This document shows, piece after piece, positions 1-64,000 of a stretch of DNA of 64,000 nucleotides. The notes under the pieces are model-generated. The model was not told the origin of the DNA. It worked only from the letters and a program-made list of their open reading frames with translations, and searched no databases. Position 1 is the first letter of the stretch. Each line of letters starts with the position of its first letter. The translations under genes and the position numbers were made by a program. Source of the DNA: Limnochordaceae bacterium (lineage in GTDB: Bacteria; Bacillota; Limnochordia; Limnochordales; Geochordaceae); assembly GCA_014896295.1 (NCBI GenBank), contig JADBKR010000008.1:186001-250000 (forward strand), in the 5' to 3' direction.

Positions 1-647
1 TGATCTCCCGCCAGGAACTGAGCGAGGCGAAGGATGCCGCCCAAAGCGCCCAGGAAGGGGTCGACCAGGCCAACCGGGCGCTTTCTGTGGCGCAGGCGAC
101 GCTGCGCGCCCTGGTGGGGCTGGAACCGGGCGCTCCGTTCACTCCGGCGGACAGCGTGCCGCTCGAGCTCATCGAACCGGACCTCGAGGCCGGGCTCGAG
201 TCGGCCCTGGCCAACCGGAGGGAAATCCGCGAGGCGCAGGCGGCCGTGCGTTTCGCTCGAGAGCAGGTGCAGGCCTCCGACAATCCCTACACCCCGCCCG
301 TCGAACTCCAGCGCGCGAAGCTCGCCCTGCGGCGGGCCGAGCTGCAGCTGCGGCAGACCCAGGACAAGGTGGCCGGCGAGGTGCGTTCGCAGTGGGTGCA
401 GCTTTCGGCGGCCCGGCAAAGGGTAGAGGCGACGCGGCGGGCCCGGGAGCTGGCGGCCTCCCGGCTCGCCATCGCCCAGGCGCGCTACGACGCCGGGCAG
501 ATCGCCATGCTCGACCTGCTGAAGGCGCAGGCGGACGACGCGTCGGCCCGGCTGGAGGCGGTCGGCGCCGTCTGGGACTACAACCTGCAGAAGGCGCGGT
601 GGCTGCGGGCGATCGCCACGGCGCCGCTGCCGCCGTTGCCGGCCTGA
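1..647 (+). CDS. TolC-family outer-membrane efflux protein, C-terminal part
   Basis: The reading frame is already open at base 3 and runs to the stop at 645-647, so the N-terminus lies left of the window. The visible part is mostly long amphipathic helices rich in Ala, Gln, Arg and Glu, with the repeated pattern of TolC-type proteins (for example ARYDAGQIAMLDLLKAQ near the C-terminus, a typical outer-membrane efflux signature). TolC proteins form trimeric channels across the outer membrane for type I secretion and RND or ABC efflux. A second TolC-like gene follows 51 bp downstream on the same strand. Finding TolC in a genome that otherwise looks Bacillota-like suggests a diderm envelope. Confidence 0.8.
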   Translation, partial: ISRQELSEAKDAAQSAQEGVDQANRALSVAQATLRALVGLEPGAPFTPADSVPLELIEPDLEAGLESALANRREIREAQAAVRFAREQVQASDNPYTPPVELQRAKLALRRAELQLRQTQDKVAGEVRSQWVQLSAARQRVEATRRARELAASRLAIAQARYDAGQIAMLDLLKAQADDASARLEAVGAVWDYNLQKARWLRAIATAPLPPLPA

Positions 648-698
648 GCTGGAGCAGTGGATGGCGGCGTGGCAGGACGGCCGGGAGCGCGTCGAGCC

Positions 699-2337
699 AT
701 GAGGCAGCCCTTCCCTGACCGGCGGCGTAGCATCGCCGCAGCCGTTCTGGCAGCGACGACGATCCTGGCGCCGCCTGCCGGGAGCGTGCACGCAGCCTCC
801 GAAACGACCTACCGGCTCTCCGAGTACCTGCGCGCGGCGCTCTCCTCCGGGCCTGCCGCGGTGCAGGCCCGGATCGACCAGGAGCGGATCCTCCTGCAGG
901 AGCGGCTCGACGGAGAGCGAAAGCGGCCGGTCCTCTCGGCCCACGGGTCGGCGGCGCTGCAGCCAAACTTCGAGGGCCGCCCGGAGCCCAACGATCCGGC
1001 GAGCCCGCCGCGTGGAGAGGTGGGGTTCACCCTATCCAAAGGCCCCAGCCCGGTCGAGGCCATGCACCGGCGCGCAGGCGAGTGCCGGTGCGGCCGGTAG
1101 CGCTGCGGCCGGTACCGCCGGTACCGCCGGCGGGCCTGCCTCTTCGGAAGCCTGGAGCCTCGATCTCTCGGTCGCGTGGCAGGCGCAATCCGACCCCTGG
1201 CAGTGGGATCGGCGGCCGGCGCAGCTGAGCGTGACGTATACCCGTCCCCTGTGGCCGCCCGTGCTGACCGACCCCACCGGCTTCGAGGCACGCCGGGTGC
1301 GCGCCGGGCAGCGGCAGCGGCAGCTCACCGTCGACGCGCTCCAGACGTTCTACGGCCTGCAACAGGCCTTTGCGGCCTACCGCACGACGTGGGGGCGGGC
1401 CGCGCTCGCCCAGCAGCGCTACGAAGCAGCTCAGGCTCTCGTCGAGGCGGGGGCGAGAGGGCCGGCGGACCTGCTCCGGGCGCAGGACGACCTGGCGCAG
1501 TCCCGCAAGGAGCTGCGCGAGGCGTGGCGGCGCACCCGTGACGCTCTCGTGGCTTTCACGAGCACGGCAGGGTTGCCGCTGCCGGGCTTCGCCGGCGCCA
1601 CCACGCCCCCGGCCCCGGAAGCCCTGGGGCTCGAGCTGGTAGACGATCTGCGGTGGGAGGGAGCCCTGCGCTCTCTGGCCTCCCTCGTGGGGATCGAGGA
1701 CGGCTCCCGGCTCGACGCCCTCACCACCTGGCAAAGCACCGGGCAAGAGGAGGCGCTCATCCAAGCCTGGCACTCCCGTGCGCTCGAGGCCCATCCCGAC
1801 GTCGCCGACGCCAGGCTGGCCGTGCAGGAGGCGGAGGTGCAGCTCGCCCGGGCGCGCCAGGCCGCGGGGCCGTCGGTACAGTTTTCGGCGGGAGTCGTGG
1901 CGGTCCTCGAACCCGGCCAGCGGGCGGACCCAAGGTTGACCATGAGCCTGTCCCAGCCGCTCTGGGCGCCCGCCCTCGGCCCCGGCGTGCAGGAGGCGGC
2001 AGCTGCCCTGGAAGCGGCCCGGCAGCGGCTACGATCGGCGGAAGAGCAGGCCATCCGAGAACTGGACCAGGTATGGTGGGACCTGGGGCAGGCGATCGCC
2101 GCCGCCGACGACGCCCGCGCCTCCCTTTCCCGGGCCGAACAGACCCTGCAGCACGCTCTCCGCCGTGAGCAACGGGGCCTGGCCACGCCGATCGACGTAG
2201 AGCAGGCGTCCCTCGCCGCCGAGCAGGCCAGGGCAGACGTGGCGGCCGCTGGCAACCAGATTCGCCTGCAATGGCTGCGGCTCGCCGCCACGCTGGGGCT
2301 CGACCCCGCGTGGGTGCTGGAAACCCGCCCCCGTTGA
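699..2337 (+). CDS. TolC-family outer-membrane efflux protein (frame broken near 1012-1100)
   Basis: The ATG at 699 opens a signal peptide: Arg-rich start, hydrophobic AAAVLAATTILAPPAG, then a likely cleavage after VHA. The N-terminal part runs in frame to a stop at 1100. The rest of the protein (from about SSEAWSLDLSVAWQ to RPR) continues in the +1 frame to 2337. The two parts together make a normal-length TolC protein with two similar helical halves, so one extra base in the repetitive GCCGGTACC tract near 1040-1135 most likely breaks the frame. The inserted stretch would encode a low-complexity Ala/Gly segment. It may be a sequence error or a real pseudogene. It probably shares an operon with the preceding TolC gene. 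Confidence 0.72.
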
Positions 2338-2380
2338 GGCCGGGGACGCCCCCCTGGCGCCCCGGGCCGCAGGCGGCTCC

Positions 2381-3241
2381 TCAGACCATGTGCCGGATGC
2401 GGGGGTCGAGGGTGTCCCGCAGCCCGTCTCCCATGAGGTTGATGCCCAGGACGAGCAGGACGATCCAGATCCCGGGTAGGAAGGTGAGCCAGGGCGCCTC
2501 TCGCAGGTAGACGCGCGCCTCGCCGAGGATGTTGCCGAGGCTCGCCACCGGAGGCTGGATGCCCACGCCGATGAAGCTCAAGCCGGCTTCGGCCAGGATG
2601 GCGTAACCGAAGATGAACGTGGCTTGCACGAGGATGGCCGGCACGATGTTGGGCAATACGTGGTACACGAGCACCCGCCGGTCGGGAGCCCCGAGCGCCC
2701 GGGCCGCATCGACGAAGACCAGCTGCCGCACCGACAGGGCTACCGACCGTACCACGCGAGCCGTGCGTGGCGTGTAGACGATGGTGAGGGCCACGAGCAC
2801 GTTCCACGACGTGCGGCCCAGGGCCGCCATGATCCCCAGGGCCAGCAGCATCGCCGGAAACGCCATGAAAACGTCCATGGTGCGCATCAGCCACTCGTCG
2901 AGGCGCGGGTAGTACCCCGCCAGGAGCCCGACGGCGGTCCCCAGCACGGTCGTCGTGACCATGGTACCGAGCCCGACCACCAGAGAGATGCGCGTCCCGT
3001 ACCAGAGGCGGGCCAGCACGTCGCGCCCGAAACTGTCGGTACCGAAGGGATGGGCCGCCGAGGGGGGCGCGAGGAAGTCGAGGCTCATGTCCGTCGGAGA
3101 ACTTCCCGTCAGATATGGCCCCACCATCGCCGCGCCGCTGATCGCCCCGACCAAGACCAACCCAACCCACAGGGGGCTCGCCCTGCGAGCTTGCGCGCGT
3201 GCAGCGGCGCCATCTTTCGCCACGTCCTCGACGGCTGCCAA
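2381..3241 (-). CDS. ABC transporter permease, DppC/OppC type
   Basis: This 286-residue membrane protein belongs to the dipeptide/oligopeptide/nickel permease family. It has an N-terminal transmembrane segment (WVGLVLVGAISGAAMVGPYL), the OppC-type FGTDSFGRDVLARLWYGTRIS stretch at roughly 68-88, and the EAA-loop region DAARALGAPDRRVLVYHVLPNIVP that contacts the ATPase. It is the last gene of the operon, 22 bp after the DppB-type partner. No ATP-binding subunit is encoded beside it, so the transporter must use ATPases encoded elsewhere. The operon context (sugar kinase, NanE, RpiR, hydrolase) suggests amino sugars or muropeptides as substrate rather than plain peptides, but this is inference. 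Confidence 0.88.
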   Translation of the reverse strand: MAAVEDVAKDGAAARAQARRASPLWVGLVLVGAISGAAMVGPYLTGSSPTDMSLDFLAPPSAAHPFGTDSFGRDVLARLWYGTRISLVVGLGTMVTTTVLGTAVGLLAGYYPRLDEWLMRTMDVFMAFPAMLLALGIMAALGRTSWNVLVALTIVYTPRTARVVRSVALSVRQLVFVDAARALGAPDRRVLVYHVLPNIVPAILVQATFIFGYAILAEAGLSFIGVGIQPPVASLGNILGEARVYLREAPWLTFLPGIWIVLLVLGINLMGDGLRDTLDPRIRHMV

Positions 3242-3263
3242 GGCTTTCCCCCTCCGACGCCGT

Positions 3264-4205
3264 TCACGAATACCGGATGCGCGGGTCGGACCAGGCGTAC
3301 AACAGGTCCACCAGCAAGTTGAGCAGCAGCACGCCCGTCGCCACCACCAGCATGCCGCCCTGCACCAGGGGATAGTCTCGTCGCATGACGGCCGACACCA
3401 GCAGATTGCCGAGCCCGGGAAGGCTGAAGACCATCTCCGTCACGAAAGCTCCCGCCACCACCAGCATGCCCGTGAAGCCGATGACGGTCACGATGGGTGG
3501 CATCGCCACTCTCAGCGCGTGCTTGACGATGACCACCCATTCCTTCAACCCCTTGGCGCGAGCCACCCGGATGTAATCCTCTCCCAGGACTTCGAGCAGG
3601 GTCGAGCGGGTCATGCGGGCAACCAGCGCCGCGTTGATGAAACCCAGCACGCAGCTGGGCAGCACCAGGTGCCGCAGCCACTGCGCCGGGTTTTCGGTCA
3701 GGGCCACGTAGCCGCCGCTCGGGAACCATCCCAGGCCGACGCTCAGCGCGTACATCAGGAGCAGGCCCAGCAGGAACTCCGGCGTCGAAAGCCCCAGCAT
3801 GGAGACGAGGGTGAGCAGGGTGTCTAACCCTTTTCGCCGGGACAGGGCCACGGCGACTCCCGAAGGAACGCCGAGGAGCACGGCCACCGCCAGCGCCCCC
3901 AGGCCGAGGCTCAGGGTCACGGGCGCTCGCTCGGCGATGGCTTCGGTCACGGGGCGGTCCAGGAAGATGGACTCGCCCAGATCCCCGCGCACGGCCGCCA
4001 GGGCCCAACGCCCGAACCGCTCCGCGAACGGCCTGTCCAGGTGCAGCTGGGCCGCCATCTGAGCCCGTGCACCCGGCGACGCGTCGGGCCCCAGGATGGA
4101 GACCAGAGGATCCCCGGGTACCAGCACCATGATCCCGAACGAGACGAGCGCCACGGCCAGCCACATGGGAACGAAGGCCAGCACCCGCCGGGTCAGGAAT
4201 CCCAT
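3264..4205 (-). CDS. ABC transporter permease, DppB/OppB type
   Basis: This 313-residue protein starts MGFLTRRVLAFVPMWLAVALVSFGIMVLVPGDP, the usual first membrane helix and PGDP motif of DppB/OppB permeases. The EAA-type loop is at VLGEDYIRVARAKGLKEWVVIVKHALRVAMPP. The C-terminus LLYAWSDPRIRYS is also typical. The start at 4205 lies 24 bp after the restored stop of the substrate-binding protein gene and has a purine-rich ribosome site (AAGGTGAGGG). It pairs with the DppC-like gene directly downstream to form the membrane channel of a peptide/nickel-type importer. Confidence 0.88.
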   Translation of the reverse strand: MGFLTRRVLAFVPMWLAVALVSFGIMVLVPGDPLVSILGPDASPGARAQMAAQLHLDRPFAERFGRWALAAVRGDLGESIFLDRPVTEAIAERAPVTLSLGLGALAVAVLLGVPSGVAVALSRRKGLDTLLTLVSMLGLSTPEFLLGLLLMYALSVGLGWFPSGGYVALTENPAQWLRHLVLPSCVLGFINAALVARMTRSTLLEVLGEDYIRVARAKGLKEWVVIVKHALRVAMPPIVTVIGFTGMLVVAGAFVTEMVFSLPGLGNLLVSAVMRRDYPLVQGGMLVVATGVLLLNLLVDLLYAWSDPRIRYS

Positions 4206-4229
4206 CGCTCACCCTCACCTTGCCCCATC

Positions 4230-5832
4230 TCAGCCGCGCTGCACGTTCCAAAAGCGCGGCGTCACGTACCACGGTTCGTATCCCATGGACGTCCGTACGG
4301 GTGCCCTCGAGCCCGAAGAGATCCCCCAGGCGGATGTTGGGCACCGTCTCATAGGTGAGGCGCTGGATGGTGTCGAGGATCTTCTTGCGCTCGGCTTGTG
4401 GCCGGTGCCTCATCACGGCGTCCAGTGCCTGGTCCATGCGGGGGTCGCTGTAGCCGTAGCCGTAGGACGCGCCGCTCAGCAGGCTCGCCCTGAGCTGGAT
4501 CGGATCGAAGCTGAACGACCAGCCCGATTGGTTGATGTGCCATCCTTTGCGGGTAAGGGCTTTGCCGATCTGAGAGGGCCAGTCGGAAAACTCGAGCTTC
4601 ACCTTGATCCCTACCTGGCTCAGCTGCGTGACCACGGCCAGGGTCGCCCGGTACATCCAGTCGTAGTCGCGGTTGGAGAGGAAGACGATCTCGCTCCCGT
4701 CGTACCCGGCCTCCTCCAGCAGCCGCTTTGCCTTCGCCGGGTCATGCTGGTTGTAGAGCTCTTGCGCGGCGACGGAGTGCCATGCCTTCTGTTCCGGGTA
4801 GAAGCGGGACGGCTGCAGGCGGTAGAAGGTGGCGTCGTTCATGGCCACCGTGCGCATGATGACCTCCATGTCGAGCGCGGCGAGCACCGCCTGGCGGAAC
4901 TTCACGGCGTTGGTGGGCGCCTCCACGTGGTTGAACTCGAGCGCCGGCGCCCACTGGGGCTTGACCACATGCAGGGCGATGCCCTGGACCTGTTGGAGCG
5001 TGCTCCTGGCGCTGATGGGAAGGTTCTCGGCGTACTGGCACTCCCCGACTTGCAGCGCGGCCATGCGGGCGCCCGGCTCTTTCATGGGCGAGAACCGGAT
5101 CTCGTCGAGCAACGCCGCCTTGTTTCCTGCGAACCCGCTCGGCGCCCCACCGGTCGGGACGTAGTAGGGGTTTTTCTTGAGCAGCACGTGGACGTCGGGC
5201 TTCCACTCGGCCAGCATGTACGGCCCGGTGCCGATGAGGTTGGGAATCTTGAGCTCGTCCGCACCGGCCGCCTCCACGATCTCTTTCGGCATGATGGCCT
5301 GCCACGTGATGGGGATGGCCATGATGCTGAGGAGTTCGTCCGGCGCTTTGAGAGCGATTCGTACCGCGTAGTCGTCGAGGACGCGAATGTCGTCGACGGA
5401 TTCGAAGTAACCCTTGATGGCGGACTGCCGTACGATGCGCTCGAGCGAGGCCGCCACATCCTGGGCCCGCAGGGGCTGGCCGTTGTGGAACCGCACTCCC
5501 TTGCGGATGCGAAACGTATAGACCCGGTCGTCCGAGCTCACGTCCCACGACTCTGCGAGCACCGGCACGATCTGGCTGTAGTCGCCGGCGAAGGCGACGA
5601 GCGGCTCGAAGACGTGGACCGCGATCTGCTGGGTGGCCGACGCGGTCGTCTTGTGGGGGTCCAGCGTAGGCGGGTTGGTCTGCATCGCCGCGCGTAGCGT
5701 CTGGAGGCCGGCGGCGTGGGTGATGACGGAAAACGTCTTGGAGTACGGCGCGGCTGCAACGGCCGCACCGGCCAGGACGGCCGACTTCAAGAGCCTTCGC
5801 CGGTCGAAAGATGGGGTGCTCGTGGTTGTCAT
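4230..5832 (-). CDS. ABC transporter substrate-binding protein, peptide/nickel type (frame broken near 4290)
   Basis: The protein starts with a twin-arginine signal (DRRRLLKSAVLAGAAVAAAP), so it is probably exported folded. The body has the family hallmarks: LDPHKTTASAT near residue 57, VYTFRIRKGVRFHNGQPL, and GTGPYMLAEWKP. The open frame runs past the expected end because the frame shifts near 4290. Skipping one base there restores the standard C-terminus MGYEPWYVTPRFWNVQRG with a stop at 4230, leaving a normal 24-bp gap to the DppB gene. A good ribosome site (GGGGAGG, 7 bases before ATG) supports the start at 5832. The ligand is unknown; the operon suggests amino-sugar compounds. Confidence 0.85.
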
Positions 5833-5892
5833 CGAAGCGCCTCCCCTTTCGAGATCTCGTACGGTACGGCTAAGGAAGCACCGGCTGCGAGG

Positions 5893-6921
5893 CTACCGGG
5901 CTCGGGCTTCGTCCAGGAGGACCGGGGTGCCCAGGCGAAGGGAGCGTTCGATCGCTTCCGCCTCCTGAACGGCCAGCAACGCGTCGGCCCCGTCGACGAG
6001 CGGCTTCCCCCCCTTCAGGACGGTCTCGACGAACGCCATGATCTCCTCCCGCACGTCCCCCTTCACTTGCCCGGCCACAGTGGGCCCGTGGTGGACGTCG
6101 GGTGCGTCCGCCCCGTCGTCGGTGGCCACCAGGACGGACTGCCCGTGGTAGGTGCCGACGGTCGCCATGCCCCTGGTGCCCAGCACCTCCAGGCGCGCGT
6201 CCAGCTGGGTCACGGAGCGAGCCGGCAGCACCCAGGAATACTGCAACGTGGCGACCGCCCCGTTTTCGAACCGCAGGATCGCCGTCACGGCGTCGTCCAT
6301 GTCCCGATCCCGCAGGCGCTTGCGTACCCGCTCCGCATAGACCCGCACGGGCCTCGAACCCGTGTACCAGTTGACCAGGTCGAGGTCGTGCACGGCGACG
6401 TGCATGGTGAGCGACGTCCCCGGCCGGTAACGGGAGGGCCCCTGGGTCCAGGGGCTGTTGCGGTGGGCGGTGATGTGGACGATCTCCCCGAGGTCGCCCC
6501 GATCGATGGCCTGCTTCACCGCGGCGTACCGGTTGTCGAAGCGAAGCAAGTGGCCGACCTGCAGGATGACCCCGGCCTGCCGGCACGCCTCGACGATGGC
6601 CACCGCTTCGTCCACGCGGGTGGCGATGGGCTTCTCCAGCAGGATCGCCTTGCCTGCGGCGGCTGCGGCAAGGGCGGCCTCCAGGTGCCGGTCGTCCGGA
6701 AGACAGATGGAGACCGCGTCGAGCTCGGCCTCCCGCAGCATGGTGCGGAAGTCGGTGTAGGCGGCCGCTCCCAGCTCCCCGGCGATGCGCCGGACCCTCT
6801 CCTCGTCGACGTCCGCGAGCGCTGCCAGGATGCAGCCCCTGATGCGGGCGATCACGCGCGCGTGCCGCTCTCCCATGAGGCCCACGCCGACGACGCCCAT
6901 GCGCAACGGTTCCTGCGGCAT
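5893..6921 (-). CDS. Gfo/Idh/MocA-family oxidoreductase
   Basis: This 342-residue NAD(P)-dependent sugar dehydrogenase has the N-terminal Rossmann motif MGVVGVGLMGERHARV, the family EKPIA signature at about residues 95-99 (contributes the catalytic Lys), and a C-terminal domain with HDLDLVNWYTG and a substrate-facing H-D pair. It lies between the hydrolase gene and the ABC importer in the amino-sugar operon, so it probably oxidises or epimerises an imported sugar. The start could be 6921, or 6900 (ATG GGC GTC) with a closer purine-rich site; both keep the Rossmann fold intact. Confidence 0.9.
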   Translation of the reverse strand: MPQEPLRMGVVGVGLMGERHARVIARIRGCILAALADVDEERVRRIAGELGAAAYTDFRTMLREAELDAVSICLPDDRHLEAALAAAAAGKAILLEKPIATRVDEAVAIVEACRQAGVILQVGHLLRFDNRYAAVKQAIDRGDLGEIVHITAHRNSPWTQGPSRYRPGTSLTMHVAVHDLDLVNWYTGSRPVRVYAERVRKRLRDRDMDDAVTAILRFENGAVATLQYSWVLPARSVTQLDARLEVLGTRGMATVGTYHGQSVLVATDDGADAPDVHHGPTVAGQVKGDVREEIMAFVETVLKGGKPLVDGADALLAVQEAEAIERSLRLGTPVLLDEARAR

Positions 6922-7012
6922 TCGATGGTCGCGCTCCTTATCACCGGGCCCTGGATGAGCCTGAGCCCGCTTTCGCGTATGCCGGCGATGGAGAAGGTAC
7001 GACGGGAGGCGT

Positions 7013-7028
7013 TACATTCCTTCATGCA
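7013..7028. promoter_or_regulatory. possible operator (imperfect palindrome TACAT-N6-ATGCA)
   Basis: This imperfect inverted repeat lies in the 127-bp gap between the hydrolase gene and the Gfo/Idh/MocA gene, about 90 bp upstream of the latter. Palindromes with T(A/G)CAT-like halves are plausible for RpiR-family regulators, and one is encoded in this operon. The match is short and could be chance. Confidence 0.25.
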
Positions 7029-7048
7029 ATGAGGACGCACACGTAGCT

Positions 7049-8206
7049 TTACTTCGCATCCACCACGGCGGCGGCCGCCGCGTCATGGAACCATGGTCGC
7101 AGTTGCAGGTGGGCGGTGTTGTCCCGGGTCGGGTGGACACGGTTGGTCAGGAGGACGAAGAAGGCGCCCGTGACCGGGTCGGCCCAGGCTGAGGTACCGG
7201 TGAATCCCGTGTGCCCGAACGCCTCGGGAGAGAGCAGACTCCCGCCCGAGCAACGAGGGTCGCCGTCCCGCACGACCCAGCCGAGGCCACGGGGCTCGTT
7301 GAGGCCCGGCGTCTGGAGCCGGCGCATCGCCCGCACCGTTTCGGCCTCCAACAGGCGCCCCTTGCTTCCCATCCCCTCGCAAAGCATCATCGCCATGAAC
7401 CGCGCCACGTCCTCGGCCGTCGAGAAGAGCCCCGCGTTGCCGCTGACGCCCCCCATGGCCCTGGCGTTGCGGTCGTGCACGCGCCCGACGGCCACCTCGC
7501 CCGTGTCAGGGTCACGCTCGGTGGCGGCGCACCGCCCGGCCCATCCTGGAGGCGGGTTGAACCGGGTGTGCTCCATGCCCAGAGGACGGTAGAAGTGGCG
7601 CTCGGCGAAACGGTCCAGCGGCTCCCCGGACGCCCGCTTCACGATCTCTCCGAGCAGGATGAATCCGAGGCACGAGTACTCGACGGCCACGCCGGGCGGC
7701 CGGGACAGGGGCGTCTCGCCCAGCTGCGCGAGCACCCTGGCCGGGCCCTGTCCCCCGGCGTAGAGGTTACGGTACGCCGGGAGGCCACTCGTGTGGGTCA
7801 GCAGGTGCCACAACGTCACCCGGTGTGCCCACTCCCTGGCCTGGGGGCCCTCGGCGACGTCGGGCAGCCACCGGGCTACGGAATCCTGCAGCGTGAGGAC
7901 CCCGAGTTCGACCAGCTTCAGGATGGATGGAGCGGTCGCCATCGGTTTGGTGAGGGAAGCCAGGTCGAACACGGTCGCGTTCGTCATGGGACGCCTCTCG
8001 TGCTCCGGTACCACCTGCGCCCAACCGTAAGCGCGAGGCCCCACGAGCAACCCCCGGCGGCCCACGGCCACCACGGCTCCCGGAATGCGGCCGGAGCTGA
8101 CGAACTCCTCCACGAGCCCGAATGCCCGCTCCAGGCGTACGGGGTCGAACCCTGCCTGCTCCGCGCTACCCATGCGCAGCTCACACGGCGACGGCTCACG
8201 CTCCAA
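7049..8206 (-). CDS. serine hydrolase, beta-lactamase/AmiE-like fold
   Basis: The product has the class C beta-lactamase/penicillin-binding fold: SxxK active site in DLASLTKPMATAP, a YSC motif (VEYSCLGFILLGEIV) matching YxN-type second motifs, and HTGFTGTSAWADP near the C-terminus in place of KTG. The frame is open continuously from the RpiR gene upstream, but a TTG at 8206 with ribosome site AAAGGGGTGG six bases before it fits a separate gene once the RpiR frame is repaired. In Bacillus subtilis a beta-lactamase-fold amidase (AmiE) is encoded with the RpiR regulator MurR in a muropeptide cluster, so trimming of cell-wall fragments is a reasonable guess. Confidence 0.78.
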   Translation of the reverse strand: MEREPSPCELRMGSAEQAGFDPVRLERAFGLVEEFVSSGRIPGAVVAVGRRGLLVGPRAYGWAQVVPEHERRPMTNATVFDLASLTKPMATAPSILKLVELGVLTLQDSVARWLPDVAEGPQAREWAHRVTLWHLLTHTSGLPAYRNLYAGGQGPARVLAQLGETPLSRPPGVAVEYSCLGFILLGEIVKRASGEPLDRFAERHFYRPLGMEHTRFNPPPGWAGRCAATERDPDTGEVAVGRVHDRNARAMGGVSGNAGLFSTAEDVARFMAMMLCEGMGSKGRLLEAETVRAMRRLQTPGLNEPRGLGWVVRDGDPRCSGGSLLSPEAFGHTGFTGTSAWADPVTGAFFVLLTNRVHPTRDNTAHLQLRPWFHDAAAAAVVDAK

Positions 8207-8235
8207 CGGTGTCCACCCCTTTCGAACGCAGCGGC

Positions 8236-9118
8236 TCAGCCGAGCATGGCCCGCAGGCCTTCCGCCGATGTCGCGGATGTGCCGCAGGCTGCCCTGGTAG
8301 TCGCTCACGAGCAGCGCGACGAAGAGGGCGGCGGTGACCGTCACCTGTGCGAGGATGGCCGGAATGCCTGTGGCCGGCGGAAGCTCTTCGCCCACGGTCG
8401 GCAAGACGACGTCGGCCAGGCGCGCCAGGCGGGAGCGGGGATTGGTGGTGATGGCGATCAGCGCCGCGCCCCGCCGCTTGGCGATCTCGCAGGCGACCAC
8501 CACGTCCTTGGTCTCCCCCGACCGGCTGATGGCGAGTACCGCCGTGTGCGCATCCACCAGCGTGGCCGACGGGGCTCGCCTGTGGAGGTCCGTCCGGGCA
8601 ACGGCCTGCAGGCCCAGCCGGCTGAATTTGTACTCGGCATCGAGCGCGGCGAACCCGGAGACGCCCGAGGCGTAGATCTCCACGCGCCGCGCCCCCCTGA
8701 GCAGGCCGACGGCCCGCTGCACCTGCTCGGGGTCGAGGAGCGCCTGGACGTCTTCCAGGGTACGGGCAAACGAGGCGAACAGTTTCCCCATCGCCTCTGC
8801 CACGGAGTCGCCCGCCCCGATCGCGTCGATGAGGCGCGGCAGGGGTTGGGAGAGCTCTCGCGACAGCGCGATCTTGAACCGGCCGTAACCGTCGTACCCT
8901 ATGCGCCGGCAAAAGCGCACGACCGTGGCTTCGCTCACCCCGGTGATCCGGGCGAGCTCCGCGATGGGCAGGTAGACCACGCGATCCGGCTCTTCCAGCA
9001 CGCGCTGGGCCACCCGGCGCTCCCCGTCGGGCAGCTGGTGCAGCGCGGCCCGGACGCGCGCCAGGCTGGCCCCGGGCGCGCCGGTGGTTTCAGCCCGTTG
9101 AGCAGTTTTCGAAGGCAT
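8236..9118 (-). CDS. RpiR/MurR-family transcriptional regulator (frame broken near 8268)
   Basis: The N-terminal helix-turn-helix (IAELARITGVSEATVVRFCRRIGYDGYGRFK) is typical of RpiR proteins and is followed by a SIS sugar-phosphate domain (YASGVSGFAALDAEYKFSRLG, SRSGETKDVV). Skipping one G near 8268 gives the normal family ending EGLRAMLG and a stop at 8236; without this the frame runs into the hydrolase gene. ATG at 9118 is chosen over 9151 because an AGGGGGG ribosome site lies five bases before it. It overlaps the end of nanE by 29 bp. It probably senses an amino-sugar phosphate and regulates this operon. Confidence 0.85.
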
Positions 9119-9869
9119 GCCGGCCCCCCTGGATGTCTGACGCGGACTCACGCAGGCTTTTTGCCGCTTGCTGCATGGCCACCACGAAGCGCCGCGCGAT
9201 GGCCCTCGGGTTGGTGATGGCGGTGCCCACGACCACCGAGTGAGCGCCCCTGCGCAGCGCTTCGGCCGCCTCTTCGGGATGCCAGTACCGTCCCTCCGCG
9301 ATGACGGGGACCCGGACGGCCCGTACCAACTCGGAGACCAGGTCGAGGTCGGGGCCCTCCTGCCGGCGAGACCAGGGAGTATATCCCGACAGCGTGGTGC
9401 ACACGATATCGGCCCCTGCTGCCTCGGCCGCCAACCCTTCCTCGAGCGTCGAGATGTCCGCCATCACCAGCGTCCCGGGGAGCTCGTCATGAATCCGCCG
9501 GATGAGCTCGGGCAGCGTCTGCCCGCCGGGCCGCGGCCTCGCCGTCCCGTCGAGCGCAATCACGTCGGCCCCCGCCTCCCGCACGGCCCGGGCCTCCTCG
9601 AAGCGCGGCGTGATGTAGACCTCGGGGTCCAGGTCCCGGCGCTTGTAGATGCCGACGATGGGAAGGGTGGTGACGGCCCGGATGGCCCGGATGTCCTCGG
9701 GCCCGTCGGCCCGGATGCCCCCGGCGCCCGCCTGCTCTGCCGCCCTGGCCATCGCCGCCATGAACACCCACCCGTGCAGCGGGGAGTCGGGCCTCGCCTG
9801 GCACGAGACGATGAGCTGCCCGTAAAGTCGTTGGAGCATGTCCTGAGAGTCCACGCGAGGGCTTCGCAC
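9090..9869 (-). CDS. nanE: N-acetylmannosamine-6-phosphate 2-epimerase
   Basis: This 259-residue TIM-barrel protein matches NanE: LIVSCQARPDSPLHG at the N-terminus, the GAGGIRADGPEDIRAIRAV strand-loop, LPIVGIYKRRD, DVIALDGTARPRP with the catalytic Asp region, MADISTLEEGLAAEAAGADIV, and VIAEGRYWHPEEAAEAL. It converts ManNAc-6-P to GlcNAc-6-P in sialic acid and amino-sugar use. It sits directly between a BadF-type sugar kinase and an RpiR regulator in one operon. The C-terminus appears about 20 residues longer than usual and overlaps the RpiR gene start. Confidence 0.93.
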   Translation of the reverse strand: MRSPRVDSQDMLQRLYGQLIVSCQARPDSPLHGWVFMAAMARAAEQAGAGGIRADGPEDIRAIRAVTTLPIVGIYKRRDLDPEVYITPRFEEARAVREAGADVIALDGTARPRPGGQTLPELIRRIHDELPGTLVMADISTLEEGLAAEAAGADIVCTTLSGYTPWSRRQEGPDLDLVSELVRAVRVPVIAEGRYWHPEEAAEALRRGAHSVVVGTAITNPRAIARRFVVAMQQAAKSLRESASDIQGGRHAFENCSTG

Positions 9870-9890
9870 CTTTCCGCCGGGAGACTGGGT

Positions 9891-10934
9891 TCAAGCACTG
9901 CCGGGAGCATCGAGCTGCGCCCGGAGCCGGGAGGCGAGATCGGGCGTGATCGGATGACCCAATTGCCGGTACGCCATGAGGAGCGCCCCGACCAGCGGGG
10001 AATTGCGGGCCGGCCATACCCTCGACCCCGGAAGCGCAGCCCGCACGGCCTGCTCGAAGGGCTCCAACACCGGCCGCCCGGCGGCGAACACGCCGCCCGA
10101 GTGGTAGACGGCCGGCGCCGCCATCTCGAGGCGCCGGGCGACGGCCACCGCCAGCCCTGCCAGCTCCCCGGCAGCGTGCCGGTAAATGGCCAGGGCCGCC
10201 TCGTCGCCCTCCTGCGCCGCTCGGGCCACGAGCCGGGCCAGCCTCGCGACCGCCGGGCGGTCCAGGCCGTCGTTGGTGTACACGACCCGGACCAGCTCGT
10301 CGAGATCCCCCACCTGGAAGTGCTCGAGCAGGAGCGGGGTCAGCCGGGTCTCGGGGCCTCGCCCGTCGGCCGCCCGGAAGACCGCCCGCAGGGCGTGCCG
10401 GCCGATGGTGTAGCCGCCTCCCTGGTCGTCGACGAGGTACCCCCATCCCCCGGCCCTGGCGATGGCACCGCCTGCGTTACGCCCCATGGCGACCGAACCG
10501 GTCCCGGCGTAGACGAGGATGCCCGGCTCGCCCTCGGTGGCGCCCTCGAGAGCCGTCCGGGCGTCCGATACCACCTCGATCCGGGCCCGCAGGCCCGCCT
10601 CGAGCGCCCTCGACGGCAGCAGGGGCAGGAGCTCCTCGACCACCCTCCCGGCCTCCGGGGTCCCGGGGTTGACACCGGTCATGCCCAGAGTAACGGCCTG
10701 CAGGCACTCCAGCCGAGAGCCCGCGCCCTCGGAGACGAGGTGCGCCAGCGCCCCTCCCACCGCGCCCTCCAGGGCCTTGCGCAGCCGCAACCGGCCGGCC
10801 TCGCCGCGCACGTGGTTGGATGGGCCGGCCGCCGCCCTGGCCAGCACGCGGCCCTCGAGGTCGGCCACCGCCGCCCGCGTCGACGAGGCGCCCCCGTCTA
10901 CACCGAGCACCCACGCACCTTCGGTTGCACCCAT
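9891..10934 (-). CDS. BadF/BadG/BcrA/BcrD-type sugar kinase (N-acetylglucosamine kinase-like)
   Basis: The 347-residue protein starts with the phosphate-binding loop LGVDGGASSTRAAVADLEGRVLARA, typical of N-acetylglucosamine kinases of the BadF/BadG ATPase family. Further hallmarks are GMTGVNPGTPEAGRVV, the second phosphate loop region GILVYAGTGSVAMGRN, GGWGYLVDDQGGGYTIGRHAL and the adenosine motif VYHSGGVFAAGRPVLEPF. It is the first gene of the operon and would phosphorylate an imported amino sugar before NanE. Spacing to nanE is 21 bp. Confidence 0.9.
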   Translation of the reverse strand: MGATEGAWVLGVDGGASSTRAAVADLEGRVLARAAAGPSNHVRGEAGRLRLRKALEGAVGGALAHLVSEGAGSRLECLQAVTLGMTGVNPGTPEAGRVVEELLPLLPSRALEAGLRARIEVVSDARTALEGATEGEPGILVYAGTGSVAMGRNAGGAIARAGGWGYLVDDQGGGYTIGRHALRAVFRAADGRGPETRLTPLLLEHFQVGDLDELVRVVYTNDGLDRPAVARLARLVARAAQEGDEAALAIYRHAAGELAGLAVAVARRLEMAAPAVYHSGGVFAAGRPVLEPFEQAVRAALPGSRVWPARNSPLVGALLMAYRQLGHPITPDLASRLRAQLDAPGSA

Positions 10935-11004
10935 GTCTCGTCCGTCTCCCCGGGCAGGAGTTCGAGGCCGTACGAAGCCTTCCTTCTCACCTTGTCCGGA
11001 TGGA

Positions 11005-11019
11005 TGCAGTTTTGCTACA
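11005..11019. promoter_or_regulatory. possible operator upstream of the amino-sugar operon
   Basis: TGCAG-N5-CTACA is an imperfect palindrome about 75 bp upstream of the kinase start, within the 200-bp divergent region. Its form resembles RpiR/HexR-type sites (TGTA...TACA), and the operon encodes an RpiR protein. The evidence is only the symmetry and position. Confidence 0.27.
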
Positions 11020-11134
11020 AATCGCCCGACTCCCCTTGATCCTGTGCGGCCGCGGTCGTAAAGTCGCCTGGGAACGAGCGGTGGTGAAACCCGGCAGGCA
11101 GCCGGGTACGGTGGGAGGCGGGTGGGGTACGGTC

Positions 11135-12181
11135 ATGCCGCGTCCTGTGGCTGCCGTTGGGCCGGCCGTCGCGACCATCGGCCTTCTGTTGAGCGTCGCC
11201 CTCCCGGACGCGACGGGCGCGCCTGCGGCACAGGCAGCCGAGCTCTCCTGGATGCCCGGACCCATCGCGGTGGCGACCCGTCATACCGTCGTGCTTTTCC
11301 CTGGCTTCAGCCTCGATCGGGCGCCGACCGGTGAAGAGGTAGGGCCTCGCTATACCGCGGTGGGACAGCCCGGGGAAGACGTCTTCGAGGTCGCGCTCGC
11401 GCCCCAGGGCGGCCGGTTGTTCGGCGTGCGGCGATCGCCATGCGTGAAGGGCCGGCAGACGGTCACCTTGTTCAGCCTGGACCTCGCCTCGGGCGAGGTC
11501 CGCACGGTGCGGAGCGTCGAGTCGGCTTGCGTGGGCGAGGGGGTCCAGCACCTGACGGGGCTCGTGGTCGCCCCGGCCGGTGACCGGGTTGCCTGGGCGC
11601 TCACCGGAGTAGAGTGGTCCGGCTGGGAGATGGCCAGAGCCGACGGGCGCGCCGAGCCGCTCCAGGCTTTGCCGCCGGAAGACTCCGGACTGTGCGGCAA
11701 GCCCGGCGAGTTTTACGGGGGCTGGCCGCTCGCCTGGAGCGACGACGGGCGGTCGCTGTGGACCTACGAGTTCGGCGGGGACGGGCAAACGACCAACTGC
11801 GTCCAGCGGATCGACGTGGCCGCGGGCACCCGGCGGGTGGTGTTCAGCTTCCTGGGTACGGTGGAAGACCGCAGGGCCGTGCGCGGCTCCCTCTCCGAGC
11901 TCGTCGCCTCCATGGGCCTGGCAGCCCGGGGGCTGTACTCGCTGCGGGCCAGCCGGCCCGATGCCGTCTTGATGCCCCTCGGGAGCGGCCTTCGCAGGCC
12001 CAAGGAGCTCTGGTCCCCGGACGGGCGGTGGCGGGTGGCTCGCGACTGGGGAGACCTGGTGCTCTACGACGCGCGGGGACGCGAGGCGGGCCGCCTCATC
12101 GGGGTGGTGCCGGCGCCACCCCTTTGCGGAGAGGTCTGCGTCGACCCCGACGACCTGTGGAGCGTGGCCTGGCGGCGCTGA
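11135..12181 (+). CDS. exported beta-propeller-like protein, function unknown
   Basis: ATG at 11135, preceded by a GGTGGGAGGCGGG purine-rich stretch, opens a signal peptide (MPRPVAAVGPAVATIGLLLSVALPDATGAPAAQA). The mature part of about 310 residues has repeated strand-turn units with WSDDGRSLWTYEF and WSPDGRWRVARDWGDLVLYD, which are TolB/WD40-like propeller blades. Cysteines occur in pairs (about four), suggesting disulphides outside the membrane. The open frame extends further upstream but without a signal. It reads away from the amino-sugar operon and its stop abuts the converging metallopeptidase gene with no gap. No specific function can be assigned. Confidence 0.7.
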   Translation: MPRPVAAVGPAVATIGLLLSVALPDATGAPAAQAAELSWMPGPIAVATRHTVVLFPGFSLDRAPTGEEVGPRYTAVGQPGEDVFEVALAPQGGRLFGVRRSPCVKGRQTVTLFSLDLASGEVRTVRSVESACVGEGVQHLTGLVVAPAGDRVAWALTGVEWSGWEMARADGRAEPLQALPPEDSGLCGKPGEFYGGWPLAWSDDGRSLWTYEFGGDGQTTNCVQRIDVAAGTRRVVFSFLGTVEDRRAVRGSLSELVASMGLAARGLYSLRASRPDAVLMPLGSGLRRPKELWSPDGRWRVARDWGDLVLYDARGREAGRLIGVVPAPPLCGEVCVDPDDLWSVAWRR

Positions 12182-12691
12182 TCACCGGCGGCCGAGCGCG
12201 TCCATCAGCTGGCGCTCGCTGCGCCGCAACCAGCGCCGCCGCTCCCGGTAATCCGGGCAGAGCCGGGCGAGCGCCGCCCAGAAGCGGGCCGAGTGGTTGG
12301 GTTCCCGCAGGTGCACGAGCTCGTGCAGGATGACGTAGTCGAGCACCTCGGGCGGCGCCATGATCAGCCGGAAGTTGAACGACAGATTGCCCCGGTTGGA
12401 GCAGCTGCCCCACCGGGTACGCTGGTCCCGGATGAAGACCCGCCGGTAGCGAAACCCGTGCCGGCCGGCCAGGTCGGCCAGCCGCCGGAAGATGACGGCC
12501 CGAGCCCGCTCCCGCAGCCACGTCTCCAGCACGGCTTCGGGGCTGCGGCGCTCCGTGCCGGAGAGCAGCACCCAGAGCGCCCCGTTGACGTGGATGACCT
12601 GCGTGTGCCTTACCGGTGCCACCCGCACCTCGATGCGATGCGGTCGCCCTTCGAGCAGGATGGCCGGAGGGAGGCCGGGATAGGTACTCAT
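12182..12691 (-). CDS. YgjP-like zinc metallopeptidase (DUF45)
   Basis: The product of 169 residues has the family core RTRWGSCSNRGNLSFNFRLIMAPPEVLDYVILHELVHLREPNHSARFW. HELVH gives the HExxH zinc site and the later His in PNHS the third ligand. YgjP-type proteins are small cytosolic metallopeptidase-like proteins of poorly known role. The start ATG at 12691 overlaps the stop of the upstream LDH2-type gene by 4 bp (ATGA), so translation is coupled. The frame stays open far upstream but in the shadow of that gene. Its stop lies directly against the stop of the convergent propeller gene. Confidence 0.88.
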   Translation of the reverse strand: MSTYPGLPPAILLEGRPHRIEVRVAPVRHTQVIHVNGALWVLLSGTERRSPEAVLETWLRERARAVIFRRLADLAGRHGFRYRRVFIRDQRTRWGSCSNRGNLSFNFRLIMAPPEVLDYVILHELVHLREPNHSARFWAALARLCPDYRERRRWLRRSERQLMDALGRR

Positions 12692-13773
12692 GCAGGAGGC
12701 GCCAACCCCAGCTCCCGGGCGACCGCTTCCAACTGCTCGTACAGCCCGGCGGGCACCGGGATACCCGAGCCCAGCCGCTCCTTTTGGCGCCGCGCCCCGC
12801 CCTCTCCGGGCACCCGCACGGGCCAACGCTCGTCCTGGGGAGGCACCGAGCGCAGCTGGCGGATGAGCTGATCCACTCGCCGCTTGAACTCCTCGGGGCG
12901 CATGAACGACCCCACGTGGATGGCCATCAGGAAGTGGCCGGTGTCGTGGCCCTCGGGCGGGATGAGCGCGCCGAACCCGGCCCCCGTCAAGACCCCCGAC
13001 AACACGTCGACCAGGATGCCCAGCGCGTAGGCCTTGTACCCGAGGGGCAACAGCGCCCCCTCGAGGGCCGAGCGCGGGTCGGTCGTGGGGCGGCCGGCAG
13101 GGTCGATGCCCCACCCGGGCGGGATCGACTCGCCTGCCTCGGCGGCTCTCGCGATGCGGCGCATGGCCACCACGCTCATGGCGAAGTCCATCACGATCGG
13201 TGGCTCCTCGAGCGCCGGCACGGCCGCCGCGAGGGGCATGTTGTGCATGGCCCGCCGTGCCCCGCCGTGGGGCGCCATGACGGCCGGCCCGTTGCTGCCG
13301 GCCACGCCGATCATGTCGTGGGCCAGCGCCATCATGGCGTAAAACGCGCCGGCGCCGAAGTGGGTGGACCGGCGCACCCCGACCAGGGCGACCCCCGACT
13401 GGCGGGCCATGTCGATGGCCTGCTCCATGGCGCGGTACGCGGCCACCACGCCGAGCGCACGGTCGGCGTCGAGCACAGCCGTGGAGGCGCCGCTCACCGT
13501 CAGGTGAAGCTCGGGTCGGGCCTTGACCGTGCCGTCCCGCAGTCGCTTCAGGTAGCCGGGAAGCAGCGCCACCCCGTGGGTGTCGATCCCCCACAGGCTC
13601 GTCTTGACCAGCACCGAGGCGGCGATGGCCGCGCTCTGGGCGTCGAGCCCGGCTTTCTCGAACGCCGCCCGGCAAAACTCGTGCAGGGATGCGGCGCTGA
13701 TCCGGCGCTCCGTTCCTTCGCCGGGCTCCGGAGGAGCGCCGGGGAACCGGGTTGGTCCTTGTTGCTGCTCCAT
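12688..13773 (-). CDS. Ldh2/malate-lactate-type dehydrogenase
   Basis: The protein belongs to the MDH/LDH2 family of NAD(P)-dependent oxidoreductases. It shows TSLWGIDTHGVALLPGYLKRLRDG (conserved DTHG), VGVRRSTHFGAGAFYAMMA with the catalytic His, GSNGPAVMAPHGG, PIVMDFAMSVVAMRRI and the C-terminal GFGALIPP region. Substrates in the family include malate, L-lactate, ureidoglycolate and 2,3-diketogulonate; nothing here decides between them. ATG at 13773 (MEQQQ) is preceded by GGGGGGC and is preferred to 13803. The N-terminal 30 residues are low-complexity. Confidence 0.88.
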   Translation of the reverse strand: MEQQQGPTRFPGAPPEPGEGTERRISAASLHEFCRAAFEKAGLDAQSAAIAASVLVKTSLWGIDTHGVALLPGYLKRLRDGTVKARPELHLTVSGASTAVLDADRALGVVAAYRAMEQAIDMARQSGVALVGVRRSTHFGAGAFYAMMALAHDMIGVAGSNGPAVMAPHGGARRAMHNMPLAAAVPALEEPPIVMDFAMSVVAMRRIARAAEAGESIPPGWGIDPAGRPTTDPRSALEGALLPLGYKAYALGILVDVLSGVLTGAGFGALIPPEGHDTGHFLMAIHVGSFMRPEEFKRRVDQLIRQLRSVPPQDERWPVRVPGEGGARRQKERLGSGIPVPAGLYEQLEAVARELGLAPPA

Positions 13774-13799
13774 GCCAAGCCCCCCGTGGATGGTTGGGT

Positions 13800-14531
13800 T
13801 CACCCGAGCGGGCGCTGGGGATACCAGCCGCCGAGGCGCAGGACGGCAAGCACGCAGGCAATGCCCGCCTCGGCCCAGAGCAGGCCTCGCCCGGCGCCGG
13901 CGACCGAACCGCTTCGCATGCTGCTGCCCAGGAGCGTCACCCAGAATCCTACGATCACGAGCACGAACTGAAGGCGCGCCAGGCTCGTGGGCCGGGCGGC
14001 GAGGGGAGCCCGCCGGCAGGCCGAGCCCGCCGCAGACAAAGCCTCGGGCAGCACCATGGCCCCTACCAGGGCGCGGCCGACGAGGCCCTCGCCGAGGGCG
14101 AGCACGCCCAAGCTGATCCCCAGCACGACGTCCGCGAGCTGGTCGAGGCGGCCTCCGTTACCCCCGGTCCTCCCCCGGCATCTCGCCAGGGGTCCGTCGA
14201 CGAAATCGGTGAGGGCAGCGCCCGCCAGGATCCCCAGCACCGGGCGCAGCGGCGCCCCCGACGCCCACAGTGCGACGGCGCCCGCGGCCAGAAGGGCACG
14301 CAGCACGGTGAGATGGTCCGGAGTCACCCAGGAAGGGAAGGCGTGCAACAGCACGCTCAGCATGGCGTCGCGCAGGCGCTCCTCGTGGTGTGTGGCCCGT
14401 AGCAAGAACGCTGCGACCGGCCCCGCAGGAGGCTCCTGGCCGTGGTGGCCGCCAGGGCTGACCCCAGCCTCACCGGGGGGCGGCGGCCCCGGGACCGGAC
14501 GGCTTGCGGCGGGCCGACCGATCTTTGCCAC
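13800..14531 (-). CDS. CDP-alcohol phosphatidyltransferase-family membrane protein
   Basis: The product contains the complete family motif D-G-x2-A-R-x8-G-x3-D-x3-D (from DGPLAR to DQLAD), flanked by several hydrophobic helices. These enzymes move a phospho-alcohol from CDP-diacylglycerol or a CDP-alcohol to make phospholipids or related lipids. The start is unclear: GTG at 14531 or 14540 would place it just after addA, while the first ATG (14363) would cut the HEERLRDAML segment that usually precedes the first helix. It follows addA in the same direction; its alcohol substrate is unknown. Confidence 0.72.
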   Translation of the reverse strand: MAKIGRPAASRPVPGPPPPGEAGVSPGGHHGQEPPAGPVAAFLLRATHHEERLRDAMLSVLLHAFPSWVTPDHLTVLRALLAAGAVALWASGAPLRPVLGILAGAALTDFVDGPLARCRGRTGGNGGRLDQLADVVLGISLGVLALGEGLVGRALVGAMVLPEALSAAGSACRRAPLAARPTSLARLQFVLVIVGFWVTLLGSSMRSGSVAGAGRGLLWAEAGIACVLAVLRLGGWYPQRPLG

Positions 14532-14560
14532 TCTCCCCACCCACTTCCACCTGGCGCAGA

Positions 14561-17500
14561 CTATTCGGCCGGCTCGCGGCCGGCCCCTTCGGGCACCACC
14601 AGCTGCCCGGCCCTGGCCGCGTAGAGGAAGACGTCGACCGCCCGCCCGGCAGGCGCCCCGCACGCTCGCCGCGCGGCCTGGGCGTACGCCTCAGCCTGTG
14701 CAGCATACTGTTTGCGCAGCGCGGACGCCGGAGCGGCATCCGTCTTGTAGTCGACGACCACGAGACCGCCCCCGGGCAAGACGCACAGCAGGTCCATGCG
14801 CCCCTCCACCAGGGTCCCTGCGTCGTCCACGTACGCGAAAGGGACCTCGGCCATGCACCGGGCGCTCCGTCGCGCCAGGGCCCCAACAGGGCCTCGGCAT
14901 GCCTGCGCCACCCACTGTGCGAGCAGCTCCACCTGCCCCCGGCCCAGCCGCCAGGCGGTCGCCGCCGCCTCTGCCTTCGTGCGCGCCCACCCCGGATCCG
15001 TCGGGAACCCTTCCCTGGCCGCCCACTCCATCACCTGGTGGAAGGCAAGGCCAAGCGCCGTGCCATCGTCGTCCCCGGCCGGCACCAGGGCGTCGCTCGC
15101 GGGCACCTCCTCGCCCTGCACCGCCTCTGCCCACTCGCTGCCCGCCACGGTGTCCTCCCGCCATGCCGGCGCCCGCAGCGAGCGCGCCGCCACGATGGCC
15201 CTTCCCTGGGATGCGCGCCGCAGCAGCTCCTGCCGCTGCTCCAGCCACCGGCGGGCCATCCGCTCGGGGTCGTCCGCCTCCTCCGGCCCTTCGCCCTGCC
15301 GATCCAGGGAGACGGCCGCCTCCCTCTGCACCGCCGCGATCGCCTCCCGCCCGCCGGGAGCCTCGTCTCTCTCTTCGCCATCCGCAATGGTCACGGCCGG
15401 CAGCGCGTCGACCGCCGCCTGGCCCGCCACGTCTGAGAGCTCCTTCCAGAAGCCGCCGTCTCGGGGCAGGCCCGAGAGGAAGAGGTAGTCCCGCGCCCGG
15501 GTCAGGGCCACGTAGTAGAGCCTGACCCGTTCTGCCCGGAGCCGCCGCTTCTCCTGCTCCACCGCCTCCTCGAAGCCGGCCGTCTGGATGCCCAGATCCG
15601 AGCGCCCGAGACGCAGCTCGATCCGCCCCGCCTGCCGGTCGACCACGGCCGAGCCCACGTCGGAGCGGCGCTCGCCCAAATTGGCCACGAAGACGATGGG
15701 AAACTCCAGGCCCTTCGCCTTGTGCACCGTGAGGATCCGCACGCTCTCCTCGTCGTCGGTCAGCGGGGAGTCCTCTTCCTCGGCCGGCGCCGGCCCGCCG
15801 GGCCCCCGAGCCCGTAACCACCGCACGAGCCCCCCGAGCGTGACCGTCCCCCCCTGCTCCAGCGCGGTCACCTGGGCAACCAGCTTGTCCACGTTGGCGA
15901 CGGACTGGCCGGCGTCACGACGCAGCCGGAGCCAGGCGAGATAGCCGCTTTCGTCCAGGAGCCCCCGCAGGACCTGCGCAGGACGGCCTGTCCCCCATCG
16001 CCGGTGCCACTCCCCGATGGCCGCCAGGGCCTCCGCGACCCGGGGTGCCGCCCGGGCCGCGCCTTCGTCCACCCGGAGCCCTCCAAGGCGCCCTCCGGCC
16101 CGGTGGAAGGCCCAAAGCTGCGCGTCGCTCACCCCGAAGAAGCCCGATCGCAGGGTGCCGAGCACCGCCAGCGCGTCCGAGGGGTTGTACACGGCCGAAA
16201 GGGCCAGCGAGATCTCCCGGATCTCCGTACGAGTGTAAAACAGGCGGCCTCCGACGACCCGGTACGGCACGCCGGCCCGCTCGAGCGCACTCTCCAGGTG
16301 TTCGATGCCGGTGAAGACGGGCAGGAGCACCACCGCGTCGCGCCAGCGAGCCGTTCGCCACGCGCCGCCGTCCAGGACCTGCAGCCTTCCTTCGCCGACC
16401 AGGTGCTGAAGGGCTCCGGCCACGAGGCGCGCCTCGAGCCGGCGGGTTTCGTCCGCAGAAAGCTCGCCCGTCCCGCCGCTGCCGGCCGGCAGCAGCCGGT
16501 ACGCGCCGGGCGGCCGTTCTGCTCCCGGCGGCACCTCGTCCGGGCGGTACGGCTCCAGAGCTACGTATGCCGGCTGGAAGACCGGACCCCGCCCCCAGGC
16601 ATCCGCGTCGCCGGCGGCGGCTGCCTCGGCGAGGGCCGGCCGACCGGCGCCCATCCAGGCTTCGAAGAAGGCGTTGACGTGCCGGGTGATGGCCGGCACC
16701 GTGCGGAAGTTCTGCCGGATGGTCGCGCGGCGTCCCTGTCGCTCCAGCACCGACGCCGCATCCCGGTACGTCTCGATGTCGGCCCGGCGGAAGCGGTAGA
16801 TGGACTGCTTCGGGTCGCCCACCACGAAAAGCCGCCCCGGCCCCACCTCCACGTCCCGCCAGGCGTGCGCCCGGGGTTCCCGTTCCGTCAGGAAGAAGAC
16901 GATCTCCGCCTGAAGAGGGTCGGTGTCCTGGAACTCGTCGACCAGCACCGCCCGCCACCGCTGCTGGAAGTGGCGGCGGGCCGCCACGCTCGAGCGCAAC
17001 AGGTCCCGGCACCACAAGAGCTGGTCGAGGAAGTCGGCCTGGCCACGCCGCTTCTTCTCCTGCTGGGCCCACTCGACGAAACCCCGTAGCCACGCCACGA
17101 TCGACGCGGCCAGAGCTTGCCGGGCCGAGCGGGCGGCCTCCTCGACCGCTTCCCGTACGTCCCGGTAGAGCTCTCGGGCCTTTTCGAGGTCTTCCTTGCG
17201 TGTCCAATGTTTCTGAGCACCGAGGCGACTCCCGGGCTTCTTCACCTTTTGCAGGGCCGCCCCGATACGTGTAGCCCAGGCGAGCGCCTCCGCCAACGGC
17301 AAAGCCTCGTCCGAAGCTCCTGCACCGCCCGAAGGCGCGGGGACGGGGTTGTCCGACAGCGCCCGGGCGAAGCCCGAGACGGCCCTGGCGAGCTCGTCCT
17401 CGCCCGTACGGCACGCTCCCTTCACCAGCGCCTCGAGCTCGGCCCCATGCTCCTGTACGCAATCCCTGGCGTGCTGCAGGGCCCCGTACAGCCGCTGCAG

Positions 17501-18097
17501 CGCTTCGGCGGCCCGGGCCCCGGCGGATGGGTCGGCGAGGGTCACGTCGCGGTGGTCGTAGAGGGCCATTGCCGCCCCCCGAAGCTCCTCCAGACCCAGG
17601 CCGGCGCCCATCGCCAGCCGCAGGAGGGTCTCGCCGGGGCCGGCTCGCGAGTGCGTGCCGGCCTGTTCGTTGAGCCACAGGCGCCACAGCTCCTCGAAGA
17701 GCCCGGCGGCCACCGATGGATCCGCCGTCTCGAAGCCGGGATCCAGGCCGGCCTCGATGGGCCGTTCCTTCAAGATGGCGAGGGCCAGGGAGTGAATGGT
17801 GGAAATCTGGGCGCTTTCGATCTCCTGCAGCGCCTGCCGGTGGGCAGGATGCCTGCTCTGCTCGAGGCGCGACCGCACGCGAGCCTTGAGCTCGGCCGCG
17901 GCCAGCTCGGTGAAAGTGATGGCGGCCAGCTGGGAAGCCCGGATGCCGCTCGTGAGCAGGTGGAGGATGCGCTCGACCAGCAGGGAGGTCTTGCCCGTGC
18001 CGGCCGCCGCCTCCACGCAGAAGGAAGAGCCGATCGCTTCGACGACCTCCCGCCGGGCCTCCTCGTCGACCAGGGGGCGCCCACCGCTCGGGGTCAT
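14561..18097 (-). CDS. addA: AddA-type ATP-dependent helicase/nuclease
   Basis: This 1178-residue UvrD-like superfamily 1 helicase has Walker A AAAGTGKTS at about 30-38, motif Ia TFTELAAAELKARVRSRL, the Walker B region LVDEFQDTDPLQAEIV, GDPKQSIYRFRRADIE, and late helicase motifs ILTVHKAKGLEFPIVFV and RLYYVALTRARD. The C-terminus has a RecB-type nuclease core (GRMDLLCVLPGGGLVVVDYKTD). AddAB processes double-strand DNA ends for recombination in Bacillota. The start at 18097 overlaps the stop of addB by 4 bp. The length is slightly below the usual 1230 residues. Confidence 0.93.
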   Translation of the reverse strand: MTPSGGRPLVDEEARREVVEAIGSSFCVEAAAGTGKTSLLVERILHLLTSGIRASQLAAITFTELAAAELKARVRSRLEQSRHPAHRQALQEIESAQISTIHSLALAILKERPIEAGLDPGFETADPSVAAGLFEELWRLWLNEQAGTHSRAGPGETLLRLAMGAGLGLEELRGAAMALYDHRDVTLADPSAGARAAEALQRLYGALQHARDCVQEHGAELEALVKGACRTGEDELARAVSGFARALSDNPVPAPSGGAGASDEALPLAEALAWATRIGAALQKVKKPGSRLGAQKHWTRKEDLEKARELYRDVREAVEEAARSARQALAASIVAWLRGFVEWAQQEKKRRGQADFLDQLLWCRDLLRSSVAARRHFQQRWRAVLVDEFQDTDPLQAEIVFFLTEREPRAHAWRDVEVGPGRLFVVGDPKQSIYRFRRADIETYRDAASVLERQGRRATIRQNFRTVPAITRHVNAFFEAWMGAGRPALAEAAAAGDADAWGRGPVFQPAYVALEPYRPDEVPPGAERPPGAYRLLPAGSGGTGELSADETRRLEARLVAGALQHLVGEGRLQVLDGGAWRTARWRDAVVLLPVFTGIEHLESALERAGVPYRVVGGRLFYTRTEIREISLALSAVYNPSDALAVLGTLRSGFFGVSDAQLWAFHRAGGRLGGLRVDEGAARAAPRVAEALAAIGEWHRRWGTGRPAQVLRGLLDESGYLAWLRLRRDAGQSVANVDKLVAQVTALEQGGTVTLGGLVRWLRARGPGGPAPAEEEDSPLTDDEESVRILTVHKAKGLEFPIVFVANLGERRSDVGSAVVDRQAGRIELRLGRSDLGIQTAGFEEAVEQEKRRLRAERVRLYYVALTRARDYLFLSGLPRDGGFWKELSDVAGQAAVDALPAVTIADGEERDEAPGGREAIAAVQREAAVSLDRQGEGPEEADDPERMARRWLEQRQELLRRASQGRAIVAARSLRAPAWREDTVAGSEWAEAVQGEEVPASDALVPAGDDDGTALGLAFHQVMEWAAREGFPTDPGWARTKAEAAATAWRLGRGQVELLAQWVAQACRGPVGALARRSARCMAEVPFAYVDDAGTLVEGRMDLLCVLPGGGLVVVDYKTDAAPASALRKQYAAQAEAYAQAARRACGAPAGRAVDVFLYAARAGQLVVPEGAGREPAE

Positions 18098-21000
18098 GGA
18101 CGTCCACCCCCCGTCTCGGAGCGGTCGCCCGGAGCGCGCAGCTCCACCAGGGGCCGGACGAGCGCGTCGCTCGCCTTACGCTCCCCCTGGCGGCGGGCTT
18201 CAGGGCCGCACACGACGTAAAAGGTGCAACGCCTGCAATCTTGCTCGTCTCTCGGCAGGGGCGGGAAGCTGCCGGCGGCCAGCAGGCCCGCCAGGGTGGC
18301 CACCGCCCGCTCGACGTGCGGCCACGAGCCTGCCCACTCGGCCCCGTCCAGAGGAAGCTCCGTCGCCGTGCCGTCCGCCCCCAGGAAGAGAAACGAGGCC
18401 CGGCAGGCCGAGGCTTCGAGACCGGCCAACCGGCTTGCGGCGAGCAAGTACACCGGCAGCTGGAGGTCCGTACCGGCCTTCAGGCCGGGCCCGTCGAGGC
18501 TCGTCCGGGGCCGGGAGGTCTTGTAGTCGATGACCCGGACCGCCACCGGGCGGCCCGTCTCGCCGGCCCGCTGCTCGTCCACCCGGTCGATGCGCCCGCG
18601 CAAGCGTACCTCGAGCCCCGGCACCAGGTCGGCCAGCCTCACGCAGAACGGCTCCTCGAACCGGATGGGCTGCCACCCATCCCGGCGGAGCGCCTCCACA
18701 TGCCCGGCGATGAACCGTGCCAGAGCCTCGACGAGGAGGTCGCGCTGGATGCGGGCCACCCCAGGCAAGGCGGCCACGGCGGGGTAGTTCTGGGCCATGG
18801 CCTGGTCCACGGCCTGAGCGAGCACCTCACGCCGCTCCTGGGAAGAGCCCGCGGCGGCGCCCTGACCCGCCCACCAGCGGAAAAAGAGCTCCAGGGCCCG
18901 GTGCACGACCCTTCCGCGGGCAAATCCCTCGAGGCCCTCGCCTTCCTCCGGCGCCTCCTCCTCCGAGATACCCAGCGCCCGTTCGAAGAAGTAGGCCCGG
19001 GGGCAGCGGGCGTACCGTTCGAGCCCGGTCGGCGTGAGCTCGAGGGTTGCCGGCTGCGACGCATCCGTTGCCTGCGCTACCGCCTCCACCCGGCCGTCCC
19101 ACTCGGTCAGGCTCCGGCTCCAGCGCTGCCGCTGCGCCAGGGCTCCTGCAGCCGCCCGAGGGTAGCGGGAGGTGAGATAGGGCTCCGCCCCGGCACCCAT
19201 GCGGGCGGCGAGGTGGGCATCGAACGAGGCGAGGTCGAGCGGCTCGACCGCGGCCCCCCCGCTCTGCCGCTCCTGTGCCGCAGGCGCCTCCTGCTGCAGC
19301 CACTGCAGCAGCGGCGAGGGCATGCGCTCTCTCCCGGAGATGGCCTCCGCCCGGGGCCAGCTCACCTGCAAGATGCGCTCGGCGGCCCCGACCGCCGCCG
19401 CGAAGTAGAGCCTTTCCCGGCGAGCGTGCCAGGCGGCCCGCTCTCCCGCGGTGCCCAGACCGAGCCGCTGGAGATCCGCCACTCCCAGGAGAGGGTCCTG
19501 CTCTGCGGGCCGGGGCCAGACGGGGTCGTTGAGGCCGGCGACCACCACCGTGTCGAAGCTGCAGCCTGCGGCCAGCGGGGCATCCAGCACGGCCGGGCGA
19601 CCCTGCTCGAAGTGCCCGGTGGGGATGGCGGCGCCATGTAGAGCGCTGGCCAGGATCTCGCGAAAGCGCGCGGGCGCGACCCGGGCTTTCTCTTCAGCGC
19701 CCACCAGAGCGTCCAGCTCCGAAAGGCCCTGGAGCAGCCCCATCAGCTGCTGCATCGCTTCGCCCGGCCGGAGCGCCTCCTGCACGAAGCGGCTGCATGC
19801 CGCGGCCCACCCTGCCCAGGAGCTCTCCTGCGGCCACTGCCTGGCACGGGCGACCAGTGTCCGGGCCGCCCGGGCAAACTCTGGCCACCCCGGCTCCTCC
19901 TGCAGCACGGAGGACGCCTCGGCAATCCGGCGCTCCCAGGCGTCGAGGCCCGCCGTGATCCCCGCCCGGGCCGACAGGGCGTCCCAGGCCACGGGCATCC
20001 ACCGATCCTCGATCGAGCCCAGCCATTCCGGGCGCAACGGCGACGAGGCCAGCCATTCGATGGTCTGGGCGCGGGGTAGCCCTTGCTCCGTTACCTCGAG
20101 CCAGCCGAGCAAAGCCCGCGCCCCGGGCAACTCGGCCACGCGCCGCACGCCGGGGGCGAAGGGCTCCACGCCCGCTCGCGCGAGCGCGTCCAGCACCGGC
20201 CCGGCGGCATCCCTGGAGCGCACGACGACCGCCACGCGGGCCAACGGCACGCCCCTTCGTGCCGCATCCAGGACGGCCTGGGCCGCCAGCTGCCCCTCCC
20301 GCACCTCGTCAGTCGCCGAGACGATCGTGACCGAAGCCGCCTGCACCGCCCCGGCGCAAGACGCTTCGCCCGCTTCGCCCGTGCCCGGCAGCCCGATCTC
20401 CTCCACCTTCGTGCCCGACCCGGCCGCCACCAGCGACGCCCGAAGCAGGTGCCACAGATGGCCGGGGTCGTACAGAGCGTCGACACCCCAGAGGACGAGG
20501 CCGGCGCCTCCCAGCCGCCTGGCGGCTTCGCCCGCCCTGACGGCCTGGCAGGCCATCCACCAGACGGCCGCCCCGTCGGCCCACTCCCCGCCGCCTCGCA
20601 TGCCGCCCACCGGCACGAGTCGCTCGCTGACCGCCTCGTACACCGTGGCGATCGCCTCCCACCGGGCCCGATCCTCGGACGCCACTGCCGGCGGCCAGTT
20701 CCCGCAGGCGCGACGGCGGCACCCCGTGATGGCGCAGGAAGCTCACGGTGCGGGCCAGCGCCCGCGCCAGCCCCGGCCGGTCACGGATGGCGTCGAAGTA
20801 CGCGGGGGCGGACTGCTCGAGCATCTCTTGGACCAGCACGAGCAGCCCGTGGGCCGGGAGTGCTCGAAGCCCGGTCGCGCCTGCGGGCCATCCGGCCAGG
20901 CGGGCCGCCAGCTGGCCGGGCGTCAGCAGGTACAGCCCCAGGCACGATCGGCCTTCCAGCCGCTCCGCCAGCCGCCGCAGCACCTGCAGGGCCGCGGCCC

Positions 21001-21103
21001 AGGAAGGCACCACCACGGTCAGGGGATCGAGCGGGTGCTCCCGGCAGCGCCGCGCGAGGCTCTCCACCAGCTGGGACTGGCTCTGGACGCTGTGAACCCC
21101 CAT
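18094..21103 (-). CDS. addB: AddB-type helicase/nuclease subunit (frame broken near 20685)
   Basis: ATG at 21103 (MGVHSVQSQSQLVESLARR) starts an N-terminal domain typical of AddB-like proteins. The frame ends in nonsense after RLRELAAG, and the remaining 860 residues continue in the next frame from ASEDRARWEAIATVYEAV; skipping one base near 20685 joins them. The C-terminal part has the nuclease core (GRIDRVDEQ, VRVIDYKTSRP) and an FeS-type cysteine set: YARCPRAYFFER, then CRRCTFYVVCG. In AddB such cysteines hold a [4Fe-4S] cluster. The stop overlaps the start of addA. The restored length is about 1000 residues. Confidence 0.82.
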
Positions 21104-21208
21104 CTCCTCCCCCGTTACCCACGGGTGGATCGCCGATAGATCTTTAACGGGAACGCCTGAGTTTCCCTCCGGTGGGTGCGAAGATGCTTTCGGGGGGTGT
21201 ACCCCGTC

Positions 21209-22335
21209 ATGAGAAGACGGTGCCGTGCCCGAGCCTGGGGGACGGTCATGTCGCTGGCCGGATGGATGTTGATCCCGTTGGCCTGCGCCGGGGCGCCGGC
21301 CATGCCGGCGCTGGCCCAGAAGGGCGGGAGCGCGGGCCCGGAGGCGATCATCATCCAGCCGCCGCCCTCCTCGCAGTTGAAAGTCGGGATCACGACGGAC
21401 CGGCCTTCGTATCGGCCGGGCGACAGCATCGTGATCACCATCGAGCTCAACCGGCCCGCCTACGTGTACATCGTCGACATGGACACGGAAGGCCAGGTCC
21501 GCCTGCTCTTGCCCAACCGCTACGAGCGCAGCAACCACCTGCCGGCCGGGACGACGCGCCTGCCCGGAGGCGGCTACACGCTTCGCATCGCGGGGCGACC
21601 GGGGGTCGAGTACCTGCAGGCCATCGCCTCACTGGCCCCCGTCGACTCCCTCGACCCGTTCGGGGCCACGTCCGGCGGCATGTCCGGCCCGCAGCTCTTC
21701 TCCCAGGAGACGTTCCCTGAAGCGAAGGAGCCCACGGGAATCCGGCAGCGGATCATCCAGCGCATCGAAGCAGTGGTGCCCTCCGGGCAGTGGTCGGTCG
21801 CGTGGACGTCGTTCCGCGTCGAGGGCCCGAGGCCCCGCCGCCTCCGCCGTCCTTCAATGAGGCGCCGGTGGCGCGGTTCGAGGTGGTACCGGACACCCCC
21901 GTGGCCGGTAGCCCGGTGACGCTGGACGCCCGCGGCTCGTACGATCGGGACGGTTTCATCACCCGCTACGCGTGGGACATCGACGGCGATCGGCGCCCGG
22001 ACGCCTACGGAGAGAGAATCTCCTGGACTTTCGACGAGCCCGGCCGCTACCTCGTGACCCTCACCGTGACGGACAACCGCCGCACCTCGGACTCGGCCAG
22101 CCAGTGGGTGGTGGTGCGGGCGGCGTCGTGGGTGGAGCTCAGCATCGACTCCCGGCCGGACGACGCGGCGGTGTACGTGGACGGGCGGTTCCTCGGGCGG
22201 ACGCCGGTGCGCAAGCTCGTCGAGCAGGGCGACCACTCCATCGAGATCGTGCAGCCCGGGTACAAGACGTGGCGGACGCGCATCAACCTCGACGACGTCG
22301 AGGCGCTGCGACTGGAGGTGGACCTTGAGCGCTGA
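21209..22335 (+). CDS. exported DUF4384-PKD-PEGA protein (frame broken near 21835)
   Basis: ATG at 21209 opens a signal peptide (hydrophobic MSLAGWMLIPLACAGAPAMPALA). The N-terminal part has a DUF4384-like domain: DRPSYRPGDSIVITIELNRPAYVYIVDMD, VRLLLPNRYE. The frame then breaks near 21835; losing one base there links it to the next frame, which encodes a Pro-rich linker, a PKD-like domain (PVTLDARGSYDRDGFITRYAWDIDGD) and a PEGA domain (VYVDGRFLGRTPVRKLVEQGDHSIEI). DUF4384 and PEGA proteins act at the cell surface or in the envelope. The next gene is a paralogue of the first and last domains. The ribosome site GGGGGGTG is ten bases before the start. Confidence 0.75.
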
Positions 22336-23794
22336 GCGAGCGGCGCAGGCCCTCAGGGGCCGAGCGCCCGCATCGAGCATCGGACGCATCGCCGTCGCAT
22401 GGGTGGTGCTCACGGCCGCGGCGTTGACAGCAGGGCCGTGGGCGCCCGCAGCGACGGCCGACTCCGGTGAGGACGGCGGCAAGGCCGCCGTCGAGGAAGG
22501 CACGCCGCCGCTCAAGCCGGAGGCCATCATCGTCCAGCCCGGTCCCTCGGACCTGCGGACCGGGATCTGGACGGACCGGGCCCGCTACCGCGACGGCGAC
22601 AAGCTGAAGGTCAGCTTTTTCGTGAGCGCGCCTGCGTACGTGTACATCTACGACCTGGACACCGCCGGCAACGTGCGCCTCATCTTCCCCAACCGCTACG
22701 AGCCCGACAACTTCGTGCAGGCGGGCACCCACTCGCTGCCGCGGCGCGGCTACAGCTTCGTGGTACGGGGGCCGGCGGGGGCGGAGTACCTGCAGATCAT
22801 CGCCTCCTTGCACCCCCTGGAGCTGGCACCGTCGGGGGCGTTCGCGACCTCTCCCTTCCCGGAGATTGGCAAGAGCGGCCCCGAGGTGAAGCGGCGGGTC
22901 GAGCGCATGCTGCAGGCCTCCGGAGCGGGGTGGGCCGTGGCCTGGACGGGATTTTACGTGGTGACGCCGGGACCTCCCTCGCCCCCGCCGCCACCACCTC
23001 CGCCGCCGCCACCGCCACCCCCCATGTACGGGGGCTGGGGCACGCTCGCCATCGACACCAGCCCTCCCGGCGCCCGGGCCTACGTGGACGGCGACTACGT
23101 CGGGATCACCCCGACCGAGACCAGCGTGCGCCCCGGCTGGCACCGGATCGCCGTCCGGCTCGACGACTACCCGGAGCGGTCGCTGCGGGTGCACGTCTCG
23201 GCCGGGGAGCGCCAGGTCGTCGAGGTGGTGTGGCAGGCCGACGAGCGGGATCGCTACACCCCGCCGCCTCCCCCGCCGCCGAGGTTGCAACAACCTCCGC
23301 CGGTCTTGCCGCGGCGCGCCGGGCCGCCGCGAGCGCGGCTGGGGCTATCGGCAGGCGTGGACCCCACGGGCATCTGGAGCTTCGGCATCGAGGGCGGCAG
23401 CGGGATCGTCGCAATCGGCGGCTCGGTGCGGTTGACGGCGCCGCCGCTCGATCCGGAGTACCAGGGATCCGTCTATAATCCCGAATCGGTAAAGAACGGC
23501 CCGGAGTGGGAGCTCTACCTCAAGCTGGCAGCACCCCTGAGCCCCGAACTCTCCCTCGAGGGCAGCGTTGGCGGCGCCTGGCAGCCTACTGCCATCCAGG
23601 AAGCCGGCTACTGGGGCTGGGGGCTCGCCATCGGACCATCAGCCGTCACCATGGCCCCCAGCTGGCAGCCCGCGCCCGCCGAGTTCCACGTCGCCTGGGG
23701 CCTGGGGCTGCGGTGGGACTTTCCGTGGAGCTACCTCTCGGCCGGCTGGCACAACCGCCGGGGCGTGGTGGTGGGGCTGGGCGTACGGTTCTAG
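22325..23794 (+). CDS. exported DUF4384-PEGA protein with barrel-like C-terminus
   Basis: This 489-residue protein starts at TTG 22325, overlapping the previous gene by 11 bp. It has an N-terminal signal (VAWVVLTAAALTAGPWAPAATA), a DUF4384 domain closely like that of its neighbour (APAYVYIYDLDTAGNVRLIFPNRYE), a run of 14 prolines, a PEGA domain (AYVDGDYVGITPTETSVRPGWHRI), a second Pro-rich linker, and about 150 residues of alternating strands ending in GVVVGLGVRF. A terminal Phe after a beta-rich domain is the usual end of outer-membrane barrels. It may anchor in an outer membrane. The function is unknown. Confidence 0.8.
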   Translation: MSAERAAQALRGRAPASSIGRIAVAWVVLTAAALTAGPWAPAATADSGEDGGKAAVEEGTPPLKPEAIIVQPGPSDLRTGIWTDRARYRDGDKLKVSFFVSAPAYVYIYDLDTAGNVRLIFPNRYEPDNFVQAGTHSLPRRGYSFVVRGPAGAEYLQIIASLHPLELAPSGAFATSPFPEIGKSGPEVKRRVERMLQASGAGWAVAWTGFYVVTPGPPSPPPPPPPPPPPPPPMYGGWGTLAIDTSPPGARAYVDGDYVGITPTETSVRPGWHRIAVRLDDYPERSLRVHVSAGERQVVEVVWQADERDRYTPPPPPPPRLQQPPPVLPRRAGPPRARLGLSAGVDPTGIWSFGIEGGSGIVAIGGSVRLTAPPLDPEYQGSVYNPESVKNGPEWELYLKLAAPLSPELSLEGSVGGAWQPTAIQEAGYWGWGLAIGPSAVTMAPSWQPAPAEFHVAWGLGLRWDFPWSYLSAGWHNRRGVVVGLGVRF

Positions 23795-23796
23795 CT

Positions 23797-23817
23797 CCAA
23801 TCAAACGTTAGGTAGGT
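23797..23817 (-). promoter_or_regulatory. putative TetR operator (shared with etfB promoter)
   Basis: Read on the minus strand the site is ACCTACCT-N2-CGTTTG-N3-GG, 46 bp before the tetR start. The same 16 fixed bases with identical spacing occur at 55513-55533, directly upstream of etfB. Such sharing between a TetR gene and an acyl-CoA operon suggests one regulator controls both. The second half-site here is degenerate. Confidence 0.5.
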
Positions 23818-23862
23818 GCCTGCCCGGCGGTGTCGAATCCCTGGTGCCCGGGTGAGGGGCTG

Positions 23863-24489
23863 ATGAGCAGGGAGCGCCGGCAGGAGATCGTGGCGGCGGC
23901 CGCCCGGATCTTCAACGAGCAAGGGTTCCACCGCACCTCCATGGCGGACGTGGCCCAGGCGGTGGGGATGCTCAAGGGAAGCCTCTACTACTACTTCGAG
24001 AGCAAGGACCAGCTGCTCTTCGAAGTGATCCAGACGCCGCTGCAAAAGCTGGTCGAGGCGCTGGAGGCGGTCCTCGAGCAGGAAGTGGATCCGGGGACCG
24101 GAGTGCGGGAGGCCATCCGCCGCCACATCGAAAGCTCGGCGGAGTACTACCCGCACCTCTTCGTGATCGCCCAGGAGCGCTTCGACTTCCTCGGCGAGCC
24201 GTACCGCTCCCGGATCATGGCCCTGCACCGCCGCTACCGGGCACTGTGGCTGCAGCTGCTGCGCCGGGGAGCCCAGGCCGGCCGCTTCCGCTCCGACCTG
24301 GATCCCTCCCTGGTCGCCTTCGCCATCCTCGGGATGTGCAACTGGATGTACCGCTGGTACCGGCCCGAGGGGCGCGCCTCCCCCCGCGTCATCGCCGAGC
24401 ACTTCGCCGAGGTCGTGCTCTCCGGCCTGCGGGCCCCTGGGGCCGGCGCCCCGGGCGCCTCGCAGGCGTCACTCCCGGGCTCTCAGTAG
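23863..24489 (+). CDS. TetR-family transcriptional regulator
   Basis: The 208-residue protein has a classic N-terminal TetR helix-turn-helix: RQEIVAAAARIFNEQGFHRTSMADVAQAVGMLKGSLYYYFESKDQLLFEVI. The C-terminal ligand domain resembles that of regulators of fatty-acid or acyl-CoA metabolism (TetR_C, with YYPHLFVIAQERFDFLGEPYR). ATG at 23863 has GAGGGG five bases upstream and is preferred over 23830. A motif before this gene recurs before etfB, so it may repress the acyl-CoA oxidation operon at 45.6-55.5 kb. It ends in a 7-bp overlap with the convergent deaminase-like gene. Confidence 0.9.
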   Translation: MSRERRQEIVAAAARIFNEQGFHRTSMADVAQAVGMLKGSLYYYFESKDQLLFEVIQTPLQKLVEALEAVLEQEVDPGTGVREAIRRHIESSAEYYPHLFVIAQERFDFLGEPYRSRIMALHRRYRALWLQLLRRGAQAGRFRSDLDPSLVAFAILGMCNWMYRWYRPEGRASPRVIAEHFAEVVLSGLRAPGAGAPGASQASLPGSQ

Positions 24490-25370
24490 GCCCACTCCGG
24501 GGGCTCGGCCGTCGCCCGGTCCACCACGATGAGGGCATCCGGGTGCTCCTGCAGGAACGTCACCGGATACTCCACCGTCACCGGGCCGAAGAGCGCGATG
24601 CGCAGAGCCGTCTGCTTCCACGCCCCCGTGGTGCTGTAGAGGCGGATACGCCGGGCGGCCAGGATCTCCCGCATGCCCAGGGTGATGGCCATGGTCGGCA
24701 CGAGCTGCACGGCCCCGCCGGCTTCCCGCTGGGCCATGGCGATGATGGTGTCGACGTTGAGGCTCACGATGCGGGTCGTCGACTGGCGGAACTGCTCGGC
24801 GGAGACCACCGGCCACGGAGCGAGCGGCGGCTCGTTGTAGGCGATGTGCCCGTGGAAGCCGATGCCGCCGTAAACCGTGTCGATTCCCCCGGCCGCATCG
24901 ATGGCCCTGGCCATGCCGTCCAGGTCGTAAGGTGACGGGAAATGCCTCTGCGACTCGGGCACGTTGAGCTCCGGGTCGACCACGTCGTAGAAGTGGCGGC
25001 GCCACCAGCCCTCGAAGCTCCAGGGGCTCTCCAGGGGATACGGCCGCCCCTGCCAGTCGAGGTGCTCGTCCATGTGGAAGAGGTGCACGTTACGCAGGCT
25101 CAGGCGGCGCTCGTTGACCATGCGGGCCAGGATGGGGATCGGCTCCCGCGGCCCGCAGGGAACGATGAGCCGGGTCGGGCGGCCTTCCCGGTTGTTGGCC
25201 GCGATCTCGTCGAACACGCTTTGGGCAAAGTGCCGGTGGACGTCCTCCGGCGTCGGGAGGATCTGCAGGCGGATGCGCGCCTCGGGATGGCCGGGCAGGC
25301 GATCCGCGCCGACGCGGAGCCACTGCTCGAGCCGCGCTGCGTCGATTGCGGAGTAGGCCAACGATGTCAC
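24483..25370 (-). CDS. glucosamine-6-phosphate deaminase/isomerase-family protein
   Basis: The 295-residue product resembles NagB: FHMDEHLDWQGRPY (active-site Asp/Glu region), GGIGFHGHIAYNEPP (the GGIGxDGHIAFNEP signature with Asp replaced by His), and TMAITLGMREILAARRIRLYSTTGAWKQTALRIALFGPVT. NagB converts GlcN-6-P to fructose-6-P and ammonia. The protein is about 40 residues longer than classical NagB and carries the His substitution near the catalytic site, so it may act on a different amino-sugar phosphate. It could supply the last step for the amino-sugar operon at 2.4-10.9 kb. Confidence 0.8.
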   Translation of the reverse strand: MTSLAYSAIDAARLEQWLRVGADRLPGHPEARIRLQILPTPEDVHRHFAQSVFDEIAANNREGRPTRLIVPCGPREPIPILARMVNERRLSLRNVHLFHMDEHLDWQGRPYPLESPWSFEGWWRRHFYDVVDPELNVPESQRHFPSPYDLDGMARAIDAAGGIDTVYGGIGFHGHIAYNEPPLAPWPVVSAEQFRQSTTRIVSLNVDTIIAMAQREAGGAVQLVPTMAITLGMREILAARRIRLYSTTGAWKQTALRIALFGPVTVEYPVTFLQEHPDALIVVDRATAEPPEWAY

Positions 25371-25455
25371 GCTCCCCGGTGATGCTATCCAAACCGGTAT
25401 ATACCAGATGAGCCGCCCGCGTCCTCTCGCCCTGCCCCCATCCGGCAGGCAGCCC

Positions 25456-26601
25456 TCAGGCCTGTAATCGCAGGCTCTCCCACACCTCCAGTTTGGCCCT
25501 CACCCGCTCGATGACCTCGTCGGTAAACTCCGTGGTCGTCGCCTGCCCGCCCAGGTCGACCGTTCGTACCCCTGCCCGCACCGCCTCGAGCGCCGCCTCG
25601 TAGATGGCCCGCGATGCCCTCTGGCCTGCGCCGCCGGGCACGTAGCTCAACAGGGCCGCGCCGGCCAGGATCATGGCCAGGGGGTTGGCGATGTTGCGGC
25701 CCCGCAGGCGAGGTGCCGTGCCGTGGGGAGCCTCGGCCATGACGCACTTCACCTGCAACTGCTCGTCCATCGACAACAGCAGCGACTCCGACCCGGCAAT
25801 CGTGCCGAACATCTGCAGCACCAGGTCGCTCAGGCAGTCGCCGTCGCGGTTGAGGGCAGGGATGACCAACGGCTCTCCCGTGTGCGACAGCAGCAGCGCG
25901 TAGGTCGCGTCGATGAGCTGCGGCTCGTACGGCACGTCAGGGTGGCGGGCCGCCGCCGCATCCATCTCCTCCTTGAGCATGCCCTCGTAGATGGGGCTCA
26001 CGGTGTACTTGGGCCCGCCGAAGACCTTGCCGCCGAGCCGCTTGGCCTGCAAGAACGAAAACTCGGCGACCGCCCTGCACACCCTCCGGCTGATGGTCTC
26101 GGTGCGGAGCGCGATCTCGTCCTGGCCGGACCGTTCTCGCCACTCCCGGGCACCGTAGGCGTCCCCGACGGCCATCCGGATGACGCTGATGGGCGCGTTC
26201 ACCCCCGCGACGGGCCTGACCCCCGGGATGACCCGCCCCGTCCGCACGATGACCGTGCCGTCGATGGCGGCCCGCAGGATGGCGTTGGGGCTGCCGACGT
26301 CGTCTCGCCCCTCGGGCGTGATGGTCGCCGCCTTGAGCCCCAGCCCCGCCTTGCGCAGCGCCTCGGCGGCCTCCAGCACCACCTGGTTTTGGGTGCGGCG
26401 GCGGTTTTCCAGGCTCAGATCGAACCGCACGAACTCCAGCGGTACCCTGGTCACCCGGGGGTCGAGCACGCGCAGCGCCTCCTCCAGGAGCTCCTGCCCG
26501 GTCTCGTCCCCTTCCAGCACCACCATGGTGGCCAGGGGGCGGTCGCCTGCTGCCGCCTTTGCCCCGCCTCCTGCCTCGATCGTTCGCTTCGAGCCGTTCA
26601 T
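25456..26601 (-). CDS. isocitrate/isopropylmalate dehydrogenase-family protein
   Basis: The 381-residue protein belongs to the beta-decarboxylating dehydrogenase family: LEGDETGQELLEEALRVL at the N-terminus, RNRR-like substrate region, IDATYALLLSHTGEPLVIPALNRDGDCLSDLVLQMFGTIAGSESLL with the metal-binding Asp residues, and EAPHGTAPRLRGRNIANPLAMILAGAALL. The exact substrate (isocitrate, isopropylmalate, homoisocitrate or other) cannot be told by eye. ATG at 26601 is preferred to 26628 because GGAGG lies 10 bases before it. Confidence 0.85.
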   Translation of the reverse strand: MNGSKRTIEAGGGAKAAAGDRPLATMVVLEGDETGQELLEEALRVLDPRVTRVPLEFVRFDLSLENRRRTQNQVVLEAAEALRKAGLGLKAATITPEGRDDVGSPNAILRAAIDGTVIVRTGRVIPGVRPVAGVNAPISVIRMAVGDAYGAREWRERSGQDEIALRTETISRRVCRAVAEFSFLQAKRLGGKVFGGPKYTVSPIYEGMLKEEMDAAAARHPDVPYEPQLIDATYALLLSHTGEPLVIPALNRDGDCLSDLVLQMFGTIAGSESLLLSMDEQLQVKCVMAEAPHGTAPRLRGRNIANPLAMILAGAALLSYVPGGAGQRASRAIYEAALEAVRAGVRTVDLGGQATTTEFTDEVIERVRAKLEVWESLRLQA

Positions 26602-26676
26602 GATCGCATGTCCTCCGTCTGCCCCCATTGCCGAGAGAAGACCGCCGAAAAGGCCCCGGCTGCCGCCAAGCGCGCT

Positions 26677-27402
26677 CTACTCCTGCCACCCGGGCCACAG
26701 CCACCGCCCGAGCGGCCCCAGCACGCTCAGCAACGCCCCGGACCCCACGGCCAGCAACCCTGCGGCCACCAGACCGACGACCACCGCCGCCAGCGCGTAG
26801 GCCGCCCCCATCCCGACCAGCACGAACACGCCGTCCCGGCGCAAGAACCCGACCCCCACGACCAGCACCACCAGGGCGGGCAGGGTGTTGAAGAAGGGCA
26901 GGGGCGCCGCCATGAGAACGCCGAGGACGGCGACCGAAAGGGCCGCAGCCCGGTACACCGGCTCGGTCAGCGCCATCGTGAGCCGCCGCTGCGAGGCCCG
27001 CTCGATCCGCTCGAGGCGGGGCAACACCCTGGCCTCCAGGAACTCGGCGGCCTGCTCCCCGAGCGTCCATCGCCGCACCCGCCGGGGAAGCCACGGGTGG
27101 CGCAGGCCCAGGGCGCGCTGCACCCCCAGCCCTACGAACAACAGCCCGACAAAGGCCGCCGTGCCCGGCGGAAGCACCGGAATCAGCGTGGGCAGCGCCA
27201 GCACCGCGAAGAGCAGGCCAAACCCTTGCTCCCGCGCCAGGTCGACCAGCTCTCCGAGGGTCACCGGCGGGCGGCCGGGCCCCTTGCTTTCCCGGAGCCG
27301 CCGGCGCAGGGCATCCGCCACCGAAGGGACCTGGTCCTGGGCCTCGGCCTGGGCGGCAGGCGCTCGGCGCTTCCTGGCAGAATAAGAAAACAACCGGGAC
27401 AC
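26677..27402 (-). CDS. ExoD-family membrane protein
   Basis: The product has the ExoD-like pattern: VTLGELVDLAREQGFGLLFAVLALPTLIPVLPPGTAAFVGLLFVGLGVQRALGLRHPWLPRRVRR, followed by four more hydrophobic segments. ExoD proteins were first linked to exopolysaccharide synthesis and alkali sensitivity; their biochemical role is unclear. The start is uncertain: GTG 27402 (VSRLFSYS) or GTG 27420, neither with a clear ribosome site, and an ATG at 27406 is in another frame. It is divergent from the protease-like gene starting 38 bp away. Confidence 0.78.
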   Translation of the reverse strand: MSRLFSYSARKRRAPAAQAEAQDQVPSVADALRRRLRESKGPGRPPVTLGELVDLAREQGFGLLFAVLALPTLIPVLPPGTAAFVGLLFVGLGVQRALGLRHPWLPRRVRRWTLGEQAAEFLEARVLPRLERIERASQRRLTMALTEPVYRAAALSVAVLGVLMAAPLPFFNTLPALVVLVVGVGFLRRDGVFVLVGMGAAYALAAVVVGLVAAGLLAVGSGALLSVLGPLGRWLWPGWQE

Positions 27403-27439
27403 CCATGTACCGGCCGCCACGGAAGGGCGGGCGTTTCCC

Positions 27440-28303
27440 GTGACGTTCAGCCTGTTCGATCTGTTCTGGATCTTCTTGCTCATCTCGTCCCTATCGCCTG
27501 CGCTTCGCCAGCGCGCCATCGAGGCCCAGCGCATCCGCACCATCCGCCGCCTGGAGATGCGGCGGCACAGCCGCGTCATCACGCTCATCCATCGCCAGGA
27601 GTCGGTGGCCTTCCTGGGGATCCCGATCGCGCGCTACATCGACATCAACGACTCCGAGGAGATCCTGAGGGCCATCAAGCTCACCCCGCCCGAGATGCCC
27701 ATCGACCTCATCCTGCATACACCCGGCGGCCTGGTGCTGGCCACCGAGCAGATCGCCCACGCTCTCATCAACCGCACCGGCAGGGTCACCGTCTTCATCC
27801 CGCACTATGCCATGTCCGGCGGCACGCTCCTTGCGCTCGCCGCCGATGAGGTGGTCATGGACCCCAACGCCGTGCTCGGCCCCGTCGACCCGCAGATCGG
27901 CAACTTCGCCGCCGCCGACATCTTGAAGGTGCTGGAGACCAAGCCAGCCAGCGAGATCGACGACCAGACCCTCATCCTGGCGCAGATGGCCAGAAAGGCC
28001 CTCGCCCAGGTGCGCGATCTCGTCATCCGGCTCACCACGGCCAACGGCATGCCGCAGGAGAAGGCAGAGCGCCTGGCCGAGGTGCTCGGCACCGGGCGGT
28101 GGACCCACGACTACCCCATCACCTTCGAGCAGGCAAGAGAGCTCGGTCTGCCCGTCAGCGACGACATGCCGGCCGAGGTGTACGAGCTCATGGACCTCTT
28201 TCCCCAGCCTGCCCAGCGCCGGCCGACCGTCCAGTACATCCCCCTGCCTTACGGGGAGCGGATGCCGGCGCCTCGGCCACGGAGCAGCCGCCCGCACGGC
28301 TGA
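27440..28303 (+). CDS. SDH-family ClpP-like membrane serine protease
   Basis: The 287-residue protein has a single N-terminal membrane segment (LFDLFWIFLLISSL), then a ClpP/crotonase-type domain with DLILHTPGGLVLATEQIAHAL and the nucleophile region FIPHYAMSGGTLLALAADEVVMDPNAVLGPVDPQIG (Ser in SGGT). This is the pattern of the serine dehydrogenase proteinase (SDH) family, which is related to SppA. Translation starts at GTG 27440. The C-terminus is a Pro/Arg-rich tail. The substrate is unknown; membrane anchoring suggests protein quality control or signal-peptide clearance. Confidence 0.83.
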   Translation: MTFSLFDLFWIFLLISSLSPALRQRAIEAQRIRTIRRLEMRRHSRVITLIHRQESVAFLGIPIARYIDINDSEEILRAIKLTPPEMPIDLILHTPGGLVLATEQIAHALINRTGRVTVFIPHYAMSGGTLLALAADEVVMDPNAVLGPVDPQIGNFAAADILKVLETKPASEIDDQTLILAQMARKALAQVRDLVIRLTTANGMPQEKAERLAEVLGTGRWTHDYPITFEQARELGLPVSDDMPAEVYELMDLFPQPAQRRPTVQYIPLPYGERMPAPRPRSSRPHG

Positions 28304-28341
28304 GGCCGCTCGGTCCCCGGCGCTCCGGCCCGCTCCTGCGC

Positions 28342-29400
28342 TCATGCGGTCCCGGGCTCTCGCTGCTCGCCGCGGGCCTGCGGGGAGCCGGTCACCGGCT
28401 GCCTGCCCTGCTCGTCGCGAGCCGCGGCCGGCCCTGGAGCAGGCAACAGTACCGAGGCGACCACGGCCACGGCCAGGACCCCGAAGATCACCCCCAGAGA
28501 GACCCCGATGGGCACCTCCAGCACGCTGGCCGCCGCCATCTTCACCCCCACGAAGGACAGGATCACGGCCAGCGCGTACTTCAGGAACCGGAACAGCGGC
28601 ATGATCCCGGCGAGCAGGAAGTAGAGCGCCCGCAAGCCCAGGATGGCGAAGATGTTGGACGTGTAAACGATGAAGGGATCCGAGCTCACGGCGAAGACTG
28701 CAGGGACCGAGTCGATGGCGAAGACCACGTCGGTCAACTCGACGAAAATGAGCACCAGCACCAGGGGCGTCGCCACCAGCCGCCCCCGCTCCCTCACGAA
28801 AAAGGCGGCCCCGTGGAACCGCTCCGTCATGGGCAGGTGGCGCCGCGCCAGGCGGAAGACCGGATGCCGCTCCGGCTCGATATGGTGGTCTTTCTGCACG
28901 GCCATCCGGATGCCCGTGTAGACGAGGAAGCCGCCGAACAGGTAGTTGACCCAGTGGAAGGCGGCGAGCAGCGCCGCTCCGGCCACCACGAACGCACCCC
29001 GGATGAGGATGGCCCCCAGGACGCCCCAGAAGAGCAGCCGGTGCTGGTACTCCCGGGGGACGGAGAAATACGAGAAGACCATGAGGAACACGAAGATGTT
29101 GTCCACGCTCAGCGACTTCTCGATGAGGTACCCGGCGAGGAACTCCAGCGCCACTCTTCTCCCCAGCCAGAAGTAGACGAGGACGTTGAAGGCCAGGGCG
29201 AGACCGATCCACCCCGCCGACCAGGCGGTGGCCTCCCGGGTCGACGGGGCGTGCGCCTTGCGGTTGAACACCCCCAGGTCGAGCGCCAGGGCACCCGCCA
29301 CCATGGCCAGGAAGGGGATCCACAACCACGCCTCCGAGTGCACGGCGACGGTCGCCGGGGGCACACCCACACCGGTCTCGACGGACGGCAGCTCGGACAC
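28342..29400 (-). CDS. TerC/Alx-family membrane protein
   Basis: The protein shows TerC hallmarks: ALALDLGVFNRKAHAPSTREATAWSAGWIGLALAFN, FLAGYLIEKSLSVDNIFVFLMVFSYFSVPREYQHRLLFWGVLGA and ELTDVVFAIDSVPAVFAVSSDPFIVYTSNIFAILGLRALYFLL, with acidic residues in the membrane as in TerC/Alx. Homologues are involved in metal (manganese) export linked to exoprotein metalation or in tellurite resistance. About eight hydrophobic segments are visible. The start is uncertain (GTG 29400, 29421 or 29343); the frame stays open into the divergent promoter. The gene is divergent from the aminotransferase fusion and may share its regulatory palindrome. Confidence 0.85.
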   Translation of the reverse strand: MSELPSVETGVGVPPATVAVHSEAWLWIPFLAMVAGALALDLGVFNRKAHAPSTREATAWSAGWIGLALAFNVLVYFWLGRRVALEFLAGYLIEKSLSVDNIFVFLMVFSYFSVPREYQHRLLFWGVLGAILIRGAFVVAGAALLAAFHWVNYLFGGFLVYTGIRMAVQKDHHIEPERHPVFRLARRHLPMTERFHGAAFFVRERGRLVATPLVLVLIFVELTDVVFAIDSVPAVFAVSSDPFIVYTSNIFAILGLRALYFLLAGIMPLFRFLKYALAVILSFVGVKMAAASVLEVPIGVSLGVIFGVLAVAVVASVLLPAPGPAAARDEQGRQPVTGSPQARGEQREPGTA

Positions 29401-29500
29401 TCCCTTCGATCGTGCGGACACCTCACGAGCAGGCGTTTCGTGGCAAACGCCACGGGTTAAGGGTATCCGACCGGCGACGGCCCGCGCAAGGATCGCAGGG

Positions 29501-29529
29501 TTGTGTTGCGGGGGGCTGGCGGGTATAAT
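29501..29529 (+). promoter_or_regulatory. sigma-70-type promoter for the aminotransferase fusion
   Basis: A perfect -10 hexamer TATAAT at 29524-29529 is preceded after 17 bp by TTGTGT at 29501-29506. Transcription would begin near 29536, at the left edge of the palindrome. The -35 matches the consensus at only three of six positions, so an activator may help, but the perfect -10 is unusual in DNA this GC-rich. Confidence 0.6.
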
Positions 29530-29537
29530 GCCGCCAT

Positions 29538-29569
29538 ACGGGATGTGCACAAAATCGTGCACATCCCGT
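29538..29569. repeat. perfect 13-bp palindrome, likely operator or 5-prime hairpin
   Basis: Arms ACGGGATGTGCAC (29538-29550) and its exact reverse complement (29557-29569) are separated by AAAATC. The palindrome covers about +2 to +34 of the predicted transcript and lies 27 bp before the fusion gene start. As DNA it would be a strong dimeric repressor site blocking transcription; as RNA it would be a stable hairpin in the leader. The absence of a T-tract argues against a terminator. It lies between divergent genes and could affect terC too. Confidence 0.7.
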
Positions 29570-29595
29570 GCAAGCTCCACGTGGGAGGGTCATCC

Positions 29596-32244
29596 ATGAG
29601 TAGCCGGCCTGCCACGTCCCACCCCTTCGTCTCGCTGATCAACCCGGAGGTCGGCCGTTTGCTCGAGCGGCTCCGCATGGACAAGCGCTTCGTGCGGGGC
29701 GAAGGTGCCTGGCTGTGGGACGAGCACGGACGCCGCTACCTCGACTGCATCGCCAACTACGGGGCGCTTCCCTTCGGCTACAACCCGCCGGAGGTCTGGG
29801 ACGCCCTGATGGCAGTGCGGGACCGCCGGGAGCCGAGCTTCGTACAGCCCTCGCTGCTGGAAGCGGCGGGAGCCCTCGCCGAGCGTCTCGTGGCCCTTGC
29901 TCCGAAGCCCCTGCGTTACGTGACGTTCACCAACTCCGGAGCGGAGGCGATCGAGGCGGCCATCAAGATGTGCCGGGCAGCCACCGGCCGGCGCCGCATC
30001 CTCGCCACGTTCAACAGCTTTCACGGCAAGACCCTGGGCGCTCTCTCCGCCACGGGCCGGCCTGCCTACCAGGAGCCCTTCGGCGCACCCGTCGAGGGGT
30101 TCGACTTCATTCCTTACGGGGACGCCTCGGTGCTCGAGCAGGCCCTCGAGAGCCGCCCCGGGGAGTACGCGGCGTTCATCGTGGAGCCCATCCAGGGGGA
30201 GGGCGGCATCGTGGTACCGCCGCCCGGCTATCTGCGGGCGGCCCGCGAGATCACGGCCCGTCACGGGGTGTTGCTCGTCTTCGACGAGATCCAGACGGGG
30301 CTGGGACGCACGGGAAGGCTGTTCGCCTGCGAAGAGGAAGGCGTCACGCCCGACGTCATGACCCTGGCGAAGGCGCTCGGCGGGGGGCTGGTGCCCATCG
30401 GCGCCTGCCTCGCCACCGAAGCGGCGGCGAGCGAGGCCTTCTTCACCAAACACTCTTCCACGTTCGCAGGCGGGGCGCTCGCCTGCCGGGCGGGGCTCGC
30501 CGCGCTCGATCTGCTCACCAGGGACGATGGCGCCCTGCTGGCCCGAGTGCGGGAGCGGGGCCGCCAGCTCGAGCAGGGGCTCCGGGCCATCGCCATGCGC
30601 TACCCGCACGTGGTGCGAGAGGTGCGCGGGCGAGGGCTCATGCTCGGCATCGAGTTTCACGTCGCCCCGGGCACTTTCTCCGGGCGCACCCCTGGCACGC
30701 TCCTGCCCGTGATGTCGGAGCAAGAGCTCCTGACCCCGGTCATCGCCAGCTACCTCCTGGACGTCGAAGGCGTGCGGGTCGCCCCCACCCTCAACGGCCA
30801 GAGCGTGATCCGCATCGAGCCGCCGCTGATCTTGACCGCAGAGCAGGCCGGCATCGCCCTCGAGGCGATCGAGCGGGTCGTGGCCCTGGTAGCAGCCGGC
30901 CGCACCGGCGAGTTGCTGCGCCACCTGCTCGGTGAGGGGCCCTCGCGGTGCGTCGGGCGTGCCGGCGTCCCGACGCACCGGGCCGCGAGCGGCACTTCCG
31001 CTGAGGCAGGCAGCTCAACGGAGCAGCCTCCCTGGCACGATCCGTCTTTCCCGGCCGGGGCGGCCGTCGCTTCGCCGGCTCCCGACGGGCACCTGGCGCA
31101 TCCTTCGGGAGACGCCGAGGAAGGCCGCTTCGCCTTCCTGGTGCATCCGCTCGACGTCGACAACTACCGGGAGTTCGACGAGGCACTGGCGGCGCTGTCG
31201 CAGGAAGAGCTGGAGCAGCTCGCCGACCGGTTCAACCCGATGCTGGAGCCCTTCGTCATCGGGAGGACCCGCTTCACCTCGTCGGCCGGCCGGAGCGCTT
31301 ACGGCGAGTTCATCGTGGTGCCCCGCACCACCGGGCAGATCATCGGGGGCAACCGGGCCGAGGTGCTGGATCTCATCCGCCAGGCGGTCTCGCTCGGCCG
31401 GGACCGGGGAGCCCGCATCGTCGGGCTGGGGGCTTACACGGCCATCGCCTCCCGGGGCGGGCTGCAGGTCACCGACCTGGGCGTCGCGGTGACCACGGGC
31501 AACAGCTATACCGTGGCCGCGGCCATCGAGGCGCTGATGGAAGGAGCCCGGCGCCTCGGGGTGGACGTGCGCCGGGCACAGGCCGCGGTGGTCGGGGCCG
31601 GCGGCGCGATCGGGCGGGCCACGGCGCTGTTGCTCGCCCCCCACGTGGCCGGCCTGACGCTGGTCGGCAACCCCACCTCGGGCCAGCGCGGCCTGCAGCG
31701 CCTCGTGGCGGTGCGCGACGAGGCGGCCGGCTACCCGGGGAGCGACCCCGGGCTGCAGGTCACGGTGACCACGGACGCCGCCGCTGCCCTGTCCGAAGCG
31801 CAGCTCGTGGTGATCGCCACCAACTCGGCCGAGGAGTTCGTGGGGCCGGAGATGCTGGCGGCGGGGGCGGTGGTGTGCGACATGTCCCGGCCGCCCAACG
31901 TGAGCCGCCGGGTGGAGCGGGAGCGCCCGGACGTGCTGGTCATCGATGGCGGCGTGATCGAGGTGCCGGGGCGCCCCGACTTCGGGTGGTACTTCGGCTA
32001 CGAGCAGGGCCTGGCCTACGCCTGCATGTCCGAGACCATGATGCTGGCCCTGGAGCACCACTACCACCACACCAGCCTGGGCGCCGACCTCACCATCGAG
32101 ACCATCCGGTGGATGCAGGAGCTGGCGCGCCGCCACGGCTTCCGCCTGGCCGAGCTGCGCAGCTTCGACCGGCCCATCACGCCGCCGCGGTGGGAAGAGC
32201 TGCTTGCGGCCCGTGGGCAACGGGCGGCCGCGCCTGCTCGATGA
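29596..32244 (+). CDS. fusion of class III aminotransferase and acyl-ACP-reductase-like domain
   Basis: This 882-residue protein has two enzymes in one chain. Residues 1-435 form a class III PLP aminotransferase (TNSGAEAIEAAIK; EPIQGEGG; VFDEIQTGLGRTG; PLP lysine K259 in TLAKALGGG). A low-complexity linker covers 440-508. Residues 511-870 resemble cyanobacterial long-chain acyl-ACP reductase: FAFLVHPLD, GLGAYTAI, AVTTGNSYTVA, Rossmann AAVVGAGGAIGRAT, GGVIEVPG, and YACMSETMM, whose Cys810 aligns with the catalytic Cys of those reductases. Such a reductase would make an aldehyde from an acyl thioester, and the aminotransferase could convert it to an amine. ATG 29596 follows GGGAGGGTC. The coupled reaction is inference. 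Confidence 0.85.
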   Translation: MSSRPATSHPFVSLINPEVGRLLERLRMDKRFVRGEGAWLWDEHGRRYLDCIANYGALPFGYNPPEVWDALMAVRDRREPSFVQPSLLEAAGALAERLVALAPKPLRYVTFTNSGAEAIEAAIKMCRAATGRRRILATFNSFHGKTLGALSATGRPAYQEPFGAPVEGFDFIPYGDASVLEQALESRPGEYAAFIVEPIQGEGGIVVPPPGYLRAAREITARHGVLLVFDEIQTGLGRTGRLFACEEEGVTPDVMTLAKALGGGLVPIGACLATEAAASEAFFTKHSSTFAGGALACRAGLAALDLLTRDDGALLARVRERGRQLEQGLRAIAMRYPHVVREVRGRGLMLGIEFHVAPGTFSGRTPGTLLPVMSEQELLTPVIASYLLDVEGVRVAPTLNGQSVIRIEPPLILTAEQAGIALEAIERVVALVAAGRTGELLRHLLGEGPSRCVGRAGVPTHRAASGTSAEAGSSTEQPPWHDPSFPAGAAVASPAPDGHLAHPSGDAEEGRFAFLVHPLDVDNYREFDEALAALSQEELEQLADRFNPMLEPFVIGRTRFTSSAGRSAYGEFIVVPRTTGQIIGGNRAEVLDLIRQAVSLGRDRGARIVGLGAYTAIASRGGLQVTDLGVAVTTGNSYTVAAAIEALMEGARRLGVDVRRAQAAVVGAGGAIGRATALLLAPHVAGLTLVGNPTSGQRGLQRLVAVRDEAAGYPGSDPGLQVTVTTDAAAALSEAQLVVIATNSAEEFVGPEMLAAGAVVCDMSRPPNVSRRVERERPDVLVIDGGVIEVPGRPDFGWYFGYEQGLAYACMSETMMLALEHHYHHTSLGADLTIETIRWMQELARRHGFRLAELRSFDRPITPPRWEELLAARGQRAAAPAR

Positions 32245-32292
32245 GCTGATGCACGCGTGAGCCCGTGGCGCAGGTACCGGGCTTGGCGGCCC

Positions 32293-33390
32293 TCACGGCC
32301 GCGGCCGCGCCGCCAGCCGGCGCACCAGCACCGGCAACGCCAGGAGCTGCAGGACGAAGCCCGGAAGGCCGGAGAGCAGGGCTCCTTGCACGTAGGCCAG
32401 CCCGGGCACCTTCAGGCCGATCCACGGCCCGAGCCCTATGGCTGCTGCGCCCAGGGCCACTCGCCCGGCCAGGATGGCTGCGGCCAGCCACGAATATTCG
32501 GCCCCCAGGCTGGCCCGCCCTGCGCCCTGCCGGGCCGCAGCCAGACTCCGTACCCATCCTGCCACCCACCCGGCCGCCGCCAGCTCGATGGCCATGAGCG
32601 GGGCGATCGGCGGCACCAGGGGCGGCATGCCCGTCAGGAAATACGATAGCAGCGGCGCCAGGGCGCCGGCGGCCAGGCCGACCGCCGCCCCGCCCAGCGC
32701 GCCCCCTACCAGCACGGGCCAGTGCATGGGCAGGAAAACCGGGCCTACCCCCAGCGGGTGCAAGAGCACGGGCACCAACACGGCCAGTGCCGTCCAGAGG
32801 GCGGTCCGGGTAATCCACTGCACCCCGGGACGGCCTCGCGCCCGAGGACGGCCCCCGGCCGCCCTCTCGGCCCCGGCCCGCGGCCTCCCCATGCGCTCGG
32901 CCGCCTGCTCCAGAGCGCGCAGCGCCGCCTCGGGCTCCTCGACATCTCGCACCGCTGCCTCGAACGGGCAGAGGTCGGTGCCGGCCTGGTTGAGGACCCG
33001 GGGAATGGCCACTCCATAGCTGAACGGCACGCGGCGCCGGGTCGCTTCCTCGATGGCCGCCTCGCTCATGAACTCCCCATGGACGGCTCTGACACCGGTG
33101 GCAAGGGCGGCCATCAAGGCGGCGCGCCCCACGACCTTGTCGGCGAGCGAGGCGCCCGCGAGCTCGCCCCGGCCCACGCGCCGGATGGTGGCCACCAGGG
33201 GCAGCACCCCGTGGCCCTCGCCGGACGCCACGACGCGGCCGTCGCGGGCGAAGACGTGGCTCCAGCGCCCTTCCCGGAGCACCTGCACGGCCAGCTCGAG
33301 GTCGCTGCCGAGCGCCTCCTCCTGCCTACGCCGGGAGGGGGAAGAGAGGGACGAGTCCTTCGGCTCGCCGGTAAAGTCGATCACGTTCAT
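32293..33390 (-). CDS. DUF1893 domain fused to ECF-transporter S-component-like membrane domain
   Basis: Residues about 28-150 match DUF1893: LELAVQVLREGRWSHVFARDGRVVASGEGHGVLPLVATI, LAGASLADKVVGRAALMAAL and FEAAVRDVEEPEAAL. Residues about 190-365 contain six hydrophobic segments with PMHWPVLVGGALGGAAVGLAAGALAPLLSYFLTGMPPLVPP, the pattern of ECF-type vitamin/cofactor S components. DUF1893 has an unknown role, often near transport genes. The gene starts (33390) inside the end of the aldo/keto reductase gene, overlapping by 65 bp; no later good start is visible. Its substrate is unknown. Confidence 0.75.
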   Translation of the reverse strand: MNVIDFTGEPKDSSLSSPSRRRQEEALGSDLELAVQVLREGRWSHVFARDGRVVASGEGHGVLPLVATIRRVGRGELAGASLADKVVGRAALMAALATGVRAVHGEFMSEAAIEEATRRRVPFSYGVAIPRVLNQAGTDLCPFEAAVRDVEEPEAALRALEQAAERMGRPRAGAERAAGGRPRARGRPGVQWITRTALWTALAVLVPVLLHPLGVGPVFLPMHWPVLVGGALGGAAVGLAAGALAPLLSYFLTGMPPLVPPIAPLMAIELAAAGWVAGWVRSLAAARQGAGRASLGAEYSWLAAAILAGRVALGAAAIGLGPWIGLKVPGLAYVQGALLSGLPGFVLQLLALPVLVRRLAARPRP

Positions 33391-34177
33391 CCTCGCTCAC
33401 CGGGGTGAAGTGGTCTGCCGTGTCCAGTGCCCACCGCCAGAGCTGGACCTCACCCGGCGGGATGGCCGCCGTCACCGGCTGCGACAGCGTGAAGCGCAGG
33501 GCGAGAGCTGCCTCTTCCCGGTCGGTGATGGGCTCGTACCAGCACTTCTCCATGACCCGGGGCTGCCCCGGGGCAAGCCGCGCCCGGGCCAGCGCCTTCA
33601 GCGCCAACCGGGCGGCTCCTACCTGCTCGGCTCTCTGCATGATAGCCTTCCCGAAGCCGGCCACCAGGTAGCTCACCCAGTTGACCGGGAAGAGCACGCT
33701 GTCGAACGCGAAGGCGTCCAGCAGGCGCAGCGCGACTTGCTCCGAGTGAGCCGAAAAGCCGATGTACCGCACGAGGCCCTGCTCGCGAGCCTCGACGATG
33801 GCCTCGAGCGCGCCCCCCGGCCCCATGGCCTGCTCGAAGTCCTCGCCGGTGGTCATGGCGTGCAACTGGTAGAGGTCGATGCGGTCGGTCTGGAGCAGGC
33901 GCAGCGACTCCTCCAGCTCTCGGCGCGCTCCGTCGCGCTTGCGCTCGAGCGTCTTGCACGCGAGGAAGACCTTGTCCCGGTAGGGCCTCAGCGCAGGCCC
34001 CAACCGCTCCTGGGCGTTGCCGTAGCTCGGGGCCACGTCGAAGTAGTTGATGCCCCGGTCGACCGCCTCTGCCACCAGGGAGGCGGCCTGCTCGGGCGTC
34101 ACCCCGTCCACCAGGATGCCGCCGAAGCCGATGATGGAAAGCCTTTCACCCGTACGGCCGAACGGCCTGCGCTCCAT
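33326..34177 (-). CDS. aldo/keto reductase
   Basis: The 283-residue protein is an AKR: MERRPFGRTGERLSIIGFGG, AVDRGINYFDVAPSYGNAQERLGPALR (catalytic Asp and Tyr), VFLACKTLERKRDGARRELEESLRLLQTDRIDLYQLHAM (catalytic Lys and His) and VRYIGFSAHSEQVA. These enzymes reduce aldehydes and ketones with NADPH. ATG at 34177 matches the usual AKR start; upstream codons in the same frame are not conserved-looking. The 3-prime end overlaps the DUF1893 fusion gene by 65 bp. No clear pathway is indicated by its neighbours. Confidence 0.9.
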   Translation of the reverse strand: MERRPFGRTGERLSIIGFGGILVDGVTPEQAASLVAEAVDRGINYFDVAPSYGNAQERLGPALRPYRDKVFLACKTLERKRDGARRELEESLRLLQTDRIDLYQLHAMTTGEDFEQAMGPGGALEAIVEAREQGLVRYIGFSAHSEQVALRLLDAFAFDSVLFPVNWVSYLVAGFGKAIMQRAEQVGAARLALKALARARLAPGQPRVMEKCWYEPITDREEAALALRFTLSQPVTAAIPPGEVQLWRWALDTADHFTPVSEDERDRLYRRAEGLVPLFPLPA

Positions 34178-34269
34178 CGCCAACGGCCCCCCTACGCGGG
34201 GCTTCGTCGCCCTGCGTAGGGAGAATTGGTCGCGAGGGGGCAGGCTCCCTCTTCCTTGCCCGCCCCTCC

Positions 34270-34731
34270 TCACCCGCCGCGCTCGATGGGGATCCGGCGC
34301 CGGAAACCCTCCTTCTTGGGAAGACGGAGCTTCAGCACTCCCTGCTGCATGGTGGCCCTGGCCTGCTCCAGGTCGACCTCGTCGGGCAGGCTCACGGTTC
34401 GCACGAACGAGCCGAAGCGCCGCTCTCGCCGGTAGACACCCCGGTCATGGCGTTGCTCGGAACGGCGCACCTCACCCCGGATGCGCAGCTGGTGGTCGAC
34501 CACGTCGACCTCCACGTCCTCGGGCTCCACGCCCGGCAGCTCCGCCTCGACGACGACGTCTTTCTCCGTCTCGTAGACGTCGAGCGCCGGGAAGTCCACC
34601 CCCCATCCCTGGAGCGGTCCTCGCTCCCACAGGTTTCGCAGGGGCTCCCAGACCAGTCCCCAGTCCCAGGGGCCGGCCGGCTCCCGCCGGTCGTCGAGTT
34701 GGTGGCCGCGCCGGAAACGCTCGATGGCCAT
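34270..34731 (-). CDS. Hsp20/alpha-crystallin small heat-shock protein
   Basis: The 153-residue product has an alpha-crystallin domain: FPALDVYETEKDVVVEAELPGVEPEDVEVDVVDHQLRIRGEVR, FGSFVRTVSLPDEVDLEQARATMQQGVLKLRLPKKE, and the C-terminal I-x-I type motif IPI (RRRIPIERGG). It binds unfolding proteins without ATP. ATG 34731 has GAGGGAGG seven bases before it. It lies alone between the AKR gene and the rhamnose transporter operon, with 142 bp to the latter. Confidence 0.92.
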   Translation of the reverse strand: MAIERFRRGHQLDDRREPAGPWDWGLVWEPLRNLWERGPLQGWGVDFPALDVYETEKDVVVEAELPGVEPEDVEVDVVDHQLRIRGEVRRSEQRHDRGVYRRERRFGSFVRTVSLPDEVDLEQARATMQQGVLKLRLPKKEGFRRRIPIERGG

Positions 34732-34873
34732 GGCCGTTCCCTCCCTCGAAAACGTTGCGGGCACCGCCTGTGGCGTCCCGGCTGTACGTTCTCCGGAGCG
34801 GAGGGGGTCCATACCGGCAGCGAGAGGGGATGAACGGCACCTCACCACCCGCTGCACTACGGTGGGAGCAGGC

Positions 34874-35830
34874 TCACCGCTGCCGGGCCGCCGTCCAGTT
34901 GTTGAGCAGCACACCGGCGATGAGCACCGCCCCCAGCATGCCGACCTGCCAGATGGGATGCACCATGGCCAGGTCGAGCCCGTTGGAGAGCAGCGTGATG
35001 AGCAAAATGGCCATCACGGTGCCGGCCACGCTGCCGCGGCCCCCGAAAATGTCGGTGCCTCCCAGCACCGCGACCGTGATGGCCCGCAGCTCGTACCCGA
35101 GCCCGGCGTCCGGTTTGGCCGTCGCCACCCGGGAAGTCATGATGACCGCTCCGAGCGCCGCCAGGAAGCCCGCCACCACGTACACCCAGAACCGTACCGC
35201 CCGGACGTCGATCCCGGCGAATCGCGCCGCCGTCTCGTTGGCGCCGACGCCGAAGAGGTGACGACCCAGCACCGACCGGTGGGCGAGCAGCCCGAGCAAG
35301 ACGACCACCGGCAGGAAGATCCAGAGCACCTGGTTGGGGATGCCCAGAGCGGTGCCCTGGCCGATCCCGAAAAACTCCGGCGGGAAACCCGACACCGGGA
35401 TGCCACCCGTGAGCACCAGGGCCAGGGAGCTGTACACGTACATGGTGCCGAGGGTGGCCAGGAGCGGCGGGATGCCCACGTACGCCACCATGCCGCCGTT
35501 GACGGCGCCCATCCACAGTCCCAGCAGCATCACGGCCGCCACCGACAGCCACAGGTCCTGGTGCAGCCGGATGACGAGCACGCCCAGCACGATGCTGGCC
35601 AGGCTGACCTGGGATCCGACCGAGAGGTCGATGCCGCCCCCGCCCGAGATGATGACGAGCGTCTCGGCGATGGCGAGCAGCCCGATCTCCACCCCGTACT
35701 GCAGCGTGTTGAGCAGGTTGTAGCCGTTGAGGAAGCCGGGCACGATGGCGCCCTGCACGATCAGCGTCAGCACGATGAGCAGCACCAGCAGCCACACCCG
35801 CTCCGCGAGCAGCGCCCGCACCACGGCCAC
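34874..35830 (-). CDS. sugar ABC transporter permease, RbsC type (second)
   Basis: The 318-residue protein has about nine membrane segments and the ribose-type permease signatures LVIISGGGGIDLSVGSQVSLAS, GAVNGGMVAYVGIPPLLATLGTMYVYSSLALVLTGG, GANETAARFAGIDVRAVRFWVYVVAGFLAALGAVIMTSRV and AVLGGTDIFGGRGSVAGTVMAILL. It is in the same frame as the preceding permease gene, separated by its TGA and 17 codons; the first usable start is GTG 35830. It is the last gene of the rhamnose operon and with the other permease forms the membrane channel. Confidence 0.88.
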   Translation of the reverse strand: MAVVRALLAERVWLLVLLIVLTLIVQGAIVPGFLNGYNLLNTLQYGVEIGLLAIAETLVIISGGGGIDLSVGSQVSLASIVLGVLVIRLHQDLWLSVAAVMLLGLWMGAVNGGMVAYVGIPPLLATLGTMYVYSSLALVLTGGIPVSGFPPEFFGIGQGTALGIPNQVLWIFLPVVVLLGLLAHRSVLGRHLFGVGANETAARFAGIDVRAVRFWVYVVAGFLAALGAVIMTSRVATAKPDAGLGYELRAITVAVLGGTDIFGGRGSVAGTVMAILLITLLSNGLDLAMVHPIWQVGMLGAVLIAGVLLNNWTAARQR

Positions 35831-35881
35831 CCTGGGAGCAGCCGCCGCACCCGGAGCCGCCGGGGCCGGCGAAGGAGCCGA

Positions 35882-36885
35882 TCATCCGTGGATCCCCCCT
35901 CGGCGCATCACGTCCGCCACCACGGCAGCCACCACGAGGCCTCCGATGATGGCGCCCTCCCACAGGGCCGGGACGTTGAGCAGGATGAGGCCGTTACGCA
36001 CCACGCTCACGAGAAAAGCTCCCAGAAGCGTCCCCACCGCGGTCCCCTTCCCGCCCAGGATGCTGGTGCCGCCCAGCACGGTCGCAGCGATGGCCTGCAG
36101 CTCGAGGCCGGAGCCGGCGTTGGTCTGCACGAGGCCGCCCCGCCCCATGAAGACGAAGCCCGCCAGACCCGCCAGCATCCCGTTGAGCGCGTACACGGCG
36201 AAGAGGATCCGCCGCACCCGGATGCCGGCCACCGTGGCCGCCTCGGCGTTACCCCCCACCGCATACAGGTGACGGCCCTCGGGCCGCAGGCTGAGCACGT
36301 AAGTCAGCACCGCCACCAAGCCCAGCACGACCCAGAACGGGTATGGGATGCCCAGCCATCGCCCCAGGGCGAACTGGCGCACCTCGTACGGGATGCCGGC
36401 AATCCACTTGCCGCCCAGGAGGCCGAAGATGAGGGCGCGCAGGAGGTTCATCGTGGCCAGGGTCGCGATGATGGGAGGAAACGAACCAGCCGTCACCAGG
36501 GCCCCGTTGACGGCGCCGAGCGCCCACCGGCCGCCAGGCCGACGAGCACCAGCACCAGGGGGTGGAATCCCATCAGGGCCGCCTGCCCCATCAACACGGC
36601 GGAGACGCCCAGGATCCCCCCGACGCTCACGTCGATCCCGGCCGTGATGATGACGAGCGTCATGCCCATCGCCGGGATGGCCACGCTCGCCACCTGCAGC
36701 AACAGGTTCTGCACGTTGCCCCACGCAAGGAACTGAGGCCGCATCCAGGCGAGCACGGCGCTGATGGCCACCAGCACCACCAGGATGGTGAACTCCGTCG
36801 AAGCCGCGGCCCGCCGCAGCCCCCGAGCTGCCGCCGGCGAGCCGTGAGCGGGTGCCGCCACTTGAGCCGGGCTGAGAGTGCGCAT
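35882..36885 (-). CDS. sugar ABC transporter permease, RbsC type (first; frame broken near 36528)
   Basis: ATG 36885 starts MRTLSPAQVAAPAHG and a normal RbsC N-terminus (EFTILVVLVAISAVLAWMRPQFLAWGNVQNLLLQ, MTLVIITAGIDVSVGGILGVSAVL). The frame fails after LVLVGLAAGG; the rest (ALGAVNGALVTAGSFPPIIATLATMNLLRAL through AATVLGGTSILGGKGTAVGTLLGAFLV) continues in the next frame to 35882. One missing base near 36528 explains it. Without the break the protein is a standard 330-residue permease. It lies 14 bp after the ATPase gene. Confidence 0.8.
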
Positions 36886-36899
36886 GCCCTACCACCACT

Positions 36900-38432
36900 T
36901 CATGCGGGCTGCACCGCGGCCGCCCGCCCCATGGCGGCGGCGAGCACCAGCTCCTCGCTCGCCTCCCGCCGGTCGAACGTGCCGCTGATGCGTCCTTCGT
37001 GCATGACGACGATGCGGTCGGCGAGCTTCAGGATCTCGGGGAGCTCGGAGGAGATGACGACGACGGCCACCCCTCCCCGGGCCAGGGCCCGGATACGCTG
37101 GTGGATCTCCTCTTTCGAAGCGACGTCGATACCGCGGGTGGGCTCGTCGAGGATGAGCACCCGCGGCCGTACCGCGAGCCACCGGGCGAGCACCACCTTT
37201 TGCTGGTTGCCCCCGGAGAGGGAGAGGACGGGCGCGCTCAGGCCGGGGATGCGGATGTTGAGATCGGCAACGAACCGCCGGCTCGCTTCGGCCTCCTTCG
37301 AGCCGTCGACGAAAAGCCCGAAGCGGGCGAGGCTCTTGAGGATGGCCACGCTCAGGTTGTAGCGGACGGGCAGCACGCCGAACAGGCCCTGACCCTTGCG
37401 ATCCTCGGGCACGTAAGCGATCCCGAGCCGCATGGCCTCGGCGGGCGACCGGGGCCGCACGGGACGGCCGTCGACCTCGATGCGGCCTGCCACAGCCAGA
37501 GCGCTCACGCCCACGATCTCCTGCATCACTTCGCTCCGGCCCGATCCGACGAGTCCGAAGAATCCGAGCACTTCGCCCGCCCTCGCTTCGAAGGCGATCC
37601 CCTCGAAAAGCCCGGGGCGGCTCAGGCCTCGCACCCGCAAGACGACGGGCCCGCCCGCGGGAGCGCCGTCCGGCGCCTGCCGGTGCAGCTCCCTCCCCGC
37701 CATGAGCTCGATGATGGACTCCTCCGTCACCTGCCCGACGGGGAACGTCCCCCGCACCCGCCCGTCCCGCATCACCGTCACCCGGTCGGCCAGCTGGAAG
37801 ATCTCCTCGAGCCGGTGGCTGATGTAGACGATGCCCACCTGGCGCCGGCGCAGCCCCCGGATGACGGCGAACAGGCGGTCCGCCTCCTGGTCGCTCAGGA
37901 TGGCCGTCGGTTCGTCGAAGATCAGCACCCGGGCCTGGTGGATGAGGGCCTTGGCGATGAGCACGAGCTGCTTGTGCGCCAGGCTCAGCGAGCGCATGGG
38001 ACGTTCCAAGAGTGCCTCCGACAGGCCCACCTCCAGGTCGCCGAACGCCCGGACGGCCATCTCCCGCTCCTTGCGGCGGTCGACGTTGCCGGCGCGGGTG
38101 AGGACCTCCCGGCCCGCGAACATGTTGTCGAGCACCGACAGGTCAGGAAACAGCAGCGGATCCTGGTAGACGGTCGCCACCCCGAGGCGCTGGGCCGCGC
38201 TCGGGTCGGGGATCTCGACAGGCCGGCCCTCCCACTCGATGCGGCCGGCGTCCGGCCGCACGACGCCCGACAGGATCTTGATCAGCGTGGACTTGCCGGC
38301 CCCGTTTTCGCCGACCAGCGCATGTACCTCTCCGGGCAAGAGCTCGAAGTCGACGTCCTGGAGCGCCCGGATGCCGCCGTAGCTCTTGCAGATGCCCGAC
38401 GCCCGGAGGATCGATTGGCCGTTGGCCGTCAC
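36900..38432 (-). CDS. sugar ABC transporter ATP-binding protein, RbsA type (rhamnose)
   Basis: This 510-residue protein has two ATPase domains as in RbsA. The first has GENGAGKSTLIKILSG, SLAHKQLVLIAKAL (in place of LSGGQ) and IFDEPTA; the second has FFGLVGSGRSEVMQEIVG, LSLSGGNQQKVVLARWL and ILDEPTRGIDVASK. GTG 38432 with GAGGAGG seven bases upstream is preferred over the longer frame to 38480. It lies between the substrate-binding protein and two permeases in the rhamnose operon, so L-rhamnose is the probable substrate. Confidence 0.92.
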   Translation of the reverse strand: MTANGQSILRASGICKSYGGIRALQDVDFELLPGEVHALVGENGAGKSTLIKILSGVVRPDAGRIEWEGRPVEIPDPSAAQRLGVATVYQDPLLFPDLSVLDNMFAGREVLTRAGNVDRRKEREMAVRAFGDLEVGLSEALLERPMRSLSLAHKQLVLIAKALIHQARVLIFDEPTAILSDQEADRLFAVIRGLRRRQVGIVYISHRLEEIFQLADRVTVMRDGRVRGTFPVGQVTEESIIELMAGRELHRQAPDGAPAGGPVVLRVRGLSRPGLFEGIAFEARAGEVLGFFGLVGSGRSEVMQEIVGVSALAVAGRIEVDGRPVRPRSPAEAMRLGIAYVPEDRKGQGLFGVLPVRYNLSVAILKSLARFGLFVDGSKEAEASRRFVADLNIRIPGLSAPVLSLSGGNQQKVVLARWLAVRPRVLILDEPTRGIDVASKEEIHQRIRALARGGVAVVVISSELPEILKLADRIVVMHEGRISGTFDRREASEELVLAAAMGRAAAVQPA

Positions 38433-38539
38433 GTGGCCGCCTCCTCGTACCGCCTCGTCGACGCCCGGGAGCCAGCGCAAGGGCGGCCCTCCTCGCGAGC
38501 CGCCCCTGCCCGCTCACCGAAACGGCGCCTGCTCCAGCA

Positions 38540-39517
38540 TCAGAAGTCGTAGTTGTCCACGTTGTGGATGTCGAACACCGTCGGCGGCCCCAGCACGAGC
38601 ATCTTCTGGTCCGCCAGGTACTTCACCTTGCCGACGTTGGGCACGTCCATCTCCGGCTGCAGCTTCTTGCCCTCCGCCAGCTGCTTGCCTGCCCAGACGG
38701 TGAGGTACCCGAGCTTGACGGGATCCCACAGCACGAAGTGCTTCACGGCCCCGTTCTTCACGTACGGGCGCATGAGCGACGGCACGCTGACCCCCGTCGC
38801 CACGACCTGCCCGATCTTCCCCGCCTGGGTCACGGCCTCGGCCACCCCGGGGCCCGACGTGCTGCACTGCCCGATGAGCCCCTTGAGGTCGGGGAAGGCG
38901 GTCATGAGGTCAAGCCCTACCTCCACGGCCCGCTGGATGTCCTCCCCGGCGTACCGGATGGTCACCAGCTCCATCTTGGGGTACTTGGAGAGGCGCTGCT
39001 GCTCGTAGAGGATCCAGGTGTTGAGGTTCCACGCGGTGGGGCCGCAGGAGACGATGGCGAACTTGCCCTCGTAGTTCATGTCCTTGGCCAGGCTGTCCAT
39101 GACCGCATACCCGATCTCGTCTTGCAGCGCCTGGTTGACGAAGAGCTGGCGCACCGTGTTGGGAGCGTCCGTGTCGGAGGTCATGACCACGATGCCGCGG
39201 CTCTTGGCCTTCTCCAGGATGGGCCCGATGGAGCCCGGGTCGTTGGGGGCGACGGCGATGACGTCGACGCCACGGGTGATGAGGTTATCGATGATCTCCA
39301 CCTGGCGGGCCGGGTCGTCCGAGGTCGGACCCGTGTAAATGAACTCGACGCCCAGGTCCTTGGCCGCCTGCTTGCCGCCCTTCTCCATCGCGTTGAAGTA
39401 CGGGATGCCCACCAGCTTGGGCACGAAGGCGATGCGAAGGGTCTTCGCGGCTACCGGAGCGGCCAGGAGCGCCGCCACGACAAGCGCTGCTACCAGCACA
39501 ACCAGCCAGCGTCGCAT
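38540..39517 (-). CDS. sugar ABC transporter substrate-binding protein, rhamnose (RhaS) type
   Basis: The 325-residue protein begins with a signal peptide (RRWLVVLVAALVVAALLAAPVAAKT) and the family start LRIAFVPKLVGIPYFNAMEKGGKQAAKDLGVEFIYTGPT. This FVPKLVGIPYF pattern is usual in rhamnose- and AI-2-type periplasmic-binding proteins. ATG 39517 has GGGGAGGG seven bases upstream. The gene is placed directly between L-rhamnose isomerase and the ATPase, which identifies the ligand as L-rhamnose by context. No lipobox cysteine is seen, so it may be periplasmic rather than a lipoprotein, again fitting two membranes. Confidence 0.9.
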   Translation of the reverse strand: MRRWLVVLVAALVVAALLAAPVAAKTLRIAFVPKLVGIPYFNAMEKGGKQAAKDLGVEFIYTGPTSDDPARQVEIIDNLITRGVDVIAVAPNDPGSIGPILEKAKSRGIVVMTSDTDAPNTVRQLFVNQALQDEIGYAVMDSLAKDMNYEGKFAIVSCGPTAWNLNTWILYEQQRLSKYPKMELVTIRYAGEDIQRAVEVGLDLMTAFPDLKGLIGQCSTSGPGVAEAVTQAGKIGQVVATGVSVPSLMRPYVKNGAVKHFVLWDPVKLGYLTVWAGKQLAEGKKLQPEMDVPNVGKVKYLADQKMLVLGPPTVFDIHNVDNYDF

Positions 39518-39588
39518 GCTCTTGCCCTCCCCTATCCTGAGTGGAAAACTCCCGCGCCGCGCTCTGGTCGATCGTGAAAGCCCGGCTC

Positions 39589-40794
39589 TCACCCCCTCGC
39601 TCTGGCCGCCGACTCCGCATACCCGCTGCGGCGAAACGCCTCCAGCGGATCCTCCGGCACGCCGAGCTCCCGGCGTACCTGGACGAGAAGAGGCGTGACG
39701 TCCCGGCGGAAGGCCTTGAGCAGCTCCTCCTCGGCCGCCACCACGTCCTGGGCCTGCTGCGCTGCCTCGAGGCGCTTCCGGTTGATGAGCAAGGCCCGGG
39801 CGTAGGCCTCCTGCAGCGCGACGACCGACTGGATGGTCGCCTCCACTTTGGGCTTGGTGTTGTGGCTCTGGTCGATCATGGAGGCCACGTCCAGCCGGCC
39901 ACCGTTACGCTCCTCGGCCGCCGCCAGCTCGGCGTAGATGAGGAAGAGCTCGTACGGGTTGATGGAACCGGTAGTCAGGTCGTCGTCGGCGTACTTGCGC
40001 GCGTTGAAGTGAAACCCGCCGAGCCGCCGTTCGTCCAGGAGAAACGCCACGATCTGCTCGACGTTGACCCCGTGCGCGTGGTGCCCCAGATCCACGAGCA
40101 CGTAAGCTTGCGGCCCGAGCCTGGTGACGTGCAAAAACGCCGTGCCCCAGTCTGGTACGTCGGTGGAGTAGAAGGCGGGTTCGAAGAGCTTGTATTCGAG
40201 CAGCAGCCGCATGTGGGGATCGAGGCCGCGGTAGATCTCCGCCAGGCTCTCCTCGAGCCGGCGCTTGCGAGCACGCAGGTCGTCCTGGCCCGGGTAGTCC
40301 GTGCCGTCGGCCAGCCACAAGCTCAAGTCCCGGGAGCCGGTCTGGCGCATGATGTCGATGCACTCGAGCACGTGAGCGATGGCCTTCTTGCGCACCTTCT
40401 CGTCAGGGTGGGCGAGGCTGCCGAAGCGGTAGTCGTCGTCCTGGAAGAGGTTGGGGTTGACGGCGCCGATGGCGATGCCGAGCTCCTCGGCGCGGCGCTT
40501 GAGCGCCGCGTAGTCGTCGACCTTGTCCCACGGGATGTGGATGGCCACGCTGCGGGCGATGCCCGTGTAGCGCATGACCTGGGCGGCGTCCTCGAGTTTC
40601 TCGAAGGGCGTGCGAGCCGCACCGGGCTGGTGGAACACCTTGAACCGCGTGCCGCTGTCGGCATACCCCCACGAAGGGGTCTCTACGTGCTGGCGCAGCA
40701 GGCGCTCCCGGGCCACGTCCACCTGCACGCCGTCGGCCTCCAGCTCTTCGACCAGCATCCGGTAGCGCGCGTTCCAGTCGGTGGTTTTAGACAT
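39589..40794 (-). CDS. rhaI: L-rhamnose isomerase
   Basis: The 401-residue TIM-barrel protein matches the RhaI-type L-rhamnose isomerases (Pseudomonas/Bacillus type rather than E. coli RhaA): VETPSWGYADSGTRFKVFHQPGAARTPFEKLEDAAQVMRYTG, IAIGAVNPNLFQDDDYRFGSLAHPDEKVRKKAIAHVLECIDIM, WLADGTDYPGQDDL, LVDLGHHAHGVNVEQIVAFLL and GGFHFNARKYADDDLTTGSINPYELF, with the metal-binding Asp and His residues. It converts L-rhamnose to L-rhamnulose. ATG 40794 is used rather than GTG 40827. It lies 40 bp after rhaB. Confidence 0.93.
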   Translation of the reverse strand: MSKTTDWNARYRMLVEELEADGVQVDVARERLLRQHVETPSWGYADSGTRFKVFHQPGAARTPFEKLEDAAQVMRYTGIARSVAIHIPWDKVDDYAALKRRAEELGIAIGAVNPNLFQDDDYRFGSLAHPDEKVRKKAIAHVLECIDIMRQTGSRDLSLWLADGTDYPGQDDLRARKRRLEESLAEIYRGLDPHMRLLLEYKLFEPAFYSTDVPDWGTAFLHVTRLGPQAYVLVDLGHHAHGVNVEQIVAFLLDERRLGGFHFNARKYADDDLTTGSINPYELFLIYAELAAAEERNGGRLDVASMIDQSHNTKPKVEATIQSVVALQEAYARALLINRKRLEAAQQAQDVVAAEEELLKAFRRDVTPLLVQVRRELGVPEDPLEAFRRSGYAESAARARG

Positions 40795-40834
40795 ACCCTG
40801 TGACACCCCGCATCCCGTCTTGGTCACGTCAACT

Positions 40835-42376
40835 CTACGGGCTACCGGGCTTCTCTCGAACCGGCTGTCCCATTGCGGCCGACAGGAAGCGACGGTACGC
40901 GTCTTCCCATCCGCCGCCCGCGGCCGGCTCGTACAGCCGAGTCCGAAACGACGTGCGCACCACGCTCCGGAGCTCCTCCAGTCCGGAGAGCTCCCGGAGA
41001 GCGACGGCCTGCACCAGCAGGTTGCCGGCCGCGGTCGCCTCCGCCGGCCCCGCCACCACCGGCCTGCCGGTCACGTCGGCCGTCAGCTGGCACAAGAGCT
41101 CGTTGCGGGAGCCGCCGCCCACCACGTGGATGCGGTCGATGGCGACGCCCGCCGCCCGTTCCAGCTGCTCGACGACCCACCGGTACTTGAGGGCGAGGCT
41201 CTCGAGAATGGTGCGGGCCACCTCGCCCCGGCTCTCGGGCGCCGGCTGGCCCGTGCGGGCGCAAAACTCCCGGATCCCCGAGACCAGGTCCCCGGGCCGC
41301 AGGAAGCCCGGGTCGTCCGGATCGATGAAGCAGCGCCGGGGCGGTGCGGCAGCCGCCTCCCTCACCAGCTGGTCGTAGGAGACGTCCGCACCCTCTCGCG
41401 CCCACCGGCGCCGGCACTCCTGCAACAGCCACAGGCCCATCACGTTCTTGAGGAAGCGAAAGGTCCCGAACGCCCCGCCCTCGTTGGACAGGTTGCCTTC
41501 GAAAGCGGCATCGGAGATGACCGGCCGGGAAAGCTCGAGGCCTACGAGCGACCACGTACCGGAACTGATGAACGCCCACGTGCGCCCCGAGGCTCTGTCC
41601 GATGGCTCGGCCGGCACGGCGACCACGGCGCTGGCGGTATCATGCCCGGCCGTGAGCGCCACGGGAACCGGCTCTACTCCGAGCTCTTCCGCGATCTCCG
41701 GCGTGAGCCTCCCCACGAGGGTCCCGGGCTGGAGAACGCTTGCAAAGAGGTCCCGGGGAAACCCGAAGGCGTCCAGCACCTTGCCAGACCAGGTCCGGGT
41801 GTGGGGATCCACCATCTGGGACGTGCTCGCGATGGTGAATTCGTCCACCATCTCCCCGCTCAAGAGGTACGAAAGGGCCGCCGGCATCATGAGCAGGTGC
41901 CGGGCCGAGGCGAGCTGCGCCGATTGCTCCAGCTTCATCGAAAGAAGCAAGTAGAGGGTGTTGATCGGCATGAGCTGGATGCCGGTCCACTCGAAGAGGG
42001 TACGCGCCGGCACCACGGCAAACGCCTTCTCCATGATGCCCTCGACGTAGCGGTCCCGGTAGTGGTATGGGTGGCCCGCCAGCTCGCCCTTCTGGTCGAA
42101 GAGCGCGAAGCTCACCCCCCACGTATCGATCGCCAGCGACTGCAGGGGGCCCCCCGCGGCCCGCCGCGCCGCCACCAGCCCTCGCTCGATCTCCAGCAAC
42201 AGCCGCAGCACGTCCCAGTACAACCGCCCCGAAGCTGCCACCGGCTCGTTGGCGAACCGGTAGACCTCTTCGAGCTCGAGCCGCCGCCCGTCGAACCGCC
42301 CCAGGACGGCCCGGCCGTTTTCGGCGCCCAGGTCGAACGCGACCAGGCAAAGCCTGCGATCCTTCCCGCCGCTCAC
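40835..42376 (-). CDS. rhaB: rhamnulokinase
   Basis: The 513-residue FGGY-family kinase has LVAFDLGAENGRAVLGRFDG at the N-terminus, RLYWDVLRLLLEIERGL, SLAIDTWGVSFALFDQKGELAGHPYHYRD, LTAGHDTASAVVAVP, FISSGTWSLVGLEL and VVGGGSRNELLCQLTADVTGRPVVAGPAEATAAGNLLVQA. These are typical of RhaB, which phosphorylates L-rhamnulose. GTG 42376 overlaps the stop of the aldolase fusion gene by 4 bp (GTGA). The frame is open far upstream, but that is the shadow of the aldolase gene. Confidence 0.93.
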   Translation of the reverse strand: MSGGKDRRLCLVAFDLGAENGRAVLGRFDGRRLELEEVYRFANEPVAASGRLYWDVLRLLLEIERGLVAARRAAGGPLQSLAIDTWGVSFALFDQKGELAGHPYHYRDRYVEGIMEKAFAVVPARTLFEWTGIQLMPINTLYLLLSMKLEQSAQLASARHLLMMPAALSYLLSGEMVDEFTIASTSQMVDPHTRTWSGKVLDAFGFPRDLFASVLQPGTLVGRLTPEIAEELGVEPVPVALTAGHDTASAVVAVPAEPSDRASGRTWAFISSGTWSLVGLELSRPVISDAAFEGNLSNEGGAFGTFRFLKNVMGLWLLQECRRRWAREGADVSYDQLVREAAAAPPRRCFIDPDDPGFLRPGDLVSGIREFCARTGQPAPESRGEVARTILESLALKYRWVVEQLERAAGVAIDRIHVVGGGSRNELLCQLTADVTGRPVVAGPAEATAAGNLLVQAVALRELSGLEELRSVVRTSFRTRLYEPAAGGGWEDAYRRFLSAAMGQPVREKPGSP

Positions 42377-44448
42377 CGCACGTACGCCCCCGCCACGCCG
42401 CCGTCGACCGTGATGGTGCACCCGGTGGTGCGGGAAGACCGGGCGGAGGCCAGGAAGAGCACCGCCTGCGCCACGTCCTCGGGCCGGACGTTGACCTTCA
42501 AGGTGGTCCGCTGGCGATAGTACTCGGGTAGCTCCTCGGGGCGGATGCCGTAGGCAGCCGCCCGGGCCTCCCGCCACTCCGAGGACCAGATGTGGGACCC
42601 TTCGAGCACCGCGTCCGGCGCCACGGAGTTGACCCGGATGCCGTACGCGCCGCCCTCCTCCGCCAGGGACCGCGCCAGGTGCTGCTCGGCCGCCTTGGCC
42701 GCGTTGTACGCGGCCGCCCCCTTGCCGGCCAGCAGGGCGTTTTTGGAGGTGATGAAGACGATACTGCCCCCGAGCCCCTGCGCCTTCATGACCCGGAAGG
42801 CTTCCCGGGCCACGAGGAAGTAACCCCTGGCCAGCACGCCGAAGATCCGCTCCCACTCCTCGAGCGGCGTCTCTTCCACGGGCGCCGAGTAGGCGAGCCC
42901 GGCCGAGGCCACCACGACGTCCATCCCGCCGTACGCCACGGTCGCCGCCTCGAACACCCGCCGCACCGCCGCCTCGTCGGAGACGTCCGCCGGCTGGGCC
43001 AGCACCCGGTCGGGCCCGTGCCGCTCCCGCAAGGCGGAGGCCGCCTCGTGCAGGCGGGCTTCGTCGATGTCGGTGAGCACGACGTGCGCCCCCTGGGCCG
43101 CCAGGAGGTCGGCCGTGGCCCGGCCGATGCCTCCTGCCGCCCCCGTGACCAGCGCCACGTGGCGGGACAGCTCCCGCTCGGGGGGCGCCAGCGTCAGCTT
43201 GTAGAGCTCGAGCGGCCAGTACTCGACGTCGTACGCCTGCTCGGGGCTCAGGGAGACGAAGCGCCCGAGCGCCGATGCGCCGCGCATGGTCTCGATCGCC
43301 CGGTGGTAGAGGCCGGCGGCCTGGCGCGCCTCGGCCTTCTCCTTGCCCGTGGCGATGAGCCCGAGCCCCGGGATGAGCACGATGCGCGGGTACGGGTCTC
43401 CGTCGGGATCGCCGGGCCTGCGAAAACGTGCCTGATAGGCCTGGTAGGCCGCCTTGTACTCCGCGAGGCCGCTCCGAAGGCGCGCGAGGAGCGCCTCCTC
43501 GGTCTCCTTGCCCGGATCCCACTCCACCCAGAGCGGCAGGTGCTTCGTATGCACCAGGTGGTCGGGGCAGGCCGAACCGACCTGGGAAAGCTCCCGGCCC
43601 TCGGACGAGCCGGCGAACTCCATGACCGCCGGCGAGTCGTCGTAGTGGAGGACGACCCGCCGTCGCTCGCTCATCACGCCCCTTGCCACGGGCATGAGCC
43701 GGCCGAGTAGCCGCCTGCGCTCTGCCTCGTCCATGGCCCGGATCCGGGCGCCGCCGAACGAGACCGGTGCCTTTGCCCGCTCCCGGACGAAGGCGTAGGC
43801 GTCGTTGACGATGGCCAGGGTGTTGTCGTACGCCTCCCGGTGGGTGCGCCCCCAGGTCACCAGGCCGTGGCGGGCCAGGAAGACACCCTGGAGCCGGTCT
43901 CCTCCTCTGCGAACCGCCTGCAGGACCTCCTTGGCCAGCGAGAAACCCGGGCGGCGATACGCCACCCAGGCGATGCGGTCGCCGAACGCCTCGCGCGTCA
44001 GCCGCTCGCCGTCCTCGGTGTTGCAAAAGGCGAGCACCGCGTCCGGGTGGGTGTGGTCCACGTGGGGATAAGGGATGAAGGCGTGCATGATGGTCTCGAT
44101 CGAAGGGCGCGGCGCCCCGGGCCGCAGCACGCAGCGGGTGAGGTACTCCACCATCTCCTCGTCGCTCATGGCGTCCCGGTTTTCGAGCAGCAGCACGTCC
44201 TCCAGCCGCAGGGGGGTGAAGGCCTCCTCCCGTATGGTCGCCAGGTCCGAGCCGCTGCCCTTCACCCACAGTACCGTGAGAGGCCGCCCGGCCACGTCCG
44301 TGCCGGGCAGCTTGGACGACGTGTTGCCACCCTTCCAGTTGACGATGGCCCGCTCGGCTCCGAGCAGGCGGGACCGGTAGACCAGAAGCTCCAGGTCGGA
44401 GAGGGAGGCTGTCTCGTGATCGCTCCATCGGCTGGCGATGACCGGCAT
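42373..44448 (-). CDS. rhaD: bifunctional rhamnulose-1-phosphate aldolase / short-chain dehydrogenase
   Basis: The 691-residue protein has an N-terminal class II aldolase domain (about 1-390: NWKGGNTSSKLPGTDVAGRPLTVLWVKGSGSDL, IMHAFIPYPHVDHTHPDAVLAF with metal His residues) and a C-terminal SDR domain (about 430-690: VALVTGAAGGIGRATADLLAAQG, catalytic Ser/Tyr/Lys region with AAAYNAAKAAEQHLARSL). The fusion is known in rhamnose pathways of Bacillus and others: it splits rhamnulose-1-P to DHAP and lactaldehyde and the SDR oxidises or reduces lactaldehyde. It is the first gene of the rhamnose operon; ATG 44448 follows GAGGCGAGCGGG. Confidence 0.93.
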   Translation of the reverse strand: MPVIASRWSDHETASLSDLELLVYRSRLLGAERAIVNWKGGNTSSKLPGTDVAGRPLTVLWVKGSGSDLATIREEAFTPLRLEDVLLLENRDAMSDEEMVEYLTRCVLRPGAPRPSIETIMHAFIPYPHVDHTHPDAVLAFCNTEDGERLTREAFGDRIAWVAYRRPGFSLAKEVLQAVRRGGDRLQGVFLARHGLVTWGRTHREAYDNTLAIVNDAYAFVRERAKAPVSFGGARIRAMDEAERRRLLGRLMPVARGVMSERRRVVLHYDDSPAVMEFAGSSEGRELSQVGSACPDHLVHTKHLPLWVEWDPGKETEEALLARLRSGLAEYKAAYQAYQARFRRPGDPDGDPYPRIVLIPGLGLIATGKEKAEARQAAGLYHRAIETMRGASALGRFVSLSPEQAYDVEYWPLELYKLTLAPPERELSRHVALVTGAAGGIGRATADLLAAQGAHVVLTDIDEARLHEAASALRERHGPDRVLAQPADVSDEAAVRRVFEAATVAYGGMDVVVASAGLAYSAPVEETPLEEWERIFGVLARGYFLVAREAFRVMKAQGLGGSIVFITSKNALLAGKGAAAYNAAKAAEQHLARSLAEEGGAYGIRVNSVAPDAVLEGSHIWSSEWREARAAAYGIRPEELPEYYRQRTTLKVNVRPEDVAQAVLFLASARSSRTTGCTITVDGGVAGAYVR

Positions 44449-44472
44449 CCCGCTCGCCTCGCCCTCGTGGGA

Positions 44473-44509
44473 TGTTGACCGATGATGTGACTCTCTGGTG
44501 TTTTGTGAC
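44473..44509. promoter_or_regulatory. repeated TGTGAC-type boxes between rhaD and its DeoR regulator
   Basis: TGTTGAC (44473-44479), TGTGAC (44486-44491) and TGTGAC (44504-44509) lie as direct repeats in the 168-bp divergent region, 25-61 bp upstream of rhaD. DeoR-family repressors often bind spaced direct repeats, so this is the likely operator region. No strong -35/-10 pair is clear. Confidence 0.4.
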
Positions 44510-44616
44510 CGCTTACTTCGGCAGCACCCCAGATCTTCCTTCCGGGTTTGCGAGATCTTGCGAGGAGCTTGCGCCGCGGGCGGCGAACATGGACCCGCGA
44601 AGGACAGGAGGCATCC

Positions 44617-45492
44617 ATGGCGGCTTCGCGCCACACGGACCGGGCCGACAGCGAGCAGACGCGCGGCACCCGCTTCGGATCTCCCACCCCGGGCACGGCC
44701 GACGGGCTCTTGCCCAGGAGCCGCCCTATCCTGGCATCCGAGCGGCGCAACGTCATCCGGCGCATCCTGCAAAGAGACGGGGCCGTGAGGGTGAGCGAGC
44801 TGGCCCCCGCCCTCGGGGTCTCCGAGGAAACCGTCCGGCGCGACCTCGAGTACCTGGCCCGGGCGGGGCTGGCCGAACGGACCTACGGGGGAGCCGTCGT
44901 CACCCAGTCGGCTTCACCCGAGCTGCCGTTCGCCCGGCGCGAGGCGGAGCACCGGGAGGAGAAGGAGAGGATCGCCCGCGCCGCCCTGCAATTCGTCCGC
45001 GAAGGCGACAACATCGGGATGGATGCCAGCACCACCGTGCTCTACCTGGCGCGTGCCTGGCCGCAGGACCTGCAGGTGACGGTCCTCACCAACTCGGTGC
45101 CCATCGCGGTGGAGATGCTCAAGCACCCGGCCGTGACCGTGGTCTGCACGGGGGGCATCATGCGGGAGGCATCGTGGTCGTTCGTGGGCCCGCTGGCCGA
45201 GAGGGCCGTCGGATCGTACCACCTCGACCGGGTGTTCATGTCGTGCCGGGGGTTCACCGTGGAGCGAGGGCCGACCGAGTCCAACGAGCTCGAGGTCCAG
45301 GTGAAGCGGCGGCTGATGGAGGCCGCCGAGCAGGTCATCGTGCTGGCGGACAGTTCCAAGCTGGGGGCGGCCGGCTTCGTCTCCATCAGCCCGGCCACCG
45401 CGGTGCAGGCGCTCGTCACCGACGCAGGCGCCGATCCCGCCTACGTGGAGCGGCTGCGGAGGTTGGGGATCGAAGTGGTGCTGGCGGAGTAG
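44617..45492 (+). CDS. DeoR-family transcriptional regulator (rhamnose operon)
   Basis: The 291-residue protein has a DeoR helix-turn-helix (RRNVIRRILQRDGAVRVSELAPALGVSEETVRRDLEYLARAGLAERTYGGAVV) and a C-terminal sugar-phosphate sensor domain (GDNIGMDASTTVLYLAR, VLTNSVPIAVEML, CTGGIMREASWSFVGPLAERAV, VIVLADSSKLGAAGFVSISPATAVQALVTD). ATG 44617 has AGGAGG six bases upstream. It reads divergently from rhaD and probably represses the rhamnose operon, responding to a phosphorylated intermediate. Confidence 0.92.
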   Translation: MAASRHTDRADSEQTRGTRFGSPTPGTADGLLPRSRPILASERRNVIRRILQRDGAVRVSELAPALGVSEETVRRDLEYLARAGLAERTYGGAVVTQSASPELPFARREAEHREEKERIARAALQFVREGDNIGMDASTTVLYLARAWPQDLQVTVLTNSVPIAVEMLKHPAVTVVCTGGIMREASWSFVGPLAERAVGSYHLDRVFMSCRGFTVERGPTESNELEVQVKRRLMEAAEQVIVLADSSKLGAAGFVSISPATAVQALVTDAGADPAYVERLRRLGIEVVLAE

Positions 45493-45551
45493 GCGGGAAA
45501 GGCCACGGTGCACCGCCCCGGCCTCCCTGCCGAGCGGGCCCGGCGATGCGC

Positions 45552-45582
45552 CCGGCTTCGGCGGCAGCAGGCCTGAAGCCGG
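45552..45582. terminator. hairpin between convergent genes, possible terminator
   Basis: Perfect 8-bp arms CCGGCTTC and GAAGCCGG flank 15 bases in the 102-bp gap between the deoR-type and acyl-CoA dehydrogenase stops. It has no T-run, so intrinsic termination is doubtful, but the position fits a bidirectional stop. Confidence 0.3.
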
Positions 45583-45594
45583 TGCCGGCCCGGG

Positions 45595-46752
45595 TCACGA
45601 GAAATAGCTGCGGGCGATGATCACTTTCTGGATCTCGTTGGTGCCTTCGTAGATCTGGGTGATCTTGGCGTCTCGCATCATGCGCTCGACGGGGTGGTCC
45701 TTCACGTACCCGTAGCCTCCGAGCAGCTGGACTGCGTCCGTGGTCACCCGCATGGCCGTGTCCGAGCAAAACATCTTGGCCATGGCCGCGTACCGGTTGA
45801 CCTCCGCAGGCAGCCGGCCGTAGCCATGGTCGTGGATGAGCCGCGACGCGTAGTACAACAGCTGCCGGGCCGCCTCGATCTGGGTCGCCATCTCCGCCAC
45901 CATGAACTGCAGCCCTTGAAACTCGGCCAAGAGCCGCCCGAACTGGCGCCGCTCCTTCATGTACGCCACCGCGTAATCGAAAGCCCCCTGGGCGATCCCC
46001 AGCGCCTGCGCCGCCACGCCGGGCCGGGACCGGTCGAAGGTCATCATGGCGATCTTGAAGCCCTCGCCCACTTCCCCCAGCCGGTGGTCGTCCGGTACCT
46101 CGCACCCGTCGAAGACCAGCTCGGCCGTGGGCGAAGCGTGCAGCCCCATCTTTTCCTCCAGGCGGCTCACCCCGAAGCCGGGCGTGCCCTTCTCGACGAC
46201 GAACGCTACGATGCCCTTGTGTCCCCGCGCCGGGTCGACCGTGGCGAAGGTGGTCAGGACGTCCGCCACGCTGCCGTTGGTGATGAACCGCTTGGTGCCC
46301 TCCAGCACCCAGCGGTCCCCGCGCCGCTCGGCCCGGGTGCGCAGGCTCGCCGGGTCCGAGCCGGCCTCGGGCTCGGTCAGCGCAAACGCCGCCAGCTTCT
46401 GCCCCGAGGCGATCGGCGGCAGCCAGCGCTGCTTCTGCTCTTCCGAGCCGCCCAGGACGATGGGCAGCGCCCCGAGCTCCTGCACCGCCAGGATGAGCGC
46501 CGCCGTGGCGTCCACCCGGGCGAGCTCCTCGATGACGACGACGAGCGTCAGGAGGTCGGTGCCCGCCCCGCCGTACGCCTCGGGCACGACGAGGCTGAAG
46601 AGACCCTGTTCCCGGAAGAGCTCGACGATGTCCCACGGAAACTCTCCGGTGCGGTCGTACTCTGCCGCCCGCGGCGCGATCTTCTCCTCCGCCAGCTCTC
46701 GCGCCAGCTTGCGAAACGACTCCTGTTCCTCCGTCAGGCGCCAGCCTGCCAT
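45595..46752 (-). CDS. acyl-CoA dehydrogenase (first, isovaleryl/short-chain type)
   Basis: The 385-residue flavoprotein shows the standard pattern: LTEEQESFRKLARELAEEKIAPRAAEYDRTGEFPWDIVELFREQGLF, FALTEPEAGSDPASLRTRAERRGDRWVLEGTKRFITNG, RRQFGRLLAEFQGLQFMVAEMATQIEAARQLLYYA, and LLGGYGYVKDHPVERMMRDAKITQIYEGTNEIQ, the last carrying the usual catalytic Glu. It oxidises acyl-CoA and passes electrons to ETF, encoded at the head of the same operon. ATG 46752 is used; the long open frame upstream is a shadow of the second dehydrogenase gene. It is the last gene of the operon. Confidence 0.92.
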   Translation of the reverse strand: MAGWRLTEEQESFRKLARELAEEKIAPRAAEYDRTGEFPWDIVELFREQGLFSLVVPEAYGGAGTDLLTLVVVIEELARVDATAALILAVQELGALPIVLGGSEEQKQRWLPPIASGQKLAAFALTEPEAGSDPASLRTRAERRGDRWVLEGTKRFITNGSVADVLTTFATVDPARGHKGIVAFVVEKGTPGFGVSRLEEKMGLHASPTAELVFDGCEVPDDHRLGEVGEGFKIAMMTFDRSRPGVAAQALGIAQGAFDYAVAYMKERRQFGRLLAEFQGLQFMVAEMATQIEAARQLLYYASRLIHDHGYGRLPAEVNRYAAMAKMFCSDTAMRVTTDAVQLLGGYGYVKDHPVERMMRDAKITQIYEGTNEIQKVIIARSYFS

Positions 46753-46817
46753 CACCTGGGCCACGTTGGCCGCCCCCCTCGCCCCCGGGGTTGGGAGCGC
46801 GCCCGCCTCGAAACGCC

Positions 46818-48044
46818 TCAGGCCGTCTCGCTTGTCCGGCTCGGGCGCAGGCCCATTTCCCGGGAAATAACCTCGCGCAGCATTTCGTCGGTGCCGCCGC
46901 CGATGCGGTAAAGCCGCAGATCTCGCCAGATCCGCTGCACGTCGTACTCCATCGTGTAGCCGTAGCCGCCGTGCATCTGCAGTGCCTCGTCGGCCACCTC
47001 GAACGCCGTCCGGGTGGCGACGAGCTTCGCCATCATGATCTCCTTGACCGCACGCCGGCCCTGCTCCACTCGCCACGCCGCCGCGTACACCAGCTGCCGG
47101 GCCGCCTCCAGCGCCGCCGCCATCTCCGCGATCCGGTGCTGCAGCGCCTGGAAGCGCCCGATGGGCTGGCCGAAGGCGTGGCGCGTCCGGACGTAGTCCA
47201 GCGTTTGGCGCAGCGCCTCCTGGCCCATGGCCACGGCCGCCGCCGCGATGGCGAGTCGCTCTCCCTCCAGCTCCCACATGAGGTGATAGAAGCCCCGGTG
47301 GAGTTCGCCCAGGAGGTGGCCGTCCGGCACGAAGCACTGGTCGAATAACAGCTCGCCGGTGTCCGACGACCACATGCCGACCTTGTCGAGGGTGCGCACG
47401 GTATGGAAGCCCGGCATGCCCCGTTCCACCAGGAAAAGGCTGATACCCGAGCGCCCCGCGGGCGGGTCGGTCTTGGCGGCCACCACCAACAGGTCCGCGA
47501 TGGCACCGTTGGTAATGAACGTCTTGCTCCCGTCCAGCACCCAGCCGCCCTCGGCACGGCGCGCCACCGTGCGGATGCCGGCGAGGTCCGATCCGGCCCA
47601 CGGTTCCGTCATGGCGATGGCCAGCACCTTCTCCCCGGCCAGCGCCGCCGGCAGGTAGCGCCGGTGCTGCTCGGGCGTCCCGAAGCGCACGAGCACCGGT
47701 AGCGCCATGTCCGTGTGAACCATGACCCCCATCGGAAGCCCGCCCATGCCGCACCGGTGCAGCTCCTCGATGAAGACGATCTCCGAGAACCAGTCCAGCC
47801 CCGCCCCGCCCAGGCTCTCCGGCACCCGCAGCCCCAACAGCCCGTACTCGCCCAGGGTGCGAAAGACGTCGGGAGGAAAGCCCCCCGCCTTCTCCCACTG
47901 CTGGGCGTGGGGCTTGAGGTAGCGCTCCACCACCTCGCGCACCGTCTCTCGCAACGCCCGGTGCTCCGGCCGGAAGTACGGCCCGAAGCGCTCCTCGAGG
48001 CCCGGCGCGTACTCCGCTCCGGCCTCCTGCGCCGCCAGTGCCAT
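46818..48044 (-). CDS. acyl-CoA dehydrogenase (second)
   Basis: The 408-residue flavoprotein has YFRPEHRALRETVREVVERYLKPHAQQWEKAGGFPPDVFRTLGEYGLLGLRVPESLGGAG, IAMTEPWAGSDLAGIRTVARRAEGGWVLDGSKTFITNG, and MHGGYGYTMEYDVQRIWRDLRLYRIGGGTDEMLREVIS. It differs clearly from its neighbour at the C-terminus (GGGTDEM instead of YEGTNEI), so the two probably take different acyl-CoA substrates. It lies 43 bp after the enoyl-CoA hydratase gene. Confidence 0.92.
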   Translation of the reverse strand: MALAAQEAGAEYAPGLEERFGPYFRPEHRALRETVREVVERYLKPHAQQWEKAGGFPPDVFRTLGEYGLLGLRVPESLGGAGLDWFSEIVFIEELHRCGMGGLPMGVMVHTDMALPVLVRFGTPEQHRRYLPAALAGEKVLAIAMTEPWAGSDLAGIRTVARRAEGGWVLDGSKTFITNGAIADLLVVAAKTDPPAGRSGISLFLVERGMPGFHTVRTLDKVGMWSSDTGELLFDQCFVPDGHLLGELHRGFYHLMWELEGERLAIAAAAVAMGQEALRQTLDYVRTRHAFGQPIGRFQALQHRIAEMAAALEAARQLVYAAAWRVEQGRRAVKEIMMAKLVATRTAFEVADEALQMHGGYGYTMEYDVQRIWRDLRLYRIGGGTDEMLREVISREMGLRPSRTSETA

Positions 48045-48087
48045 CTCGTACGCCCCCCGTGCGCGCTGACGCCCCGGCGCTCGAGTC

Positions 48088-48912
48088 CTAGCGGCCCCGG
48101 AAGGACGGCGGGCGCTTCTCGAGGAAAGCCCGCACCCCTTCCGCCCGATCCTCCGTCGCCAGGGTCATCGCAAAGGCCTGCCGCTCCCACACCAGTCCCC
48201 ACGACAGCGGCCCTTCGAGCCCACGCCGGGTCACCTCTTTGATGAGCCGCAGGGCGACGGGAGCCTGCCGGGCAAGCTCGCCCGCCAGCTTCTCCGCCTC
48301 GGCGAGCACCTGGCCGTCGGGCACGACCCGGTTGACCAGCCCGACCCGCCACGCCTCCCGAGCGTCCATGCGGGCCCCCGTCATGAGCCACTCCAGAGCG
48401 CGCCCGAGCCCGACGAGGCGCGCCAGCCGCTGCGTGCCACCGGCGCCCGGCATGATCCCGAGCCGGATCTCGGGCTGACCGAAGGAGGCGCTCTCCTCAG
48501 CGATCCGGATGTCGGCCTGCATCGCGATCTCGAGGCCCCCGCCCATGGCGGCGCCCTGGATGGCTGCCACCACCGGCTTCTCGCAGGCGCTCACCCGCTC
48601 GAACAAGGGCGCGCGCCGGCGGATCCACGCTTGCGCCGCGGCCGCCCCGTCGATCCCTTCCATCTCCGTGATGTCCGCCCCGGCGCAGAAGTGCTTGCCG
48701 GCTCCCGCCAGTACGATGGCCCTCACCGCCGGCTCCTGCTCGGCTCTGTCCAGGGCCACAGCCAGGGCTGAGAGCAGGGCGTAGCTCAACGCATTGTACT
48801 TGTCGGGCCGGTTGAGGGTGATGAGGGCGTACCCCTCCCGGGGCTCGTAGCGCACGAGCCCTTCCCCGGCCTCCTCCGGGACGGTCTTTGCCGCGTCATC
48901 TCGGGACTCCAT
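48088..48912 (-). CDS. enoyl-CoA hydratase/isomerase (second)
   Basis: The 274-residue crotonase-family protein has both oxyanion-hole segments: IVLAGAGKHFCAGADITEM and AIQGAAMGGGLEIAMQADIRIA. The catalytic region SFGQPEIRLGIMPGAGGTQRLARLVGLGRALEWLMTG keeps the two acidic positions of hydratases. It adds water to 2-enoyl-CoA (or, in leucine breakdown, to methylglutaconyl-CoA). ATG 48912 follows GGGGAGTGGGTGAGAG. It lies 20 bp after the carboxyltransferase gene. Confidence 0.9.
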   Translation of the reverse strand: MESRDDAAKTVPEEAGEGLVRYEPREGYALITLNRPDKYNALSYALLSALAVALDRAEQEPAVRAIVLAGAGKHFCAGADITEMEGIDGAAAAQAWIRRRAPLFERVSACEKPVVAAIQGAAMGGGLEIAMQADIRIAEESASFGQPEIRLGIMPGAGGTQRLARLVGLGRALEWLMTGARMDAREAWRVGLVNRVVPDGQVLAEAEKLAGELARQAPVALRLIKEVTRRGLEGPLSWGLVWERQAFAMTLATEDRAEGVRAFLEKRPPSFRGR

Positions 48913-48932
48913 CGCTCTCACCCACTCCCCCT

Positions 48933-50507
48933 TCACACCGGGTAGACGGGGTTGCGACGGTGGGAGAACGCCGGCACCGGGCGGTGCCCGTAGAGCTCGA
49001 GGCGTTCCACGATCTCCTGGCGCAACCGCTCGGGGGGCACCACGGCGTCGACGATGAGCTGGGAGGCAAGCCGGACGATGTCGACGTCCCGGGTGTACTC
49101 CTCGCGCTTTTCCTCGACGAACGCGCCCCGCTCCGCCTCGGGCAGCTGCATGATGCGGTTGTAGTAGACCGCATTCACGGCCGCCTCGGGCCCCATGACG
49201 GCGATCTGGGCGGTGGGCAGGGCCAGGGTGCAGTCCGGTTCGAAGGCGGGCCCCGCCATCGCGTAGAGCCCTGCCCCGTAACACTTGCGGACGATGACCG
49301 CGATCTTGGGCACCGTCGCCTCGCTCGTGGCGCAGATCATCTTGGCCCCGTGCCGGATGATGCCCTGGCGCTCCACCCGGCTTCCGATCATGAAGCCGGG
49401 CACGTCGGCCAGGTACAACAACGGGATGCCATACGCGTTGCACAGCCAGACGAAGCGCGCCGCTTTGTCCGAGGAGTCCACGAAGAGTACGCCGCCCTTG
49501 ACCTTGGGCTGGTTGGCGACGATTCCCACCGCCCGCCCCTCGATGCGGGCCAGCGCCGTGATGATCTCGGGCGCGTACAGCCGCTTGATCTCGAGCACCG
49601 ACCCCTCGTCGACCAGCGCCTCGATGAGCTCCATCATGTCGAAAGGCGTGTTGGGGCGCAGGGGCACGATCTCCGCGACCGGCCGACCCGGGCGCGGCGG
49701 CACCGGCGCAGCGGCAGGCGGCTTCGCCTGCCAGTGGTCGGGCATGTAGGCGAGGTAGCGGCGCACGAGAGCGATCGCCTCGTCCTCGCTGCTCGCCAAC
49801 CAGTCGCCCAGCCCGCTCTCGGTGCAGTGCATGCGGGCGCCGCCCATCTCCTCGAGGCTCACCTTCTCGCCGATCACCATCTCGGCCATCCGGGGCGAGC
49901 CGAGGAAAGCGCTCGCGTTGGCGTCGACCATGATGGTCACGTCGGACAGCGCCGGGATGTACGCCGCCCCGGCGGGCGACGGCCCGAAGAGCACGCAGAT
50001 TTGGGGAACGACGCCGGACATCTTCACCTGGTTGTAGAAGATGCGCCCGGCATGGCGCCGCCCCGGAAACATCTCTACCTGGTCGGTGATGCGCGCCCCG
50101 GCCGAGTCGACCAGGTAGATCATGGGCACCGCCATGCGCATCGCGGTCTCCTGGATGCGCACGATCTTCTCGACGGTGCGGGCGCCCCACGAACCCGCCT
50201 TCACCGTGGAATCCGACGCCATGAAGCAGACCGGCCGCCCGTGGATGCGGCCGATGCCCGTCACCACCGCGTCGGCGGCGAGTTCCGGGCTCTCGGCGGC
50301 CGCGAGCCGCCCGTCCTCCACCATGGCGGAGCCGGGGTCGAGCAGTCGGCGCAGCCGTTCCCGCACGAAGAGCTTGCCCTGAGCCGCCGCCGACTCGTGG
50401 TAGCGCCGGGGGCCTCCGGCCAGGGCCCGCGCTTCGACCTGGCGCACCCGCTCGTGCGGGTCGGCCGGCGCCTGAGAAGGCGCAAGGGGGCGTGACTCGT
50501 CCGCCAC
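48933..50507 (-). CDS. acyl-CoA carboxylase beta subunit (carboxyltransferase)
   Basis: The 524-residue protein is a biotin-dependent carboxyltransferase of the propionyl/methylcrotonyl-CoA carboxylase type: AAAQGKLFVRERLRRLLDPGSAMVEDG, MIYLVDSAGARITDQVEMFPGRRHAGRIFYNQVKMSGVVPQICVLFGPSPAGAAYIPALSD, GVLFVDSSDKAARFVWLCNAYGIPLLYLADVPGFMIGS, and PTAQIAVMGPEAAVNAVYY. GTG 50507 overlaps the hydratase gene upstream by 7 bases less than a codon-frame shift and has GTGAGG before it. Gene context with a biotin carrier and hydratases suggests methylcrotonyl-CoA (leucine breakdown), but no biotin carboxylase lies in the window. Confidence 0.88.
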   Translation of the reverse strand: MADESRPLAPSQAPADPHERVRQVEARALAGGPRRYHESAAAQGKLFVRERLRRLLDPGSAMVEDGRLAAAESPELAADAVVTGIGRIHGRPVCFMASDSTVKAGSWGARTVEKIVRIQETAMRMAVPMIYLVDSAGARITDQVEMFPGRRHAGRIFYNQVKMSGVVPQICVLFGPSPAGAAYIPALSDVTIMVDANASAFLGSPRMAEMVIGEKVSLEEMGGARMHCTESGLGDWLASSEDEAIALVRRYLAYMPDHWQAKPPAAAPVPPRPGRPVAEIVPLRPNTPFDMMELIEALVDEGSVLEIKRLYAPEIITALARIEGRAVGIVANQPKVKGGVLFVDSSDKAARFVWLCNAYGIPLLYLADVPGFMIGSRVERQGIIRHGAKMICATSEATVPKIAVIVRKCYGAGLYAMAGPAFEPDCTLALPTAQIAVMGPEAAVNAVYYNRIMQLPEAERGAFVEEKREEYTRDVDIVRLASQLIVDAVVPPERLRQEIVERLELYGHRPVPAFSHRRNPVYPV

Positions 50508-50514
50508 GGCCGCC

Positions 50515-51303
50515 TCACCGCCCCTTCCACTGCGGCGCTCGCTTTTCGAGGAACGCCCGCACGCCTTCCTGGAAATCGTCGCTCCCGGCGAGCACGAGCC
50601 GCAGCGCGTGCAGGTACTCGATGGCGCTTCCCACCGGGAGATCCCGGCTCTCGGCCCACCCCCGCAGCCCCACTTCGACGGCCAGTGGGCTCCAGCCGGC
50701 GATCTGGCGGGCCACCGCCCCCGCCTCTTCCGGCAGCCGGTCGTGGGGCACGACCCGGTGGACGAGCCCCATCGCTTGGGCCTCCTGGGCATCGAAGAGG
50801 CGCCCGGTCAGGCCGAGCTCCAGGGCGCGCCGCTCCCCCACCGCCCGGGCCAGCGCCGGCATCACCACCATGGGAAACATGCCGAGGCGTACCTCGGTCG
50901 CCCCGAAGCGGGCCCGGTCGGAGGCCACCGCCACGTGAGCAAGCGCCACCAGCCCCAGGCCGCCCCCCAGCGCCCACCCGTTGACCGCGGCCACCAGCGG
51001 TCGGCGAAGCCGGGCTCCCAACTTGAACAGCCGCACCAGCGCCTCCCCGCCGGCGAAGGCCTCCGGGGCCGGCCGGCCACCCGTGGCGGCGAACTCCCGC
51101 ACGTCCGCCCCCGCGCAAAACGCCTCGCCGCTACCGGTCAGCAGGATCGCCCGGACCGCGGGCACCTGCTCGGCCTGCTCGAGGGCATCCGCGAGCGCCG
51201 CAGCCGCCTCGCCGGTGAGGGGATTGCGCCGTTCGGGGTCGCTCAGGGTGAGGCGCAGCACACCGGCCTCGTCGGGCCCTTCGCGCACCACGTGGCCGCT
51301 CAT
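50515..51303 (-). CDS. enoyl-CoA hydratase/isomerase (first)
   Basis: The 262-residue crotonase-family protein shows LTLSDPERRNPLTGEAAAALADALEQAE, ILLTGSGEAFCAGADVREF, AAVNGWALGGGLGLVALAHVAVASDRARFGATEVRLGMFPMVVMPALARAVG and the C-terminal EGVRAFLEKRAPQWKGR. It is related to the hydratase downstream but is clearly distinct; the MFPMVV stretch replaces the usual glycine-rich GAGGTQ, so its reaction may differ (isomerase or methylglutaconyl-CoA hydratase-like). Its start overlaps the stop of the biotin-carrier gene by 4 bp. Confidence 0.9.
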   Translation of the reverse strand: MSGHVVREGPDEAGVLRLTLSDPERRNPLTGEAAAALADALEQAEQVPAVRAILLTGSGEAFCAGADVREFAATGGRPAPEAFAGGEALVRLFKLGARLRRPLVAAVNGWALGGGLGLVALAHVAVASDRARFGATEVRLGMFPMVVMPALARAVGERRALELGLTGRLFDAQEAQAMGLVHRVVPHDRLPEEAGAVARQIAGWSPLAVEVGLRGWAESRDLPVGSAIEYLHALRLVLAGSDDFQEGVRAFLEKRAPQWKGR

Positions 51304-51512
51304 TCCAGCACCACGAGCACGTCGCCCTCCTGCACGAAGTCGCCCGGCTTCACCCGTACTTCCCGGACCTGCCCTCCGGCCGGCGCCGTCACAGGGATCT
51401 CCATCTTCATGGACTCCAGCACCACGACCTCGTCGCCCGGCCGCACCGAAGCCCCCGGCTCCACCGCGACCCGGGCCACCATCCCCGTCATCTCAGCTTT
51501 GACCGGCGTCAT
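51300..51512 (-). CDS. small biotin/lipoyl carrier protein
   Basis: The 70-residue protein is a stand-alone biotinyl domain: MTGMVARVAVEPGASVRPGDEVVVLESMKMEIPVTAPAGG, with the biotin-accepting Lys in ESMKME. It carries carboxybiotin between a biotin carboxylase and the carboxyltransferase encoded downstream. Similar short carriers occur in leucine-type catabolic clusters of Bacillus (YngHB). It overlaps the FeS oxidoreductase gene by 20 bp upstream and the hydratase gene by 4 bp downstream. Confidence 0.93.
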   Translation of the reverse strand: MTPVKAEMTGMVARVAVEPGASVRPGDEVVVLESMKMEIPVTAPAGGQVREVRVKPGDFVQEGDVLVVLE

Positions 51513-53586
51513 GCTCCTTCACGACCTGCCCCCCGTGCGGGGCGGCGGCAGCGGCGCTGCCCGTCCCGGCCCCGGCCGTCTCCATCCAGCGGGTCGCCTC
51601 CTCGACCAGCTCGGCCACGTCGCGCACCTGCACCTCCCGTTCGCCGGCCGCCGCCTTGACCGCGTCATCCAGCATCGCCATGCAAAACGGGCAGCCCACC
51701 GCCACGGTCTCGGCGCCGGTGGCGACGGCCTCCCCGGCCCTGAGCCGGCTGACCCGCTGCCCTTCCGGCTCCTCCACCCACATGCGCCCGCCGCCAGCCC
51801 CGCAGCAGAGGCTCTTGGTACGGTTGCGGGGCATCTCCACCAGCTCGGCGCCGCCCAGCTCCTCCAGGACGAAGCGTGGTGGCTCCACCACGCCGTTGTG
51901 CCGCCCCAGGTAGCACGGGTCGTGGAAGGTCACCCGCTGCTCGCGCGCTTTGGACGGCCGGGCTTTCAGGCGTCCTTCGGCTGCGAGCTTCGCGAGCATC
52001 TCGGTGTGGTGGGTCACCTGGTAGCGGCCGCCGAACGCGGGGTATTCGTTGTTGAACGTGTTGAAGCAATGCGGGCACGTCGTGACGATGCGCCGCACGC
52101 CCAGCCGCTCGAAGGTCTCGATGTTGGCCCGGGCCAGCTGCTCGAAGAGGAACTCGTTGCCGATCCGCCTCGCCGGGTCGCCCGTGCACTGCTCTTGCGC
52201 CCCCAGCACGCCCACGCGCACACCGGCCCGCAAGAGCGACGTGACGAACGCCCGCGCCACCTTCTGGTTGCGTTCGTCGAAGGCGGCGGCGCACCCCGCC
52301 CAGTACACCACGTCGACGGAGGCGGCCTGGCCGGGCTCGGTGAGTTCCACGACCCCGAGGCCCTGGTACCAGCCGGTGCGGCTGGCCGTCGCCCCCCGGA
52401 ACGGATGGCCCCGCGCCTCCAGGCTCCGCAGCGCGTCCTGCATGGTCTCGGGGAACTCTGACTCTTCCATCACCAGGTACCGGCGCATCTCCACGATCTT
52501 GGGAACGTGCTCGATGAAGACGGGGCACGCCTCCATGCACGCCATGCAGGTGGTGCACGCCCACAGCGTCTCGGGCCGGACGACCTCGCCGGCCAGCTTG
52601 CGGGGCGCGGCGCCGTCCCCCGGGCCGTCTCTCAGCTCGTTGCGCAGGTCGAGGATGAGGTCCATCGGCGAAAGCGGCTTGCCGGTCATGCTGGCCGGGC
52701 AGACCGCCGTGCAACGCCCGCACTCGGTGCAGACGTCGAGGTCGAAGAGGTCTTTCCAGCGCAGATCCGACGGAGCCGAGGCTCCCAGCCGCTCCGTCTT
52801 CTCGAAGTCGATGGGAGCCGGGCTGGCCGGCGCCTGCAAGGGCTGCAGGTATACGTTGGCCGGCGCGAGCACCAGGTGGAACAGCTTGGAGTACGGGACG
52901 TAGGCGATGAAGGCCATGGCGAGCGCGAAGTGCAACCACCACAGCCCGGCGTGCCACGCCCGCAGCGTCGCTTCGCCGAGCCCGAGGGCCCAGGCTCCCC
53001 GGGCCACGGCCAGGCCGGCGAAGCTCCACGGGGCCCACGGGTCGTGGGTCGCCGCGATGCGCAGCCCCTCGACGAGATACCCGGTGACCAGGATGAGCTC
53101 GAAGAGCACGAGGATGGCCGCGTCGGACCAGATCCCCCGGCGCAGGCGGGGATTTTTCGCCACGTACCGCTGCCACAGGGCGGCCCCCACGCCGGCGATG
53201 GCTGCCAGGCCCATGGCGTCCAGCGCCGCCGACTGGAAGTAGAGGTAGAAGCGCCCCTGCATGATGCGCAAGCCGAAGTCCTGGTGGATGAACACGACGA
53301 CGGTGCCGGCGAAGAGGAACACGAAGCCCCAGAAGAACGCGAAGTGATACAGCCCCGCCACCCGGTCCGCCAGCAGCCGGCCGTGGGCGGCCACGTGCCG
53401 CAGCACCAGCAGAAGGCGCGGCCAGACGGGGGTCAGGCGCGCGACCGGGCGCCCCTGCCGCCACACCCGCAAACGGCGCCAGATACCGTAACCGAAGATC
53501 CCCACGGCGACCGCGGCCAGGACGTACATCACGATGACGCCGGCGTGGGGAATGTTCCAGAAGACTTCTCGGGTCGCTTGGTTCAC
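51493..53586 (-). CDS. membrane FeS oxidoreductase, ETF:menaquinone oxidoreductase type
   Basis: The 697-residue protein has a NarI-like membrane part (five or so helices in residues 14-235, with His residues for haem b), two [4Fe-4S] motifs (CTECGRCTAVCP, 286-296; CTTCMACMEACP, 344-354), and a C-terminal heterodisulphide-reductase part with CCG-type cysteine domains (WAGCAAAF, TTCPHCFNTF, HDPCYLGRHN, SLCCGAGGGRMW, VGCPFCMAML). Proteins of this layout next to etfAB pass electrons from reduced ETF to menaquinone. It links acyl-CoA oxidation to respiration. The gene lies between etfA and the biotin carrier. Confidence 0.92.
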   Translation of the reverse strand: MNQATREVFWNIPHAGVIVMYVLAAVAVGIFGYGIWRRLRVWRQGRPVARLTPVWPRLLLVLRHVAAHGRLLADRVAGLYHFAFFWGFVFLFAGTVVVFIHQDFGLRIMQGRFYLYFQSAALDAMGLAAIAGVGAALWQRYVAKNPRLRRGIWSDAAILVLFELILVTGYLVEGLRIAATHDPWAPWSFAGLAVARGAWALGLGEATLRAWHAGLWWLHFALAMAFIAYVPYSKLFHLVLAPANVYLQPLQAPASPAPIDFEKTERLGASAPSDLRWKDLFDLDVCTECGRCTAVCPASMTGKPLSPMDLILDLRNELRDGPGDGAAPRKLAGEVVRPETLWACTTCMACMEACPVFIEHVPKIVEMRRYLVMEESEFPETMQDALRSLEARGHPFRGATASRTGWYQGLGVVELTEPGQAASVDVVYWAGCAAAFDERNQKVARAFVTSLLRAGVRVGVLGAQEQCTGDPARRIGNEFLFEQLARANIETFERLGVRRIVTTCPHCFNTFNNEYPAFGGRYQVTHHTEMLAKLAAEGRLKARPSKAREQRVTFHDPCYLGRHNGVVEPPRFVLEELGGAELVEMPRNRTKSLCCGAGGGRMWVEEPEGQRVSRLRAGEAVATGAETVAVGCPFCMAMLDDAVKAAAGEREVQVRDVAELVEEATRWMETAGAGTGSAAAAAPHGGQVVKEHDAGQS

Positions 53587-53646
53587 CGGCGGCGTGGCGA
53601 TGTGCCCTCCCCCTCTGCTCCCGCCTTCGGCCGTATCGGGGCCGGG

Positions 53647-54675
53647 TCAGGAGGCCCGGGCCGCATCGCCGCCCCGCCCGAGCGCCTGCGCCAGACGGTC
53701 GGTCAGAAGCGGCAACACCCTGCGGTAGTCCTCCACGAGGCCCAACTCGGCCGCCCGGAATATGGGGGCCTCCGGGTCCTTGTTGATGGCCACCACGTGG
53801 CGCGCCCCGGAGACTCCCGCCAGGTGCTGGCTGGCGCCGCTGATCCCGACCGCCACGTAGAGGTCCGGTGCCACGATCTTGCCGGTCTGCCCGATCTGCA
53901 GGTGAGCCGGCGCCCAGCCGGCGTCGACCGCAGCCCGGGACGCGCCGACGGCCCCTCCCAAGACCTCGGCGAGACGCCGCAGTGCCTCGAAGCCCTCTGG
54001 CCCGCCGACGCCCCGCCCGCCCGAAACGATGACCCTGGCATCTTCGAGCTTCTGCCCCTCGGAAGAGCCGGCACGCCGCTCCACGACGCGCGGCCGCGCC
54101 CCTCCGAGCGCGCCGGCGGGCAGCGAGAGGTGCACCACGGCGTCCGCGGGGACGGGCCCCTCCTGCATCGCGGCAGGCGCGCGAAACGCCCTGGGCCGCA
54201 CCACCGCTACCGTGCGCGGCCGCCGGGCCCGGACGGCCGCCATGGCCTTGCCGCCGTAAATCGGGCGCACCCACAGGACCTGGCCGTCCACCCCTCGGAC
54301 CTCCACCACCTCCGTGACGGAGGCCGCCCCCAGCCGCATGGCAAGCCGCGGCCCCACCTGGGCGCCCAGGGGATCCCCGTCGAGGACGGCCACGGACGCC
54401 CCTGTCTCCGGCACCAGCCCGGCCAGGGCCGCTACCAGGGCGCCCGCGTCCGAGTCCCGCAGGGCCGGGTCCGCGGCCGCAAACACGCGCCGCGCCCCCA
54501 GCCGCCAGAGCCGTTCGGCGGTGGGGGCGAGCGCAGTGCGCTCCGTGCCGGCGAGCACCAGGGCCAGGAGTTCGCCTCCGGTTGCCCGGGCCGCCTCGAC
54601 GGCGCAGCCCATCAGTTCGTCGACCCCCGAGCCGGGGGTGCCTTCCGGAGCCAGCACGATGGCGACGACGCTCAT
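53647..54675 (-). CDS. etfA: electron transfer flavoprotein alpha subunit
   Basis: The 342-residue protein has the ETF-alpha C-terminal FAD domain: LEDARVIVSGGRGVGGPEGFEALRRLAEVLGGAVGASRAAVDAGWAPAHLQIGQTGKIVAPDLYVAVGISGASQHLAGVSGARHVVAINKDPEAPIFRAAELGLVEDYRRVLPLL. This matches EtfA closely. ATG 54675 follows GAAGGGG. It lies 26 bp after etfB and 60 bp before the membrane oxidoreductase. ETF receives electrons from the two acyl-CoA dehydrogenases of the operon. Confidence 0.95.
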   Translation of the reverse strand: MSVVAIVLAPEGTPGSGVDELMGCAVEAARATGGELLALVLAGTERTALAPTAERLWRLGARRVFAAADPALRDSDAGALVAALAGLVPETGASVAVLDGDPLGAQVGPRLAMRLGAASVTEVVEVRGVDGQVLWVRPIYGGKAMAAVRARRPRTVAVVRPRAFRAPAAMQEGPVPADAVVHLSLPAGALGGARPRVVERRAGSSEGQKLEDARVIVSGGRGVGGPEGFEALRRLAEVLGGAVGASRAAVDAGWAPAHLQIGQTGKIVAPDLYVAVGISGASQHLAGVSGARHVVAINKDPEAPIFRAAELGLVEDYRRVLPLLTDRLAQALGRGGDAARAS

Positions 54676-54701
54676 GGCGTTCCCCTTCTCCCCTGTGCGA
54701 T

Positions 54702-55502
54702 TCACAGGACCTTGAGGTCGAGGATGGCCCTGACGAGGGCATCGACCCGGGCCTCGACGGAGTCGCCTTCCATCATCCGGCACCGATGGTCCTGGGCCGG
54801 GACGAAGAGGTCCGCGATTTCCGCCCAGGGCCGTCTCGACTCCTCGGGCACGGGCAGCGCCGGCAGCTCGACCACGTCGATGGGCTTGCGGTGGGCTGCC
54901 ATCACGTCCTTCACCTTGGGGATGCGGGGCACGTTGGAGGGCGCGTTGGTGACGGTCACCACGACCGGAGTCGCCACCTCGACGACCTCGACGCCGTCGC
55001 GGGTCTCCCGCTCGACCAGGAGCTTGCCACCCTCCCCGGGCCGCACCCCGATCGCGTGGGTCACCACGGGCAGGCCCAGGATCTCCGCGACCAACAGGCC
55101 GACCTGGCCGCCGTCGGTGTCGCCGGCCTGCCGGCCGAAAAGCACCACGTCGGCCGGCCACAGCCGTTCCCGGATGGCCGCCGCCAGGGCGGAGGCCGTC
55201 TGGACGGCATCGGGTTCACCCAGGCTGCCGGGCTCGATGCGCACGGCCCGGTCGGCCTGCATGGCCATGGCCTTGCGCAGCACCTCGTCGGCGCTCTTGG
55301 GTCCCAGGCTGAGGGCGCTCACCGTGCCGCTACCGGCCGTCTCCCGCAGTTTCAGGGCCACCTCGACGGCGATCTCGTCGAACGTGCTGATCACGAGCGG
55401 CGCCTTCCCGGCTACCGGGCGTTTCGTGGCGGGGTCGATGGCGAAGTCGCGCGGCGACATCTCAGGGTCCAGGACCTGCTTGACGCAGACCACCAGGTGC
55501 AT
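54702..55502 (-). CDS. etfB: electron transfer flavoprotein beta subunit
   Basis: The 266-residue protein has the EtfB pattern: MHLVVCVKQVLDPEMSPRDFAIDPATKRPVAGKAPLVISTFDEIAVEVALKL, VLFGRQAGDTDGGQVGLLVAEILGLPVVTHA and VTVTNAPSNVPRIPKVKDVMAAHRKPI. It binds AMP and, with EtfA, FAD. It is the first gene of the acyl-CoA operon. A palindromic site that matches one upstream of the TetR gene at 23.8 kb lies directly before the ribosome site. Confidence 0.95.
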   Translation of the reverse strand: MHLVVCVKQVLDPEMSPRDFAIDPATKRPVAGKAPLVISTFDEIAVEVALKLRETAGSGTVSALSLGPKSADEVLRKAMAMQADRAVRIEPGSLGEPDAVQTASALAAAIRERLWPADVVLFGRQAGDTDGGQVGLLVAEILGLPVVTHAIGVRPGEGGKLLVERETRDGVEVVEVATPVVVTVTNAPSNVPRIPKVKDVMAAHRKPIDVVELPALPVPEESRRPWAEIADLFVPAQDHRCRMMEGDSVEARVDALVRAILDLKVL

Positions 55503-55510
55503 CGGGAGCT

Positions 55511-55536
55511 TAACCTACCTTCCGTTTGGCAGGTTA
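55511..55536. promoter_or_regulatory. palindromic operator upstream of etfB
   Basis: TAACCTACC (55511-55519) and GGCAGGTTA (55528-55536) match as inverted arms at 8 of 9 positions, with 8 bases between. The site sits 9-34 bp before the etfB start and overlaps its ribosome-binding region. Sixteen of 21 bases (ACCTACCT-N2-CGTTTG-N3-GG) recur upstream of tetR at 23797-23817. It is a good candidate for a TetR repressor site. Confidence 0.6.
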
Positions 55537-55681
55537 CCGGGCAGAGGCCGACCCGGCTCATCACCGCCACCATACTCCGTGCTCCAGGAGTACGCCGCAG
55601 GCGACAGGGTTCCTCCGGCACTTCGCAATCGCTATCAACCCCATCTGCAGCGGCCCGCCCCGGAGCCCTGCCGGCGTCCCC

Positions 55682-56287
55682 TCAGCGAGCGTAAAACTCG
55701 ACCACGAGGTTTTCGTCGACCTTGACCGGCATCTCTTCACGCGACGGGATGCGCAACAGCCGCCCGCGCAGCCGTTCGCGATCGAGCTCCATGTAAGGCG
55801 GCGGAGCGGCCCGCTGCTCCAGGCCCTGGGCGACAGGTTGGAGCGTCTTGCTGCGCTCCCGCACGGTGATCTCGTCCTGGGGCCGCACGGCAAAGCCCGG
55901 GCGGTCGACCTTGCGCCCGTTGACCCGGATGTGGCCGTGCACCACGAGCTGGCGGGCAGCCGGCAGCGTGGGCGCCAACCCCAGCCGGTAGACCACGTTG
56001 TCCAGGCGGGTCTCCAGGTACTGCAGCAGCCGTTCGCCCGTGCGCCCGCGGGTGCGGGTGGCCCGCTCGAAGTAGTTGCGCAGCTGCCGTTCCGTGACGC
56101 CGTACAGAAACTTGAGCTTCTGCTTCTCCATGAGCTGCAGCCCGTACTGGCTGGCCCGCCTGCGGGCGATGCGACCGTGCTGTCCGGGAGGATAGGGACG
56201 CTTCAGCGCAGGGCAGTCGGGCAGCCCGCACAGGGGCTCGCCCACCCGCCTGCACATCCGGTGACGAGCCGCAACGGTCCGGGCCAT
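55682..56287 (-). CDS. rpsD: ribosomal protein S4, zinc-binding (C+) form
   Basis: The 201-residue protein is S4: MARTVAARHRMCRRVGEPLCGLPDCPALKRPYPPGQHG, QLRNYFERATRTRGRTGERLLQYLETRLDNVVYRLGLAPTLPAARQLVVHGHIRVNGRKVDRPGF (S4 RNA-binding domain) and the C-terminus EEMPVKVDENLVVEFYAR. The N-terminal cysteines (MC, LC, DC) mark the zinc-binding form. ATG 56287 is the usual start. The gene stands alone here, away from ribosomal protein operons, as often in Bacillota, and a strong hairpin lies just upstream. Confidence 0.95.
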   Translation of the reverse strand: MARTVAARHRMCRRVGEPLCGLPDCPALKRPYPPGQHGRIARRRASQYGLQLMEKQKLKFLYGVTERQLRNYFERATRTRGRTGERLLQYLETRLDNVVYRLGLAPTLPAARQLVVHGHIRVNGRKVDRPGFAVRPQDEITVRERSKTLQPVAQGLEQRAAPPPYMELDRERLRGRLLRIPSREEMPVKVDENLVVEFYAR

Positions 56288-56312
56288 GGATACCATCCCT
56301 CCTGAGCGCGCC

Positions 56313-56341
56313 GGCGGCTCCCCTCATGGGTGGGAGCCGCC
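56313..56341 (-). promoter_or_regulatory. hairpin in the rpsD leader
   Basis: Perfect 10-bp arms GGCGGCTCCC and GGGAGCCGCC enclose 9 bases, 26 bp before the rpsD start. It could end the asnB operon transcript, although no T-run follows, or form part of an S4 leader through which S4 represses its own mRNA. Position and stability are seen; the role is inferred. Confidence 0.4.
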
Positions 56342-56405
56342 AGCACCTTGCCCGTTTCCTGGGCCGGCTATGCGCGCGGGCGATGGGCAGGCCGGCTCGG
56401 CCGGC

Positions 56406-58128
56406 TCAGGCCACCTCGCCCGGCACCACGCTCAGGGTCGTGCCCATGATGGCGCGGGCCGACTCCTCCGGGAAGTAGTCGAGGAAGATGCGCAGGTAGA
56501 GGGCTTGCTCCCGCGAGCCGGCCACCTCCTCGGGATAGCGCGCCTGGAGCCGCCGCCACTCGCCGTCGCTCAGCATCTCCTGCGCCAGGTGCCGTAGCAG
56601 GCCCGCCGCCCCGCTCCCCTGAGAAAACTTGGCCTTCGGGCGGTGGGCGATCCCGGGCGGCAGCGGCGATCGTTCGGCTACGGCCCGCACCACCCACTTG
56701 TCGACCACCCGGTCGCCGACGCGGCGGCGCTTCAAGTGCGCCGGGAGCCGGAAGGCGTAGCGGACGACGTCCATGTCGAGAAACGGCACCCGCGCCTCGA
56801 CGCCGAAGGCCAACCCCATCCGGTCTGTCCTCTGCAGGTTGGTGTGGTGCAGGTTTCCCACCAGCCGGCCGAGCTCCGCGTCGAGCCGGGCACCCTCCAG
56901 GCCGGCGAGGCTCTCGTACCCGCCGAACAGCTCGTCGCTGCCCTCCCCGCTCAGCGCCACCTTCACGTGTTCCGAGACCGTCTCGAAGACGAAGTAGCTG
57001 GCCACAGCGCTGCGCACCAGCGGTGCGTCGAAGCTCTCCAGGTGATAGATGATCGAGGGCAGCGCCCTTCGGGCCTCGGCCTCGGTGAAGGTCCGGACGT
57101 GATGGCGCGTCTGCAGGATCCGGGCGACCTCCCGGGAAGCCTCGAGGTCCGGGCTCCCTTGCGTGCCGGCGGCGAACGAATGCAGGGTCCCCGTGTGGTG
57201 CTCGCGGGCGAGCGCCGCCACCAGGCTCGAGTCGAGCCCGCCGCTGAGCAGCACTCCGACCGGTACGTCCGCCATGAGCCGCCGCAGGACCGCCAGGCTC
57301 AGGAGTTTGCGAAGGCGGGCGGTCGCCCGCTCCGGCGTCCACATGGCGGCACCTGAGCCGTCCTCCCCATGCACTGCGGCCTGATGGTGACCGTCTTGCC
57401 GGCCGGATCGGTGGGCCGCCTCCCAGGGCAGGTCATGGGACATGGCCCACGCCGGCCCCTGCACGTTGCCCGCGCCGTCGACGGCGAAGACCGCCACGGC
57501 ACCAGGCGGGAACTCCCGGTACTCCCGGGAGACGATGCGGATGGCCTTGATCTCCGAGGCAAAGTAGACGCTGCGTCCTCCGGCGGTGGCCCAGTAAAGC
57601 GGCCGGATGCCCACGGGGTCCCGGGCGAGTACGAGGTACCCGCCCCGGCCCGACCCCAGATCCCGCCAGGCCCCGATGGCGTACATCCCGTGCAGCCGGG
57701 CGATTTGCGCGGCGACCCGACGCGCCAGCCGCTCCGCCGGGGCCGGGAAGCCGTCGATCCGCCCTCCCCGGCGTCTCTTCCGGGACGGGCCCATCCAGCG
57801 CCTCTTCCAGGAGGTGCGCCACGACCTCCGTATCGGCGCCGGTGGCAAAGCGGTGCCCCCGTCCTTCGAGCAGGCGCCGCAGCTGCTGGTGGTTGTAGAT
57901 CTCGCCGTTGGCCACGACCCAGGTGCGGCCCGTCTCATCGGAGATCGGCTGGGCGCCCCGTTCCACGTCGACGATGGCCAGGCGGGCGTGGCCCAGCACG
58001 ACCACAGGCCTCGATGCCGGTGCCCGGTAGAAGCCCTGCCCATCGGGCCCCCGGTAGGCCGTTCGCAGGATCATCTCCCGGACCGCCCCCTGGGAGGGAA
58101 TGCCCACCCCACCTGCGACGCTACACAC
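56406..58128 (-). CDS. asnB: asparagine synthetase B-like glutamine amidotransferase (frame broken near 57775)
   Basis: GTG 58128 is followed by Cys (MCSVAGGVG), the nucleophile of class II glutaminases; AYRGPDGQGFYR and WVVANGEIYNHQQL complete this domain. The frame breaks after ALDGPVPEE; skipping one base near 57775 continues to RIDGFPAPAERL, LHGMYAIGAW, LARDPVGIRPLYW and the synthetase domain with PPi loop VGVLLSGGLDSSLVAAL, ALSGEGSDELFGGYE and VPFLDMDVVRYAFRLP. AsnB amidates aspartate, but relatives amidate other acids. The start overlaps the mutase-like gene by 8 bp. It is the last gene of a c-di-AMP-riboswitch operon, so its product may be an osmolyte amide. Confidence 0.85.
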
Positions 58129-59860
58129 CGGGCATCGACCCCCTGGCCGCGACCCTACCCTGCCGGGCCACCCGGTCGAGCAGGCGGCGGACCCTGTCCG
58201 CTTCGGGCATGACGCGCTCGGTCGACGGGTCGACGGCCCGGCAGGCGCCCCCGATGATCCGGGTGACGACCTCGCCGCGCGCCTCGGGATTGTTGCGAAG
58301 GTGCGGCGCGTCGATGATGCCGGCGTGCACCGCCCGGGCGAGCGTGCCCGCGTCGGCCCACGGGTCTTTCGTCCCCTGCGGGGCCAGCTCCCGGATGGCC
58401 TCCAGGATCACCCCGGCCTCTGCGACGAGCTCCTGCTTGCGCTCCTGCACCCTGGGGTCGGCCGCCATGTCCGGAAGGCCGCCCAGCGCGTCCTTGATGG
58501 CGCCCCTGGCGATCTTGACGCTCTCCACGATCTCCGCCGGCGTGGCCGCGTGATCCGCCTCGCAGAAGGCCACCACGTGCACGATGTGCGGCCGCAGTGC
58601 CATCTGCAGCAGCACCGAGGCCCCCAGGTGCCCTTTGGCGACGAGCAGGTCGGCCGGGTGGCTGGACAGCCCGACGCGCGTCTCCCGCAGCGTGGCGAAG
58701 CGCTCGTCGTGCAGCGACTCGATCAGCTCGACCTTGGCCAGCATCTTGGCGAGATCCATGGCCGGGGAGGTCGCCGGAGGCGTGTTGAACATGTACTGGG
58801 CCACGTAGTGGCGTACGCCGGCCGCCTTCGCGTTGTAGGCGGCCAGGAACGCCATGGCCACCGCCACCGCGTCCGGCGCGTCCCGCAGGCTCCAGTGGTG
58901 CGACTCGTTGGACTCCACCGGGATGCCCCTCTGGGCGTGCCAGGCGAAGGCCTCCTGCGCCTCCCGGATGGTTTGATCCAGAGGCCGGTTGCTGCGGCCG
59001 TCCAGCGCGCTGTACCAGGTCAGGGGCACCGCTGCCCAGGCGTTGTGAATGGTCGCGGCGAGCACCTCCGCCATGCGCAGGATGTCGCGCGTGCCGCTGT
59101 AGGCCCGCAGCAGGGGATAGTTGCCCCGCCGGCTCGCCTCGTAGATGCGGCGCAGGTCCTCCTCCGTGCGGACAGGGGCTCCTCCGGCCCCGTCCTGCTC
59201 GGGATCCATCTCCTCCGGGCGGAAGAAGCACTCCTGGCAGTTTTGGTCGGTGGCGATCGAAATCACGTCCAGCACCCTCGACTCGGCGAGCTCCGCCACC
59301 CCCCGTATCGTGGCCTCGAGGTCGGGAAGGCCGAAGTGGTGCCGTAGGATGGGATAGGGCCGCTGCCATTCGACCCGCTCGGGCAGGGTTTCGGGGTATT
59401 CCACCCGGCCGTCCAGGCCGCCGTCATCGACCACGAGAGCCCGGGCGCCCTCCACGCCGTGGTCCGATAGCGCCCGGTACAGCCGCCTCAGGTAGATGGC
59501 CGTCTCCCGGTCGTCCCCGGTGCCGTCGAATACCCGCTCGAAGTACCCGGCTTCCCGGGCCACGGCCGCCACGGGCGGTGTACCGCCGAACAGGAAGAGA
59601 CGCCCCTCCTTCAGCCCTTCCTCCTCGAGCCGGCGCCCCAGCTGCCGGAGCACGCGCCGGCCGGCCTCGGGGGTGAGACGGTAGCTCAGGGCCACCACCT
59701 CGGGCCGTTGGGTGCGGATCGCCTCGAGGAGCCTCTCCACCTTCACGGCAGGCCCCAGGAAGTGCACCGTGAAGCCTGCCTCCTGCGCTATCTGGGTGAA
59801 CCGGTAAACGCCTGCCACGTGGACGCACTCGCCCACGGCGGCGGCCAGCATGCGCACCAT
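58121..59860 (-). CDS. cobalamin-binding mutase-like protein
   Basis: The 579-residue protein starts with a B12-binding domain: GECVHVAGVYRFTQIAQEAGFTVHFLGPAV, ALSYRLTPEAG and LFLFGGTPPVAA. The usual DxHxxG is here CxHxxG: the cobalt-binding His is kept but Asp is Cys. The large second part (ATDQNCQECFFRPEEM, YSGTRDILRMAEVLAATIHNAWAAVPLTWYSALDGRSNRPLDQTIREAQEAF, GIPVESNESHHWSLRDAPDAVAVAMAFLAAYNAKAAGV) looks like the barrel of glutamate mutase E-type enzymes, fused to the B12 domain instead of being a separate subunit. The exact family cannot be fixed by eye. ATG 59860 has GGTGGGGTG before it. The reaction is unknown. Confidence 0.75.
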   Translation of the reverse strand: MVRMLAAAVGECVHVAGVYRFTQIAQEAGFTVHFLGPAVKVERLLEAIRTQRPEVVALSYRLTPEAGRRVLRQLGRRLEEEGLKEGRLFLFGGTPPVAAVAREAGYFERVFDGTGDDRETAIYLRRLYRALSDHGVEGARALVVDDGGLDGRVEYPETLPERVEWQRPYPILRHHFGLPDLEATIRGVAELAESRVLDVISIATDQNCQECFFRPEEMDPEQDGAGGAPVRTEEDLRRIYEASRRGNYPLLRAYSGTRDILRMAEVLAATIHNAWAAVPLTWYSALDGRSNRPLDQTIREAQEAFAWHAQRGIPVESNESHHWSLRDAPDAVAVAMAFLAAYNAKAAGVRHYVAQYMFNTPPATSPAMDLAKMLAKVELIESLHDERFATLRETRVGLSSHPADLLVAKGHLGASVLLQMALRPHIVHVVAFCEADHAATPAEIVESVKIARGAIKDALGGLPDMAADPRVQERKQELVAEAGVILEAIRELAPQGTKDPWADAGTLARAVHAGIIDAPHLRNNPEARGEVVTRIIGGACRAVDPSTERVMPEADRVRRLLDRVARQGRVAARGSMPGV

Positions 59861-59917
59861 GTCGTCACCCCACCATCTCGGTTGCTGCCATCGTCTGGAT
59901 CCCCGCAACGTCTTGCC

Positions 59918-61040
59918 CTATCGGGCCTGGAGCAGAGCCTCGCGCGGCTCCGGCAGCCCGGCGGTCACCATCTCGCGCAGCTCCTCGGAGCCGGCACCAT
60001 GCCAGCCCAAATGGGCGAGCGTCCTCCCGCCGTGCTCCCGCAGGTCGACGCCCACCAGCTCGCAGGCCATGTCGATGACCGCGTGCATGAGCGGAGTGCG
60101 CACGCCTGCCATCCGGCCGAGCTCGGTGAGCGGTACGAGCCCCGTCGGCACGTCTTCCAGCAGGTAGCGGTGATGCAGCGTCGTGGGCGCCATCACCCCG
60201 GCGTACGCCGGGTTGGCCGCCACCAGGGACTCGAGCGTGCGAAGCGAGCGCGGCAGGCCGTAGCTTTGCCGCAGCCACGACTCGACCGGTTCGGCCTGCA
60301 CGCCCCAGGCCCGGGCCACGGCGAGCCGCTCCCGGTCGAGGCCCCGCACCAGCGACGCCACGGCCGGGGTGATCCCCTCACGGTAGTACTCGAACGACTG
60401 CCCCGACTGGATCCGCCCCGCGTTGAGCACCATGGGCGCCGGGTGGAACATCGCGCCGATGTTGTTGAGGCTCGTCACGAGCACGCTCCTCGCCGGCACG
60501 CACCGGCCCAGGTAGCGCATCAACGCCAGCGCTTCCCCGACGTGCCAGGGCGGGATGGCCGCCAGGCGCACCCGGCGCTTGCAGCCCGCTGACGCGCACG
60601 CGCCCCGGCGCGGGGCTCCTGCTGGTGTACAAGAGCGTGTCGGTCTCCGCCACCGCCCGCACGCAGGTGCCCAGGCGCTGGAGACGGCTGGCGAACTCCA
60701 GAGCCCCGAGGGTGCGGCCCGGATGCAGGATGACCACGTGATGCGCGTCCAGGAACGGGGCCATCCGCTCGGCGAGCTCCCCATGAGCGGTGGCCGGCGT
60801 GGTCACGATGACCACGTCCACGTTGCGCAGCTCGTCGAAGCCCGTCGAGGCGCGCGCGATGGGCGCGACGCCCTGCCAGATGCCTTCGACCTCGATGACG
60901 GGCCGCTCCAACAGCGGCCGTAGCCGGTCGGCGCTGCGGTTGATGAGCACCGGGCGCATGCCTATCCGGCTGAGGCTCACGGCCGTGGCCAGCCCTCCGG
61001 GACCGGCCCCTACCACGGCCACTCGGACCATCGGTACCAT
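59918..61040 (-). CDS. octopine/nopaline dehydrogenase-family protein (frame broken near 60590)
   Basis: The N-terminus is a Rossmann domain (VRVAVVGAGPGGLATAVSLSRIGMRPVLINRS, VDVVIVTTPATAHGELAERMAPFL). The frame fails after VRVSGL; skipping one base near 60590 continues with RVRLAAIPPW and the Octopine_DH domain (SLNNIGAMFHPAPMVLNAGRIQSGQSFEYYREGITPAVASLVRGLDRERLAVARAWGV). Such enzymes reductively join an amino acid and a keto acid, or act as other secondary-amine or keto-acid dehydrogenases. It is the first gene after the c-di-AMP riboswitch and lies 57 bp upstream of the B12 gene. ATG 61040 follows GGGAGGCGG. Confidence 0.8.
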
Positions 61041-61168
61041 GGCGCTTGTGCCGCCTCCCTCGTGGAGATGGAGTCGCCAGAGCGGCAAACGAGACTCGGC
61101 CGAAAGCCGGACACCTTCCCGCCCGCGCGCTCCCGCGCTGGGTCACGTCGCTGGGCGGGCGCGCGGAC

Positions 61169-61240
61169 TCAGGCGTCCTGGCGAGGGAGCCCGGCTCGGG
61201 TGAGACGAAGCGGTCCGGAGGTTAGAAAGCAGCGATCCAT
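61169..61240 (-). CDS. possible 23-residue leader ORF after the riboswitch
   Basis: ATG 61240, 18 bp after the riboswitch, opens a 23-codon frame starting MDRCFLTSG and ending RQDA. The purine-rich end of the riboswitch (GGGAGGAGGAGG) could serve as its ribosome site, so ligand binding could control translation of this frame. The codon pattern is not distinctive, and it may not be translated. Confidence 0.2.
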   Translation of the reverse strand: MDRCFLTSGPLRLTRAGLPRQDA

Positions 61241-61257
61241 GCCACGCCGGGCCCACC

Positions 61258-61446
61258 TCCTCCTCCCACGCTTGCGGGGTTAGCTGACGGGCTCGGATCG
61301 AAGGAGTCTGACCCGTCCGGCCGGCACCCGGGGTGACGACCCCGGATGAGGGAGGATGCCGTCGTGCCGGCCAGATTCGCCCCGGTAACGGAGTGGGTCC
61401 CCCGCTTCCCCGGAAGCCCCAGGGCACCCGGAGAATTCAGCGTTCA
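61258..61446 (-). promoter_or_regulatory. c-di-AMP riboswitch (ydaO-yuaA class)
   Basis: On the minus strand the conserved blocks of the ydaO class appear in order: AACGCTGAAT near the 5-prime end, GCGGGGGACCCACT, ACCGGGGCGAATCTGG, a long variable hairpin arm (GCCGGC...GCCGGCC), GGACGGGTCAGAC, then the hallmark GAGCCCGTCAGCTAACC followed by CCGCAAGCGTGGGAGGAGGA. The known Bacillus subtilis ydaO RNA has the same blocks in the same order. This class binds c-di-AMP, usually turning genes off. It lies in the leader of the octopine-DH/B12/asnB operon, 218 bp upstream of its first gene. The recognition is by eye, but the match is close. Confidence 0.88.
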
Positions 61447-61513
61447 AGTGGGCCGGTCGGCCTGTCATCGGCCAACCGCTGGCGCTATTAGGTTGTAGGA
61501 GCCATCTGCCCGT

Positions 61514-61543
61514 AGTCTAGCAGGGCTCGAAACGCGATGTCAA
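61514..61543 (-). promoter_or_regulatory. strong promoter of the riboswitch operon
   Basis: On the minus strand a perfect TTGACA (61538-61543) is followed after 18 bp by TAGACT (61514-61519). The start site would be near 61507, about 60 bases before the riboswitch. It is one of the two best promoters in the window. Confidence 0.7.
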
Positions 61544-61544
61544 G

Positions 61545-61784
61545 CGCAGGTCGTGCGCTCCCACTACGGGCTGTCCGTGCTCCGTGTGATCTCATAGGCT
61601 CGCTCAAGCGCTTTCTAGCTCGTCGGCACGCCACCGCACGATCGGTTTGGGATGGGCGGCCTGTCCGCCGGGGGCCGGCTGCGAAGACCGGCCTGAGGTA
61701 CAATGGTGCCGTTACCGTGGTGCTGTCGTTCGGCGTGGCTGCCCGCTCGCAGCCGTCGCCCGCCAGGCAGGGAGGTCACGGAAC
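61545..61784. other. intergenic region between divergent operons
   Basis: This 240-bp stretch holds no gene. A TACAAT hexamer at 61699-61704, about 80 bp before the gamma-glutamyltransferase start, could be a -10 box, but no good -35 is visible. Nothing else is recognised; the base composition is a little less GC-rich near 61560-61620 than in genes. Confidence 0.4.
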
Positions 61785-63407
<1,623 letters not shown>

Positions 63408-63423
63408 CCACCGGAGGGGACCG

Positions 63424-64000
63424 CTACGGCCGCCTGAAGACTGCCACGAGCCTCCGGGACTCCAGGGTCAGCGGCTCTTCCCCGTTGAGCGTCCCGTACG
63501 CCCCCGCCAGCTCGAAACCGACCTCCCTCGCCATCCCGGCCAGCTCCACCAGGCTGTACTGGCGGATGGAGAAGCGGCGGCGCTCCACCCGGCCGCCGTC
63601 CAGGATGACGACCCGGTCCGTCTCGGTGCGGTCGGTGAGCACGTTGTACCGTACCCTCTCCAGCGTGAAGGCACCCGGTGTCTCCACCCAGACCTGCTCG
63701 CTCCCCGACCGGATCAGCCAGTACTTGTGGATCATCTCCATCACGAGCCGGCCGCCCGGCCGCAGGCTCTCGTAAAACGCCGCCATCACCCGGGCGTCCT
63801 CCGCCTCGTCTTCCAGGTACCCGAAAGAGCTGAACAGGTTGATGGCCACGTCGAACGCCTGCGGCCGCCGGAAGTCGCGCATGTCCTGGCGCACCCACTC
63901 GACGGCCCCCTCGCGCAGCCCCGCCTCCTCCGCCCGCCTGCGCGCCACGTCGAGCAGGTAGGCCGACAGATCGACCCCGGTCACCCGGTACCCGCGGCGG
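63424..64000 (-). CDS. class I SAM-dependent methyltransferase (partial)
   Basis: The frame is open to the right edge of the window (codons for RRGYRVTGVDLS continue upstream), so the N-terminus is missing. Visible are VTGVDLSAYLLDVARRRAEEAGL (SAM-binding acidic residue after strand 2), FDVAINLFSSFGYL (motif with the strand-4 region), and a C-terminal half with beta strands (ETPGAFTLERVRYNVLTDRTETDRVVILDGGRVERRRFSIRQYSLVELAGMAREVGF). The substrate is unknown. Its stop lies 16 bp from the stop of the convergent gamma-glutamyltransferase gene. Confidence 0.88.
   Translation of the reverse strand, partial: RRGYRVTGVDLSAYLLDVARRRAEEAGLREGAVEWVRQDMRDFRRPQAFDVAINLFSSFGYLEDEAEDARVMAAFYESLRPGGRLVMEMIHKYWLIRSGSEQVWVETPGAFTLERVRYNVLTDRTETDRVVILDGGRVERRRFSIRQYSLVELAGMAREVGFELAGAYGTLNGEEPLTLESRRLVAVFRRP

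Follow-up and report, generated by a model that had tools for sequence, protein, structure and literature searches.

The TetR-family regulator FadR of Bacillus subtilis controls the operons lcfA-fadR-fadB-etfB-etfA and fadF-acdA-rpoE (PMC4525379). In mycobacteria, BkaR is an autoregulating TetR repressor that acts on acyl-CoA-carboxylase and related genes via dispersed operators (PMC3920632), and for PfmR of Thermus an in vitro consensus, TACCGACCGNTNGGTN, has been published (PMC7022988). Cultured Limnochordales have been reported to carry beta-oxidation genes (PMC11456536). Here we characterize a TetR-family gene (tetR) and an etfB operon located 31 kb apart in a 64-kb stretch of a Limnochordaceae genome; the whole stretch is called the window and its genome G000. 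The system is best read, by analogy, as working like Bacillus FadR with operators resembling those of Thermus PfmR. With FadR it would share TetR-type control of etfBA and acyl-CoA dehydrogenase operons; in Bacillus, FadR's own gene lies in one of them (PMC4525379). Genomic evidence places etfBA and acyl-CoA dehydrogenase genes among the predicted targets, as for a FadR-type regulator; the analogy is functional only, and the tetR product scores 71.8 bits against the FadR equivalog NCBIfam NF053878 (cut-off 200). In contrast to Bacillus, the regulator gene of the window's family is separated from etfB by the 31 kb mentioned and the predicted regulon takes in acyl-CoA carboxylase genes. The PfmR consensus is matched perfectly at the tetR operator of genome G004 (locus L179) and at 10 of 13 specified bases at both window operators, O1 and O2 (see below). 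However, the published in vitro consensus has another dyad spacing, and the Thermus operon of PfmR, TTHB023-014, is listed with acyl-CoA dehydrogenases and no etfBA. BkaR resembles the present system as an autoregulating TetR protein with dispersed operators and acyl-CoA-carboxylase targets, but its operator (GTTANTN4ANTAAC) is unrelated and its targets are branched-chain keto-acid genes.

The proposed regulator, the etfB operon and their shared motif

The tetR gene (23863..24489, + strand) encodes a protein of 208 aa that combines an N-terminal TetR HTH (TetR_N, PF00440, 3.6e-18, 65.5 bits, cut-off 24) with a TetR-type ligand domain (TetR_C_24, PF17932, 1.3e-31, 109.6 bits, cut-off 26.4) and thus belongs to the TetR family. 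Its closest solved relative is 3vpr (6.7e-32), which is probably PfmR (TTHB023) of Thermus thermophilus HB8. Among the next is KstR2 of Mycobacterium and Rhodococcus (5e-24), a regulator of sterol-ring CoA catabolism with the same MYRWYRPEG-type C-terminal motif. A protein-pattern search of genome contigs yielded distant TetR proteins alone, and their gene neighbourhoods were uninformative. Elsewhere in the window (14561-20685, − strand) a UvrD-like helicase/nuclease is found beside a PD-(D/E)XK nuclease; the sister-genus homologues of this AddAB-like recombination pair adjoin the tetR orthologue (L174).

The second locus is a run of minus-strand genes. It starts with etfB (54702..55502, electron transfer flavoprotein beta subunit, PF01012 1e-34), etfA (53647..54690, start approximate, alpha subunit, PF00766 1.6e-34 in ORF 53647-55161) and a membrane Fe-S oxidoreductase gene (51493..53586, CCG, 4Fe-4S and NarI-like domains, PF02754 3.1e-32, PF13237, PF02665). 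The oxidoreductase is likely an Etf:menaquinone oxidoreductase of the EMO/EtfD type, with a NarI-like membrane part, 4Fe-4S and CCG domains and adjacent etfBA both in the window and in relatives. The run continues with a biotin carboxyl carrier protein (BCCP) of 70 aa (51300..51512, PF00364 9.5e-17), enoyl-CoA hydratase (ECH) 1 (50515..51303, PF00378 8e-53) and an acyl-CoA carboxyltransferase of the propionyl-CoA type (48933..50460, start approximate, PF01039 4.7e-155 in ORF 48933-50792), whose closest solved chain is propionyl-CoA carboxylase beta (2e-108). Enoyl-CoA hydratase 2 (48088..48880, start approximate, the C-terminal part of ORF 48088-50190, PF00378 3.6e-70) and the acyl-CoA dehydrogenases (ACADs) 1 (46818..48044, PF00441 2.4e-49, PF02771 2.5e-34) and 2 (45595..46760, start approximate, PF00441 3.9e-49, PF02771 7.2e-37) follow. 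From 55502 to ∼45595 the run is likely one operon with acyl-CoA dehydrogenase 2 as its last gene, and no biotin carboxylase was found among its genes. The ribosomal protein S4 gene rpsD (55682-56296, − strand) precedes etfB on the same strand at a distance of 180 bp; the interval revealed no terminator-like structure, so read-through into etfB is possible. Directly downstream of the operon (36900-44772, − strand) we observed an L-rhamnose catabolism and transport cluster comprising rhamnose isomerase, RhaD aldolase/dehydrogenase, FGGY kinase and ABC transporter genes.

An earlier, sequence-only reading of this DNA had described one operator-like motif upstream of both tetR and etfB, which at etfB was said to form an 8-of-9 palindrome overlapping the ribosome site. 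Both features are present. The motif ACCTACCTNNCGTTTGNNNGG occurs without mismatch upstream of tetR (23797-23817, − strand, ACCTACCTAACGTTTGATTGG) and upstream of etfB (55513-55533, + strand, ACCTACCTTCCGTTTGGCAGG), and these are the only two exact copies in the window and in the whole 2.89 Mb genome, which removes the concern that the motif might be widespread. From dinucleotide shuffles, 0.14 matches with up to three mismatches are expected per window, and two matches in the same shuffled window were seen in 0 of 100 shuffles. Genome-wide, the total of 15 matches (2 exact and 13 with 2-3 mismatches) equals the 15 of a reversed-pattern control. The tetR site is located ∼46 nt 5′ of the tetR ATG, 2 nt past the preceding stop codon. 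The etfB site, 12-31 nt 5′ of the etfB ATG, contains a purine-rich, Shine-Dalgarno-like GGAAGGTAGG (12-21 nt before the ATG) that is likely the etfB ribosome-binding site and is overlapped by the palindrome at 55511-55536 (TAACCTACC-N8-GGCAGGTTA, 8/9 arms paired). Comparative data place the operator centre at a C·G step, CCTACCTTCC·GTTTGGCAGG (the dot marks the centre). In the etfB leader of the sister genus a 17-bp block, CCAAACGGAAGGTAGGT, is identical, the outer 8-of-9 arms survive only in part and the remaining sequence has diverged.

Gene order and operators in related genomes

G000 was compared with G061 (same species), G001 (sister genus) and a foreign set of nine tetR loci (L177-L185) from two other families of the order. 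The TetR orthologue of G001 is 74% identical, TetR proteins of other families of the order 31-40%. In five foreign loci (L178, L182, L183, L184 and L185) tetR directly precedes etfB-etfA-FeS; in L179 and L180 it heads an ECH-ACAD-ACAD-etfB-etfA-FeS run, and in L177 and L181 it is followed by an ACAD gene. All nine carry a palindromic site with a C·G dyad upstream of tetR, of the form CTACCNNNC·GNNNGGTAG (for example CTACCGACC·GTTTGGTAG, CTACCAATC·GGTCGGTAG and CAATCAAAC·GTTTGATTT), and an equivalent operator-like site was found at 11/11 homologous tetR loci inspected. In eight of the nine the operator starts 9-10 bp past the consensus −10 box of a TTGACA/G-N17/18-TANNNT promoter and so would cover the transcription start. 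No consensus sigma-70 promoter was recognisable at tetR or etfB of the window, whose genome is GC-rich; the position of the operator relative to the start site, and with it a steric mechanism, are therefore carried over from the relatives. In L177 (G003:C11) and L181 (G011:C115) a second TetR homologue is paired with a single acyl-CoA dehydrogenase and a CAAACGTTTG-type operator; the window tetR site resembles a hybrid between a CAAACGTTTG-type and a CTACC-type half-site.

A symmetric weight matrix was built only from the 8 distinct foreign tetR-promoter operators and used to scan the window and ∼207 kb of targeted G000 stretches. Among 63,981 window positions the two highest-scoring were O1, upstream of tetR (23797..23816, − strand, CCAATCAAAC·GTTAGGTAGG read on +), with 22.2 bits, and O2, upstream of etfB (55514..55533, + strand, inside the 55511-55536 palindrome), with 15.6 bits. 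A first-order Markov null predicts 0 positions of at least 22 bits and 0.083 of at least 15.5 bits per 64 kb. O1, at 22.2 bits, corresponds to the palindromic operator at its own promoter expected of a TetR-family regulator. Five of six training subsets place O1 and O2 as the top two; the exception is the two ACAD-type loci alone, with which O2 falls to rank 302. The G001 sites score 16.2 bits (tetR) and 15.6 bits (etfB). Within 300 nt of etfB paralogues, and of those etfB copies that share a transcript with tetR in other families, no site exceeded 7.2 bits.

Other candidates were rejected. The third-best hit of the window, at 61630 before a gamma-glutamyltranspeptidase gene, is at chance level with its 12.2 bits and lacks conservation in the sister genus (2.1 bits). 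One-mismatch relatives of the G000 consensus have low matrix scores and many are inside coding regions; one kept in both genera lies inside a mutase-like gene and was not taken as an operator. The generic 14-bp core ACCNANCGNTNGGT shows no genome-wide enrichment (85 versus 86 in the control in G000), which leaves the longer matrix as the sole informative pattern.

The 14 genomes of the order compared for tetR (TetR E<=1e-20) and this etfB (EtfB E<1e-50) divide into 10 with both genes and 4 with neither, the latter including G002 from the same genus as G001; since the 14 genomes are related, this co-occurrence is not a probability statement. The sequence-only reading had predicted a repressor acting on its own gene and on the etfB operon, and the foreign operators point to exactly these two sites, with the gene order of the five loci and the joint presence and absence in support. 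Both genes carry the same switch, and relatives in which they stand side by side carry it too; on these genomic grounds the tetR-encoded repressor very probably controls the etfB operon.

Extent, inducer and regulator of the proposed regulon

The control proposed earlier is supported, whereas its proposed extent was too small. Outside the window, 12.6 kb to its left (G000:C8:173365), the matrix picks up a third high-scoring site, TCAACCAAACGGCCGGTTGG (19.4 bits), which precedes a biotin carboxylase-BCCP-meaB operon, is conserved in G061 and ranks first in its 20 kb with 6/6 training subsets. This operon provides the carboxylase subunit missing from the etfB operon. In other families (L231, L238) carboxyltransferase, biotin carboxylase and MeaB genes are neighbours, on the same contigs as tetR-etfBA operons. 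Searched genome-wide, the three-site consensus was matched exactly at 3 positions in G000 and at the 3 corresponding ones in G061; as the consensus was derived from these sites themselves, the search shows only that there is no fourth near-identical copy. No site above ∼13 bits was found at the beta-oxidation loci C3:111-117k, C4:52k, C4:182k and C7:484k or at several CoA ligase loci. The G000 biotin carboxylase gene (L172:5653-7368, G000:C8:171653-173368) is split over two frames, through either a frameshift of recent date or an error in the assembly, and is one open frame in G061.

An acyl-CoA is the likely inducer by analogy with Bacillus FadR, which responds to long-chain acyl-CoA (PMC4525379). 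Given the carboxylase and MeaB content of the regulon, a short or branched CoA thioester has to be taken seriously as an alternative: propionyl-, methylmalonyl- or isovaleryl-CoA, not a long-chain compound, might be the signal of a regulon for propionyl-CoA or branched-chain oxidation. We give this possibility somewhat less than even odds. It would fit the propionyl-type carboxyltransferase, BCCPs, biotin carboxylase and MeaB, as well as the lack of a strong site at the core fad genes (G000:C3:111-117k) and most CoA ligases, but the carboxylase substrate is not fixed by sequence, the two ACADs are generic, and both PfmR and Bacillus FadR serve general fatty-acid metabolism.

A second TetR_C_24 regulator (G000:C8:272793) is encoded outside the window (L173:9873-10574, G000:C8:272673-273374). 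A perfect ACCGACCGGTTGGT site lies between a −10-like box and its start, and its sister-genus counterpart keeps ACCGACCGGTCGGT; because ACCGACCGGTTGGT resembles the operator, cross-binding or cross-talk between the regulators is possible. The sites at etfB and biotin carboxylase could then belong to this second protein or be common to both. In its promoter lies AGACCGACCGGTTGGTCT, which the same matrix scores at 13.7 bits, the sister-genus counterpart carries CGACCGACCGGTCGGTTT, and in Thermus PfmR and SbtR have common targets (PMC7022988). However, it is the homologue of the window TetR that etfB adjoins in relatives, ACCTACCT..CGTTTG is common to O1 and O2 and missing from the second regulator's site, and the window TetR and etfB co-occur tightly, which makes this assignment improbable.

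Least probable, and only marginally credible to us, is that chance or translation explains the likeness, the Shine-Dalgarno-like GGAAGGTAGG of etfB merely resembling the tetR site: the exact motif is found only twice per genome, foreign operators predict both O1 and O2, conservation extends to CAAACG, which lies outside the ribosome-binding site, and the tetR site is too far from its ATG to serve in ribosome binding. Part of the conservation of O2 could be translational given its overlap with the ribosome-binding site; as TetR proteins bind DNA, the overlap is best explained by an operator near the start of transcription rather than by control of translation.

A probable dispersed regulon with a shared operator

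Taken together, we consider it probable (∼0.86) that TetR is the autoregulating repressor of a dispersed acyl-CoA oxidation and carboxylation regulon that was once one operon. A TetR dimer would bind the ∼20-bp imperfect palindrome at its own promoter (O1), O2 in the promoter/leader of the etfB-etfA-FeS-BCCP-ECH-carboxyltransferase-ECH-ACAD-ACAD operon and the third copy before the biotin carboxylase-BCCP-meaB operon. We infer repression rather than activation: the bound protein would block transcription initiation at tetR, etfB and biotin carboxylase until a CoA thioester derived from the pathway releases it from the operators. The adjacency of tetR and etfBA, as in relatives today, would be ancestral and presumably was lost by rearrangement in the window's family, with an operator at each gene.

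We can only tentatively suggest, and regard as rather doubtful, a more specific version in which one ancestral operon split into three unlinked units, a single TetR keeping control via retained or re-created operators, with electron transfer from Etf to quinone coupled to a two-operon acyl-CoA carboxylase and a short- or branched-chain CoA thioester as the signal. If this were true, regulon unity would replace operon unity.

The type of regulation is already well known, and this new case implies no new kind of mechanism; it is ordinary in kind and unusually well supported. For acyl-CoA oxidation in a little-studied lineage it defines a regulator, an operator and a three-unit regulon at the sequence level, allows inducer identity and cross-talk among related TetR regulators to be tested directly, and would be a clear example of a dispersed operon that kept its operator.
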